Below are positions 1 through 43,727 of a DNA stretch of 43,727 nucleotides, one piece after another. The stretch comes from Thermoanaerobaculum sp. Its GTDB lineage: Bacteria; Acidobacteriota; Thermoanaerobaculia; Multivoradales; UBA5704. The stretch is taken from contig JAJKHS010000086.1 in NCBI GenBank assembly GCA_021154885.1, positions 1 to 43,727 of the forward strand, given 5' to 3'. The position numbers and the translations under genes are program-made. The notes under the pieces were generated by a model, which had not been told where the DNA came from, did not search any database, and was given only the letters and a program-made list of their open reading frames with translations. Each line of letters opens with the position of its first letter. Position 1 is the stretch's first letter.

Positions 1-249
1 GAGATCAACTTCCTCACCTTCAGCATCGCCACTGGAGGCTACGACGACAAGCCGCTCGTCTGGCTTCCCTGCGTCGATTGGGACGGCCTCGCCTTCCGGG
101 CGCGCAAGGGCGATCAGGTCGAGGTCACCGGCTACTTCGAGTTCCGCACCTACACCGACAAGAAGGACGGCCAGGACAAGACCGTCCGCCAGATCGTGGT
201 CACGAACTTCCGCATCCGCAAGACGAAGATCCGCCACGAGGCCGACTAA
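1..249 (+). CDS. ssb: single-stranded DNA-binding protein, 3' part
   Basis: The gene enters from the left edge in frame 1 and stops with TAA at 247-249, leaving 82 residues. The fragment has the alternating beta-strand pattern of an SSB OB-fold: NFLTFSIAT, a hydrophobic WLPCVDWDG stretch, GDQVEVTGYFEFRTY, then a charged loop (TDKKDGQDK) and RQIVVTNFRI. The family binds single-stranded DNA during replication and conjugative transfer. The usual acidic C-terminal tail of a host SSB is absent; the protein ends in RHEAD, which suggests an element-borne paralogue. It lies before the putative replication/transfer origin, which suits a role on single-stranded transfer intermediates. The start and N-terminal half are outside the window. 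Confidence 0.72.
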   Translation, partial: EINFLTFSIATGGYDDKPLVWLPCVDWDGLAFRARKGDQVEVTGYFEFRTYTDKKDGQDKTVRQIVVTNFRIRKTKIRHEAD

Positions 250-282
250 TCCGACACGGTCCCGACCCCCGCCGGCTCCCCG

Positions 283-330
283 GGCCGGCCCCCGCCCGGG
301 GGCTGGCCCGCCCCTGCCTTTCCTCTTCTT
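283..330 (+). terminator. probable terminator after ssb
   Basis: A 12-base inverted repeat with one mismatch (283-294 and 297-308) forms a very GC-rich hairpin 34 bases after the ssb stop. It is followed by a pyrimidine-rich stretch with several T runs (309-330) rather than a clean T tract. It probably separates ssb from the origin region. Confidence 0.5.
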
Positions 331-439
331 CCACAAAGCCACGCAGTCCCGGCACTCACGCCCAACGCATACGCCCTGGCGATTGGCCCTAACGGGCTCC
401 AGGCTTGTACATGGACCGCGCCAGCGGATCGAAGGACAA

Positions 440-615
440 GGGATGAATCAGAGCGTTTCATCCTCCAGGTCGTGGAAGCAGCTCCTTCCCTTGATGAGGA
501 CCACTCCCCAGAAAGCTACTAACATCCAAAGCGCGAGCGTTTCATCTCCACATGGAAGAGCGTGGCCGCAAGCGATTTATCCCCAGAGCACCTGAAACGC
601 GAGTGATTCATCCTC
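440..615 (+). repeat. iteron-like repeats, possible replication origin
   Basis: Four imperfect direct copies of GCGAGCGTTTCATCCYCC occur at 449-466, 532-549, 567-584 and 598-615. A fifth, inverted, partial copy (441-450, GGATGAATCA) abuts the first, giving a small palindrome with GGATGAA and TTCATCC arms. The stretch lies between ssb and the mobilization genes, with no credible ORF. Repeated direct sites beside ssb and a primase gene are typical of iteron origins or partition/regulator sites. Which protein binds them cannot be read from the sequence. A 17-base exact match to copy 2 recurs inside trbG (15660-15676). Confidence 0.5.
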
Positions 616-674
616 CCACGAGTCAAGGCGCGCGCACCTTCCCTCTCACCCCGCCTCCCTCTCCTTCACCTGGC

Positions 675-702
675 GAATAACTCACGATCCTGTTAGCCTT
701 GA
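675..702 (+). promoter_or_regulatory. operator site A (28-base motif) before mobilization genes
   Basis: GAATAACT at 675-682, then 8 bases, then TGTTAGCCTTG starting at 691. The left half is identical to the other five copies of the element-wide motif and the 16-base half-site spacing is the same. The right half is diverged from TGTAAGTTATTC. It lies about 130 bases before the MobC-like start and overlaps the candidate nick sequence, so it could couple transcription of the mobilization genes to relaxosome assembly. Confidence 0.55.
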
Positions 703-767
703 GTAAGCGGTGAGCAGCCGGTGCAAGCCGTGTTTTACGGGCCTAGATAAATCGAGGCCCGTAAAAC
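686..767 (+). other. candidate oriT (nick-like sequence plus inverted repeat)
   Basis: GATCCTGT at 686-693 matches the IncP/MOBP nick consensus YATCCTG|Y in seven of eight positions. It is followed by a perfect 13-base inverted repeat, GTTTTACGGGCCT at 732-744 and its complement at 755-767, with a 10-base A/T-rich loop. Inverted repeats beside the nick site are the usual binding sites of relaxosome accessory proteins. A MobC-like gene and a P-type relaxase gene start immediately downstream. The nick assignment and strand are inferences; the 40-base gap between nick and repeat is longer than in RP4. Confidence 0.5.
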
Positions 768-833
768 CAAGGGCCATCGCCAAGGCGACGGCCAGGCGGC
801 TCGCAAGCGATCCCCGGAGGAGAGAAACCCACG

Positions 834-1208
834 ATGAAATACCACCCGAGCTCTCGACGAGGTAGAGCCCCCAAGGATCCCTCTCGCAGGCGAAAAACCG
901 TCCTGAAGGTCTATGCATCGCCCTCTCAAGCTGCCCTAATCCGAAGGCGAGCCCGGCGCGCTGGCCGCACCGTTTCATCTTTCCTTCTCGCCGCCGGCCG
1001 TGAGCCCGGGGCAATTCGCTTGGTTCCGCCGATCAACCGCGAAGCCTTCGCCAACCTCTCGCGGATTGGCGGTCTCCTCAATCAACTCGATCGCCACCTC
1101 AACGCCGGGATCCAGCTCCCGTTTGGCGGCCCCATGCCCGATCTGTTCGAGCTCGCCGGGCTGCTCCTCCTCGTCCGGCAACAGCTTCTCGGGCTTGACA
1201 CCAAGTGA
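834..1208 (+). CDS. mobC: MobC-like relaxosome accessory protein
   Basis: A 124-residue basic protein. The N-terminal 35 residues are Arg/Lys-rich. A ribbon-helix-helix-like segment follows (TVLKVYASPSQAALIRRRAR, then GRTVSSFLLAAG). The C-terminal half carries the MobC signature order INREAFANLSRIGGLLNQL..HLN and a final LLLLVRQQLLGL helix. MobC-type proteins bind oriT and help the relaxase open the nick region. The start ATG has GGAGGAG about ten bases upstream. The last codons overlap the relaxase start by four bases (GTGA), so the two are translationally coupled. The candidate oriT inverted repeat lies 65 bases before the start. Confidence 0.75.
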   Translation: MKYHPSSRRGRAPKDPSRRRKTVLKVYASPSQAALIRRRARRAGRTVSSFLLAAGREPGAIRLVPPINREAFANLSRIGGLLNQLDRHLNAGIQLPFGGPMPDLFELAGLLLLVRQQLLGLDTK

Positions 1209-4200
1209 TCCAGAAAATCCCTGAGAGGACCAACCAACCGCTCGACCTGGTCACTTACCTGCTCCGGCCGGACAAGGGCTATGTGATCGGAAACACCTTC
1301 ATCACACAATCACTTACCCCGCAGGGGTTCCTGTCCGAGCTCAACACCTACAGCGACCTCAATCCCCGGGTTGAGCACCTCGTCTCGCACATGTCCCTTC
1401 GCCTCGCTCCCGGAGAGCACCTCACCGACGAGCAGTTCCAGGTGATCGCGGCCGATTACCTGAGAGGTCTTGGCTATGGCGACTGCCCGTATTTCGTGGT
1501 TCGCCATACCGACGCCAATTCCGAGCACATCCACATCGTGGTCTCCCGGATCGCTCGTGACGGACACTGCGTTTCAGACTCTTTTGAGCGGATGCGCGGA
1601 GAGAAACTGGTTCGCCAGTTCGAGCGTCAATACGGACTCAGGCAGGTTCCTTCAAGCGACGCATCCAACCGACAGTCGCTGACTCGCGGGGAGCTTGCCC
1701 AGGCCCTGCGCACCCAGGAGCCAAGCGCCCGGCAGGCCCTCCAAGAGATCGTGTCTCAAGCCGCCCGAGAAGCCCAGGACTTTCCTGACTTCGTCGAGCG
1801 CCTGAAGGCCGAGGACGTCTTTCTGCTCGTTCACCTCGATCGCATGGGACGACTCCACGGGTACAGCTATGAGCTTGAGGGCTACGCGATGAGCGGCACG
1901 CAGCTCGGCCGCGGCTTCACCCTTCGGGGAATTGAGCAAGGGTATGGCATCCTGCCGCAGCCCGAAGCCCACGCTGACCTCCTGGCTCGCATCGCGCGAC
2001 CTTCGGAATTCGCGGGGGAACCTTCGGCAGAGATCTCCGGGACCTCAGGCGACCCCCTGGATCAACTCCGAGTCGCCGTGCGAGACGCCCTTACCGCCGC
2101 CAGTACCTTCGATGACTTCGCAGATCGCCTCGCCACCACAGGGATACAGCTCGAGCTTCAACCCGACAGCCTCGGACGGCCCCACGGTCTCATCTATGCG
2201 ACGAACGATCATCGTGTCAGCGCCAGCACCTTGGACAAGGACTTCACGCTCGGAGCACTGAAGCGCCGAGGTCTCGTTGCGAGCGAGAAGAGTGATTCAC
2301 CCGACGATGCGCCAGACTCGATTCCCGCTCCCTCTCGATCGCGGGATGATACCGCCCACGAGCTCCTGCGCATCGTTGACCAAGTCGCTGCCACCTCCGC
2401 CGACTTCCGAACCTTTCGTGACGAGATGCTGAGCTTCGGCGTGCGTCTGGAGGTTCACTACAGTCAGGTGGGAAAGCCGAGCGGACTTACCTATCATCTG
2501 GACAGATTTCGCTGGGCAGGAAGTGACCTGGGTACCGCCTACACTCTGCGAGGGCTCAAGAACACCCGAGGCCTCGCGCCAGAGCCCGACCCGGCTTCTC
2601 TGCGAGCGGCGCAGGAAGCTCTCGCGACCCTTCTACGCAAGCACGCCGGCCAAGCCGTAACCTTCGAAGATCTCCAGGCCGCTTGCGCAGCCGAGGGCAT
2701 CACACTGCGCCTCTACCTGAGCTCTGAAAAGGCGGTCGGAATCGGCTACACCTACAAGGGCCAATACTTCAAGGCGCGATCTCTCGACAACGACTTTACC
2801 CTGGTGGGGCTCCGGGAGACGTTTCACCTCGTCCCGGACCTCAAGATCCCCGAGACCCGTAAGACCGCCGTTGAGCTCCAGGCAACCTCAGAGGATGAAG
2901 ATGCAATGCACAGAGTGCGCCTACGAGTCCCCTCCCATCCCCACCTGCGCGAGGCCAGCCGCCAAGAGCTCACCGCCATCGCCCATCAGGCCGCCCGGCC
3001 CGGCTCGCCCCCCACCTTCACCCAATTCGGCGAGGCTCTCGCGGCCCAGGGCGTCGACCTTCGTCTCTACACCAGGGAGGGCGTGCCCGTGGGCGTTTCG
3101 TATCGCTACAAGGGCGAGACCTTTGCCGCCCGAGCTCTCGGGCCGGAATTCACGCTACGTGGCCTGCGAACCCACTTCGAGATCCCCATCGCGGATACCG
3201 ACCGTGACTACGTCAAAAGCATCTCGACGGAGTCCACCCGCGACACCCCGCCGCCCGACGACACCGAGGTTCGCAATACCCTGACACCGGTGATCCTGAC
3301 CGTCGCCGCGAGCTCAGAGGACGCCAGCGAGTTCCTGGCGCTGCTTGAAGAGCAGGGTATCGGCCTGCGCCTGTACCTCACTGCCGAGGGCCAACCAAGG
3401 CGTCTCGCCTACGAATACGACCAGATCTTCTACACCCCGAAACAACTCGGAGCCGAGGTGGACCTGCCCAATCTCGTCCGCCAGTACGGTTTGAGGTTCG
3501 ACCCCAGAGACGATCGCCCTGTCTTCGAGGCGTGCGGGGTGCCTCTGGCAAAAAATGCGACCGTGACCCGCACCGACTTCGTGCCCTATGTAGGCGAGGC
3601 CGTGGCGGCGGCCGCGGCCGATGCGCCTGACCTGCCCCGATTCATCGAGAACCTCAATCGAGCCGCGATCAAGCTCCATCTCCTGACCCCGGCCAACGAG
3701 CCCTCGAAGATCGTCGGGATCACCTACGAGCATAAAGACGTCTTCGTCTCGGCGCGCTCGTTAGGGCCCGAATACACCTTTGGCGGTCTTCAGAGCCACT
3801 TCGGCGTCACCATCGATCTCCTCCGCGACGCGGACCTGGTGCGTGACCTCTCGCGGGCTCTGCCCGAAACTCCACCGGCTGACCCCAGAGACGCCTGGGA
3901 AGAGATCCGTGACCGCCTGACTCTGGTCGCCACTGAAGCCGACGATTTCGTGACCTATGTGGCTCGCCTCGAAGAATCCGGCATTCATCCCATCGTGCGC
4001 GTCGACGACGCGGACCGCATGGTCGGGATCACCTACCGCGTCGCCGGGCGAGAGCTCCGCGATCAGCAGCTCGGCCCGGACTTCACCCCCGCCGGACTCC
4101 ACCAGGCGTATGGCCTCGCGCCGCAGGCGTCGGACCGGGAGCGGCTCGGCCCCAACGTCATTCGCGAGGAGGAATGGACCCGTATCCTCGCCGGTCGCCT

Positions 4201-6040
4201 GGAGGTCGCCACCGGCCAGGCTGGGGCAGTCCAGCGGTATGCTGCGCAGAGCCTGCGCCGCGATCCTGTCCAGGCGCTGCGGACCGTCGCCAACGCGCAG
4301 TATCTGTTGAGTGCCGCCGTCAATCCGCGCCTCGCCGTCCGGGCCGCGATGACTCACCTGCCCGCCGGCCGCCTGCTCAACGACGCACTGTCTTTCGCTG
4401 CCGCCTTCCGCTCCCCGGTCGCCGCTACCGTCTTTGGTCTAAGAATGGCGTCCAGGGGCTTCGCCGCCGCGGCCCGAGCTCGCCAACCGGAGATTCCCGG
4501 CTTTGACGCCGTCGCGCGCCAGGTCCTGGGGACCTTCCTCGCCGCCGCCGGGCAAGGGGCTCCCTCCGCCGCCGTCTTCGCCCATCGACTCCGCCTTGCC
4601 GGCATCGAGCCCCAACTCGTGATGGAGGCTTCCCGGCCAACGCTGTACTACCAACTCGCCGACCGCTTGATCCCGGCCGGTGACCTCGGAGAGAACTTCA
4701 CCCTGGCGGCACTCGCCCGCCAATACGGAGGAGACCATGCAACCACCGCTGCCGACCTCGACCCCCACTGGCGCACCGACCTTTCCCACTCCAACGCCAC
4801 CGAGCGGCGATCCCCTTCCCTCGCTGATCGGTCACCTCTCGCAGCTCCTTCGTCAGTTGGAGACGCCGCCGCAGCTCCAGCCCGGAGAGTTGAAGAACCT
4901 GATGGAGCTCCTGCGCGCCCTTCATCGCCAGAACACCGCCTTGATCTCGCGGCCCCGGACGACTGTGCCGTGGCCCCAACTGGTGATCCTCACCTCGCTG
5001 CCGGTCCTCGCAGTGCTTCTGATCCTGACCTTCCTGCGTCCGAGCTGGCTCGTGCCGCAGCCGAACCTCATCCAGGTGCTCGAACAACAGCATCGATCGT
5101 CGACGCTGCCACCGAGCCACCTGCGGTCGACACCGAAACCGTGAGACGACAGATGGACGCCCTGCGCTGCGGCCGGTTCGATCTGCGAGTTGACATGCCA
5201 GGTGCGCGCCCCGCCTTCCATCGAGGGCTCAGCGAGGAGCAAGTCGCCGCTTCAATCCCGCAGATCTGCCATGACATGAGCGCGGGTGCCACAATCGGCA
5301 TTCGTCCCTCGGCAGACCCGGGCGTTCAACTCCTACGCGATCTCGCCCCGGAACAGATTGCGCAGGCCTCCCGGCTGGGCTTCGAGCCGGCCTTGACCGT
5401 TGAGACCTCGCCGGGCCGGTTCGATGTCTGGATCCGCCACCTCGCCCCGGGCGCCGAGCCTCCGCCTCCCGAGATTCTTAACTATGCGAGGCGAGGGTTG
5501 CGTATGGAGTACGGACTGCCCTCGGCGCTCAAGGATGGCGCCTATGGACGGCTGGCCGGCATCCCGGGAGAACAGTTCACCCCCCGTCTCGACCTTAGAG
5601 CAGGCTCGACGTACGGCCGCGCTCACGAGTACATTCACCTCTTGGCCGACCATCGGGTCGAAGCACAGGCCACGCTTCATGCGGGGCTGGCGCGACTCAA
5701 CCTTCCCACGCCCCATGACTTTCACCAACAACACCCAACCCTCTCACGCCGCGAAAGCGATCTGCTGTGGGCGCAGCGAGCCCACGAAAGCCGTCTTCCA
5801 GCTCATCAGGTCTTGAGTGCCCTGGCGGCTGGCCGGGAGAGAGCGCACGAACCGCAAAGCGCACTGCGCTACGCCTCGAATCTCTACTCGGTGATGCTGC
5901 GCGGTGCCGAGCGTCTTGGCCCCGCCGCCGCCCAGGCAGCCACTCTGCGCGCCCTCTCGACGGCCACCGGCGCCCCGATCATGCTCTTGCGTTTAGCGCT
6001 CGGCGTAGCCCGGCCGCTCCTGCGGGTCTTCCGTCCCTAG
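1205..6040 (+). CDS. mobA: relaxase-primase fusion (MobA-RepB type) with tandem repeats
   Basis: A 1611-residue protein starting at a GTG overlapping the mobC stop. Residues 1-150 are a MOBP/VirD2-like relaxase: a candidate catalytic Tyr in LVTYLLRP (about residue 18), motif II around SHMSLRLAPGE, and the metal-binding histidine motif HTDANSEHIHIVVSR (about 100-114). Residues about 178-980 hold eight copies of a roughly 75-residue unit spaced about 100 residues apart; its core is an LxxxGI segment, a GxxxGxxY strand and LGxxFTLxGL. A helical stretch (987-1095) and a ninth unit (1098-1176) follow. After a Pro/Ala-rich linker (1180-1312), residues 1313-1611 resemble the RepB-type primase (IGIRP..GVQLLRDL, ALTVETSPGRFDVWIRHL, GRLAGIPG). 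The usual DD pair appears as RD here, so catalysis is uncertain. The linker DNA also encodes another protein in a second frame. Confidence 0.85.
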   Translation: MIQKIPERTNQPLDLVTYLLRPDKGYVIGNTFITQSLTPQGFLSELNTYSDLNPRVEHLVSHMSLRLAPGEHLTDEQFQVIAADYLRGLGYGDCPYFVVRHTDANSEHIHIVVSRIARDGHCVSDSFERMRGEKLVRQFERQYGLRQVPSSDASNRQSLTRGELAQALRTQEPSARQALQEIVSQAAREAQDFPDFVERLKAEDVFLLVHLDRMGRLHGYSYELEGYAMSGTQLGRGFTLRGIEQGYGILPQPEAHADLLARIARPSEFAGEPSAEISGTSGDPLDQLRVAVRDALTAASTFDDFADRLATTGIQLELQPDSLGRPHGLIYATNDHRVSASTLDKDFTLGALKRRGLVASEKSDSPDDAPDSIPAPSRSRDDTAHELLRIVDQVAATSADFRTFRDEMLSFGVRLEVHYSQVGKPSGLTYHLDRFRWAGSDLGTAYTLRGLKNTRGLAPEPDPASLRAAQEALATLLRKHAGQAVTFEDLQAACAAEGITLRLYLSSEKAVGIGYTYKGQYFKARSLDNDFTLVGLRETFHLVPDLKIPETRKTAVELQATSEDEDAMHRVRLRVPSHPHLREASRQELTAIAHQAARPGSPPTFTQFGEALAAQGVDLRLYTREGVPVGVSYRYKGETFAARALGPEFTLRGLRTHFEIPIADTDRDYVKSISTESTRDTPPPDDTEVRNTLTPVILTVAASSEDASEFLALLEEQGIGLRLYLTAEGQPRRLAYEYDQIFYTPKQLGAEVDLPNLVRQYGLRFDPRDDRPVFEACGVPLAKNATVTRTDFVPYVGEAVAAAAADAPDLPRFIENLNRAAIKLHLLTPANEPSKIVGITYEHKDVFVSARSLGPEYTFGGLQSHFGVTIDLLRDADLVRDLSRALPETPPADPRDAWEEIRDRLTLVATEADDFVTYVARLEESGIHPIVRVDDADRMVGITYRVAGRELRDQQLGPDFTPAGLHQAYGLAPQASDRERLGPNVIREEEWTRILAGRLEVATGQAGAVQRYAAQSLRRDPVQALRTVANAQYLLSAAVNPRLAVRAAMTHLPAGRLLNDALSFAAAFRSPVAATVFGLRMASRGFAAAARARQPEIPGFDAVARQVLGTFLAAAGQGAPSAAVFAHRLRLAGIEPQLVMEASRPTLYYQLADRLIPAGDLGENFTLAALARQYGGDHATTAADLDPHWRTDLSHSNATERRSPSLADRSPLAAPSSVGDAAAAPARRVEEPDGAPARPSSPEHRLDLAAPDDCAVAPTGDPHLAAGPRSASDPDLPASELARAAAEPHPGARTTASIVDAATEPPAVDTETVRRQMDALRCGRFDLRVDMPGARPAFHRGLSEEQVAASIPQICHDMSAGATIGIRPSADPGVQLLRDLAPEQIAQASRLGFEPALTVETSPGRFDVWIRHLAPGAEPPPPEILNYARRGLRMEYGLPSALKDGAYGRLAGIPGEQFTPRLDLRAGSTYGRAHEYIHLLADHRVEAQATLHAGLARLNLPTPHDFHQQHPTLSRRESDLLWAQRAHESRLPAHQVLSALAAGRERAHEPQSALRYASNLYSVMLRGAERLGPAAAQAATLRALSTATGAPIMLLRLALGVARPLLRVFRP
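4737..5144 (+). CDS. mobB: MobB-like membrane protein encoded inside the relaxase gene
   Basis: A 135-residue ORF in a different frame from the relaxase-primase gene, lying over its low-complexity linker. Its ATG has a strong Shine-Dalgarno (GGAGGAG at 4727-4733, three bases before the ATG). Residues 1-35 are Pro/Thr-rich, 35-75 form an amphipathic helical region (LIGHLSQLLRQLE.. and LKNLMELLRALHRQ), and about 85-105 form one hydrophobic membrane segment (LVILTSLPVLAVLLILTFL). The stop TGA overlaps an in-frame internal GTG of the relaxase gene (GTGA, 5141-5144). In RSF1010/R1162, MobB is likewise encoded within mobA in another frame, spans the membrane, and aids relaxase delivery to the secretion channel. 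Position, overlap and topology match that arrangement; sequence homology cannot be judged here. Confidence 0.72.
   Translation: MQPPLPTSTPTGAPTFPTPTPPSGDPLPSLIGHLSQLLRQLETPPQLQPGELKNLMELLRALHRQNTALISRPRTTVPWPQLVILTSLPVLAVLLILTFLRPSWLVPQPNLIQVLEQQHRSSTLPPSHLRSTPKP
5141..6040 (+). CDS. repB': RepB'-like primase from an internal start of the relaxase gene
   Basis: An internal GTG in the relaxase-primase frame (codon 1313) overlaps the stop of the embedded mobB-like gene as GTGA, the same coupling used at 1205. Initiation here would yield a separate 299-residue primase, close to the 323-residue RepB' of RSF1010, which is also made from an internal start of mobA-repB. Motifs seen are IGIRPSADPGVQLLRDLAPEQ (an altered DDL site), ETSPGRFDVWIRH (the TSPGN-type motif) and AYGRLAGIPG. 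Such primases start complementary-strand synthesis at single-strand initiation sites. Separate production is an inference from the overlap. Confidence 0.55.
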   Translation: MRRQMDALRCGRFDLRVDMPGARPAFHRGLSEEQVAASIPQICHDMSAGATIGIRPSADPGVQLLRDLAPEQIAQASRLGFEPALTVETSPGRFDVWIRHLAPGAEPPPPEILNYARRGLRMEYGLPSALKDGAYGRLAGIPGEQFTPRLDLRAGSTYGRAHEYIHLLADHRVEAQATLHAGLARLNLPTPHDFHQQHPTLSRRESDLLWAQRAHESRLPAHQVLSALAAGRERAHEPQSALRYASNLYSVMLRGAERLGPAAAQAATLRALSTATGAPIMLLRLALGVARPLLRVFRP

Positions 6041-6111
6041 CTGGAGCATTTAGCTTTCTCTTGAAGGCGCTCGCGAGTTACGTATCCTGAACAAACGGCG
6101 CAAATGGAGCG

Positions 6112-6142
6112 CTATCTATGGCAATCCCTTGATTGCTGATAG
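6112..6142 (+). promoter_or_regulatory. hairpin in the mobA-traF intergenic region
   Basis: Nested inverted repeats: GCAATC-CCTT-GATTGC (6121-6136) flanked by CTATC (6112-6116) and GATAG (6138-6142). There is no T tract, so a regulator site or weak terminator between the mobilization and transfer operons is possible. It lies 26 bases before operator site B. Confidence 0.3.
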
Positions 6143-6167
6143 GAGTGTGCCAGCGGGCCGTTTTGCA

Positions 6168-6195
6168 GAATAACTATTCCGCCTGTAAGCTATTC
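6168..6195 (+). promoter_or_regulatory. operator site B before traF
   Basis: GAATAACT (6168-6175), 8 bases, then TGTAAGCTATTC (6184-6195): the most symmetrical copy of the motif. The motif ends three bases before the traF ATG at 6199, leaving no room for a Shine-Dalgarno sequence. A -35-like TTGCAG is at 6163-6168. If the right half contains the -10, the transcript would be leaderless or nearly so. Confidence 0.65.
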
Positions 6196-6198
6196 TCC

Positions 6199-6690
6199 AT
6201 GCGCCGTGTCTCTTGGCTCCTTGCCCTCCTTTTTGCATTGTCTTTCCTGCGGTGGAACGCCAGCCCTTCGATGCCGCGCGGACTCTACCTCCTCGTCCCT
6301 TTCCCTCCCACGTTGGGGGAGATGGTGATGGCCTGTCCACCTCCTGAGGAAGCTTGTCTCGCGGTGGAGCGCCACTACCTCGCACGGGGTGGTCCTTGCG
6401 CCTGCGGCACCGCCCTTCTGGTCAAGTACATCGCGGGCGCTCCAGGAGATCGCATCACGTTCGATCGAGCCGGCATCCGAGTCAACGGCATTCCCCTACC
6501 CAGCTCCGCCCCACTCGACGCCGATTCCAGAGGACGGCCCATGACACCCGCTACGGGCTCCTTCCAACTCGCTCCCCACCACTTCTGGCTCACCGGTCTT
6601 GATGCCCGAAGCTGGGACTCCCGTTATTTCGGCCCCATTCCTGCCAGCTCCATCCATGGAGTCGTGCGCCCGCTTTGGGTTCGCCGATGA
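6199..6690 (+). CDS. traF: TraF-like conjugative signal peptidase (S26 family)
   Basis: A 163-residue membrane protease. An N-terminal segment (WLLALLFALSFLRW) precedes the serine motif SPSMPRGLYLL; the catalytic Lys lies in VKYIAGAPGD; DSRYFGPIPASSI is the conserved C-terminal box. In IncP systems TraF cleaves and cyclises the TrbC pilin. The ATG at 6199 is chosen because a longer frame upstream would read through operator site B, and the signal-anchor segment follows directly. The stop overlaps the traG start (ATGA). It is first in the traF-traG operon and is probably controlled by site B. Confidence 0.85.
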   Translation: MRRVSWLLALLFALSFLRWNASPSMPRGLYLLVPFPPTLGEMVMACPPPEEACLAVERHYLARGGPCACGTALLVKYIAGAPGDRITFDRAGIRVNGIPLPSSAPLDADSRGRPMTPATGSFQLAPHHFWLTGLDARSWDSRYFGPIPASSIHGVVRPLWVRR

Positions 6691-8708
6691 GCAGCCAGGA
6701 CCTCTACCAACTCCCCGCCGGCACACCTCGGGCACCGGCCCGCCGCGCCCTGGCAGGAACCGTTCTCGTGCTCTTGGCGTGGCTGGGTTTCCTTACCCAG
6801 CGCTTCGCCTCGGCGCTCCTCTTCCATCCCCTGCTCGGTCCGCCAGCACTTCCTGCGCTTCCGAAAGCCTTCGCCCTTCCGTGCTGTGCCGCGTTGATCG
6901 GGCTTTCAGCCACGCTTTTTGCTAAAAGGACAGCTCTGCCTGCTCTCCTCATCGCTCTCTTGGCCTTCCTGTTCCTCGGTCTCGCGCAAGGCCCGGTCTA
7001 CTTACCCGTACAAATCCTCGTCTGGCTCGTCCGGTTTCACTCCTCGAAAGCCGTCGCCTCCGAGGTGGCCAGTGCCGAGCGCTTGGCGGCTCTCGGCAGC
7101 ATAGCGGTGATCCTCGGGGGCATCGCCGCTCAAGCCGTCATTTCCCTGCGACTGAAGCTCCCCGATCTCCACGGCTCGGCCCGTTTTGCCAACCCCGCGG
7201 AAGTCAAGAGCTCTGGGCTGCTTTTCCAACCCTCCCGTCCAGAGACTCTCGCGGGAGCTGAAGGCGTCTACCTCGGCACGATCGGGACGATCGGGAGGGT
7301 CCGGCCGGTCGGGAATTCCGGCGCCACCTCCGTTCTCGTCAACCTCGCCGACCGACACACTTTTGTGCTGGCTCCCAATCGTGCGGGCAAGGGCGTCGGC
7401 ATGGTGATCCCGACGCTTCTCTCCTGGACGGGATCGACCGTGATTCACGATATGAAGGGAGAGAACTTCCACTTGACCGCAGGCTGGCGCCAGCAGGAGC
7501 TGGGCCACAAGGTCTATCTCTTCGACCCCACGGATCCGGACCATTCCGCCTGCATCAACCCCCTCGAGGAGATTCGGCTCGGTGACTCCGAGATGGGGGA
7601 CATCGGAAATCTCGTACAAGTCGCCGTCGACCCCCAGGGCAAGGGGGCACAAGAAGATCTCAACCACTGGCAGAAGGGCGCCGCTCAGCTCATCACCGCG
7701 ATCGTCCTTCATACCCTTTACGCCGAGGAGGTCAAGACGCTTGCGACCTGCGAGCGGCTCCTCTCTTCAACCAACACCTGCGACCTGCTCACTCGAATCC
7801 ACAACACGGCCCACACACCTGAAGGCCCCCACCCCATCGTCCAAGACCTTGCCGGTTTCTTTCTCGCCTTGGACCCCGAGGAGCTCTCCGGCTATGTCTC
7901 AACCGCCGTCAATTGCCTCATGGTCTTCCGCGATCCGATGATCAGCCGAGTCACGTCCCGCTCCGACTTCCACTGGCGCGACCTGCTCGAGGATTCCGTC
8001 CCCACCTCCATCTATCTCGCCATCCCAGCCGGAGACCAGGCGCGAATCCGGCCTCTCACGCGGATGCTGGTCAACCAACTCTGCTATCGGCTGGTGCAAA
8101 GAATGAACTTTACTCAGAACCGCCATCACCCGGTGCTGATCCTTCTCGACGAATTTCGCTCGCTCGGCCGCCTGCCGGCCCTCGAAGAGTCCCTCGCCTT
8201 CTTCGCAGGCTACGGCGTGCGCGCTTGCATCGTCTGCCAGGACTTGGAGCAGCTCCACAAGCTCTACGGCGAGCGAGAAGAGATCACCGTCCATTGTCAC
8301 TACAAGGTCGTGTTGACGCCAACCGGTCTTAAGACCGCCGAATACATCTCTCAATTGTGTGGCACGACGACGGTCCATCACCAGCACCTCTCGCGTCGCG
8401 TCGGTGGTCTCTTCGGCTCGCAACCTTCAACCGAAGCCCCCAACGAAATCCGCCGGCCACTGCTGACTCCGGACGAGGTCCTGCGCCTGCCCGGAGATCA
8501 AGCCCTCATCTTTCAGCATGGCGGACGCCCCATCCGCGCCACACGCATCAAGTACTACGAAGACCCCGAGTTTGCAAGGCGCGCGAGCCTGCCCCCGCCA
8601 GCCTTCACCCTACCACCTCCCCCGCAACTACCCCGGCGCCAACCCACCACCGCCTCCGGTCCGTCCCTGTCCGCCACCCTTCCGCGGCGCCCGCGCAAAA
8701 GAAATTGA
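6687..8708 (+). CDS. traG: type IV coupling protein, VirD4/TraG ATPase
   Basis: A 673-residue inner-membrane ATPase that links the relaxosome to the type IV secretion channel. Hydrophobic N-terminal segments (about residues 24-45, 75-105 and 135-155) anchor it. The Walker A region is NRAGKGVGMVIPTLL, followed by VIHDMKGENF, the VirD4-type signature. Walker B is HHPVLILLDEFRSLGRLP, followed by EESLAFFAGYGVRACIVCQD. The C terminus is Pro/Arg-rich. The ATG at 6687 overlaps the traF stop; a TTG at 6675 gives a slightly longer frame but lacks this coupling. About 48 bases separate it from trbB, filled by promoter/operator C. Confidence 0.93.
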   Translation: MSSQDLYQLPAGTPRAPARRALAGTVLVLLAWLGFLTQRFASALLFHPLLGPPALPALPKAFALPCCAALIGLSATLFAKRTALPALLIALLAFLFLGLAQGPVYLPVQILVWLVRFHSSKAVASEVASAERLAALGSIAVILGGIAAQAVISLRLKLPDLHGSARFANPAEVKSSGLLFQPSRPETLAGAEGVYLGTIGTIGRVRPVGNSGATSVLVNLADRHTFVLAPNRAGKGVGMVIPTLLSWTGSTVIHDMKGENFHLTAGWRQQELGHKVYLFDPTDPDHSACINPLEEIRLGDSEMGDIGNLVQVAVDPQGKGAQEDLNHWQKGAAQLITAIVLHTLYAEEVKTLATCERLLSSTNTCDLLTRIHNTAHTPEGPHPIVQDLAGFFLALDPEELSGYVSTAVNCLMVFRDPMISRVTSRSDFHWRDLLEDSVPTSIYLAIPAGDQARIRPLTRMLVNQLCYRLVQRMNFTQNRHHPVLILLDEFRSLGRLPALEESLAFFAGYGVRACIVCQDLEQLHKLYGEREEITVHCHYKVVLTPTGLKTAEYISQLCGTTTVHHQHLSRRVGGLFGSQPSTEAPNEIRRPLLTPDEVLRLPGDQALIFQHGGRPIRATRIKYYEDPEFARRASLPPPAFTLPPPPQLPRRQPTTASGPSLSATLPRRPRKRN

Positions 8709-8717
8709 GCAGACCTC

Positions 8718-8751
8718 TTGACTGAATAACTAACCGTCATGTAAGTTATTT
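8718..8751 (+). promoter_or_regulatory. promoter/operator site C before trbB
   Basis: A TTGACT -35-like box (8718-8723) is joined directly to GAATAACT (8724-8731). After 8 bases follows TGTAAGTTATT (8740-8750), which contains a TAAGTT -10-like box (8742-8747) at 18-base spacing. The trbB ATG is at 8757, so a start site about seven bases past the -10 gives an almost leaderless mRNA. Any protein bound to the two half-sites would cover the whole promoter. Confidence 0.7.
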
Positions 8752-8756
8752 GGGCC

Positions 8757-9728
8757 ATGCCGGCTCATCGCCTCCCCGAAGCCTTTCTCCACGAGCTTCT
8801 TGAAAGAGAGCTCGGTCCGATCCTCCTAGAATCCTTGACCGATCCAGGGGTGGTCGAGATCCTGGTCAATCCCGATCGGATGATCTGGGAGGACCGCTTC
8901 GGGAAGGGCCTGGTCTGCCTCTCAGAGCAGGCAGACCCGCTGGCCCTTGAATCCCTCACCTCGACAATCGCCTCGCTGCGCGAGACGACTTTCACCGACA
9001 CGAATCCCGAGCTGTCGACCTTCCTTGATGTCTCGGGCATCGGCCGCTGCCGCTTCACCGCCGCCCGGCCTCCCATTGTCGAAGGCATCGCCGTTTCAAT
9101 CCGCAAGCACGAGGCCGGCCATGTCTATCGCCTGGACCCCGACTTCCGGGACAAGGGCTTCATCTCCCACGCCCATACGGGAATCCTTAAAACCGCGATC
9201 AACGATCGCAACAACATCATTGTTTGCGGCGGCCCGGGGGCCGGTAAGACCGCGCTTGCCAACGCCATCCTTCTCGAGATCGCGGACCCCACAACCCGCA
9301 TCCTCCTGCTCGAGGACGTCCCTGAGCTTCACTGCCCCGGACTCCATACCGTGTCTCTGCGCAAGGCGCCCACGCACGACCTCGAAGCTCTCCTTCGCCT
9401 CACAGTGCGCTTTCGTCCCTCGCGGATCTGCCTTGGCGAGCTGCGGGGCAACGAGACCCTCACCCTGTTGAGCGCCTGGAACACCGACACGCGGGGAGGC
9501 ATCGCCACCCTCCATGCCAACAGCAGCCGATCCGCCCTCGACCGACTCGAACTCTTTGTGCGGCTCGCCAGCAACTCCGTCGCCGAAGTCGCCCGCACCC
9601 TGATCGGTCAAGCCGTGCATCTCATCGTCGCTGTTCACCGCGGCCAGCAAGGCCCCCACGTGGCCGAGCTCCTCCGCGTCGAAGGTTACGACTCGCAGGC
9701 CGGTGATTACCGCCTGGCCTATGAATGA
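8757..9728 (+). CDS. trbB: VirB11/TrbB secretion ATPase
   Basis: A 323-residue hexameric traffic ATPase of the conjugation channel. Walker A is CGGPGAGKTALANAIL; LLLEDVPEL is the Asp box; RICLGELRGNETL is Walker B; ATLHANSS is the histidine box. The N-terminal domain (VEILVNPDRMIWEDRFG) is typical of TrbB. The ATG at 8757 follows promoter/operator C by six bases and no Shine-Dalgarno sequence is visible. First gene of the trb operon; trbC follows with a 24-base gap. Confidence 0.94.
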   Translation: MPAHRLPEAFLHELLERELGPILLESLTDPGVVEILVNPDRMIWEDRFGKGLVCLSEQADPLALESLTSTIASLRETTFTDTNPELSTFLDVSGIGRCRFTAARPPIVEGIAVSIRKHEAGHVYRLDPDFRDKGFISHAHTGILKTAINDRNNIIVCGGPGAGKTALANAILLEIADPTTRILLLEDVPELHCPGLHTVSLRKAPTHDLEALLRLTVRFRPSRICLGELRGNETLTLLSAWNTDTRGGIATLHANSSRSALDRLELFVRLASNSVAEVARTLIGQAVHLIVAVHRGQQGPHVAELLRVEGYDSQAGDYRLAYE

Positions 9729-9752
9729 GAACAGAAAGGAGAGTTGGTCTCA

Positions 9753-10067
9753 ATGAATCGCCCCCTGGTGGTCCTCTTCGCCCTTCTCGCCCTCCTCGCG
9801 CTCGCAGGACCGGCCGCGGCGACCGTTGCCGGGGGACCGGACCTGCCCTGGAACAGTCCCCTCAAGGACTTGACCGACAACCTTCAGGGACCGGTCGCCA
9901 CCTACTCTTCGATCGCCGCCATGGTCGTCGGCGCCATCATGTGGGGCTGGGGGCAAAGCCACGGCGAGGGCACCCAACGCCTGGCCAAACTGATCTTTGC
10001 CATCCCCTGCGCCGTCTTTGCCGTCAAGATCCTGAGCAGTCTCGGCATGATGGGAGCGATCCTCTGA
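9753..10067 (+). CDS. trbC: TrbC/VirB2 pilin
   Basis: A 104-residue pilin precursor: an N-terminal signal segment (VVLFALLALLALAGPAAA), a short polar region, and two hydrophobic segments (SIAAMVVGAIMWGWG and AKLIFAIPCAVFAVKILSSL). It forms the conjugative pilus after processing, in IncP by TraF. The ATG at 9753 has AAGGAGAG nine bases upstream; the TTG at 9744 is too close to that site. The stop overlaps the trbD start (TGATG). Confidence 0.88.
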   Translation: MNRPLVVLFALLALLALAGPAAATVAGGPDLPWNSPLKDLTDNLQGPVATYSSIAAMVVGAIMWGWGQSHGEGTQRLAKLIFAIPCAVFAVKILSSLGMMGAIL

Positions 10068-10387
10068 TGGAACGGGTCGAGCGTCGCCGGGACTTGGCGG
10101 AAACCCCCGTCCATCCGTCCCTCACCCGTCCCATCCTCATGGGCGGCATCGAAAAGGACCTCGCGATGTTGGAGATCCTTTTGGGCGGCGCCATCCTCGC
10201 TCTCGCCGGTCCCACGCTCGTGACGTTCGCGATCCTCGCCGTGATCGTCGTCGCCATCAACCCCTGGCTGCTCGCTCCTCTCTCCGAGCGCGATCCGCAG
10301 GCCTTCGCCATCTACCTGCGACACATCCAGTACCTGCCGAGCTATCCAGCGGCGAGCACTCACCATACGCCCCTCTCCCACCGGTAA
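10067..10387 (+). CDS. trbD: TrbD/VirB3 channel protein
   Basis: A 106-residue inner-membrane protein with the family opening HPSLTRPILMGGIEKDLAMLE. It has two hydrophobic stretches (LLGGAILALAGPTLVTFAI and LAVIVVAINPWLLAPL) and the SERDPQAFAIYLRHIQY tail. VirB3-type proteins work with the VirB4 ATPase encoded next. The ATG overlaps the trbC stop by one base. The frame is open far upstream across trbC, but that extension is only antisense-free noise. Confidence 0.88.
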   Translation: MERVERRRDLAETPVHPSLTRPILMGGIEKDLAMLEILLGGAILALAGPTLVTFAILAVIVVAINPWLLAPLSERDPQAFAIYLRHIQYLPSYPAASTHHTPLSHR

Positions 10388-10390
10388 GCC

Positions 10391-12835
10391 ATGCTGATTC
10401 AAGAATTCTCGCGGCGGGCTCAGAGCGTCCAGGACCTGATGCTCTGGGCAGCTCTCGTCGCTCCCGGAGTCGTCCTCAACAAAGACGGCTCTCTGACGAC
10501 CGGATGGACTTTCCAGGGACCGGACCTCAACTCCGCCACGGCCGAGGAGCTCCAGGCCCTCACCCAGCAGACCAACCGCGTCTTGATGGGCCTCGACGAG
10601 TCCTGGATCCTTCACTGCGACGTGCTGCGCTCGCCGGCCTCTGCGCAGCCGGATGCCGATGCCTTCCGCCACCCGGTCGCCCAGGCGATCGACCGCGAAC
10701 GCCGGTGGCAAAACGCCGCCACCCTCTATCAGACCCAATCCGTCCTACTCCTCACCTATCGGCCGGAAGGCGAGCGTGCCTCGCGCCTCAAATCTCTCTT
10801 CGTCGCCGGCAACGAGCTGACGACAGAGCGGGGGGACGACCACCTGGAGGAGCTCCACGACCGGCTCGCCGAGATCGAGCAGGGGCTCTCTCACATCCTG
10901 CGCCTCAAGCGGCTCTCCGACGAGAGGCTCCTCACCCACCTCCATTCGATCCTGACCGGGCTTGATCATCCCGTCCGGGTCCCCTCGACGCCTCTTCTCC
11001 TCGACGGCCTCCTCGCCTCCCAGGACCTCGAGGGAGTCCTCCAACCGAAGATCGGCGAGCAATACGTCGCCGTCGTCTCGTTGACGGGCCTGCCCCGCGC
11101 CACCACCCCCGGCCTTTTAGATCAGGTGGTAAACCTTCCTTTTCCCCTGCGGCTCAACACTCGCTTCATTCCCCTCAACTTCGCCGAGGCCGATCGGGTC
11201 CTCGCGGGCTATCGCCGGGCGTGGATGCGCAAACGGCGGGGGATGCGCTGGCTCTTCGCCGGCCTCTTCGGCAACCCGGCCAGCCGCGACGACCAGGACG
11301 TTTCCGTCGACCATGACAGCGCCGACATGATGGCTGACGTCGATCTCGCAACCGCCGAGCTCAACGCCCAGGCGGTGCGCTTCGGCTTTGTCACTCTCAC
11401 CGTCGTCCTGCACCACCACGAACCGTCAGAGCTCGCCTCCCGCGCTCGCACCGTCGCCTCGCTCATCCAAGCCCTCGGTGTTCCCGCGCGCGTCGAAAGA
11501 GACAACACCCTGGACGCTTTTTTGGGCTCGATCGCCCCGGCCAGTGCCAACAACGTTCGCCGGCCGCTCATCCATACCGCCAATCTTGCCGACCTTCTGC
11601 CGCTGACCACGGTCTGGCAAGGTAAAACCGTCAATCCCAGCCCCTACTCCCCTCCGGGAGGCTCCCCGGCTCTGCTCTGGACCTCAACCGAGGGCTCAAC
11701 CGCCTTCTGCTTCAACCTTCACGCCGCAAGCGACGTCGGACACTCCCTGATCCTCGGCCCCACGGGCAGCGGCAAGAGCACCATCGTCGCTCTGCTCATG
11801 GCGCAGTGGTTCCGCTACGAAGGCGCCCGCGTCATCGCTTTCGACAAGGGCGGCTCCTTCCTTCCCTTGACCTACGCCTTGGGCGGGGCCCACTACGACC
11901 TCGCCGCCCAAGGCTCCGAGCTTGCCCTCTGTCCGCTCGCCCGCGTCGACGATCTGCATGAACGCTCGGAGTGCCAAGAGTGGCTCGAGGACTTCTTCGA
12001 GCTCAACAAGGTCGAGATCAACCCGGGACGAAGGATCGCCATCGCCAACGCTCTGGCCCTCCTTGCCTCTCAGGACGACCGCACCCTGACCAACTTCCGC
12101 TTGAAAGTCCAGGACCAGGAGCTGCGCGACGCGCTCTTGCCCTACACCAGCGCCGGCAGCATCGGAGCGACCCTGCTCGACTCTCCGGCGGACAACCTGA
12201 CAGATGCCTCCCTTCTGACCTTTGAGATGGTGCGACTGATGGAGCAGGGATCCCGCTTCGTCGTCCCCACCCTGCTCTACCTGTTCCGCAGACTGACCCA
12301 ACGATTTACCTCTGGCGCGCCGACGCTCCTCGTCCTCGACGAGGGGTGGACCTTCCTCGACCACGAAAAGTTCGCCCACAGAATCCGTCTCTGGCTCAAA
12401 GAGCTTCGCAAGTACAACGTCAGTGTGCTCTTCGCGACGCAGAGCCTGGCGGACTTCGCGGCCACAGCGCTCGCCCAGGTGCTGGTCGAGAGCACGGAGA
12501 CGAAAGTCTTTCTCCCCAATCCCCAAGCTGCCAACGAGGCGGTCGCACCTCTTTACCGCTCCTTGGGCCTCAATCCGCGCCAGTTGGCCTTGATCGCCGG
12601 CGCCCGCCCCAAGAGCGACTACTACGTCTCCTGCAGCGAGGGCAACCGCCTCATGCGTTTAGAGCTCGGCCCCTTGACCTTGAGCTTCTGCGGCGCCGGC
12701 TCGCGGCAGGAGCTCGCCAAGGTCCGCGAGCTCGCCGCCATCCACGGCCGGCTCTGGCCCGCCTTCTGGCTCGAGAGCCGGAGCCTTTCAACCTGGGCCG
12801 AGGCCCTTCGGCCCCAACTGGAGAACCGTCCATGA
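10391..12835 (+). CDS. trbE: VirB4/TrbE ATPase
   Basis: An 814-residue ATPase that powers pilus assembly and transfer. The N-terminal CagE/TrbE/VirB domain is seen around LLTYRPEGERASRLKSLF and YVAVVSLTGLP. Walker A is LILGPTGSGKSTIVALLMAQ; the family motif RVIAFDKGGSF follows; Walker B is TLLVLDEGWTFLDHEKF; VLFATQSLADF and the C-terminal ARPKSDYYV complete the pattern. The length is normal for TrbE. It starts three bases after trbD and overlaps trbJ by four bases (ATGA). Confidence 0.95.
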   Translation: MLIQEFSRRAQSVQDLMLWAALVAPGVVLNKDGSLTTGWTFQGPDLNSATAEELQALTQQTNRVLMGLDESWILHCDVLRSPASAQPDADAFRHPVAQAIDRERRWQNAATLYQTQSVLLLTYRPEGERASRLKSLFVAGNELTTERGDDHLEELHDRLAEIEQGLSHILRLKRLSDERLLTHLHSILTGLDHPVRVPSTPLLLDGLLASQDLEGVLQPKIGEQYVAVVSLTGLPRATTPGLLDQVVNLPFPLRLNTRFIPLNFAEADRVLAGYRRAWMRKRRGMRWLFAGLFGNPASRDDQDVSVDHDSADMMADVDLATAELNAQAVRFGFVTLTVVLHHHEPSELASRARTVASLIQALGVPARVERDNTLDAFLGSIAPASANNVRRPLIHTANLADLLPLTTVWQGKTVNPSPYSPPGGSPALLWTSTEGSTAFCFNLHAASDVGHSLILGPTGSGKSTIVALLMAQWFRYEGARVIAFDKGGSFLPLTYALGGAHYDLAAQGSELALCPLARVDDLHERSECQEWLEDFFELNKVEINPGRRIAIANALALLASQDDRTLTNFRLKVQDQELRDALLPYTSAGSIGATLLDSPADNLTDASLLTFEMVRLMEQGSRFVVPTLLYLFRRLTQRFTSGAPTLLVLDEGWTFLDHEKFAHRIRLWLKELRKYNVSVLFATQSLADFAATALAQVLVESTETKVFLPNPQAANEAVAPLYRSLGLNPRQLALIAGARPKSDYYVSCSEGNRLMRLELGPLTLSFCGAGSRQELAKVRELAAIHGRLWPAFWLESRSLSTWAEALRPQLENRP

Positions 12836-13629
12836 CCAAGAAACGGCTGTTGCCTCTGCTGCTCATCGGCCTGCTGCTCTTCATGCCCTCGACGGCCAAT
12901 GCGACCGGGATCCCCGTCGTCGACATCCTGGCTTGGATCCAGCGTTTTTCCATCATCTACAACCAGTACCAGCAGCTCGTCAACCAGTATCAGCACATCC
13001 AGGTCGCCATCACCGAAGCCCGGGCCGCCGTCAAGCAGCTCGAGGCCTACCGAGACGGTCATTACTCGGACTTAAACGGCCTCCTGGGAGCTGTCGACCA
13101 GATCTTCAACAGCTACTCCCAGATCCAAAGCAACTTGGGCTATCTGAAGATCGGCGTCGAAGACATCTACCGGCAGAACTTTCCCGGCGCCGACGTCTAC
13201 GCAACCGATCCGAACGTCAATGTGCCCGACAGCTACGTCCAGAGAGTCGGCCGCGTCAATGAGACCCTCGCCCTTCTGTTCAAGGGACTCAACAGGATCA
13301 CCTGGAACGACACCCACAGCCAGATCGAGCTGGCCGAATTCGCGGCCGCCTCGCAAGGGGCGGACACCGCGCTCAAAGCGGCCCAGGCCAACGCGATGCT
13401 CACCAGCCTGGGGGTGACCGAACAGCAGAAGACCCTGCAGGCGACGATGATGACGGCCAACGTCGTTGCCCTGGGGGTGGCGATGCAGGTCCAGGACCAG
13501 GCCACGGCCCAGGCGGCCCGCTCCCGCTGGCTCAACTCTCAGACGCCTCCTCCCCCGGTCGGCTTCGATCCCTCGGCCTCCGGCTACACCGGCCTGCCCT
13601 CTTCTGCGCCCACCTCGCTCTTCTTTTGA
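12832..13629 (+). CDS. trbJ: TrbJ/VirB5-like channel protein
   Basis: A 265-residue exported protein with a cleavable signal (LLPLLLIGLLLFMPSTANA). The mature part is helical and begins with the TrbJ-typical PVVDILAWIQRFSIIYNQYQ and a paired YQQLVNQYQHIQVA segment. A second conserved block is AAQANAMLTSLGVTEQQKTLQ. The TrbJ/VirB5 family contributes to the pilus tip and mating-pair formation. Its ATG overlaps the trbE stop. Confidence 0.88.
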   Translation: MTKKRLLPLLLIGLLLFMPSTANATGIPVVDILAWIQRFSIIYNQYQQLVNQYQHIQVAITEARAAVKQLEAYRDGHYSDLNGLLGAVDQIFNSYSQIQSNLGYLKIGVEDIYRQNFPGADVYATDPNVNVPDSYVQRVGRVNETLALLFKGLNRITWNDTHSQIELAEFAAASQGADTALKAAQANAMLTSLGVTEQQKTLQATMMTANVVALGVAMQVQDQATAQAARSRWLNSQTPPPPVGFDPSASGYTGLPSSAPTSLFF

Positions 13630-13640
13630 GGCCGCCGCCG

Positions 13641-14027
13641 ATGAGCTTTCTCAAAACGCTTCTCTCGAAACCTCACTTCGTGCCGGCCTTGGCGATTCTT
13701 GCCGCCGTGGCCGCTCTTCTTCTCGTCGGCTACCAGGCCACCCATACTCGCCCACCCTCGCCGATCGAAATCCTCCACCAGGACACCCTTGACAAGACCT
13801 ACGACCCTCGCTACTGGACGGCTCTCGCTCGCGAGCAGCCGGAGCTCTACCAGACCTCCCTCCTCTATTGCATCGCTCATAAGGCGAGGCCGAACTGCGA
13901 TGCGCTGCGCCGGCAGGCATTCACCACCTCGCTCGAACATTCAGCCACCGCTGCACCACCACCTCTCGAGCCTGCGGCGGTGCCTGCCCAGCCCACGCCG
14001 AAGACTCCCGCCGCGAGGCCACGTTGA
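13641..14027 (+). CDS. small membrane protein in the trbK position
   Basis: A 128-residue protein with one N-terminal membrane segment (FVPALAILAAVAALLLVGY), a middle domain (DTLDKTYDPRYWTALAREQP), a pair of cysteines (LLYCIAHKARPNCDALR) and an Ala/Pro-rich tail. The C-x8-PNC-x-A spacing recalls TrbK/EexN entry-exclusion proteins, encoded at this place between trbJ and trbL in IncP-like clusters. There is no lipobox, unlike RP4 TrbK, so the function is inferred from position. The ATG at 13641 is preferred over an upstream TTG. The stop overlaps the trbL start (TGATG). Confidence 0.6.
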   Translation: MSFLKTLLSKPHFVPALAILAAVAALLLVGYQATHTRPPSPIEILHQDTLDKTYDPRYWTALAREQPELYQTSLLYCIAHKARPNCDALRRQAFTTSLEHSATAAPPPLEPAAVPAQPTPKTPAARPR

Positions 14028-14851
14028 TGGACCTCGGACTCCTGAACACCGTTCTTGACGCCTTCGACACCGCCACCGGTACCTGGGTCGCGACGCTTCA
14101 ACCTCTCGCCCTGGGCCTCTTCGCGGCATTGGGCACGATGGAATTCATCTGGACCTTCGTGCGTGCCGCCATCTCGGCTCGCGTCTCTGCCGCCGACCTG
14201 TTTGAGCTCGGGTTCCGAAAGCTTCTCTACCTGGCGTTTCTCAATTGGTTGATCCTCAAGAGCCCGGCCGCGTTCGGACTGATCATCTCGACTTTCCAGA
14301 AAGCCGGCGGCCAGGCCGCCGGCATCACGGCGCTACGTCCCAGCGCCTATCTCAACACCGGCGTCAGCCTGTCGATGCACCTCTGGTCCGGATGGAACGC
14401 GGCCGGGTTCTTCTTCGACCCCTTCGGGCGCGAGCTTGCGGTCTACGGCACGCTCGCCTGCATCGTCATCTTCGGCCTCATGGCGACCTCGCTCATGGTC
14501 ACGCTGATCGAGTCCTACATCATCATCAGCGGTGGCGCTCAACTGCTCCTCGGCTTCGCCGCCAGCCGTTGGACCTTCCCTTTAGCGGAGGGTGGCGTCA
14601 CGGCGGTCTTCAGAATCGCCGTCAAGCTCCTGGTCACCTACCTCGTGACCGGTGTCATCGCCGGCCTGACCTTTCAATGGGCGGCGACACTTCAGACCAA
14701 CTCCTTCGTCGACATCTTTCAATTCCTGACGTTTCTTGGCACCGCGTTTACGGCGGCGATTCTCCAGTGGACTCTGCCCAGCCGGCTCACCAACTACCTC
14801 GTTCCGCCGTCCTTTCACATCCGCTTGAGCCCGGTTGTCGGTGACAACTAA
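14027..14851 (+). CDS. trbL: TrbL/VirB6 polytopic channel protein
   Basis: A 274-residue inner-membrane protein with several hydrophobic segments: LQPLALGLFAALGTMEFIWT near the N terminus, LACIVIFGLMATSLMVTLIE, YIIISGGAQLLLGFAASRWT (the VirB6/TrbL signature region), VKLLVTYLVTGVIAGLTFQW, and a C-terminal FLTFLGTAFTAAILQWTLP. It forms part of the inner-membrane pore. At 274 residues it is much shorter than usual TrbL (about 400-550) and lacks the long hydrophilic tail. Starts by TGATG overlap with the preceding gene; 29 bases separate it from trbF. Confidence 0.88.
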   Translation: MDLGLLNTVLDAFDTATGTWVATLQPLALGLFAALGTMEFIWTFVRAAISARVSAADLFELGFRKLLYLAFLNWLILKSPAAFGLIISTFQKAGGQAAGITALRPSAYLNTGVSLSMHLWSGWNAAGFFFDPFGRELAVYGTLACIVIFGLMATSLMVTLIESYIIISGGAQLLLGFAASRWTFPLAEGGVTAVFRIAVKLLVTYLVTGVIAGLTFQWAATLQTNSFVDIFQFLTFLGTAFTAAILQWTLPSRLTNYLVPPSFHIRLSPVVGDN

Positions 14852-14880
14852 AAGCCCCACTCCGTCTTCTCTTCAACGCC

Positions 14881-15567
14881 ATGCTCAAGGTCCACACCCA
14901 TCACCTCGAAGGACGGTCCGCCCACGACAATCGGTGGGAGCGACTCGCCGCAAGCCGCGAGAACTACCGCATCCTCGCGGCCATCCTGCTCGCTCTCGAC
15001 GTCTTCCTCGCCGTCCTCAACTGGCACCTCGCAACCCATGCCCAGATCGCCACCTATGTCGTCCAGGTGGATCGCTTCGGCCAAGCTCAGTCCGCCGGTC
15101 CGATCGATCCCAAAGCCATCGCCACGGACGCGCTGTGGCGGTGGACTCTCTCCCTTCTAATCCGTAATCTGCGCACCCTCGATCAGGACCCCAACCTTTT
15201 GAAGATGCATCTGGACGACGGTCTCTCTTTCCTTCGCGGCCACGCCGCCACCATCGTCCAGGACTATTTCCGCGAGCAAAACCCCTTCGTCCTTGCGAAA
15301 TACTCCACGGTCCTCGTCCAGCAGCCCATCACCGTGCTGCGGCGGGGCAAGAACATCTGGCAAATCGAATGGACCGAAACCCACCGCGACCTTGGCGGCC
15401 GAACCGTCGAGGAGCGCTGGCAGGCTCTCGCCACCACCATGACCGATCCTCCCCAGAAGAGGGCCGGCCAAGGAGACGACCAACTCAAACGAGGAGCCTT
15501 AAATCCTCTCGGGCTCTTTGTCAGCGACCTCGATTGGACCCCCGTTGCTACCCAAAGGAGACCCTAA
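14881..15567 (+). CDS. trbF: TrbF/VirB8 channel protein
   Basis: A 228-residue bitopic protein: a short cytoplasmic N terminus with SAHDNRWERLAASRENYR, one membrane segment (ILAAILLALDVFLAVLNWHLA), and a periplasmic VirB8-fold domain with YVVQVDRFGQAQSAGPI and the family block IWQIEWTETHRDLGGRTVEE. NPLGLFVSDLDWT is the conserved end. VirB8 proteins nucleate channel assembly. No clear Shine-Dalgarno sequence is visible before the ATG. The stop overlaps the trbG start (TAATG). Confidence 0.9.
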   Translation: MLKVHTHHLEGRSAHDNRWERLAASRENYRILAAILLALDVFLAVLNWHLATHAQIATYVVQVDRFGQAQSAGPIDPKAIATDALWRWTLSLLIRNLRTLDQDPNLLKMHLDDGLSFLRGHAATIVQDYFREQNPFVLAKYSTVLVQQPITVLRRGKNIWQIEWTETHRDLGGRTVEERWQALATTMTDPPQKRAGQGDDQLKRGALNPLGLFVSDLDWTPVATQRRP

Positions 15568-16322
15568 TGATGCGATCCGTCACTCTGCTTGTCGCCGCAG
15601 TACTGCTCCCGGCCTGTCTTCTCGGACAGACCGCGGAGATCCCCTCCCCACCTCAAGTCAGCGCGAGCGTTTCATCCCCTGCGTCACCAGTTCCGGCCAA
15701 CCTCAACTGTCTGCCGGCCAGCCCCTGTGACATCGAGCTCGAGCCCGCGGAGAGCGTCAACGAGGTCATGGTGGCCGGCGGCAAGGACTGGAGCACCCAG
15801 GTCATTTCAACCGGCCTCAAGCCGAAGACCAGCCACGTGATCGTCTGGCCCGACGCTGCGGCCACGCCGGGCTCAACCGTCATCATCACCACGGATCGCC
15901 GCCTCTTGAGCTTGGGGCTTTCCAACGAGCGGAGCCGGGAAGCCAATCTCCACACCCGTCTCACGACCCCCGAGGGCAATGCCCTGCGCTTCAAACGTGA
16001 GCTCGACCCCACGCCAGGCGGCACCTACCTCGGCTCGGTCGATCCAAGGACCGTCAACATCGACTACTCGATTCCCCGCGGCAGGAACGCCCCGACCCTC
16101 GTCTTCGACGACGGCAACCATACCTACATCGGTTGGGCCGACCGCCGGCCCTCCCAGGCGCCGGTGATCTTCAGCATCGACGAGCAGGGGACCAACCTCC
16201 TCTCTCCCCACATCGCTCCGAGCGGCGCGCTCTACGTGGTGGACACCGTCGCCAAAAGAATCGAGCTCAAATTCGGTCCCAAAGACAACCTGACCGTCAC
16301 CAATAGGGCCTATGACCAATGA
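15567..16322 (+). CDS. trbG: TrbG/VirB9 outer-membrane channel protein
   Basis: A 251-residue exported protein: a signal segment (SVTLLVAAVLLPACLLG), a beta-rich N-terminal domain (VNEVMVAGGKDWSTQVI, HVIVWPDAAATPGSTVIITT), and the conserved C-terminal half with PTLVFDDGNHTYI, APVIFSIDEQG and LYVVDTVAKRIELKFG. It forms the outer ring of the core complex with TrbI. LPAC at about residues 17-20 resembles a lipobox, although Pro at -2 is unusual; lipidation would substitute for the missing separate VirB7/TrbH lipoprotein. AAAGGAG lies six bases before the ATG at 15567, and the stop overlaps trbI. Confidence 0.92.
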   Translation: MMRSVTLLVAAVLLPACLLGQTAEIPSPPQVSASVSSPASPVPANLNCLPASPCDIELEPAESVNEVMVAGGKDWSTQVISTGLKPKTSHVIVWPDAAATPGSTVIITTDRRLLSLGLSNERSREANLHTRLTTPEGNALRFKRELDPTPGGTYLGSVDPRTVNIDYSIPRGRNAPTLVFDDGNHTYIGWADRRPSQAPVIFSIDEQGTNLLSPHIAPSGALYVVDTVAKRIELKFGPKDNLTVTNRAYDQ

Positions 16323-17659
16323 GCCCCGAAAGTCACCACCCCGCCACTTCCGCGCCCCCCGCGGTCGAAACCACCGTCGCCGGGCGCTCGAACGCTCCCC
16401 GACGCAATCTCGCTCCGCTTTATGCCGCCGGCCTCGTCGTGCTTGTCCTCTTAGTCCTGGCCATGAACTTCGGCGGCACTCAGAAGCCGAAGCCCCAGGG
16501 AGCCCCAGCGCCTGCGACGAGCTCAGCGAACGACCTCTCTGGCCTGCTCGAAGAGGAAGCCGACCGCAAGCAACACGTCCTCCCACAACACCGGCCGGCG
16601 CCAACCCCTACCGCCTCCGCCCCAGAGCTTCCAGCGAGCGAGCTGGCCGCCGCCGGCGCTCCCTCTCCAACCGCGGGGGGTGCGCCGGCCGGCGTCTACG
16701 ACCCCAACCGGCCGTCCAATTTTACAGAACAGCCGCGAACGCCACTTCCGAAGACGCCACCCCAGCTCACAGGCCTCGAGGGTCTCGATCGCGCTCTGGT
16801 AGCCTCGGTTGAGAACCGTCCCGCCATCCGCTTCCGGGCCGGCTCCCCCACTCCTGCTGCTGTCAATCCACCGTCCGATCCTGCTAGTGCCGCCTTGGCC
16901 TCGCTCGCCGCGGAGCTCCCGCTGCTCGCCCAGCCTCCCCAGCCCTCCGACCACCCCTCTTCCCACGGCGACTCGCCCTCATCCCGCTACGCCACTTTTC
17001 TCGACGCCGCCGGGAAGGATCGCTCGGAAACCCTGGAGCTCGTCCGCGACCGGCAGACAGCCCGCGCCCCGTTTCTGCTCTTTCAAGGAACCCAGATCCC
17101 TGCGGTCCTTGAAACCGGCATCAACTCGGAGCTTCCCGGTCAAGCCTCGGGCTACGTCCGAAAGGACGTCTATGACACTCTGACCGGCCGCTACCTGCTG
17201 ATCCCCCAAGGCAGCCGACTGCTGGGCTCCTACAACTCCGACGTCGTCTGGGGCGCCTCTCGTCTCCTCCTGGTCTGGAACCGCCTCATCCTTCCCGACG
17301 GAACCTCCTATCAGATCGTCGCCCCCTCCTCCGACCTTGAAGGTACCGCCGGTTTGCCCGGGCGCGTGAACAACCACTGGCTGAAGACCCTCGGCAGTGC
17401 CCTGATGCTCTCGGCCATCTCAGCGGGAGTCCAGATCTCCCAGAACCCCACCGCAGCCACGACTCTCGGCCGCACTCCCACCGCGGCCGAGGCCGCGGGC
17501 GCCGCGGTGGGCCAGGAGCTCGGTCAAGTCAGCGCGAACGTCATTCGCAAGAACCTCGAGATCCCACCCAACCTCTCACTTCGGCCGGGTCAGACCTACA
17601 ACGTCGTCCTCACTCGTGACGTCGCCTTCCCGCATCCCTACCTTCGGAGGTCCCGGTGA
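16319..17659 (+). CDS. trbI: TrbI/VirB10 core channel protein
   Basis: A 446-residue protein spanning the envelope: a cytoplasmic N terminus, one membrane segment (LYAAGLVVLVLLVLAMNFGG), a long Pro/Ala-rich periplasmic stretch (about residues 65-220), then the VirB10 beta-barrel domain (FQGTQIPAVLETGINSELPG, GRYLLIPQGSRLLGSY, LPDGTSYQI). The antenna helices lie around WLKTLGSALMLSAISAGVQI. The C-terminal end SLRPGQTYNVVLTRDV is typical. Overlaps trbG and parA by four bases at either end. Confidence 0.94.
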   Translation: MSPESHHPATSAPPAVETTVAGRSNAPRRNLAPLYAAGLVVLVLLVLAMNFGGTQKPKPQGAPAPATSSANDLSGLLEEEADRKQHVLPQHRPAPTPTASAPELPASELAAAGAPSPTAGGAPAGVYDPNRPSNFTEQPRTPLPKTPPQLTGLEGLDRALVASVENRPAIRFRAGSPTPAAVNPPSDPASAALASLAAELPLLAQPPQPSDHPSSHGDSPSSRYATFLDAAGKDRSETLELVRDRQTARAPFLLFQGTQIPAVLETGINSELPGQASGYVRKDVYDTLTGRYLLIPQGSRLLGSYNSDVVWGASRLLLVWNRLILPDGTSYQIVAPSSDLEGTAGLPGRVNNHWLKTLGSALMLSAISAGVQISQNPTAATTLGRTPTAAEAAGAAVGQELGQVSANVIRKNLEIPPNLSLRPGQTYNVVLTRDVAFPHPYLRRSR

Positions 17660-18411
17660 GGGTCATCACCATCCAGAATAAGAAAGGCGGAGTCGGCAAG
17701 ACCACCTTCCTGCTCCACCTCGCCTATCGGGCGGTCGAGCTCAAGCTTCGCACGCTCGTCATCGACCTCGACACGCAAGCCAACGCTTCCACGGGCCTGA
17801 CCCATGACTACGGCCTGCTCAAGCTCCCAGGCGGAGCGGCGGCGATCTTCACCGTCCAACGGCCTGAAGACCTTCCCATTCGGCGGATAACCCCACAGAT
17901 CGACCTCCTCCATGGGCACACCCGTCTCGACGAGGTCGATTCACTCTTCGACGTCTCCTACCTTCAGCAACGGTTTCTGCCGAGGCAGGTCCCCCTGCTG
18001 CGGTCGCTACCTTACGACCTCCTCCTCTTTGACACCGCTCCCTCGGCCGGTCCCCGCCAGATCGCGCCGCTGTTTCTGGCCGACCTGGTGCTGATTCCCA
18101 TCATCGCCGACGATTTTGCCGTCGCGGGTCTCGCCCAGACTCGCGACGACATCGAGGCGGCCCGACGCATCAACCCCAGCATCAGGACACAGGTCCTGGT
18201 CAACATGTATCGGGCCAACAGCAGCTCCCAAGCCAAGGCCCTCGACCAGCTCAGAAACATCGCCAGCGTTCCCCTGCGGGAACCCTTCTTTCCCCTCCGA
18301 GACCACGTCCCCTCGGCGCTCAGCACCGAGGTTCCTGTCTGGGCCTTCAAGACCGCCAAGGCACCGCTGCGCGCCCTGTGGCGCAACTTCGCAACGGAGA
18401 CTCTCCAATGA
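17656..18411 (+). CDS. parA: ParA-family partition ATPase
   Basis: A 251-residue ParA/MinD-type ATPase with the deviant Walker A KKGGVGKTTFLLHLA, the ID(L)DTQANAST motif A', and YDLLLFDTAPSAG as Walker B. It lacks an N-terminal HTH, so it is of the short soj/IncC2 type. It would maintain or position the circular element, possibly through the iteron-like sites. The GTG start overlaps the trbI stop (GTGA), so partition genes are expressed with the channel. Confidence 0.92.
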   Translation: MRVITIQNKKGGVGKTTFLLHLAYRAVELKLRTLVIDLDTQANASTGLTHDYGLLKLPGGAAAIFTVQRPEDLPIRRITPQIDLLHGHTRLDEVDSLFDVSYLQQRFLPRQVPLLRSLPYDLLLFDTAPSAGPRQIAPLFLADLVLIPIIADDFAVAGLAQTRDDIEAARRINPSIRTQVLVNMYRANSSSQAKALDQLRNIASVPLREPFFPLRDHVPSALSTEVPVWAFKTAKAPLRALWRNFATETLQ

Positions 18412-19415
18412 CGCAGTCCGCCTACGACATGCTGCGAAATGTCGCGACGTCGCCCGAGCCGGACGGCGCCGCCGCCGCCCCGAGCTCTCTGCCTCTCTCC
18501 GCGCTCCAGCGCGACCCGACGCAGCCGCGACAGAAATTCGATGAGCCGGCTTTGGGCGAGCTCGCGGAGTCGATCAAGAAGAGCGGCATCATTGAGCCTC
18601 TGGTCGTCTCTCCCGATGCCGACCACCCCGGGACATGGACCATTCTGGTCGGCGAGCGCCGCTATCGTGCCGCCGAAAAGGCCGGTCTTCGGGAGGTTCC
18701 CGTCATCGTTCGCCCGGGGATCTCGGACGTCGACCGTCTGGTCCTCCAACTGACCGAGAACCTCCAACGCTCAGACCTCACCTTGCGCGAGACCGCCGAA
18801 GGCTACCTGCGCCTGCAAAACTTGATGCCGGACAAGAGGGATCGGGAGCTCGCCGAGATGCTGGGCAAGACACGCTCCAGCTTCGCCGCAACCCTTCTCG
18901 CCGCCAAAGTGACGGCGGGCCCGGCCCTGGAAGCCCTCGACGAAGACCTCATCCGAGACCCCGATGCCCTGCGGATCTATCTGAGCCTTCCCCAGGAGGA
19001 TCAACGTAAGCTCCTTTCGACCGCCAGGACGAGCGGGGTGACCTTGAGTCGCCCCATGCTCAAGCGGTTCAAAGACACCAAGCAGAAACCCTCCGCGCAA
19101 TCCGTTCGTACCTCCGGAGGCGGTAGAACATCTCCTGAGCCCCCCGAGCCGGATCATGATGAGCATGGGTCCGACGCTCAAGCCCACGCTTCGCCTGCCC
19201 CAGCCGCTGGTCCGTCAAGCCGGGAAGCGGGATCATCCCCAACCGAACGCCGTCCGAGTCCGCCTCCCAAAGGCGCCAACGAATACCTTGCGGCCCTGAC
19301 CTGGCGGCACTGGCAGATCCTCTTCGATCAGCTCGGGATCCCGCTCCCCGAAGATCCCGACGACGCCGGCTACACCCTCCTCGAATTCCTCGAGGCCCAC
19401 GCCGCGCAAGCCTGA
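18408..19415 (+). CDS. parB: ParB-family DNA-binding protein
   Basis: A 335-residue ParB/Spo0J-type protein. The ParB N-terminal nuclease/CTPase-like box is seen as LSALQRDPTQPRQKFDEPAL, IIEPLVVSP and LVGERRYRAAEKAGLREVPVI. The LTENLQRSDLTLRETAEGYLRL block and the HTH (LAEMLGKTRSSFAATLLAAK) follow. The C-terminal third is Pro/Ser-rich and ends in a short hydrophobic/acidic segment. In IncP plasmids the ParB homologue KorB also represses tra and trb operons, so this is one candidate reader of the repeated operator motif. Starts by ATGA overlap with parA. Confidence 0.92.
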   Translation: MTQSAYDMLRNVATSPEPDGAAAAPSSLPLSALQRDPTQPRQKFDEPALGELAESIKKSGIIEPLVVSPDADHPGTWTILVGERRYRAAEKAGLREVPVIVRPGISDVDRLVLQLTENLQRSDLTLRETAEGYLRLQNLMPDKRDRELAEMLGKTRSSFAATLLAAKVTAGPALEALDEDLIRDPDALRIYLSLPQEDQRKLLSTARTSGVTLSRPMLKRFKDTKQKPSAQSVRTSGGGRTSPEPPEPDHDEHGSDAQAHASPAPAAGPSSREAGSSPTERRPSPPPKGANEYLAALTWRHWQILFDQLGIPLPEDPDDAGYTLLEFLEAHAAQA

Positions 19416-19460
19416 GCTGGGCGCTCCCGGCAGACCACCCGGACCCGTCCATTTCGCGCT

Positions 19461-19488
19461 GAATAACTAACAATGCTGTAAGTTAACC
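19461..19488 (+). promoter_or_regulatory. operator site D before the DUF11 surface gene
   Basis: GAATAACT (19461-19468), 8 bases, TGTAAGTTAACC (19477-19488). It is the first of two copies 48 bases apart and lies between parB and the surface-protein ATG at 19504. No good -35 box precedes it. Confidence 0.65.
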
Positions 19489-19503
19489 AACCGGAGGATT
19501 GTC

Positions 19504-22500
19504 ATGTCGAATAACTCACACGCCTGCAAGTTATTTTTGGCCGCTCTGTTCGCGGCGCAGGCTGCCTTTGCCAACCACACCTTCACACTCTCGACGCGTG
19601 ACTTCGACGACGCGAATGGGAACGGACTGATCGACTGCGGCGAACAAGTCATCTTCCAAGTCGGCATCTACGACAATGAAGCCACCGTCGGGACGGTCGC
19701 CAAGGGACGGGTCATCGTCCCCACGAGCTCGATCCGCTACAGCTTTACCGACGCAGTCCAGGATTTCCTGCTCACCGGTAATTGCGGCATCGCCATCACC
19801 AACATGGCCGGCTCCACTCAGATCGACTACGACTGCTCCCCTCCCAATGCCAACTCCCGGGGATACGCCGCAGCGATCCTCCTGCGCGGCTTCTACACCG
19901 GGCCCGCGGGCGCTATCACGATCGCTGGGCAGGACACTCTCGAGCAACCGGCGACCACGCTCAACGTCTCGACGACCGAAGGCCGGGTCAACTCCTGCCT
20001 GATCGCCGATCTCTCCCTGACGAACAGCGATGGCGGCATCTCCGCCCGTCCGGGCCAGACCATCCCCTATACCTTGACCTACACCAACGGCAACACGGCC
20101 GTTGCCGCCGCTCTCTCAGAGACCGTTCCCGCCAACACGGTCTTCGCACCGGCCCAAAGCTCGCCCGGCTGGAGTTGCACGGGATCCGGCCCTGGCTCGA
20201 CCTGCACCCTGAACCTCGGCTCCCTCCCGGTCAATGGCAGCGGCTCACGAATCTTCGCCGTAACCGTCTCCCCAACCACACCACCGTCCGTCCAGCAGAT
20301 CACCAACACCGCGACCATCGCCACGACCGACGGCACCCCCGACATCGATTCATCGAACAACACCGCCACCGACTCGACACCCTTGATCGCCGGCACTCCT
20401 GACCTCGCCGTCACCAAGACGCTCACCGCATCCGCAGGCTCGCCGGGTACCATCGCTATCTTCACCATCACCGTCACCGACCAGGGAACAGGCGTCGCCG
20501 AAGGCGTCACCTTGAGCGAAACCGTCCCTGCCAATTCAACCTTTGCCGCAGCTCAGAGCTCTCCCGACTGGACGTGCTCCGGCTCTGGCGCCGGCTCTAC
20601 CTGCACGGCGAATCTCGGCACTTTCCCCGCTGGCGGCAGCGCCAGCCGCACCTTCGCCGTCTCACTCGCGCAGCCTTTCCCGGCCGGAGCCACAGCGGTT
20701 GACAACACCTCCTGTGCCGCGACTGCGACAGCCGGCGATCCCCCAGCCAACAACTGCGCCTCCGCCTCTGCGCCCGTGACGGCCGCGGCCAAGCTGGTGG
20801 TCAAGAAGACCCTCGCCAGCGGCACCGGGACCCCCGGGGGAAGCCTCGTCTTCAACCTGGCGGTTACCAACCAGGGCAATCAAGATTCCGCGGCCACGGT
20901 CCTCACCGAGACCGTCCCCGCCAACACCACCTACGACGCCACTCTGAGCTCCTCAGGATGGAGTTGCTCCGGCTCCGCCGCAGGCTCGACCTGCACCCTC
21001 AATCTCCCCGGCATCCCCGGAGGAGGAGGGAGCCTCGCCCGCGCCTTCGCGGTGACGATTGCCAACCCCTTGCCCGCCGGCGTCACGACGGTTGCCAACA
21101 CCGCTTGCGATGGCGCTGCCTGCGACTCCATCCAGATTCCCACCGATGGCAAGCCCCGGTTGTCCATCACCAAGTCGGTCGCCTCCGGAACGGCAACCCC
21201 CGGCACTACGCTCATCTTCGGCATCACGGTCAAGAATCTCGGCAATCAGGGTGCACCGGTGACGCTGACCGAGACGGTGCCCGCCCACACCACCTTCGAC
21301 TCCGTCAAGAGCGCGGCCTGGAATTGCTCCGGCACCGCCGCAGGATCGATCTGCTCGCTCGACGCCGGCACGCTCGCCGGTGGCGCCACCAGCACCACCT
21401 ACCTCTTCGCCGTCTCGATCGACCGACCCCTGCCGAGCGCCGTGACCCAGATCTCAAACTCCGCCTGCGCCTCCACGCCGGCGACGACACAGATCTGCGA
21501 TCAGGTTCAGGTGCCCGTCAATGCAAGCCCGCGGCTCACGATCGTTAAGACCCGTACCTCTGCTCCCCCCGCGCCGGGCCAGCTCGTCACCTACGACATC
21601 GCCGTCTCCAACTCCGGCGACCAGGACGCCGCCGCCGTGACCTTGACCGAGCAGGTCCCACAAGCCACGAGCTTTGACGCCGCAAGCTCCGATCCCGCCT
21701 GGTCCTGCAGCGCCGGCACCTGTACCCTCGTCCTGCCGAGCCTCGCCGCCGGGACCACCTCGACCCGCAACTTCTCTCTGCGCGTCGCCAATCCCCTGCC
21801 GGCCGGCATCACCCAGATCGCCAACACGGTCTGCGGCGCCGACGTTTCGAGCCGCAACGTCTGCTCCACCGTCACCGACCCGCCGGGAGGCTCTCCCCAA
21901 CTGACTCTGCGCAAGACCTACTCCGGTCCTCCTCTGAAGGCCGGCGCCTCGCTCTCCTTCACCATCGCCGTCACCAACACCGGCACCCAGGACGCCAAAC
22001 TCGTTCACCTCAGCGAGACGATCCCGGCCCACACCAGCTTCGATGCGGCCCACTCCGACGCCGGCTGGACTTGCGTCTCTACGGCGGCCGGGCAGCCCTG
22101 CGGCTTGACCCTCGCCTCCCTCGCCGCCGGCGCCAGCTCCTCCGTCATCTTCACCGTTGCGGCCGACTCTCCTCTACCACCCAACGTCCTCCAGATCGCC
22201 AACAGCGCCTGCGCCATGGTGGGCTCTGCCACCACCTGCGATCAGACCTCGACGCCCTTGCCGGTGGCCCTCACCGCCACCCTCGACGATGCCCTCACCC
22301 AAGATGCCAACAACAACTCCTTCCTCGACAACGGCGACGTGATCACCTACACCCTCGTCCTCAAGAACCCGACCGACCAGGCCGCCCAAGCCGTCAAAGT
22401 CACCACCTCCCTCGACGGCCGCCTCGGCCTCATCGTCGGCAGCGTCACGACCGACAAAGGCACGATCACCTCAGGCAACGGCTCCGGCGACACCACCCTC

Positions 22501-22818
22501 GTCGTCGCCGTGCCCACTCTTGGGCCCGGCGAGACGATGACCGTCGTCTACCAGGCTCTCGCCGTCGACCTCGCCGGGGCTGGCGATCCGGCCTTCGTCT
22601 CGACGCAGAACTTCGTCGCCGGCGACAATTTCGACAACGTCGCGAGCGACGACCCCGCAACTCCCGATGTCGTGGGAGATCCCACCTCAACCCCGCTCAA
22701 GGCGACCGTCACGCCGAGCATCCCGACGCTCAGCGGGATCGGACTCGCCTCCCTCGCCGTACTTCTCGGCCTCTGTGCTCTGCCCATCCTCAAGCGGCGC
22801 CAGGTGCCGCAGCCCTGA
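19504..22818 (+). CDS. large surface protein: seven DUF11-like repeats and IPTL-CTERM tail
   Basis: A 1104-residue exported protein. Residues 1-24 form a signal peptide (LFLAALFAAQAAFA). An N-terminal domain with FDDANGNGLIDCGEQVIF follows, then about seven DUF11-type Ig-like repeats of roughly 120 residues (from about residue 180; markers ETVPANTxFxxAxSSP.W.C, GSTCTLNLG.L, and starts such as DLAVTKTLTAS, LVVKKTLAS, LSITKSVAS). The tail SIPTLSGIGLASLAVLLGLC followed by LKRR is an IPTL-CTERM sorting signal, processed by exosortase-type systems. The ATG is supported by GGAGGA six bases upstream (19493-19498), although operator E lies within the first codons. Being under transfer-type operators, it may act in cell-cell contact; that is inference. 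Confidence 0.85.
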   Translation: MSNNSHACKLFLAALFAAQAAFANHTFTLSTRDFDDANGNGLIDCGEQVIFQVGIYDNEATVGTVAKGRVIVPTSSIRYSFTDAVQDFLLTGNCGIAITNMAGSTQIDYDCSPPNANSRGYAAAILLRGFYTGPAGAITIAGQDTLEQPATTLNVSTTEGRVNSCLIADLSLTNSDGGISARPGQTIPYTLTYTNGNTAVAAALSETVPANTVFAPAQSSPGWSCTGSGPGSTCTLNLGSLPVNGSGSRIFAVTVSPTTPPSVQQITNTATIATTDGTPDIDSSNNTATDSTPLIAGTPDLAVTKTLTASAGSPGTIAIFTITVTDQGTGVAEGVTLSETVPANSTFAAAQSSPDWTCSGSGAGSTCTANLGTFPAGGSASRTFAVSLAQPFPAGATAVDNTSCAATATAGDPPANNCASASAPVTAAAKLVVKKTLASGTGTPGGSLVFNLAVTNQGNQDSAATVLTETVPANTTYDATLSSSGWSCSGSAAGSTCTLNLPGIPGGGGSLARAFAVTIANPLPAGVTTVANTACDGAACDSIQIPTDGKPRLSITKSVASGTATPGTTLIFGITVKNLGNQGAPVTLTETVPAHTTFDSVKSAAWNCSGTAAGSICSLDAGTLAGGATSTTYLFAVSIDRPLPSAVTQISNSACASTPATTQICDQVQVPVNASPRLTIVKTRTSAPPAPGQLVTYDIAVSNSGDQDAAAVTLTEQVPQATSFDAASSDPAWSCSAGTCTLVLPSLAAGTTSTRNFSLRVANPLPAGITQIANTVCGADVSSRNVCSTVTDPPGGSPQLTLRKTYSGPPLKAGASLSFTIAVTNTGTQDAKLVHLSETIPAHTSFDAAHSDAGWTCVSTAAGQPCGLTLASLAAGASSSVIFTVAADSPLPPNVLQIANSACAMVGSATTCDQTSTPLPVALTATLDDALTQDANNNSFLDNGDVITYTLVLKNPTDQAAQAVKVTTSLDGRLGLIVGSVTTDKGTITSGNGSGDTTLVVAVPTLGPGETMTVVYQALAVDLAGAGDPAFVSTQNFVAGDNFDNVASDDPATPDVVGDPTSTPLKATVTPSIPTLSGIGLASLAVLLGLCALPILKRRQVPQP
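19509..19536 (+). promoter_or_regulatory. operator site E inside the start of the DUF11 surface gene
   Basis: GAATAACT (19509-19516), 8 bases, TGCAAGTTATTT (19525-19536), within codons 2-11 of the surface-protein gene. The encoded NNSHACKLF resembles the peptide read from site B before traF only because both are translations of the same motif. With site D it forms a tandem pair. Confidence 0.65.
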
Positions 22819-22829
22819 AACCTCTCAAC

Positions 22830-22867
22830 CGGCCGCCCGTCCCCGCTTGTGCGGGGGCGGGCGGCCG
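22830..22867 (+). terminator. strong hairpin between the two surface-protein genes
   Basis: Two 17-base arms (22830-22846 and 22851-22867) pair fully except one G-U, with a TTGT loop. There is no T tract, and the next gene's Shine-Dalgarno (CAGGAGGA) begins nine bases later. It may be an attenuator or mRNA-processing/stability element setting different levels of the two proteins. Confidence 0.5.
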
Positions 22868-22888
22868 CCGTTCTCCAGGAGGATCGCC

Positions 22889-24484
22889 ATGCGCCGCCAA
22901 GCCTTCGCCGCTCTTCTCCTTCTCGCCACAAAAGCCCAAGGGCAGAGCACCGTCCATCACACGTTCACCACCCCGGGTCTCAAGACCGTCACCCTCACCG
23001 TCTGCAATGCCAACGGGTGCGACACCAAGACGAAAACGCTCCCCGTCCTCGATCCCTATCCCATCATCCGGTCCCCCGTGGTCATTCCTCCCCTTCTGGG
23101 ATCCGCGCAACTGTCGTTTCGCCTCACTGCCGATGTCGCGGGCGGGCCGCCTCTCTCGCCCGTCTGGACGATCGCGGGCAGCCCACTGCGCTCCGCCCCG
23201 CAGAGTTTTCCCTTGGCTTCGACCGACTGGACGCCCGACGCGCTCGGTCTCTATCGCATCACCTTCTCCCTCTCCAATTATCTCGGCACCGTCACCCAGC
23301 CCACGGTCTCCACTCGCGTCATCCCCACGAGCTTTGCCGACGTCTCCCCAGAAGATCCCTTCTGGCCGGCCATCGAGACGCTCCGAGCCGTTGGCATCAC
23401 GGGCGGCTGCGCCGACCTGCCTCCTCGCTTCTGTCCCGGTTCGATCGTCTCCAGGGCTGAGACTGCGGTCTTCATCGATCGAGCGAAGCACCCCGAAGCA
23501 GCGCCCCCTCCGGCTGTCGGCCTCTTCGCCGATGTCCCCACCGACTTCTGGTCCGCCCGCTTCATCGAGCGCCTCTACACCGACGCCATCACCGGCGGCT
23601 GTGGCACCCACCCGTTGCGCTTCTGCCCGAACGATCCTCTCTCGCGAGCCGACGCCGCCGTCTTGCTCGAGCGCGCCCGCCGCGGGCGCGGCTACGTTCC
23701 GCCCCCCGCCGTGGGGCTCTTCCTCGACGTCCCACGCTCACTGCCCCAGGCCCCCTGGATCGAACAGCTCTTCCACGACGGCATCACCTCGGGCTGCTCC
23801 CCGCAGCGCTTCTGCCCCAATGACAGCGCCACTCGCGGCCAGATCGCCGTCTTCTTGACCCGCGCCTTCAATCTCTCTCAAACCCCGAACGCCACCGCGT
23901 TCCTGGCCCGCACCTGCTCCTCCCAGGACTGTACCTTCAGCAATCAGCCGATCCAGTTCGATCTGAACGTCTCCCGGGGCATTCCCGATCTCTACGAATA
24001 CGACTGGAACGGCGACGGCTCCTTCGAGGAAGCGAGCACTCTCCCGATCACCACACACACCTACTCCGTCTCAGGCACCTACCGCCCCGTCGTCCGGATC
24101 CATCACGGCTCCTCGTCTTCAACCCTCGCCCACCCCCTCCCGATCCTCATTCGTACCGCCGATGTTTTTCGTGCGCCGAAGCCACCGTCCTCGCCTCAGG
24201 TCCTCTACCAGCGCGATCGACTCCCCACTTTCTCGGATACTCCGGGAACCCTCGCGCGCCGAGAGCTCGCCCTGCAGGCGAGCTCCGCCGGCGCGCGAGG
24301 GTTCCTCCTCTATGTCGCCTTGGACGGCGGTTCGTTCTTCTATCTCACTGCCCTGCCGGCCATCCCGGGCGCACAAACCTTCTCCGTTCCCCTTCAGACC
24401 AAAGCTCTCGCCTTGAAGATCCTCGCCTTCAACGACTACGGGCCGAGCGCCTCGTTTGCGTTGGTAAATCTCACGCTTCCCTGA
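22889..24484 (+). CDS. exported protein with PKD-like and SLH-like repeats
   Basis: A 531-residue protein with a signal peptide (AFAALLLLATKAQG). An N-terminal PKD/Ig-like strand set follows (HHTFTTPGLKTVTLTVCNAN). Residues about 150-330 hold three SLH-like modules, each with FxDVP..FW.A.I..L...GITGGC and a cysteine-flanked RFCP segment ending in a RAxxAVFL helix. A second PKD-like domain follows (IPDLYEYDWNGDGSFEEAS.. HTYSVSGTYRPVVRI), then a C-terminal beta domain. SLH modules usually anchor proteins to cell-wall polymers or the outer surface. The ATG has an excellent AGGAGGA site. Same operon as the DUF11 protein, separated by the hairpin. Confidence 0.82.
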   Translation: MRRQAFAALLLLATKAQGQSTVHHTFTTPGLKTVTLTVCNANGCDTKTKTLPVLDPYPIIRSPVVIPPLLGSAQLSFRLTADVAGGPPLSPVWTIAGSPLRSAPQSFPLASTDWTPDALGLYRITFSLSNYLGTVTQPTVSTRVIPTSFADVSPEDPFWPAIETLRAVGITGGCADLPPRFCPGSIVSRAETAVFIDRAKHPEAAPPPAVGLFADVPTDFWSARFIERLYTDAITGGCGTHPLRFCPNDPLSRADAAVLLERARRGRGYVPPPAVGLFLDVPRSLPQAPWIEQLFHDGITSGCSPQRFCPNDSATRGQIAVFLTRAFNLSQTPNATAFLARTCSSQDCTFSNQPIQFDLNVSRGIPDLYEYDWNGDGSFEEASTLPITTHTYSVSGTYRPVVRIHHGSSSSTLAHPLPILIRTADVFRAPKPPSSPQVLYQRDRLPTFSDTPGTLARRELALQASSAGARGFLLYVALDGGSFFYLTALPAIPGAQTFSVPLQTKALALKILAFNDYGPSASFALVNLTLP

Positions 24485-24497
24485 AAGGACCTGACCG

Positions 24498-25032
24498 ATG
24501 CAGCGTCCCGAATTCCCTTATCCACCTCTCCAGGCGCTCGCCGCGGTGGCCAATCCGCCCATCTATGACCATCATCGTGCCTTGCACGTCGCCCAGGACC
24601 GCTCCGCTCTCCTGGCTCTGCTCGAGGCCGAGCTCGCCGCCACGGCCCAAGCGAACCCCACCGCAATCCTGCCCGCCGTTCCCAAGGCGCTTCTCTGCTG
24701 TGCCTCGGCTTCTCGCCCACCACGGAGCCAACTTCCTTCCGGTTCCGACCACACTCACCATCTCCTATCACCACTACTACTCCCTCATGGAGACCCGAGT
24801 CCTCCAGAACCTGCATCGCACCTGGCCGCCCACCAACTCGTTTCATCACGCCGCCCGCCATCTCGACCACCTCCGAGGCACTCTGCTTCACTCCGCCTCC
24901 CATCTCGCGGTCCTGCGCGATACCAGAAACAGCCTCGCCGACCTCGGCGTCTACCTCAGTTTCGGCCTCTATTTAACCCTTGCCGGAAGCTCCCCAAGGA
25001 CGGACCTTCACGCAGCGACTCCGGCGTCATGA
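24498..25032 (+). pseudogene. third gene of the surface operon, apparently frameshifted
   Basis: The start ATG lies 14 bases after the SLH-protein stop, with AAAGGA in between. The first about 65 residues read well in one frame (FPYPPLQALAAVANPPIYDH, RSALLALLEAELAATAQANP). From about 24690-24710 the protein-like reading moves to the next frame (RLLAHHGANFLPVP, HYYSLMETRVLQNLHRTWPP, LRDTRNSLADLGVYLSFGLY), which stops at 25032, while the first frame becomes Ser/Pro/His noise. A one-base insertion, a sequencing error, or an overlapping second start (GTG near 24700) would each explain this. I do not recognise the product. Confidence 0.45.
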
Positions 25033-25118
25033 GTGTGTTTCAGAATGCTCTCCGCCGGCCGGAAGAGAGTTGGACCTACGTTGCATCAGGCCTGGTGCAG
25101 ACGGATCGGTGGGGAGAC

Positions 25119-25544
25119 CTACGGTCGCGTGCGAAGCTTCGGCCGATCGTGGCCGGATTCCTTGCCCAGAGGGTGATTGCTTCGGTTGTGTGGAGCTTTA
25201 AGCGCTCCGTTGACGACCCTCCGAATGAGGAGGAGAGTCTTCCTGTCGGAAAATGCGAGCTGCTGCAGCGCTCGCTCGGCCTCGGCCTCGACGACCTCAG
25301 GGAGAGGCACCGTTGGAGTAAACCGCGAAGCAGGCTGCCCTCGCTGGCCGGTGGAGACCTTCTCGCGGTCAACATACCCCATCGCCTCCAACCGGCTCGC
25401 CAAAATCGCGGCACGTTCCACCGACAACGAGTGCTCGTAGGGCGTTTGCTTCAGCCGGCCGATGAGCTCGTTCAGCGTCGCTGGATAACCCTGCGACAGT
25501 GCGTGGTAAAACATGTATTCACTTCGCGATAGCGGCTGTCTCAT
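25119..25544 (-). CDS. putative winged-helix DNA-binding protein
   Basis: About 141 residues. The N-terminal half (SEYMFYHALSQGYPATLNEL then ERAAILASRLEAMGYVDREK) has the helix-turn-helix followed by a beta wing (GQRGQPASRFTPTVPL) expected of MarR/PadR/BlaI-type winged helices. A helix follows (VEAEAERALQQLAFSDRKTL), then a basic tail. The ATG at 25544 is preferred over an upstream alternative because conserved-looking sequence begins there; no strong ribosome-binding site is seen. It lies convergent to the surface-protein operon. Possible local regulator; family assignment is weak. Confidence 0.5.
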   Translation of the reverse strand: MRQPLSRSEYMFYHALSQGYPATLNELIGRLKQTPYEHSLSVERAAILASRLEAMGYVDREKVSTGQRGQPASRFTPTVPLPEVVEAEAERALQQLAFSDRKTLLLIRRVVNGALKAPHNRSNHPLGKESGHDRPKLRTRP

Positions 25545-25653
25545 GGTGCTTGGTTCCCTGGGCCCGACACTTCGGGCCAACCCCCGGCTAGTCTATCGCA
25601 AAGGGAAAGTCTTAGTCCATCCTCGCGCAAACACAAATATAGGTCATCGGTCC

Positions 25654-25839
25654 TCAGGTCCCTCGCCTGACCAGCCAGCTCGTCAACACCTCCCTGGCCA
25701 GACTCGACTTTGCCAAACCTCGAGCACTGGCAGCCTCTTCCAAGAGCTTGAACTCTTCCTCAGTAAGCGAAAGCAGAACCTTCTTGTTTCTCACGCTCGT
25801 AGAGTACGACCTTCTGCGCCTCTCACCAAAGTTCGACAT
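25654..25839 (-). CDS. small ribbon-helix-helix protein
   Basis: A 61-residue protein: an Arg-rich start, then VRNKKVLLSLTEEEFKLLEE and ARGLAKSSLAREVLTSWLVR, the strand-helix-helix order of CopG/Arc-type proteins. The open frame extends upstream, but the ATG at 25839 gives a compact domain with a purine-rich stretch before it. Such proteins are dimeric repressors, antitoxins or relaxosome accessory factors. No toxin partner is adjacent. Confidence 0.5.
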   Translation of the reverse strand: MSNFGERRRRSYSTSVRNKKVLLSLTEEEFKLLEEAASARGLAKSSLAREVLTSWLVRRGT

Positions 25840-26230
25840 CCTGTCATCGTACTCCCGCCTCCACCCCTGGGACAAACTTTCACCGCCGCGGCCGAACCCG
25901 CCGGCCGATTCGGGACCCGTCCTAGTCACGAGGATGGGGCTGCGCTTCTCGCGAATCGTGCCGCCCCTGCAACCACATCGTTCCTCAAGAGCCAGAGATC
26001 GCGACACCTCACTCCTAAGAGCGTCAAGGCGCACTTTGCTGCCAAGTTGTGATAGGTTTTCGTGGTTCTCAAGCGCCGAAATCGCCGATTTTACCCATTA
26101 CCCTCCACGAACGGGAACCCTCGTCTGCGAATTTCGCGTACCTCTGGAAGCCAAAATGCTGTATAGTAGCCAGGTGAATTTTTGGCACCACACTCCACGG
26201 GTTCCACCTCTTCTATCCTCAAGGCAAGCT

Positions 26231-26245
26231 CATAACTCGGTTATG
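26231..26245. promoter_or_regulatory. short palindrome CATAAC-TCG-GTTATG
   Basis: Perfect six-base arms around a three-base centre, 44 bases before the start of the next gene. It could be a regulator site; it shares only the ATAACT core with the 28-base motif and is not counted as a copy. Confidence 0.25.
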
Positions 26246-26288
26246 TCGGCACTTGGGCTTCTAGACAAGGTCATGCGCGGGGGCAACT

Positions 26289-26642
26289 ATGCCTAATCTT
26301 GACGATATTGCCATCTCCTTTGAGGGACCAGCCCTTACACACTTCGTACTTGATACCAAGCGGCTCACCATCCACGCTTACGGCGCTGAGGCCAGTCTCC
26401 TCGCCTCCGACTTCGTTGAGTTCCTCCTCCACATCGACCAAGAAGCAACACTTCTCCCCTTTACCGCTTCCGACGGCCAGACGAGCTTCGTCATCGAAGA
26501 TGAGTTCGTCTACGTGCATGCCGATGCCGAAGTGGTCTTCCCTCTCGAGGCACTCGAGGCGTTCTTGGAGCACCTCACCGCAATCGGAGAGGCCTCGACA
26601 GCCCTTAAGCGTTTGCGGCGCGTAACAGTTTCTTGCCAATGA
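26289..26642 (+). CDS. acidic protein of unknown function
   Basis: A 117-residue acidic protein: beta-strand-like first half (IAISFEGPALTHFVLDTKRL, FTASDGQTSFVIEDEFVYVH) and a helical end (FPLEALEAFLEHLTAIGEAS). No signal peptide or membrane segment. Only a weak GGGGGC stretch precedes the ATG. The small acidic alpha/beta appearance is common in immunity and accessory proteins, but nothing here identifies a partner. It lies alone, divergent from the small RHH gene and convergent with minus-strand genes. Confidence 0.5.
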   Translation: MPNLDDIAISFEGPALTHFVLDTKRLTIHAYGAEASLLASDFVEFLLHIDQEATLLPFTASDGQTSFVIEDEFVYVHADAEVVFPLEALEAFLEHLTAIGEASTALKRLRRVTVSCQ

Positions 26643-26647
26643 CTCCC

Positions 26648-27091
26648 TTAAGGCCACTGCAGCCACCACCGCACCGCGTCCGCCACCTCTAAGAACTTCT
26701 GCCAGCTCTCGGCGACGAGCACTTGAAACTCCTGCTGGCTCGCCGTCCGTCTTAGCCGGTCGATTGCCTCGCGTTCCAAGCTCCGAAGCGGCGGGCTCCT
26801 TTGCCGCTTCGCGCGCTTTCGCCTCGAATTCGTCCTTACCACTCCCGCCCAGCGCGATGCCCCCAAGACTTGGCGTCCGCGGCCCCACCGAAAGGGCCGC
26901 CGCAGCGAGGCCCTCGCAGCCTGTCGGCGCTCCGGCCTCTTCCAGCGTCGTTGATGACGCGTTTCTACCACGCCTCTGCCTCCCCGCAGAACCCGAAAAG
27001 GCGGAGTCCTCTGCCCTTCGCCGCTCCCAGCGTCCTTGCCCTCTACCATCAAACCACATCCTTTCCCAAGGTCCGGCCAGGCTCCCACCAC
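26648..27091 (-). pseudogene. possible decayed gene remnant
   Basis: Two overlapping minus-strand frames each look protein-like in part. One reads SVGPRTPSLGGIALGGSGKD then FEAKAREAAKEPAASELGT; the other, past about 26780, reads LEREAIDRLRRTASQQEFQV then ESWQKFLEVADAVRWWLQWP. This would fit one gene with a frame change near 26780-26800. The upstream part is Arg/Gly-rich and may be non-coding. I do not recognise a family. Confidence 0.25.
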
Positions 27092-27117
27092 AGTTCAGTG
27101 ACGATCAGCGAAGCCCC

Positions 27118-27375
27118 CTAAATGCCATGGTCAGCCAGTGCTACCAAGAGCTCATGCGCGACTCTCGTCACAGCTTTCTTATTTCTTGCCCTTGCAATGA
27201 CACGATCCGTCCGATCTCTTCTTAGAACTCGGCCATCCACAAGGCTCCAAGGTGCAATAAGTCTCTGGGCTATGTTCACCAATCCGGATTCTATCCGAGG
27301 TACGTTCTGCCAGGCAGGTGCAGCAACGCGCCCTCGAGGTCGCCGCCGCCGGCGGGCTCCTGCTTCCGGCCTCAT
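27118..27375 (-). CDS. small basic protein coupled to the gene before it
   Basis: An 85-residue basic protein with a long Arg-rich N terminus (residues 3-17) and a helical remainder (VPRIESGLVNIAQRLIAPWS, TRVAHELLVALADHGI). Its ATG overlaps the stop of the preceding membrane-protein gene as ATGA, which is the main evidence that it is translated. No family recognised. Confidence 0.4.
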   Translation of the reverse strand: MRPEAGARRRRRPRGRVAAPAWQNVPRIESGLVNIAQRLIAPWSLVDGRVLRRDRTDRVIARARNKKAVTRVAHELLVALADHGI

Positions 27376-27782
27376 GCCTCAATCCTTTCTTCAGTTACCC
27401 GAGACCTAGTCGCGAACCACCATCCTACAAGCGCACCGCCGAAGAAGGCAAATAACGCGAAACCAATTCTCAGCGACCAATCTGCAACGTCCTTTCGACG
27501 TGAAGTTCCGCCACCCTCAGCAGCCATGCGGTTCAGCTGGCGCTCCACCTCGGCAGGGGAGGGCCGCGCCGGGTTTTTCGCCGCTTCGGCTTGGAGGGCT
27601 CTCAACTCGGTCTCCATGCGCTGTACTCTCTGGCTGGCGGCGGCATCCGTGCCTGTCTGCTGCTGCTTTACCTCCAAGCAAGTCAATGCCGCTCCGGCAG
27701 GGAAGAGCGGCAATGCGCAGCCCAAGGCTAATGCAGCGGGGAGCCACAAGGTTATCAACCATCGGTTCAATGCCTGCGACAT
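27372..27782 (-). CDS. membrane protein with coiled middle
   Basis: A 136-residue protein with an N-terminal hydrophobic segment (WLITLWLPAALALGCALPLF), a helical, probably periplasmic or coiled region (ASQRVQRMETELRALQAEAA), and a C-terminal membrane segment (IGFALFAFFGGALVGWWFAT). Codon use and hydropathy look genuine. It is coupled by ATGA overlap to the next small gene. Two-membrane-segment proteins of this size occur in phage lysis and entry-exclusion modules, but nothing decides the function. Confidence 0.5.
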   Translation of the reverse strand: MSQALNRWLITLWLPAALALGCALPLFPAGAALTCLEVKQQQTGTDAAASQRVQRMETELRALQAEAAKNPARPSPAEVERQLNRMAAEGGGTSRRKDVADWSLRIGFALFAFFGGALVGWWFATRSRVTEERIEA

Positions 27783-27988
27783 GTCAAGACTCCTTGTGTA
27801 GCCGATACGTTGTTTCAGGTCAATGCGCGCCTTCTCAGGCTGCCTCCGCTCCCGAAGCTACGCTGTCGTAGCGAACCTCTCACCCTGGTTTTATCTCTCC
27901 TCCCATCGGTTATCGAGTAGATCCCGAATCTCTGGCGCCGGTCTGGAGTATCAGAGAAGCCGCCCAACCTCACATCCTGACGGATCGA

Positions 27989-28228
27989 TCACCACGGCCG
28001 GAACCGTTCGCCTTTCACTGCGTGGCAGCGGCGCTCGGAATCCCTGCGGCGGTCGCAGGCCTGCACCGTCCTGCCCTGATTTGTCAACTCTTCTCGCAGG
28101 ACCTCGCGACCGTCAGGAGCAAGCTCTCGAAGCCAGGCGATCTCCTCACCCAAGCGGTCCACATCCTCCTCGTCTCCACTTCGCAGAAGGATCAGTGCGA
28201 GCCGCCAGGTATCCGGCTCCCCATCCAC
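27989..28228 (-). CDS. small protein downstream of the TPR operon
   Basis: A 79-residue protein with a helical acidic first half (DTWRLALILLRSGDEEDVDR, LGEEIAWLRELAPDGREVLR) and an Arg-rich end. GTG start 12 bases after the preceding stop. It is the last gene of the minus-strand accessory operon. Function unknown. Confidence 0.4.
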   Translation of the reverse strand: MDGEPDTWRLALILLRSGDEEDVDRLGEEIAWLRELAPDGREVLREELTNQGRTVQACDRRRDSERRCHAVKGERFRPW

Positions 28229-28240
28229 AAGACTGGCACC

Positions 28241-28666
28241 TTAGCCCTCTCTCTCGATAGCAAGATCCCGCCGAACCCCCCTCAGGTCGGCCGGGTAGAC
28301 GTAGAGCTCAGGAAACTGGCCGCGGAAGAGCACTTGGAGAACGAGGCGATCTCCCGTTTCAAGCGGAAAGAGAGCCGCCGGGATCGGCAGTCCCCTCCCC
28401 TCCAGCACCGTCAGTGGCCGGCAGAGGAAGTGCTTGACGACCTGATTCCAGTGCTCGTCGCAAGGAACGGCATCCTCAAGAGCCCCAAGAAAGAAGCTGT
28501 ACGTCTCCAGGTACAGAGTCGCCGGCCATCGCTCCATCGCCACCATCTCCCCAGGTTCCAGGCGCAGGGTGATCCTCACGCGGTGGGGGATGGGCAGGAA
28601 ACCTGGCTCGATCACCACCAGGTTGAAGCGCTCATCCGGCATCAGAGCAGGCGCAGAGAGACCCAT
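28241..28666 (-). CDS. unknown beta-rich protein in the TPR operon
   Basis: A 141-residue protein of mostly beta-strand character (FNLVVIEPGFLPIPHRVRIT, WPATLYLETYSFFLGALEDA, RLVLQVLFRGQFPELYVYP). No signal peptide. The frame is open up to 28843, but those extra residues repeat the C terminus of the upstream TPR protein; in the second repeat copy a stop precedes an equivalent ATG, so the start at 28666 is chosen (28642 is a second choice). Function unknown; its place suggests it works with the TPR and XRE proteins. Confidence 0.5.
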   Translation of the reverse strand: MGLSAPALMPDERFNLVVIEPGFLPIPHRVRITLRLEPGEMVAMERWPATLYLETYSFFLGALEDAVPCDEHWNQVVKHFLCRPLTVLEGRGLPIPAALFPLETGDRLVLQVLFRGQFPELYVYPADLRGVRRDLAIEREG

Positions 28667-29265
28667 GGCTGCTTCAGGCAAATCGCAAGGGGTGATGTGA
28701 AAGCCGCAGTACCGCAGGATGCCGCGCAGGGTGGAGGCCCGGGCGAGCGCCTCGGCGCGCCGATCGCTCCGGCCGGCTTCGATGTCGTTCTGGAAGCCCC
28801 GAACCGCCAGGGCCAGCGATGTCGCCCCCGTTCTCGTCTCCAAGGACGTGCCACCAGCTCCTCAGCCACTTGGCGGGCCTCCGCGAGGAAGAGCATTGCA
28901 TCGAGCGAGGCCAGACGCGCGCTGGCGGCTCGGGAACACGCGCCGCCATAGACACTCATCCGGGGCATCAGAGCAGGCGCAGAAAGACCCATGGCGGCTT
29001 CAGGCAAACGGCAAGGGATCAATGCGAAAGCCCCGGTACCGCAGGATGCGGCGCAGGGTGGAGGCCCGGGCAACCGCCTCGCCGCGCAGATCGCTGCGAC
29101 CGGACTCGATGTCGCTCTGAAAGTCCCGTACGGCCGTGACGGCGACATCGCCTCCGTTCTCGCCTCCGAGTCGTGCCACCAGTTCCTCAGCCACCTGGCG
29201 AGCCTCGGATCCTCGGCCGGCCTCCGCGAGGAAAAGCATCGTATCAAGCGAGGCGAGACCCGCTT
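28631..29265. repeat. imperfect tandem duplication of a TPR-gene end
   Basis: A block of about 300 bases occurs twice, at about 28631-28920 and 28955-29265 (offset 324-326 bases, roughly 85 percent identical by eye). It covers the last about 85 codons of the TPR gene and the first codons of the gene after it. The copy nearer 28631 has lost about 20 bases and carries frame changes, so it is a gene fragment; the copy at 29000 ends the intact gene. Confidence 0.75.
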
Positions 29266-30199
29266 CAGGTACCAGCCGCTCCTCCAGGTAGGTTCTCCGC
29301 GCAGTGGCAAGGAGGCAGGCGGCGTCCCCCTCATCCCCCAGCCTCGCCATCACCCGGCCTTCCCACCACCGCATGCAGACCTGCTCCTGAGGAGCGGAAA
29401 CATTCGGCGCCCGCCGCCACGTCTCCTGAAGCGCCGCCAGCGCGTCCTCGGACTTTCCCTGCGAGGCTACGCGGAAGGCAGCAGCTAGGGCAACCCGGAC
29501 GATGAGCCAGGGCCTGCGGTCCATGGGCATCAACAACCAAGCTGCTTTGAGACCGTGCCTGCGGCTCTCCTGACCCTGCTCAAGGTCCTGGAGGCCCAGC
29601 AGAGCCAGCGTCGTACCCAACTCCTCTTTCTGGCCGGTCTCCTGAAAGCGATGGACGGCGCGTAGAAAGAGGGCCTCTGCTTCTTCGAGGCGCCCTTGCT
29701 CCCAACGCAATAGAGCCAGGGCACGGCAATAGAAGGCGCGGTCCAAGGAACTGAAAGATGAACCGAAGTAATAGGAGACGGCAGCAAAGGCGATCTCCGA
29801 CTCCGCGTGATCGCCAAGCAGCCGCCAGGCATTGCCGGCCAGATAGTGGGCCCGCGCAGCGTAGACCGAGACTCTCGAGCCGTCCTCCGGAGGAAGCTGA
29901 GCGGCAAGAGTGCCGGCGAGCCGGGCCAAGTCCCTCGCCTGTCCGGGGTCTGCTTCTTGAGCCCGGAAGCTTTTTTCCAACAGGATCTCGACCAGAGCCG
30001 CGTTCCGGTACTGAGAGGTACGCACGGCCCGCTGCCGGTCCGCCTCCGCTAGAGCGAGGAGAGAGGCGCACAAGAGTTCGACCTCCGGACGCCGCTCTTC
30101 CTGGCTGATCCGCGGTGGGTCCGCCTCCCAGCCGAGCCACAAGGCGCTCCGATCGACCAAAGACGCGGGCCTGCCCCGGAGAAGGATCGCTTCTGTCAC
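29000..30199 (-). CDS. TPR-type helical-repeat protein
   Basis: A 399-residue soluble helical protein. TPR-like units are seen as AHYLAGNAWRLLGDHAESEI, FYCRALALLRWEQGRLEEAE, ALFLRAVHRFQETGQKEELG, and VAEELVARLG near the end. No catalytic motif and no signal peptide. The GTG start lies 11 bases after the preceding TPR gene's stop with GAGG before it. It is a diverged paralogue of that gene. Such TPR proteins usually bind partner proteins or peptides. Its 3' end is partly duplicated downstream. Confidence 0.68.
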   Translation of the reverse strand: MTEAILLRGRPASLVDRSALWLGWEADPPRISQEERRPEVELLCASLLALAEADRQRAVRTSQYRNAALVEILLEKSFRAQEADPGQARDLARLAGTLAAQLPPEDGSRVSVYAARAHYLAGNAWRLLGDHAESEIAFAAVSYYFGSSFSSLDRAFYCRALALLRWEQGRLEEAEALFLRAVHRFQETGQKEELGTTLALLGLQDLEQGQESRRHGLKAAWLLMPMDRRPWLIVRVALAAAFRVASQGKSEDALAALQETWRRAPNVSAPQEQVCMRWWEGRVMARLGDEGDAACLLATARRTYLEERLVPEAGLASLDTMLFLAEAGRGSEARQVAEELVARLGGENGGDVAVTAVRDFQSDIESGRSDLRGEAVARASTLRRILRYRGFRIDPLPFA

Positions 30200-30209
30200 C
30201 TCGAAGTCC

Positions 30210-31382
30210 TCACACGAAAGGTACCGGCTGGGAATAGATGCCGCGGAGACGGTACGACAGCAGCAGGGTCGGAGGCATAAAGCGCCAAATCTCCTCCTCG
30301 ACGTTCCCTGTGGCCGCCGCTTCTTTCCTCAGGCCCTGAAGCATGCTCAGCGAAAGATCGAGCCCCGGCCGGCCCGCGAAAGCTTCGGCCAGATCCGCGT
30401 CGAGGTCGCACGTCTCCTCTCCTCGTCCAAGCCGGACGAGGACCCTCGCGAGGTGGATCGAGGAAATACTGGCCTCCGGCAGATAGCCCTTCTCGATATA
30501 CTTCCGCCGTACGGAGTCGAATCGTTGTTCGGCCTCGGCCAGATCTCCCAGAGCCTCGGCCACCTGCGCGTCCCGCCAGACGAACGAGACGGCCTCCGGC
30601 GGCACACTTGTGACCAGGCGCCACGCGCTCTGCCGAAGCGCAACCGCTACCGCTTTTCGCCGTGCCAGAGCCGAGCAGCGGGCCAGAGCCAAATAAGCCT
30701 CAGCCGTGAGCCAGGGGTGGCTACGATTGTCCAGCCCCGGTTTTGCGTTACGCAAAAGATGCTCGGCCCGGGAAAGCTCTTCTTCTTCACTGTAGAGGAG
30801 GCCCAGCAGAGCGAAGCACGCCGCACCCTCCTTGGCATCGCCCACCTCGTAGTAGCAGCGGCCGGCGTGATGCAGCAGGGCCTCCGCCTCATCCATCCGT
30901 CCCTGGTCCCAGCGCAGCGAAGCGCAGGCCCGGCAGAAGAAGCCCCGCGTTACTGGATTGTGGGCAAGAAACGCCGCGCTCCCCAAGAGGGCTTCGGCCC
31001 TCTCGTGTTTCCCCAGCAGCCGGCAGGCATGGCTGCCGAGACAATTGGCGCGGCAAAGCGACTCCGCCAAATCCTGATCGCTTGAAGTCTGACAGAGCAG
31101 CCCACCCAGGTTCAAAGCCACCTCAGAGACCTCGAACCCTCGGATGGGCTCCAAAGGCAACGCGCTATGGCAAACCTCCAGGAGATGCTCCAGGAGATCC
31201 GGATTTTGGTAACGCGGGTCGCCCAGCCGTCCCAGCCACAGCTCCGCGGGGCCGGCCAGAAGCTCGCCTCGCAGACGCTCGGCCGACTGCCGCCGTTCGC
31301 GCGCTCGGCGGTCATGGTCCGGCAATTGGGTCTCGAGGCTCCTCCAGACCTCGGCGTAGTTGGCGTGGCCAACACGTCTCAC
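30210..31382 (-). CDS. TPR-type helical-repeat protein
   Basis: A 390-residue soluble protein with TPR-like helix pairs: RANCLGSHACRLLGKHERAE, CRACASLRWDQGRMDEAEAL, CFALLGLLYSEEEELSRAEH, AEALGDLAEAEQRFDSVRRK. Shares the RWDQGR.DEAEALL unit with the next gene. The GTG start overlaps the stop of a 44-residue ORF (GTGA) and has GAGG nine bases upstream. Part of the XRE/TPR minus-strand operon; likely a binding or sensing partner of the regulators, by inference from context only. Confidence 0.68.
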   Translation of the reverse strand: MRRVGHANYAEVWRSLETQLPDHDRRARERRQSAERLRGELLAGPAELWLGRLGDPRYQNPDLLEHLLEVCHSALPLEPIRGFEVSEVALNLGGLLCQTSSDQDLAESLCRANCLGSHACRLLGKHERAEALLGSAAFLAHNPVTRGFFCRACASLRWDQGRMDEAEALLHHAGRCYYEVGDAKEGAACFALLGLLYSEEEELSRAEHLLRNAKPGLDNRSHPWLTAEAYLALARCSALARRKAVAVALRQSAWRLVTSVPPEAVSFVWRDAQVAEALGDLAEAEQRFDSVRRKYIEKGYLPEASISSIHLARVLVRLGRGEETCDLDADLAEAFAGRPGLDLSLSMLQGLRKEAAATGNVEEEIWRFMPPTLLLSYRLRGIYSQPVPFV

Positions 31383-31513
31383 CTTTTCACCTCAGTCGGC
31401 AGAGAACTCCCCCGCCTGGAGAACAAAGTTGGCCGGCGACGGGGCCGCCAGCCGGAGGCAGAGGATTGGCTCTCCCCTGCGACGGGAACGCTCGTCTCGT
31501 GTGCAGTTCTCAT
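31379..31513 (-). CDS. 44-residue ORF overlapping both neighbours
   Basis: A short ORF exactly filling the gap between the XRE gene and the first TPR gene. Its ATG overlaps the XRE stop (ATGA) and its stop overlaps the TPR GTG (GTGA). The peptide is Ser/Arg-rich (HETSVPVAGESQSSASGWRP, RRRPTLFSRRGSS) with no signal or membrane segment. The double overlap supports translation, at least to couple the neighbours. Product function unknown. Confidence 0.5.
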   Translation of the reverse strand: MRTAHETSVPVAGESQSSASGWRPRRRPTLFSRRGSSLPTEVKR

Positions 31514-31896
31514 TTCATCCTCCCGCCAAGAACAACCTCGTGGACCGTACCAAAGAGCTTAAGCAGCTCTGAGAAGACCCTCTGAAAGGCCTTACTTGTC
31601 TCCGGATGAAGAACCGACGCTCCGAGGTCAGCACTAGCTAAGAAAGGCATTGTCGGTGCCGACGTTGATTCGCTCTCACGATTGTCCAGGACCTTCATCG
31701 TATAGGAGAACTCGAAAAATCCTATGTTCAGGGCGGCAAGCACTTTCGCTAAGGAGTCCAGCCTTGGAAGCTCTTTGCCGTTCTCGTATTTTGAAAGTTG
31801 GCTTTTTCCGATTCCCGCCGCTCTGGCCACAGCCGCTTGGCTCAAGCCACGCAGCTCCCGGATTAGAACTAGGGCAGGTCCGAAATTATCCAGCAT
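31510..31896 (-). CDS. XRE-family transcriptional regulator
   Basis: A 128-residue protein with an N-terminal Cro/CI-type HTH (LIRELRGLSQAAVARAAGIG, KSQLSKYENGKELPRLDSLA) and a C-terminal helical part ending in FQRVFSELLKLFGTVHEVVL. The ATG at 31896, four bases after the preceding stop, gives the normal short lead before the HTH; the frame is open further upstream but that part overlaps the previous gene. Likely regulates this operon or the divergent peptide/TPR genes. Confidence 0.75.
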   Translation of the reverse strand: MLDNFGPALVLIRELRGLSQAAVARAAGIGKSQLSKYENGKELPRLDSLAKVLAALNIGFFEFSYTMKVLDNRESESTSAPTMPFLASADLGASVLHPETSKAFQRVFSELLKLFGTVHEVVLGGRMK

Positions 31897-31900
31897 TGAG

Positions 31901-32272
31901 CTATTCGCTCCAGGTGGCATCCGCGTCAGGTGTGAATAGGGCACCCAAGGCAACAGTGGTGCCGGACTCTGCGGCAGCGGCCCTGATCGCTGTGACTGGG
32001 ATTCGAAGCTCGTCAAGCCTGATCATAGCGGGCTCTCCAGAAGCACTCTGCTCTCGCACTGCATCGACGAGAACCGAGACTTCATGGGCCTCGTGCCGTC
32101 GAACGGTTACCAGCCGCCAGATCCCCGCAGTCTCGGTCGAGCCTTCACCATGAGCAAGTAGCCACCTGGCAACATCGAATGGCCGGCCCTTCTCAATCAA
32201 GACGGTATATGGACCGAGAACGGCAAGGACCTCTGCGGGAATGTCTTCGTCTACCACCAGAAAGAGCGTCAC
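31901..32272 (-). CDS. unknown protein between two XRE genes
   Basis: A 123-residue protein: LFLVVDEDIPAEVLAVLGPY at the start, a WRLVTVRRHEAHEVSVLVDA middle, and an alanine-rich end. GTG start immediately after the stop of the upstream XRE gene with no gap. No membrane segment. Function unknown; close packing suggests a shared role with the regulators. Confidence 0.5.
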   Translation of the reverse strand: MTLFLVVDEDIPAEVLAVLGPYTVLIEKGRPFDVARWLLAHGEGSTETAGIWRLVTVRRHEAHEVSVLVDAVREQSASGEPAMIRLDELRIPVTAIRAAAAESGTTVALGALFTPDADATWSE

Positions 32273-32641
32273 TTAGTCCTCCTTGGTTGTCGTCTCCCTG
32301 CCCTTGAGCCGGAGGGCAAACCAGGCCTCGTCTCCCATGTGCTCGAGCGCCTTCAGAATTGCCCGTCCCACAGCACGTTCCCGAGCCCCGGGCGGCTCGT
32401 CGATGAACCGGCCACTCAGGCGGTTGACCTCGTCCTGGAGATCTCCCAGGTCACGTTGAATCGCTCCCAGATACACGGAGAGGCTCCCAAGCGATGGGCT
32501 CGCTTTTCCTGCTTCGTATGCTGAGACCATGGCCCGGGTAAGACCGCTCCTTTCTGCCACGTCCAACTGAAGGAAACCGGGCCGACGCCTCCAAAGGGAT
32601 TCGACGAGTTGAAGGAGAACTTCCCCACTATCGCTAGCCAT
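32273..32641 (-). CDS. XRE-family transcriptional regulator
   Basis: A 122-residue protein with a Cro/CI-type HTH (GFLQLDVAERSGLTRAMVSA, YEAGKASPSLGSLSVYLGAI) and a helical C terminus. The ATG at 32641 overlaps the end of the preceding gene by eight bases; a TTG further upstream is less likely. Second DNA-binding protein of the operon, distinct from the one at 31510. Confidence 0.7.
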   Translation of the reverse strand: MASDSGEVLLQLVESLWRRRPGFLQLDVAERSGLTRAMVSAYEAGKASPSLGSLSVYLGAIQRDLGDLQDEVNRLSGRFIDEPPGARERAVGRAILKALEHMGDEAWFALRLKGRETTTKED

Positions 32642-33284
32642 GATGGCGAATCCGACCAAGGCGCCAAACTGCGCGGAGGACCTGTTCCAATGGCTCGCGA
32701 GCGCCTGTTGGAAGACTGCTCAGGGACAAAAAATTGGGGGGCTCGCTGGCCCCCAGGAGGGGAAGGACAGCTCGATGATCTGGATCGGTCTGCCCTCTTC
32801 TTAGCCGCCGCAGCCCTCCCAGGAGCAGACGGAGCGAGTCTCGAAGCTCCGAAGGGAAAGCGAGCTGAAGGGCCAAGGGGGCATCCGGGTTGATGCAAGG
32901 ATCAGAGGACAAAGGAGAGGCGGCCGACTGCGCAACCGGAACCGGCCGCCCAGAATCGGCCGGCTGGGAGACCGACTTTCCAGAGTCGTCACCTCTCCAA
33001 CCGGAGGCCTCTCGTCTCCTCACCTGTTTCTCTTGAAAAAAGGGGGGCCGGCTGCCCGGCCCCGGAGGTCGGCCACTCCGCATGGGACGCGGAGTCGTCG
33101 TGAAGCCAAGAACAAAGGCGGAACCGCCAGAGGCATGCCGCCTTGGAGACTTCCCAGCAGTCCGCTGAGAGGGAGAATCAGCCACGTGCTCCCGTAATAG
33201 GTGCCGGACCAACGTCCTGACTTCCTCTTTGGTAGCCGTTCCCAACAAGAATCTGCCAAATAGGTCTCCGTCGAGCGATTCCAT
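32634..33284 (-). CDS. Pro/Ser-rich protein with degenerate zinc-finger-like N terminus
   Basis: A 216-residue protein. Its start (LFGRFLLGTATKEEVRTLVR then HLLREH) follows the pattern of the anti-sigma-like zinc-finger heads found in the divergent TPR gene (LSRHLMGCENCR), but the cysteines are missing. The middle is Arg/Pro/Ser-rich and low in structure; a helical block near the end (FPSELRDSLRLLLGGLRRLR) is better defined. AAAGGA lies before the ATG. First gene of the minus-strand operon, divergent from the secreted-peptide gene with about 100 bases between them. Confidence 0.45.
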   Translation of the reverse strand: MESLDGDLFGRFLLGTATKEEVRTLVRHLLREHVADSPSQRTAGKSPRRHASGGSAFVLGFTTTPRPMRSGRPPGPGSRPPFFQEKQVRRREASGWRGDDSGKSVSQPADSGRPVPVAQSAASPLSSDPCINPDAPLALQLAFPSELRDSLRLLLGGLRRLRRGQTDPDHRAVLPLLGASEPPNFLSLSSLPTGAREPLEQVLRAVWRLGRIRHHG

Positions 33285-33386
33285 GGGGTTGTCCTTTATC
33301 TAGAGGAAGCACACACTTCCACTGAAGGAGGCACCGCCGCCGGCAATCCAGCCGCAAGAGCGAAGCGCCTCCTAGAGGGAGAAGCT

Positions 33387-33623
33387 ATGTCCTTCTTCTT
33401 GTTACTGGTCTATCTGTTCAGTGCCCCTCACTTCGCGACCTCTGTGGCTGGAGATGGCCTCGACCCGAACGCTAAAGCCCCTGTCATTGGCGCCGTTGGT
33501 CGGAGCGTCTCCAATACGCGAGCCGGAACCGATCCCAACGGTTCTTCCACTTCCGCCCCCGCCCCCGCCCCTCTTCCCTCTGGTGATGCAGGAGCTGGCG
33601 CAGATCCCGACGGCCTCCGCTAA
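33387..33623 (+). CDS. short secreted peptide with three GxDP[ND] motifs
   Basis: A 78-residue ORF with GAGGGAGAAG before the ATG. Residues 1-21 are a signal peptide (FFLLLVYLFSAPHFATSVA). The exported part has three similar motifs, GDGLDPNAK, AGTDPNGSS and GADPDGLR, the last at the C terminus, separated by Ser/Ala/Pro-rich spacers. No cysteine. It precedes a TPR gene and diverges from an XRE/TPR operon. That context resembles peptide-sensing systems in which an exported pro-peptide is read by a TPR protein; here this is inference only. A small structural secreted protein is the alternative. Confidence 0.55.
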   Translation: MSFFLLLVYLFSAPHFATSVAGDGLDPNAKAPVIGAVGRSVSNTRAGTDPNGSSTSAPAPAPLPSGDAGAGADPDGLR

Positions 33624-33636
33624 CACAGTTCGTTAA

Positions 33637-33674
33637 CCTGTTGCGGAGAGAAGAGCCCTTTCCTCCGCAACAGG
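33637..33674 (+). terminator. hairpin between peptide gene and TPR gene
   Basis: Perfect 12-base arms (33637-33648 and 33663-33674) with a 14-base loop, 13 bases after the peptide stop. Only TTT follows shortly after, so it may act as an attenuator that favours expression of the peptide over the downstream TPR gene. Confidence 0.5.
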
Positions 33675-33695
33675 GACTTTACAGAAGCCGGATTC

Positions 33696-36224
33696 GTGGG
33701 ATACTCTAAAGAACAAAGAAATTACCGTACTTTAGAGGATCGCGAATTGGACGACCAAATCGTTAAAAGCCACCTTACGTCGTCGCGACTGGACCGGTTG
33801 GTTTCCCGAGGTCTCTCCGCTGAGGAAGAGCGCCTCCTTAGCCGGCATCTCATGGGTTGCGAGAACTGCCGAGCACGTGCCCTCGACGCTTTAGGCTCGA
33901 TACCAAGGGATCGTCGCTCACTTAGGGGAGTGGTCGCGCTGGCAGAATCCGAATTCGAGAGCCGAATTGCGAGCCTCCTCTCCGCGGCCGAATGGGAGGT
34001 TCTGCGACGGCTACCGAAAACCGCCCAAACGAACCGCCTGATCTTGAGCCGAGTCTGTCACAGCAGAGAGTTCCTCCAGTTTATCATCGGCATCCTCCAA
34101 CAGACGTCGACGAAAGAGGAGGCTGAACTGGTCGCGAAACTCGCAAGCCTCGCCATCAAAGGCCTTGCAGCGGAGAAGGCTGAGACGGACCATTTGTCGT
34201 CTCAAGTCTTGATTGAATTAGCTAATTCCCGTCGCCTGGCCGCTGAATGGGAGCCTGCAGAAGCCGCCTTAGAGCGGGCCAAAAACCACCTTGGGGATGA
34301 AGCACTTCTCCAAGCTAGATGGCTCTCTATCTTCGCCTCCCTCCAAAACGATAAAGGGGATCGGACTCAAGCTCTAGAGACTCTGACTAAGTGCAGGCAG
34401 CTCTACGAGCAGGAACGCGATTGGAATAACGTGGCGAAGACCTTGGTTAAGATGGGCCACGTTCTCTCGGACCTAGACCCCTTGCGCGGTTTGAGCTTCT
34501 TGGATCAAGCTCGACCCTTAATTCCCGCAAGTGACCCCATTCTGCTTTGGTTGCTGGAGATCAACGCGGCCGAGTGCTTCATCGAAACTTCTCAAGTCGT
34601 CGAAGGTCTTCGAGCCTACTTGGCAGCGGAAGATTTGAAACGATTTCAACCACAACCGAAGGCTGACATTCGCTCCAAGTTTACCGCTGGCCGGCTGCTT
34701 GAATCGCTGGGCTATCGAGCAGAGGCGGAAAGGCTGTTCAGAATAGTCGTAAACGCGGACTTGGAGCATTCCCTTGTCAGGGATGGTTTTCTTGATCTCC
34801 TTTATCTCTTTACCTTCTATGTTAAGGGTGGTGAGCCGGACCGAGCCGCCGCCTTAGGGCGACAAGCTTTAAAACATCTTGATCTGCTCGGCTCAGTCCA
34901 TGAACAGATCAAGGAAGTGTGGCAGCAACTCATCCATGCTGCCGACACAAGGACTCTCGACGTTCAGATGTTGCCGCGCATCCGGGAGTATTTGCGGGTT
35001 TGGTGGAAGAGGCCCGGCCCCGAACATCCTTTCGATACAATAGCCAACTCTGAGTTTGAAGGCCCGAAGGCAGACTGCCAGGTTGTTTTCCTCGAAGAGA
35101 GCAGGGTCCAAAGTAGCGTCGTAGGACTTCTCGCACGGGCCAAGTGGGAGGAGCTTCGAAGGCTTCCAAGAACCGTTCAAGAGGGCCGCTTGGGTGCGGA
35201 TCGACTCTGTCATACCCCCGAGTTTCTAGATTTCCTCTTCACTTCTCTCAAGCAGCCTGTTTCTTCGCGCGATGCTGAGACTTTGGCAAGGCTAGCAACT
35301 CTAGCCGTCAAGGTATTTGAGAGTACGGCCGAAGGGCGTCAGCGTATGGCGCAGATTTGGATAGAGCTAGCCAACTCTCGCCGACTTTCAGCAGAATGGG
35401 AATCCGCGGAGGTCGCGCTCCAGCGCGCAAGCGAGGGCGTTGCGGAACATCGGCTCCTGAGAGCGCGATGGCTGTCGGTCTCTGCCTCTCTTCGGTTTGA
35501 TAAGGGCGATCGCGCGGAGGCTCTAAGAGTATTGACTCAAAGTAGACACCTCTATGAACTTGAGGGCGACTGGTACCAGGTCGCAAGGACCTTGGTCAAA
35601 CTGGGCATGTTCCTGGTGGACACAGACCCGCTGCTCGGTTTGAAGGTATTGGATCAAGCTCAGCCCTTTATGAACTTCAGCGACCCTATCCTGCTGTGGC
35701 TGCTTGAGATCAACCGAACCGAGTGTTTCATCGAAACCAATCAGACGTACCAGGCGCTCAGCGCTTTTCGGGCGGCGGAAGAGTTACGGCGCTTTCAACC
35801 TAAACCGAAGGGGGAGATTCGAAGCAAGTTCACGTCAGGTCGCCTGCTTGAGGCCTTGGGCTACCGAGGACAGGCTGAACACCTGTTCGAAGAGGTCGTC
35901 TCAGCCGACCTCGAGCATTCGTTTATCAGGGATAGCTTTCTAGATTTGCTTTATTTATTCGCCTTTTACGCAAAGGGAGGCGAGCTGGACAGAGCCGCAA
36001 GCGTAGGCCGTCGCGCTCTGAATGAGCTTGAGCTGCTTGACTCGGTTCACGAGCAGCTCGGGGACGTTTGGCGCCAGCTAATTCTGGCGGCTGAGCGACG
36101 CTCTTTGGATCTGAACATCGTGCCTGCCGTGCGAGAGTATCTACGAGTCTGGTGGAAAAGGCCCGGCCCTTCGCTACCTGTTGATTTATTGGGAAGCCTT
36201 CCTTGGCGGCGACACGAACGCTAG
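33696..36224 (+). CDS. zinc-finger-headed TPR protein with duplicated halves
   Basis: An 842-residue protein. Residues about 25-68 form an anti-sigma-like zinc finger (LSRHLMGCENCRARALDALG; H-x3-C-x2-C). The rest is two homologous halves, about 86-455 and 465-833, each starting with EVLRRLP/EELRRLP, containing ELANSRR.(A/S)AEWE.AE.AL, SDPILLWLLEIN..ECFIET, IRSKFT.GRLLE.LGYR.(A/Q)AE, and ending REYLRVWWKRPGP. These are helical repeats of TPR type. GTG start after the hairpin. The DNA is less GC-rich than its neighbours, and the two halves remain similar, so the duplication is fairly recent or maintained. No catalytic motif. Confidence 0.72.
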   Translation: MGYSKEQRNYRTLEDRELDDQIVKSHLTSSRLDRLVSRGLSAEEERLLSRHLMGCENCRARALDALGSIPRDRRSLRGVVALAESEFESRIASLLSAAEWEVLRRLPKTAQTNRLILSRVCHSREFLQFIIGILQQTSTKEEAELVAKLASLAIKGLAAEKAETDHLSSQVLIELANSRRLAAEWEPAEAALERAKNHLGDEALLQARWLSIFASLQNDKGDRTQALETLTKCRQLYEQERDWNNVAKTLVKMGHVLSDLDPLRGLSFLDQARPLIPASDPILLWLLEINAAECFIETSQVVEGLRAYLAAEDLKRFQPQPKADIRSKFTAGRLLESLGYRAEAERLFRIVVNADLEHSLVRDGFLDLLYLFTFYVKGGEPDRAAALGRQALKHLDLLGSVHEQIKEVWQQLIHAADTRTLDVQMLPRIREYLRVWWKRPGPEHPFDTIANSEFEGPKADCQVVFLEESRVQSSVVGLLARAKWEELRRLPRTVQEGRLGADRLCHTPEFLDFLFTSLKQPVSSRDAETLARLATLAVKVFESTAEGRQRMAQIWIELANSRRLSAEWESAEVALQRASEGVAEHRLLRARWLSVSASLRFDKGDRAEALRVLTQSRHLYELEGDWYQVARTLVKLGMFLVDTDPLLGLKVLDQAQPFMNFSDPILLWLLEINRTECFIETNQTYQALSAFRAAEELRRFQPKPKGEIRSKFTSGRLLEALGYRGQAEHLFEEVVSADLEHSFIRDSFLDLLYLFAFYAKGGELDRAASVGRRALNELELLDSVHEQLGDVWRQLILAAERRSLDLNIVPAVREYLRVWWKRPGPSLPVDLLGSLPWRRHER

Positions 36225-36398
36225 ACTAGGTCTGTGAGCCGTCACCTCGCAACCTTTCTGCCACGGATTCCGATCCCGAGGTACTCCCGGTATGGCGGCT
36301 GCTCGACCTCCAAGCCTCGTTGCGGCGGCTGTACCCAGAGTGTGCCATCCGTGGCGAACACCACGACACCCACACCCGCTCATCCCTACCCCTTCCCC

Positions 36399-36584
36399 TC
36401 AGTCGATTCCACAGAAACGCCGTAACGCCCGCCGCATGACCTCGCTCTTGCTCGCCCGCAACTTCGCCGCAACAGCTTCCAGAGCTTCCTCCTCGTCCGG
36501 GCTCAGGTAGACCTGCTCGCGGATTCGCCCGCCCGCGGTAACGTGCTTTTTCCTCTCGCGGGGTGGTTCGGGTTTTGTCGCCAT
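36399..36584 (-). CDS. small ribbon-helix-helix protein
   Basis: About 61 residues: a basic lead (PPRERKKHVTAGGRI), then REQVYLSPDEEEALEAVAAK and LRASKSEVMRRALRRF, a clear CopG/Arc-type strand-helix-helix. A second ATG at 36602 is possible. Probably a DNA-binding repressor or accessory factor; divergent from the operon at 36754, which it may control. Confidence 0.55.
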   Translation of the reverse strand: MATKPEPPRERKKHVTAGGRIREQVYLSPDEEEALEAVAAKLRASKSEVMRRALRRFCGID

Positions 36585-36753
36585 AGGGCAAAGCCTAGAC
36601 ATTGGCTCGGCGGTGCGCTACCGTCATGGGTGATGGTGTAATGCATTCGCAGCACCGTCACGAGAGAGGGGCGTCCCTCTCGCCCCAAACAAAGCAGCCC
36701 CGGGCGGGGTAAAAGCCCGCACCGGAGCCTGACCCGAGCAAGGAGCACAGTCC

Positions 36754-37293
36754 ATGCCCGAGCTGAACGAGGACTTTACCAAACGCCTGCCGCCTGAAGC
36801 ACCTCCCGAGACTGAGCCCCGCCGCGTGCCGCCGGGACGGCGTCCACCCCGCCGCCCGGCACCGCCCGCCCCTCCCCCGCCGCCGCCCGATGATGACGAC
36901 CCGCCGATCTCCGCCGCACCCTCCCCGGAGATCGATCCCGCCCGATGGGAGGACTTCGCCGTCTTCCGCGAGTCGTTCCTGGTCTACGTCTCCCACGCCC
37001 GCTACAACGCCGCCCTTCGGGTGTTCGGCGAGCTGCTTTTCGAGATGGTGCTCGAAACCTGGGGCCACTGGCCCGACAACCCGGAAGGGTACCTGCGGAG
37101 CCATCTCTGCGCCGTTGTCGCGGACCTGCGGCACCTGGAAGGATGCCTCTCCACCCTGGGAGAGAACCCCTCGGAAGATGATCCGTATGAGGCGGCGCTC
37201 TGCCGGACCTCCTCCCTCATGTCGGCTGAGGTCGGCTCCGTGGCCGAGCACATCGAAAGGAAGCTTGGCACGTGGCGCGGGGAGCCGTCGTGA
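36754..37293 (+). CDS. proline-rich protein of unknown function
   Basis: A 179-residue protein. Residues 10-60 are Pro/Arg-rich with a DDDD run, then comes a folded helical domain (WEDFAVFRESFLVYVSHARY, FGELLFEMVLETWGHWPDNP, AEVGSVAEHIERKL). The start follows GCAAGGAGCACAG (a good ribosome-binding site). First of three tightly coupled genes; the next begins by TGATG overlap. The domain is not one I recognise. Confidence 0.6.
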   Translation: MPELNEDFTKRLPPEAPPETEPRRVPPGRRPPRRPAPPAPPPPPPDDDDPPISAAPSPEIDPARWEDFAVFRESFLVYVSHARYNAALRVFGELLFEMVLETWGHWPDNPEGYLRSHLCAVVADLRHLEGCLSTLGENPSEDDPYEAALCRTSSLMSAEVGSVAEHIERKLGTWRGEPS

Positions 37294-37688
37294 TGGGATG
37301 GGACTCCAGGCTGATCTACCCTCCCAACGCGGACCGCCGGGTGACGATCCGGGCAACGTCCCTGCAAATCATCGCCTGGGGCGACGCCGCCCGGCGGCAG
37401 AACAAGCCGGTAGGCGCCTTCATCGGGTGGGCGGCAGACTTCACCGCCGCCTACATCTCTGAGGAAGCTCTCCAGGAGCGTCACCGCCAGCGGGACCCGA
37501 TCCTCTCCCGCCTGGAGGAGAAGAAGCGGCTCCGGCGCCTCCTCGACGCCGGATGGCACGCCCTGGACTTCCTCCCGCCGCCCTCCCGGTCCCCAGTGTG
37601 CGGCAGCATCCGGGACCCGAAGAAGGATCTACGGGAAGCCCTGGAAGCCGTGGCCCGGCACCTCGACGAAGTCCAGGAGTACCTGTGA
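37293..37688 (+). CDS. ribbon-helix-helix-like protein
   Basis: A 131-residue protein. The N-terminal part DRRVTIRATSLQIIAWGDAA then VGAFIGWAADFTAAYI has the RHH order and resembles the next gene's start (VALTVRATEKQSIRWKQAAD ..VGTWLAEAADRYLEAV). A basic, helical C-terminal region follows and ends in LREALEAVARHLDEVQEYL. Start and stop overlap the neighbours (TGATG and GTGA). A DNA-binding role, like MobC/CopG accessory proteins, is likely but unproven. Confidence 0.55.
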   Translation: MGWDSRLIYPPNADRRVTIRATSLQIIAWGDAARRQNKPVGAFIGWAADFTAAYISEEALQERHRQRDPILSRLEEKKRLRRLLDAGWHALDFLPPPSRSPVCGSIRDPKKDLREALEAVARHLDEVQEYL

Positions 37689-38125
37689 AGACGGTCGCTC
37701 TCACCGTCCGCGCCACGGAGAAGCAATCCATCCGCTGGAAGCAGGCGGCCGATGGGGAGGGCCACAGGGCGGTCGGCACGTGGCTCGCCGAAGCGGCCGA
37801 CCGGTACCTGGAAGCCGTAGCCAGCGCCGGGAAGCTGATCCCCATGGGGTGGCGACGATCCGCCGTCTTCTCTGTGCGACCAGCCAGCCAGGAGATGGCG
37901 TCCGTCACCGGCGCCGTCTCCCATCCCTTCGCCTATTACCGCGGCACGAACGCCGGAGCGGACCGCTACAGCGACTTCTATACTTTGGTCTACTTCCCCT
38001 CCGGGCGGATCATCGCCACCCTGCGGTCCGCCGCGCAGTGCCGTTCCCTCGCTTCCGAGCTGGCGCGTTCTCTGGGTGCGTTGGGGAGGAAACGAGCCCA
38101 TCGAGGATCCCCGGCCGGTCATTGA
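37685..38125 (+). CDS. ribbon-helix-helix-like protein, paralogue of the previous
   Basis: A 146-residue protein beginning at a GTG that overlaps the previous stop. The RHH-like N terminus (VALTVRATEKQSIRWKQAAD) resembles the upstream gene. The C-terminal half is different: a beta-rich region (FAYYRGTNAGADRYSDFYTL, VYFPSGRIIATLRSAAQCRS) that may bind a ligand or partner. Last gene of the three-gene operon. Confidence 0.55.
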   Translation: MKTVALTVRATEKQSIRWKQAADGEGHRAVGTWLAEAADRYLEAVASAGKLIPMGWRRSAVFSVRPASQEMASVTGAVSHPFAYYRGTNAGADRYSDFYTLVYFPSGRIIATLRSAAQCRSLASELARSLGALGRKRAHRGSPAGH

Positions 38126-38570
38126 CCGGCACCAGCGCGAAGACGTGTAGCTGCTACCTCGGGGCGGCTCCTCTTGTTGGGGGCCGTCCTCTTGTCTTCC
38201 CGGGGGCCCCAATTGGCTCCGCGCAGCATAGCCGCACGCATCGCAACCTCTTCGGCCGAGATCGCACTGCCGGAGATCGATTGGCCTCCACAAACGCTGT
38301 GGCCTACTCGGCCGAGCCTTGGAAAGACCCGCCCTCGGCGCAGGCCGCGGCTCCACGGCTGCGCCGTCGAGTCTCGCGTCCATCAGCACCTCCCCGCTCC
38401 CCTGCGCACCGAAGGCGCAGGAGAGCCCCGCCCCGTCTCAAGCGCCCTCCAGCGTCTAACAGCCATCGACGCAAAGACACCGTGTCGCGCCCATTGGGGC
38501 TTAAGCGTTCCACGAAGCGGCTTCGGACACAGGCCTCTTCGATTCCAACTCCTCTCCTGCCAGCTCTGTC

Positions 38571-38632
38571 GTACCCGAGGGCGGTCCCGCGGCAAGGCAA
38601 CCCCTGCGGGGCACGCTACACCCGCGACCTTT
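38571..38632. repeat. structured repeat, copy 1
   Basis: Shares with 39124-39197 the order TACCCGAGGG, then GCAAGGCAACCCCT, then GCGGGG, CGCT, CGCGACCTT. The AAGG and CCTT ends can pair around a CCCC/GGGG stem. Confidence 0.45.
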
Positions 38633-38808
38633 CCCCTGGGCCATTCCCTCCGTATCCCTGCGCCTTAGATCTTGGCGAGTTGAGAGCCTGTCGAGCCCCG
38701 CGTAATTCCGTGGCCGTCTTTTCGATTTATTCCAGCACTGGGGCCTGACCGTGAGGCACTTGAGCTATGAGTATTCGCGCTGTTTCGCCTCGATTCCCGA
38801 ATTGTCTC

Positions 38809-38885
38809 GACGCGAGCGGGCGGGGTCAAGGGTCGACTTCGTCGCCCGCTACGCGGCTTCGCCCTTGACCCCGCCCGCTCGCGTC
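38809..38885. repeat. perfect 24-base inverted repeat with 29-base spacer
   Basis: The arms 38809-38832 and 38862-38885 are exact reverse complements. They end in TCAAGGG/CCCTTGA next to the spacer, and the spacer contains CGCTACGCG, so it resembles the AAGG..CGCT..CGCG..CCTT core of the two neighbouring elements. It may be a mobile palindromic repeat, a protein-binding site or a strong RNA hairpin. Confidence 0.65.
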
Positions 38886-39123
38886 TGAGGAGGCTGGGTA
38901 TCGAGGTGAAGCGGGAGACTGCGGAACGGCTCATGCGTGGCGGTCTAGTCCGACTAGAAATGGCATGACGGTCACGAAAGATTCCGGGACTCGACAGAGC
39001 CACTGCGGCTGCGTTCGCCTCATCCGGACCTGGAGAAAAGCGACCGAGCCCCCTCAGTCGTTTGATTCTCTGACTCTCCGCGACTCTCAACGTGGTCTCG
39101 GTTCCGTTCACAGCCGCTCTTCT

Positions 39124-39197
39124 ACCCGAGGGGGCGGCCGGCTGCAAGGCAACCCCTCGCGGGGCGCGCTCTCGCGCGACCTTGACAGCCGGCCTCC
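39124..39197. repeat. structured repeat, copy 2
   Basis: Similar to 38571-38632 and more symmetrical: outer arms GGCCGGCTG (39136-39144) and CAGCCGGCC (39186-39194), inner AAGG..CCTT, and two small stems (CCCC-TCGC-GGGG and CGCG-CTCT-CGCG), giving a cruciform or three-way fold. About 65 bases before the next gene. Confidence 0.45.
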
Positions 39198-39259
39198 TCC
39201 CCCCCGGGTCTCCGCGGCCTATGAACGAAACCCAGACACCTTTGGAGAGGATTTAGCTA

Positions 39260-39880
39260 ATGCGCCAATATCTCTATTCTCGCTTCTACGGCTCGACGAT
39301 CGGCCCCCAAGGCGGATCCGCTCTGAAAACCGGCGTCAACCGGGTTGACGTCCACTTGCGACACGAGTCCTGCCCGGCTCAAGTCGAAGTTACAGGTTCG
39401 CTGGTCGCCGGCGTGCCCCGAGTTCTGATCCGAGCTTGGCAGATTGTCCCCCCAGATCAGCTGCTCGGAGAGGTGTCCATCTCCGGCGTGCGCGAGCGGG
39501 TTTTCTTCGACGCACCGTTCTCCGAGATCTTCCACGACCCGGGCGAACTGGCGCGGCTCGCGCAGGAGGTGGTGAGGGCGTATTACCAGGACGAGGATTC
39601 CCGCGCCCTAGACGATGCCGCGGAATCCCTCCGGACTTTCCTGGGCTGGGATTCCTTCGTCACTACCGGGAAAACCACCCCGTGCGAGTGCCACGGCAAA
39701 GGATGGGAAGTTTTCAACGACAACCCGGACACCGGAGAGTTAGGGGAGGTGCAACGTTGCGATAGCTGCAAAATCCTACCGGATGACACGGCGGCCCATG
39801 AGGCAGCCCAGGCGTCAGGGCTCCTGGTCGATGCAGAGGGAAACATCCTCCCGTCCGTCGCGCAGGAGCCCGCGCAATGA
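39260..39880 (+). CDS. zinc-ribbon-containing protein of unknown function
   Basis: A 206-residue protein. The first 110 residues are beta-rich (VDVHLRHESCPAQVEVTGSL). A helical stretch follows (ELARLAQEVVRAYYQDEDSR). Residues about 140-175 hold a candidate zinc ribbon: PCECHGKGW, then about 20 residues, then QRCDSCKILPDDTAAHEAA. GGAGAGGA lies before the ATG. The stop overlaps the start of the TGT-like gene (ATGA), so the two probably act together. No family recognised with certainty. Confidence 0.62.
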   Translation: MRQYLYSRFYGSTIGPQGGSALKTGVNRVDVHLRHESCPAQVEVTGSLVAGVPRVLIRAWQIVPPDQLLGEVSISGVRERVFFDAPFSEIFHDPGELARLAQEVVRAYYQDEDSRALDDAAESLRTFLGWDSFVTTGKTTPCECHGKGWEVFNDNPDTGELGEVQRCDSCKILPDDTAAHEAAQASGLLVDAEGNILPSVAQEPAQ

Positions 39881-40605
39881 AACCCCAGAGACCTGTCGGG
39901 GCTTATGGACTCGATCCCCTCCAACAATCCGATTCCCCAGACACGATTGTTCGCTCGTCCTTCCTCAACCTCTGTCCCTACGCCTCTCGGACGGGCACCC
40001 GTCGCAATTTGGAAGCCCTCAGAAGCGCCGGCTGGCGTCTCATCGTCTCAGCAAAGGGGGTTCTACGCCACGAGGGTTTTCGCTATGGCCTCGACAACGG
40101 CGCGTGGACAAGTCACCAGCGGAATCAACCCTTCGATGTCACCGCCTTCGAGCAAGCCGTGGACGTCCTCGGAGCCGGCGCGGATTGGATCGTGCTGCCC
40201 GACGTCGTTCTCGATGGTCCTCGCTCGCTGGCCATGGCTCTCGACTGGCTTCCACGCCTTTCTGGCGGCGAGCTCGCCCACGTGCGGAAGTTGATCGCGG
40301 TCCAGAACGGCCTATCCCCTGAAGAGGTCCGCCCGTATCTCTCACCCCTGGTCGGCGTTTTCGTGGGGGGAGATGATGGCTGGAAGGAGAAGAACCTCGG
40401 CCGTTGGGCTGCCCTCGCGAAATCCTGCCAGACCTATGTTCACGTCGGCCGGGTCAACACTGCCCGTCGAATCCGGCTCTGCGCCGATGCCGGGGTCGAC
40501 TCCTTCGATGGCTCCAGCGTCTCCCGCTACGCTCTCACGATCGGCCCGCTCAACCGCGCGGTTGAGACGGGCCGGGCGCAACTCCGCTTCAATTTTCCGT
40601 CGTAA
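39877..40605 (+). CDS. TGT/DpdA-like TIM-barrel protein
   Basis: A 242-residue protein with features of the tRNA-guanine transglycosylase superfamily. LDNGAW (about residue 73) aligns with the DSGGFQ motif carrying the general acid/base Asp. GADWIVLPDVVLDGPRSLAM gives the next barrel strand, and GVDSFDGSSVSRY near the end matches the GIDMFDC..PTR block holding the nucleophile Asp. The tRNA-type zinc site is absent. Relatives in phages and DNA-modification clusters (DpdA) exchange guanine for 7-deazaguanines in DNA. No deazaguanine synthesis genes (queC-F-like) are in the window, so substrate and reaction are uncertain. Coupled to the preceding zinc-ribbon gene. Confidence 0.62.
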   Translation: MKPQRPVGAYGLDPLQQSDSPDTIVRSSFLNLCPYASRTGTRRNLEALRSAGWRLIVSAKGVLRHEGFRYGLDNGAWTSHQRNQPFDVTAFEQAVDVLGAGADWIVLPDVVLDGPRSLAMALDWLPRLSGGELAHVRKLIAVQNGLSPEEVRPYLSPLVGVFVGGDDGWKEKNLGRWAALAKSCQTYVHVGRVNTARRIRLCADAGVDSFDGSSVSRYALTIGPLNRAVETGRAQLRFNFPS

Positions 40606-40651
40606 CCCTCTCAGGATCTGGTTGGGCATTCCGAGATTTTAGGACCTCTGC

Positions 40652-41170
40652 TTGACGACGCGTCTCGCGCGCTACGAGCGGGGCGACACGCTCTCCCGCG
40701 AGAACCTGGAACTCGCCCGAGCCCCCTCGACAATCCGGCGAAGGCTATCGACGTGCTGCTCGCCCATCGCCTCAGCTTCCACGAGATCCGGGAAGAGCCG
40801 GCCTCGACCCTTGGCCCTCACCGCCGAGGAGCGCCGTAGGATCGTCCGCGCCGTCCTTGCCGCCGGCTGGACCACCGCGGAGGTGACCTGCGACGAGCTG
40901 ATCCGAAACCGCAAACCGCTGGAGAAACGGCCGCCGCCCCGGCCGGTCGTCTGGGTGGCGGCGCTCCTCGGCGCTGTGGGCTGCGGGTATTGGAGCGGCA
41001 TCCTGACCGGTTCCGCGGTGGTCTGGCCTGCCCTCCTGGTGGGCGCACTTCTGGCTGTATGGGACGGGGCCAGGGGGCGCCCGCCAACTCGCGGCGCCGC
41101 CTCCAGACTGCCGGCGGCGGAATCAAGCATGGGGCCCCTTGACCGAATAACTATCTTTTGTGTAAGTTAA
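40652..41170 (+). CDS. membrane protein, N-terminal part apparently disrupted
   Basis: From about 40811 this frame reads as a protein: LALTAEERRRIVRAVLAAGW, then two hydrophobic segments (VVWVAALLGAVGCGYWSGIL and AVVWPALLVGALLAVW). Upstream, the better coding-like sequence is in a different frame (LDNPAKAIDVLLAHRLSFHE at about 40727-40790), so two compensating frame changes near 40725 and 40805 are likely. No ATG or ribosome-binding site begins the annotated frame, only a TTG. The frame ends inside promoter/operator F. It may be a decaying gene or contain base-call errors. Confidence 0.4.
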   Translation: MTTRLARYERGDTLSRENLELARAPSTIRRRLSTCCSPIASASTRSGKSRPRPLALTAEERRRIVRAVLAAGWTTAEVTCDELIRNRKPLEKRPPPRPVVWVAALLGAVGCGYWSGILTGSAVVWPALLVGALLAVWDGARGRPPTRGAASRLPAAESSMGPLDRITIFCVS

Positions 41171-41172
41171 TC
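41139..41172 (+). promoter_or_regulatory. promoter/operator site F before the excision module
   Basis: A TTGACC -35-like box (41139-41144) joins GAATAACT (41145-41152); after 8 bases comes TGTAAGTTAATC (41161-41172) with a TAAGTT -10-like box (41163-41168) at 18-base spacing. The layout is the same as at site C before trbB. It faces the excisionase-like gene, so excision and transfer would share one control. Confidence 0.7.
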
Positions 41173-41265
41173 CCGCCAGCTCCCGACGGTGCACCTGTCG
41201 CGCGAGTCAAACCGCTCGCGCGAGGGCCAACGAGGCGCCTTCCGGCGCCCGGAGGAGTAGACGAG

Positions 41266-41499
41266 ATGCCTGAAGGTAGTGGACATCCCCGAGGGTCGCC
41301 CCGAGTTCGAGGGACCCAAACGGATACCTTCTCTCGGGACGGTGTCAGCACCGGGAGAATCAGGGCCGACGCAGCGGGATCTACCGCCTCGTTCCTCGGA
41401 AGGGCAGGCGGCCGACAGCACGCCAGGCTCCTGCGTTTTGAGCTTCCTCAGCCCGCATTGCTTGTAACAACAGAGCACCGCAAGACTAATGCCGCATAA
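41266..41499 (+). CDS. small ORF before the excisionase-like gene
   Basis: A 77-residue Arg/Ser/Gly-rich ORF (VRGTQTDTFSRDGVSTGRIR, LGRAGGRQHARLLRFELPQP). Support is its strong GGAGGAG site eight bases before the ATG and its stop overlapping the next gene. An overlapping frame (GTG at 41279) is an alternative reading. It may be a leader ORF or a small DNA-binding factor. Confidence 0.35.
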   Translation: MPEGSGHPRGSPRVRGTQTDTFSRDGVSTGRIRADAAGSTASFLGRAGGRQHARLLRFELPQPALLVTTEHRKTNAA

Positions 41500-41848
41500 C
41501 GAAGCCCATCGTGCCCCACAAGTCGGTGCCGATCTCCTGGACCTAATTGCCCGATTACAAGACAGCCTTGCCGACGCGTGGCAAGAGATTCTAGATCTTC
41601 GAGAACAAGTAAAGAAACTCTCACCGGTCACCGAACCCCTCACTGTCGAGCAGATGGTAAAACGCCACCCTGCCCTCACGCCAGGAGGTCTCCGATGGAT
41701 GTTGTTCCACCGGGAGACCAATGGTCTAGAGCAGTCGGGAGCGATCATTACCCGCGGCCGTCGAATCTACCTCGACGAGACACGCTTCCTGGAGTGGTTC
41801 GCCTCCCAGGGAAGGCGGTCCTTCAGACGAGACCGCGGCGATGCATGA
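41489..41848 (+). CDS. excisionase-like HTH protein (candidate recombination directionality factor)
   Basis: A 119-residue protein. The N-terminal helix (LLDLIARLQDSLADAWQEIL, LREQVKKL) can form a coiled coil. The C-terminal half has the excisionase/AlpA-type HTH order: LTVEQMVKRHPALTPGGLRW, MLFHRETN, then the basic RGRRIYLDETRFLEWFASQ. It faces the integrase gene, with their ends overlapping by 26 bases, and is expressed from promoter/operator F. Xis-type proteins bias the integrase toward excision, the first step of ICE transfer. The role is inferred from fold and position. Confidence 0.6.
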   Translation: MPHNEAHRAPQVGADLLDLIARLQDSLADAWQEILDLREQVKKLSPVTEPLTVEQMVKRHPALTPGGLRWMLFHRETNGLEQSGAIITRGRRIYLDETRFLEWFASQGRRSFRRDRGDA

Positions 41849-42905
41849 CCTCAACGGCATCGGAGCCATGTCGTTGCGCTCGCGCCGCATATCGGCGTAC
41901 CATATTCGCTGACTTCCAACCGCCGAGGATCATGAGTTGGGCGAGGGTTGCCCCACTGTCGAGCAGGTTGCACGCCCACGAATGCCGCAGGTCGTGGAAT
42001 CGAAGATCCGATAGCTCCGCCTTCCGCCGCCAGTAGCGCCACGCCTGAGTGGGAAAGCTCGGGACCTGCTCCGGAGGCAGGCCCTGACTGGCGAAGATGT
42101 AGCGGGACAGCGTTCGGGGCCTCAAGTCGCGAAGGAGCTCCCCGGCCTCACCGGGAAAGTAGAGCATGCGGGACGAGCCATTCTTGGTGGCCACCACCTC
42201 GACCCGCGGTACACCCGGCCGGGTCTCACGCGTAACAGGATCGAGGATGGTGGGCGAAAGCTCAGCTCGGCTCCACTCCATTCTCATCAGCTCGCCTTCC
42301 CTCGCGCCGCTGGCATAGGCGAAGACCACCAAAGCGTAGAGACGCGAATCCTCGGAAAGCCGACAGGCTGCTTTAAGCGCTTCCATCTCCTCGCGCGTCA
42401 CCTCGCGATCACGCTCTACCTCTCGTTCGGCATTGGGCCGCTTTCGCCGGCGGGCTCGGTGCAAGGGGTGGCTTGCGATCCACTCCTCCTCTACGGCCAC
42501 GGACAGCACAGCCGAGAGCGCGGCCCGATAGCGATTGACCGTCGCAACCTTGCGGCCTTCGAGTGCCCTGAGGGCTTCCCGCGCGTCGGCCGGACCGATC
42601 TCCTCGAGCAACTGGCTACCCAGCCGGTCTCGCCACCACCCCAGATGGCGAATGCGGTGGCGTTTCTCGGACTGGGCAAGCAACGCCAACTCGTGTTGGA
42701 GGTAATGGTCGATCGCCTCCCCGACCGTCCGGCGCAGCCCCAGAAGGCGGCCCCTGCGCAACTCGGACTCGGTGCGCTGCGCCCAGATCCGGGCGTCTGT
42801 CTTTCGCTGGAAGGTTTCCGAGACCTGCCGTCGCCCCTTGAGGCGGATCTTGACCCGGTAGGCCACCGAGCCGTCATCGTTACTTCGCTCTTCGATCGTC
42901 GCCAT
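41823..42905 (-). CDS. int: tyrosine site-specific integrase
   Basis: A 360-residue phage-type integrase. An N-terminal arm-binding-like region (EERSNDDGSVAYRVKIRLKG) and a core-binding helical domain (AIDHYLQHELALLAQSEKRH) precede the catalytic domain. Catalytic residues visible: Arg I in YASGAREGELMRMEW, Lys in VATKNGSSRML, HDLRHSW (His-x-x-Arg), the GGWKS box Trp, and the Tyr nucleophile in NMVRRYAARA. Integrases of this kind use tRNA 3' ends as attB. The start ATG at 42905 lies about 105 bases from the 3' end of tRNA-Lys. The 3' end overlaps the convergent excisionase-like gene. Confidence 0.93.
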   Translation of the reverse strand: MATIEERSNDDGSVAYRVKIRLKGRRQVSETFQRKTDARIWAQRTESELRRGRLLGLRRTVGEAIDHYLQHELALLAQSEKRHRIRHLGWWRDRLGSQLLEEIGPADAREALRALEGRKVATVNRYRAALSAVLSVAVEEEWIASHPLHRARRRKRPNAEREVERDREVTREEMEALKAACRLSEDSRLYALVVFAYASGAREGELMRMEWSRAELSPTILDPVTRETRPGVPRVEVVATKNGSSRMLYFPGEAGELLRDLRPRTLSRYIFASQGLPPEQVPSFPTQAWRYWRRKAELSDLRFHDLRHSWACNLLDSGATLAQLMILGGWKSANMVRRYAARAQRHGSDAVEVMHRRGLV

Positions 42906-43009
42906 AACCGGCCCTCCAGTGTCCCGCCAGTGTCCCGCAGCGGCACGGAAAGGTCAAGGTCCGGCGATAGGCAACAAACTCAAACTACTGATATAATTGG
43001 ATTTCGCGG

Positions 43010-43060
43010 TGGTGGGCCGTCAGAGACTCGAACTCTGGACCCGCGGATTAAAAGTCCGCT
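43010..43060. other. inferred attachment site at the tRNA-Lys 3' end
   Basis: The integrase gene sits on the 3' side of the tRNA, so the element boundary should lie within the tRNA 3' half (T-arm to CCA, possibly the anticodon loop). The tRNA is intact, as expected when the integrated element restores the gene. No second copy of the 3' segment was found in the window, so the other att site lies outside. Exact core limits cannot be set. Confidence 0.55.
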
Positions 43061-43085
43061 GCTCTACCAACTGAGCTAACGGCCC
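43010..43085 (-). tRNA. tRNA-Lys (anticodon UUU)
   Basis: A 76-base cloverleaf on the minus strand: acceptor GGGCCGT pairs with ACGGCCC, the D-arm contains AGCTCAGTTGGTAGAGC, the anticodon loop CTTTTAA gives anticodon TTT, the T-arm is CAGAG-TTCGAGT-CTCTG, and CCA is encoded. It is chromosomal and is the integration target. Confidence 0.97.
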
Positions 43086-43118
43086 CCAAGGCGGGCAGTA
43101 TAGCCCAACCCGGCGGTC

Positions 43119-43727
43119 TCACCGCTGTTCGAGCACCCGGCCCAGGCGGCCGGAGGTGAGGCGGTCGAGGTCGGGGTGGGCTCGCACGATCGTCTCCTCG
43201 CGACGCGGACCGGTGGAGACCAGGGTCACCGGCGCCTCGATCTCCTGCTCGAGGAAGTCGACGTAGTCCCGGGCCTCCTGCGGCAGGTCCGGCCATTCGA
43301 GCGCGCCCACGGTCGAGCGCTTCCAGCCTTTGAAGGTGCGCAGCACCGGCTCGGCGGCCTCCAGGCTGCGGCGGTCCGGCGGGAAGTCGCGCAGGGTCTC
43401 GCCGTGGAGCTTGTAGGCCACGCAGACCGGGATCTCGTCGAAGTCGTCCAGCACGTCGAGCTTGGTCAGCGCCACCGTGCTCACGCCGTTCAGGAGTTGG
43501 CCGTAGCGGGCTGCCACGGCGTCGAACCAGCCGCAACGCCGGGGCCGGCCGGTGACGGTGCCGAACTCGTTGCCACGGCGGCGCAGGAACTCGCCGGTGG
43601 CATCCGTCAGCTCGCTGGGGAACGGCCCGCCGCCCACCCGCGTGGTGTAGGCCTTGAGCACGCCGATGGCGCCGTCGATCCGCGTCGGCGGCACGCCGGT
43701 GCCCGTGCAGGCGCCGCCGGTGGTGGA
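43119..43727 (-). CDS. purA: adenylosuccinate synthetase, C-terminal part
   Basis: The C-terminal 202 residues of PurA, which makes adenylosuccinate from IMP, aspartate and GTP in purine synthesis. Typical blocks are STTGGACTGTGVPPTRID, GVLKAYTTRVGGGPFPSEL, GNEFGTVTGRPRRCGWFD, GVSTVALTKLDVLDDFDEIP and VSTGPRREETI. The start lies beyond the right edge. It is host chromosomal sequence flanking the element, 33 bases from tRNA-Lys. Confidence 0.97.
   Translation of the reverse strand, partial: STTGGACTGTGVPPTRIDGAIGVLKAYTTRVGGGPFPSELTDATGEFLRRRGNEFGTVTGRPRRCGWFDAVAARYGQLLNGVSTVALTKLDVLDDFDEIPVCVAYKLHGETLRDFPPDRRSLEAAEPVLRTFKGWKRSTVGALEWPDLPQEARDYVDFLEQEIEAPVTLVSTGPRREETIVRAHPDLDRLTSGRLGRVLEQR

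Follow-up and report, generated by a model that had tools for sequence, protein, structure and literature searches.

The DNA analysed here (the window) is a 43,727-nucleotide stretch of a contig from Thermoanaerobaculum sp., and its features are collected in Table 1. It combines an integrase at a tRNA gene with a relaxase, a coupling protein and channel genes, and thus covers a portion of an integrative and conjugative element (ICE) from an acidobacterial lineage; the first-pass annotation had proposed an ICE with a trb-type channel, and both points were borne out. The 25-base 3′ end of the tRNA-Lys gene was also found on two other contigs without an ARAGORN tRNA, and the contig of the window lacks the left end. 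In the alignment at the tRNA, loci L095 and L096 were comparable, and the stretch of L097 that aligned was without the tRNA.

Table 1. Features of the window relevant to the nested gene and its element (positions are those of the window).
Feature	Position	Strand	Basis or remark
NikA/MobC-like relaxosome accessory protein, 124 aa	834-1208	+	Pfam NikA-like, 5.3e-12
MOBP relaxase with nine tandem modules and C-terminal RepB-like domain, 1611 aa	1205-6040	+	Pfam
Nine copies of an 82-aa module, m1-m9	1712-4738	+	m9 (4493-4738) stops at the mobB start
Shine-Dalgarno sequence GGAGGAG of the mobB-like ORF	4727-4733	+	
mobB-like gene, 135 aa	4737-5144	+	+1 frame of relaxase ORF 1205-6040; ATG 4737, TGA 5142-5144
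Predicted membrane segment LVILTSLPVLAVLLILTFL of the MobB-like protein, followed by RPSW	4980-5036	+	hydropathy
GTGA, stop of the mobB-like ORF overlapping a relaxase-frame GTG	5141-5144	+	overlap not family-wide
RepB-like (archaeo-eukaryotic primase fold) domain lacking catalytic residues	5141-6040	+	candidate internal start 5141 (or ATG 5153)
TraF-like signal peptidase S26	6142-6690	+	profile search
Type IV coupling protein (TraG/VirD4-like)	6687-8708	+	expected partner of the MobB-like protein
trb/VirB-type channel genes	8757-17659	+	VirB11-type ATPase, VirB3, VirB4/TrbE, TrbL/VirB6, VirB8, CagX/VirB9, TrbI/VirB10
Tyrosine integrase	41823-42905	-	adjoins tRNA-Lys
tRNA-Lys	43010-43085	-	purA beyond the tRNA

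The TGA of the NikA/MobC-like gene overlaps the GTG of the relaxase gene (GTGA at 1205). The relaxase matched Pfam Relaxase (PF03432) with an E-value of 3.9e-26 at residues 36-145, and the HxD...HIH motif of MOBP relaxases has the counterpart RHTDANSEHIHI in the window, which places the protein in this class. The first of the modules that follow, m1, gave a structure model with a pLDDT of 94.8. The best Foldseek match of this fold in the PDB had an E-value of 0.64, a second look gave a Z of at most 3.8, and the match to Pfam TraI_middle (12.3 bits) was below the cut-off, so the module stays nameless. The genome of the window also encodes a second relaxase.

The 135-residue ORF with its GGAGGAG and membrane segment, first noticed over the relaxase linker, was recovered as described, and its stop does overlap an in-frame GTG of the relaxase. 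The possibility that it is open merely by chance, as frames in a G+C-rich gene may be, and untranslated, was weighed first on length. When the region was resampled with synonymous codons, the +1 frame stayed open in 1076 of 2000 cases, and whole-gene resampling produced an ATG-started frame as long in +1 or +2 in 417 of 500; the window itself holds 175 ORFs of at least 90 aa. An open frame of this length is therefore expected in such a gene, and length alone is no proof. In addition, the ORF matched no Pfam, NCBIfam or PHROG model. Against chance stands the hydrophobic segment, with a Kyte-Doolittle mean of 2.78 over 19 residues, the highest among the 205 stop-to-stop segments (at least 100 aa) of the window, a value that none of 2000 regional and none of 500 whole-gene resamplings with synonymous codons attained. 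By hydropathy, it would be the single membrane segment of the protein and lies in its C-terminal half. The ribosome-binding site is also strong: GGAGG occurs at this position before only 18 of the 789 ATGs of the window, both strands counted. Finally, the codon-position signature shifts to +1. Within the overlap, the three codon positions have G+C contents of.674/.504/.793 when read in the small frame, a pattern like that of the genes of the element, and of.793/.674/.504 when read in the relaxase frame. By codon likelihood, the +1 frame beats the relaxase frame in only 2 of the 40 windows along the relaxase gene (starts 4805 and 4925). The coding signature in the overlap is that of the small frame.

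The nearest relative found is an element of Holophagales UBA5704 (G003/L055), with about 25% identity, and the constraint at the locus of the window was judged by comparison with this one distant relative, the search having yielded none near enough for a synonymous-rate test. In both elements the NikA-like ORF is followed by the relaxase with its nested mobB-like ORF, then by the signal peptidase and the coupling protein; the UBA5704 relaxase differs in having two modules, one of them degenerate, and its mobB-like protein has 179 aa. In the small frame, 3 of 2000 shuffles reached the alignment score of 64; the corresponding counts, each out of 2000, were 616 for the relaxase frame and 171 for the third one. 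The two proteins have in common the membrane segment followed by LRPxW, a combination obtained in 0 of 20000 shuffles, and the hydrophobicity of the UBA5704 counterpart was reached in 18 of 2000 synonymous resamplings. UBA5704 thus conserves the small frame and not the relaxase frame.

Relatives were sought with the RepB-like part as query. Matches to the RepB alignment were obtained in 5 of 148 genomes of the class and 15 of 396 of the phylum (the window's own genome being counted in both), and ORFs were read in six of them besides the window (G003, G010, G024, G073, G344 and G477). Named genomes were scanned with a single short peptide pattern, so the 48 loci it yielded are only a sample. 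Viral contigs searched with the relaxase gave no match. The nested ORF was present in 15 of the 19 relaxase-RepB fusions read, each time in the +1 frame; those without it are G010 and G024 (same order), a Devosia locus (L069) and G344. Since some members are near-copies (the relaxase parts of L008 and L041, for example, are identical in the tree input), the 15 are not independent.

In 12 members, third bases at four-fold sites were more alike in the overlap (identity.857) than outside it (.538 and.497), whereas relaxase-frame residues were less alike (.549 versus.756 and.708). This comparison covered members other than the window and UBA5704 and used 63 of 66 pairs, with identities between.45 and.97. 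Three rows (L034, L043 and L049) start inside the gene, L034 and L036 stop at the end of the locus, and L043 belongs to a MAG with the label Kiritimatiellae, whereas the remaining 11 rows are from Pseudomonadota records. The 12 members are under strong dual-frame constraint. The check for such constraint proposed in the first-pass annotation was therefore positive in the family, and at the locus itself it consists of the UBA5704 comparison. Taken with the small-frame conservation, the strong Shine-Dalgarno sequence, the segment and the signature, the same layout in 15 members makes a chance frame highly improbable. We conclude that the hidden mobB-like ORF is real and that the relaxase gene is probably dual-coding.

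The proposed likeness to the plan of RSF1010-type plasmids, where a second frame of the fused relaxase-RepB gene contains mobB, was confirmed for place and frame. In the RSF1010/R1162 (IncQ1) type, represented here by plasmid pWD1 (L081), mobB lies in +1 over the linker of such a fusion, its stop overlaps the repB′ start, and its product has one membrane segment, as in the window; an annotated IncQ1 plasmid has mobB at 4564-4977 inside mobA (3816-5945), and repB′ at 4974. Unlike the window, the RSF1010 type is a mobilizable plasmid that replicates with repA/repC, its relaxase is MOBQ (MobA_MobL), its mobC is divergent, and the primase active site is present. R1162 MobB stimulates transfer and relaxosome stability. 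Closer in relaxase class are the MOBP relaxase-RepB plasmids of Serratia (L007), Plesiomonas (L008) and Chitinibacter (L093), whose small gene is annotated 'IncQ-type MobB'. Like the window, they have a NikA-like/MobC gene just upstream of a MOBP relaxase, mobB in +1, and then RepB; they differ in their length (about 720 aa versus 1611), in having one module before the linker instead of nine, and in having no channel genes within the stretches read. The primase active-site residues are intact in the first two. Their gene tables name both MobB and RepB, so the expectation that automatic annotation would miss both genes failed for these plasmids; the window ORF, in contrast, has no match in the three model collections.

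Whether the window ORF is related to MobB, or is a real but unrelated small membrane gene that came to lie in the linker by convergence, was addressed with profiles. Pfam Mobilization_B (PF17511) gave 207.6 bits with the RSF1010-type MobB and 50.3 bits with that of Serratia, but no match at E-values up to 10 with the window ORF or the UBA5704 ORF. A profile of 13 other MobBs, the RSF1010-type included, ranked the UBA5704 ORF first of 524 segments (E-value 3.9e-4); the window ORF was absent among the matches listed. With phmmer, the window and UBA5704 ORFs matched at an E-value of 0.8 one way, with no hit among the matches listed the other way, and when profiles were compared with profiles, the two acidobacterial ORFs resembled the other MobBs only weakly (probability 55.6). 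The link of the window ORF to MobB is thus drawn from its place, frame, topology and one intermediate. Convergence would fit this absence of a sequence match in the window and the existence of fusions without the ORF. Nested mob genes also occur elsewhere, in ColE1-type relaxase genes. However, the ORF lies between homologous domains, its frame is shared, and the MobB profile picks up the UBA5704 intermediate, so that we consider convergence unlikely. The mobB/RepB part probably goes back to a common ancestor; the relaxase tree, built without G024, the second relaxase of the window's genome, L043, L044 and L081, has unresolved deep nodes and does not settle the point. A search by title and start of abstract, in a coverage that excludes most subscription journals, turned up no publication that describes a nested mobB from Acidobacteriota or from any ICE.

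The downstream domain, called a primase in the first-pass annotation, has the RepB fold and has lost catalytic residues. RepB_primase (PF16793) matched residues 1339-1450 at 5e-06, with 26.9 bits against a cut-off of 24.3, and phmmer matched the domain to 3h25 at 2.7e-10. A model of the domain, built from an alignment with RepB relatives, matched 3h20 in Foldseek (8.9e-12) and superimposed on 3h25 with a TM-score of.79 on the target and an rmsd of 2.8. The catalytic residues of RepB′ are given as Asp77, Asp78 and Asp134 in PMC4434180, and a motif-II Gln is described in PMC5862659. At the equivalent places, in an alignment that is gappy near Asp134, the window has Arg, Asp, Pro and Asp. With Asp77, Asp134 and the motif-II Gln gone, priming is unlikely. 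Both motif-I aspartates are lost in G003 (UBA5704), G010 and G024, while D77/D78 and the motif-II Gln are intact in all 20 other alignment rows. The C-terminal helical domain PF22448, which matches the Serratia and RSF1010-type proteins, was not found in the window (E-values up to 1) or in UBA5704 (up to 10). Pfam RepB_primase was not detected in UBA5704 or in the scanned part of G010; these were assigned to RepB through the domain of the window (2.1e-12 and 2.7e-4, respectively), and G010 and G024 through the alignment profile (5.8e-7 and 4.0e-6). Alignment and model thus suggest that the window and three other fusions of its class kept the fold and lost the catalytic residues, and the domain is probably a vestigial primase. 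The class-wide form of this reading is weakened by the Pfam misses in UBA5704 and G010, a Glu at the Asp134 place in G010, the gaps, and the fact that the window retains the Asp78 equivalent as well as an Asp at residue 132, the conserved position that follows. The UBA5704 'TVTRRM', considered as a counterpart of 'TVRRQM' in the window, is put apart from it by the domain alignment.

A full equivalence to RSF1010 would further have the GTGA at 5141 start a separate, active primase, coupled to mobB translation. Reading of the relaxase frame from this GTG gives 299 residues. There is no Shine-Dalgarno sequence ahead of it, as coupling would predict, and no RNA structure was found at this start or at that of the mobB-like ORF (z -1.13 and -0.56 for the two starts). 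A start codon overlaps the mobB stop (GTGA or ATGA) in 7 of the 15 members, the RSF1010-type plasmid included; the Chitinibacter record starts RepB at the overlap, although those of Serratia and Plesiomonas do not. According to PMC2200642, the removal of mobB from RSF1010 was accompanied by a changed start region for repB. Nevertheless, the other 8 members have no ATG or GTG there, and the GTGA falls at RepB′ residue 34 in UBA5704 versus residue 10 in the window, and a start there in UBA5704 would remove the first strand of the fold. Start/stop coupling is therefore ruled out as a conserved trait, and with the catalytic residues lost, full equivalence is scarcely credible. The first-pass annotation had held that loss of the GTGA arrangement in relatives would count against its proposal; such loss tells against the coupled internal start across the family, and not against the overlapping gene. 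The RepB-like domain may also be made separately.

We consider it likely that the relaxase gene is dual-coding, that the +1 frame over its linker encodes a MobB-like membrane protein, and that the RepB-like domain is non-priming. The relaxase frame would give one long protein that begins with a MOBP relaxase and continues through nine accessory modules and a low-complexity linker to a domain with the RepB fold. From its own start in +1, a small membrane protein, whose N-terminal part would be soluble and whose second half carries one membrane segment, would act like RSF1010 MobB. Placed in the inner membrane next to the coupling protein, whose gene follows directly, it would bind the relaxase and present it, in complex with DNA, to the trb-type channel. 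Having probably ceased to prime, the RepB-like domain may be kept as a DNA-binding or transport-signal part seen by the MobB-like protein. An analogy, only proposed, is the translocation-signal domain TSA of F/R1 TraI, a dead enzymatic relaxase domain: PMC3912908 describes a vestigial helicase domain kept for ssDNA binding and transport. It differs in being a helicase, not a primase, and in belonging to a MOBF relaxase.

Tentatively, and with somewhat less than even confidence, mobB and RepB may form a portable dual-coding cassette that became attached, each time in the same frame, to two relaxase families that are at most distantly related, MOBQ (RSF1010) and MOBP (the window and related plasmids). 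In this acidobacterial class the cassette would have entered self-transmissible ICEs and its primase would have died; there, the fold was kept, and the nested membrane gene was kept in two of the four fusions found. If so, the lasting job of the cassette would be to present the relaxase to the channel, and not priming. The case also suggests that gene tables may list MobB and RepB without the relaxase, or the reverse. The finding widens the range of the RSF1010-type nested gene to include an ICE of acidobacterial origin that encodes its own channel, far from the usual hosts, and suggests that a relaxase linker/mobB pair can outlast the activity of the neighbouring primase. Since priming and channel delivery, entangled in RSF1010, are separated here, the contributions of MobB and of the primase part to transport could be tested in a natural variant.

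The small open reading frame nested in the relaxase gene has the layout that the first-pass annotation described: its coordinates, its frame, its Shine-Dalgarno sequence, its hydrophobic segment and the GTGA at its stop were all found as given there.

Features of the relaxase gene and of the right end of the element, in window coordinates
Feature	Position	Strand	Remark
MOBP relaxase ORF, 1611 residues, RepB-type domain near end	1205-6040	+	Pfam Relaxase 3.9e-26
Nine copies of 82-residue module	1712-4738		between relaxase domain and linker
Shine-Dalgarno GGAGGAG before mobB-like ORF	4727-4733	+	
mobB-like ORF, 135 codons	4737-5144	+	+1 frame of relaxase ORF
One strongly hydrophobic segment in mobB-like ORF	4980-5036	+	
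GTGA	5141-5144	+	TGA of mobB-like ORF overlapping GTG in relaxase frame
Integrase	41823-42905		right end, abutting tRNA-Lys
tRNA-Lys	43010-43085		purA beyond

An open frame of such length is expected in the relaxase gene: of 2000 synonymous-codon resamplings of the region, 1076 kept the small frame open, and 417 of 500 resampled relaxase genes contained an ATG frame of this length or more. The hydropathy of the membrane segment (2.78) was reached by 0 of 2000 regional and 0 of 500 whole-gene resamplings, and is the top value among the 205 stop-to-stop segments of at least 100 amino acids in the window. The Shine-Dalgarno sequence is rare, since GGAGG stands at that position for 18 of 789 ATGs; an identical one precedes the NikA-like gene at 834. 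Within the overlap, GC content by codon position was.674/.504/.793 for the small frame, resembling the other genes of the element, and.793/.674/.504 for the relaxase frame. Of 40 windows along the relaxase gene scored with a codon model of the element's genes, 2 fitted +1 better than the relaxase frame, and both lie inside the small ORF.

Dual-frame constraint, for which the first-pass annotation had proposed a search in homologous genes, was found in 12 genes of the family (those of the window and the UBA5704 element left out; 63 of 66 pairs used): four-fold third bases agreed at.857 in the overlap, versus.538 upstream and.497 downstream. Agreement of relaxase-frame residues was lower in the overlap (.549, versus.756 upstream and.708 downstream), and identity by relaxase codon position was.666/.776/.785 there, compared with.814/.855/.570 upstream. 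As judged from these alignments, the constraint acts on the small frame, and the relaxase frame there is a linker that follows. The sole near relative found, the UBA5704 element (G003, DIHE01000067.1, Holophagales), has the same gene order as the window. This Holophagales record belongs to the family of the window's host, whence the label acidobacterial. The small-frame proteins of the two elements gave a local alignment score of 64, which 3 of 2000 shuffles equalled or exceeded; the corresponding values were 55 (616 of 2000) for the relaxase-frame linkers and 74 (171 of 2000) for the third frame. For the membrane segment and the subsequent LRP(S/A)W, 0 of 20000 shuffles reached the score.

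One genome per species (84,980 species) was scanned for the RepB-like domain using one short peptide pattern, which gave 48 loci. The RepB frame was at least 470 residues long in 12 of them, and in 11 of these the linker is overlapped by a +1-frame ORF that includes a membrane segment; the Devosia locus lacks such an ORF. No overlapping segment of at least 60 amino acids above hydropathy 1.6 was found in the other 36 loci (frames of at most 426 residues). Together with the window, two plasmids and one IncQ1 plasmid, the 11 loci make up 15 members, and the nested ORF lies in +1 in 15/15. It is absent from two fusions of the same order as the window (G010 and G024) and from a fusion of the same phylum (G344), whose relaxase part scores below the Pfam cut-off. 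The nested ORF is present in 15 of the 19 relaxase-RepB fusions read, the members being not all independent.

The term mobB-like gene holds by place, frame and topology, but the window ORF is not a member of the Pfam Mobilization_B family: this profile gave 50.3 bits with the Serratia MobB and 207.6 bits with the RSF1010-type MobB, and did not match the window or UBA5704 ORF. A profile of the other MobBs ranked the UBA5704 ORF first of 524 segments (E 3.9e-4); the window's ORF was absent among its listed matches. We use the label MobB-like for the window ORF because Mobilization_B did not match and phmmer linked it weakly to the UBA5704 ORF, at E 0.8 only.

The MobBs of the RSF1010-type (MOBQ) and Serratia (MOBP) plasmids are homologous (score 140, 0 of 1000 shuffles), as are their RepB parts (668, 0 of 300), whereas the relaxase parts have no likeness detectable by this test (40, 81 of 500). 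These comparisons indicate that the mobB/RepB part was joined to two relaxase families. The window's relaxase part groups with MOBP (409 against the Serratia relaxase, 0 of 300 shuffles). Against the MOBQ relaxase it scored 52, and since 0 of 300 shuffles reached this value, the two families may be distant relatives. The relaxase tree does not settle a single clade for the acidobacterial and proteobacterial MOBP fusions.

The modules of the window's relaxase are 21-35% identical to the first copy. Their number is one in the Serratia and Plesiomonas plasmids, two in the UBA5704 element (the second degenerate) and nine in the window; the mobB Shine-Dalgarno sequence and start fall in the final codons of the last module in the window and likewise in both plasmids. 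The model of the first module is confident (pLDDT 94.8, alpha-alpha-beta-beta-beta-alpha) and had no clear fold match in structure comparison. The PLSDB gene tables of the Serratia, Plesiomonas and Chitinibacter plasmids give MobB and RepB and no relaxase entry for the relaxase frame, and all three are typed non-mobilizable. The missing entry may reflect a gap in the table, which describes itself as incomplete, or the overlap may have affected the annotation.

For the coupled internal primase start proposed in the first-pass annotation, the GTGA is present at 5141, but such an overlap is not general: a start codon (ATG or GTG) shares bases with the mobB stop in 7 of 15 members (the window, UBA5704, Plesiomonas, Deefgea, two proteobacterial MAGs and the RSF1010-type plasmid), and the other 8 have ATAA or GTAA there. 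In the alignment, the GTG falls at RepB' residue 10 in the window versus residue 34 in UBA5704. Translation from 5141 could yield a separate RepB-like product in the window; the family does not call for one. For RSF1010, an excerpt of PMC2200642 describes repB made without mobB using an altered initiation region, which fits mobB-repB coupling in that plasmid.

RepB' of RSF1010 was the sole PDB match by sequence for the C-terminal 299 residues (2.7e-10), and the domain model (mean pLDDT 74.4) compared with 3h25 at a TM-score of.79 on the target (rmsd 2.8, 182 columns). The catalytic residues of RepB' are Asp77, Asp78 and Asp134 (excerpt of PMC4434180), and the family has a motif-II Gln (excerpt of PMC5862659). 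At the positions of the three aspartates the window has Arg, Asp and Pro, UBA5704 Pro-Gly-Thr, G010 Arg-Asn-Glu and G024 Arg-Gly-Pro, the RepB assignment being weaker for the last two; the Gln is Asp in 4/4. Both motif-I aspartates and the Gln are present in 20/20 other aligned rows, and Asp134 is aligned in 18, the remaining two being gapped there. The C-terminal helical domain PF22448 was not detected in the window or UBA5704. The earlier designation as a primase domain therefore agrees with the fold but not with the active site, where the Asp77, Asp134 and motif-II Gln equivalents are lost. On these residues an active primase is unlikely in the window; the domain is more probably a vestigial, DNA-binding or signal one. 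A possible precedent is TraI, whose vestigial helicase domain serves as a translocation signal (excerpt of PMC3912908); the RepB-like domain would be the analogue in the window.

Catalytic residues of the RepB fold (5141-6040 in the window) are thus lost here and in all three further fusions found in the window's class. Stand-alone RepB-type primase genes divergent from an adjoining trbB-type ATPase gene occur at four loci (L082, L083, L084, L085), in trb-type plasmids of Comamonadaceae and of an acidobacterium; motif-I and motif-II residues are intact in all three aligned (L082, L084, L085).

Downstream of the relaxase lie homologues of signal peptidase, coupling protein, VirB11, VirB3, VirB4, TrbL, VirB8, CagX and TrbI, together with ParA and ParB. 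Large surface-type proteins (DUF11/CARDB repeats, PKD, weak S-layer homology) are encoded at 19504-24484 as cargo after the transfer genes. The contig has no terminal overlap that would mark circularity, and the element is read as an ICE whose right end is marked by integrase, tRNA-Lys and purA (41823-43727), the left end lying outside the contig. Two further contigs of this genome (G000:C4 and G000:C19) also contain the 25-base 3' end of tRNA-Lys, at places where ARAGORN found no tRNA, a hint that such sites hold one or two elements.

Parker and Meyer reportedly found in 2007 that MobB of R1162 is needed by two transport signals of the R1162 relaxase/primase, and this role is a model for that of the window's small protein. 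For the latter, the analysis shows layout, constraint and predicted features; by analogy, we infer that it would most likely anchor the relaxase at the membrane beside the coupling protein, aiding export.
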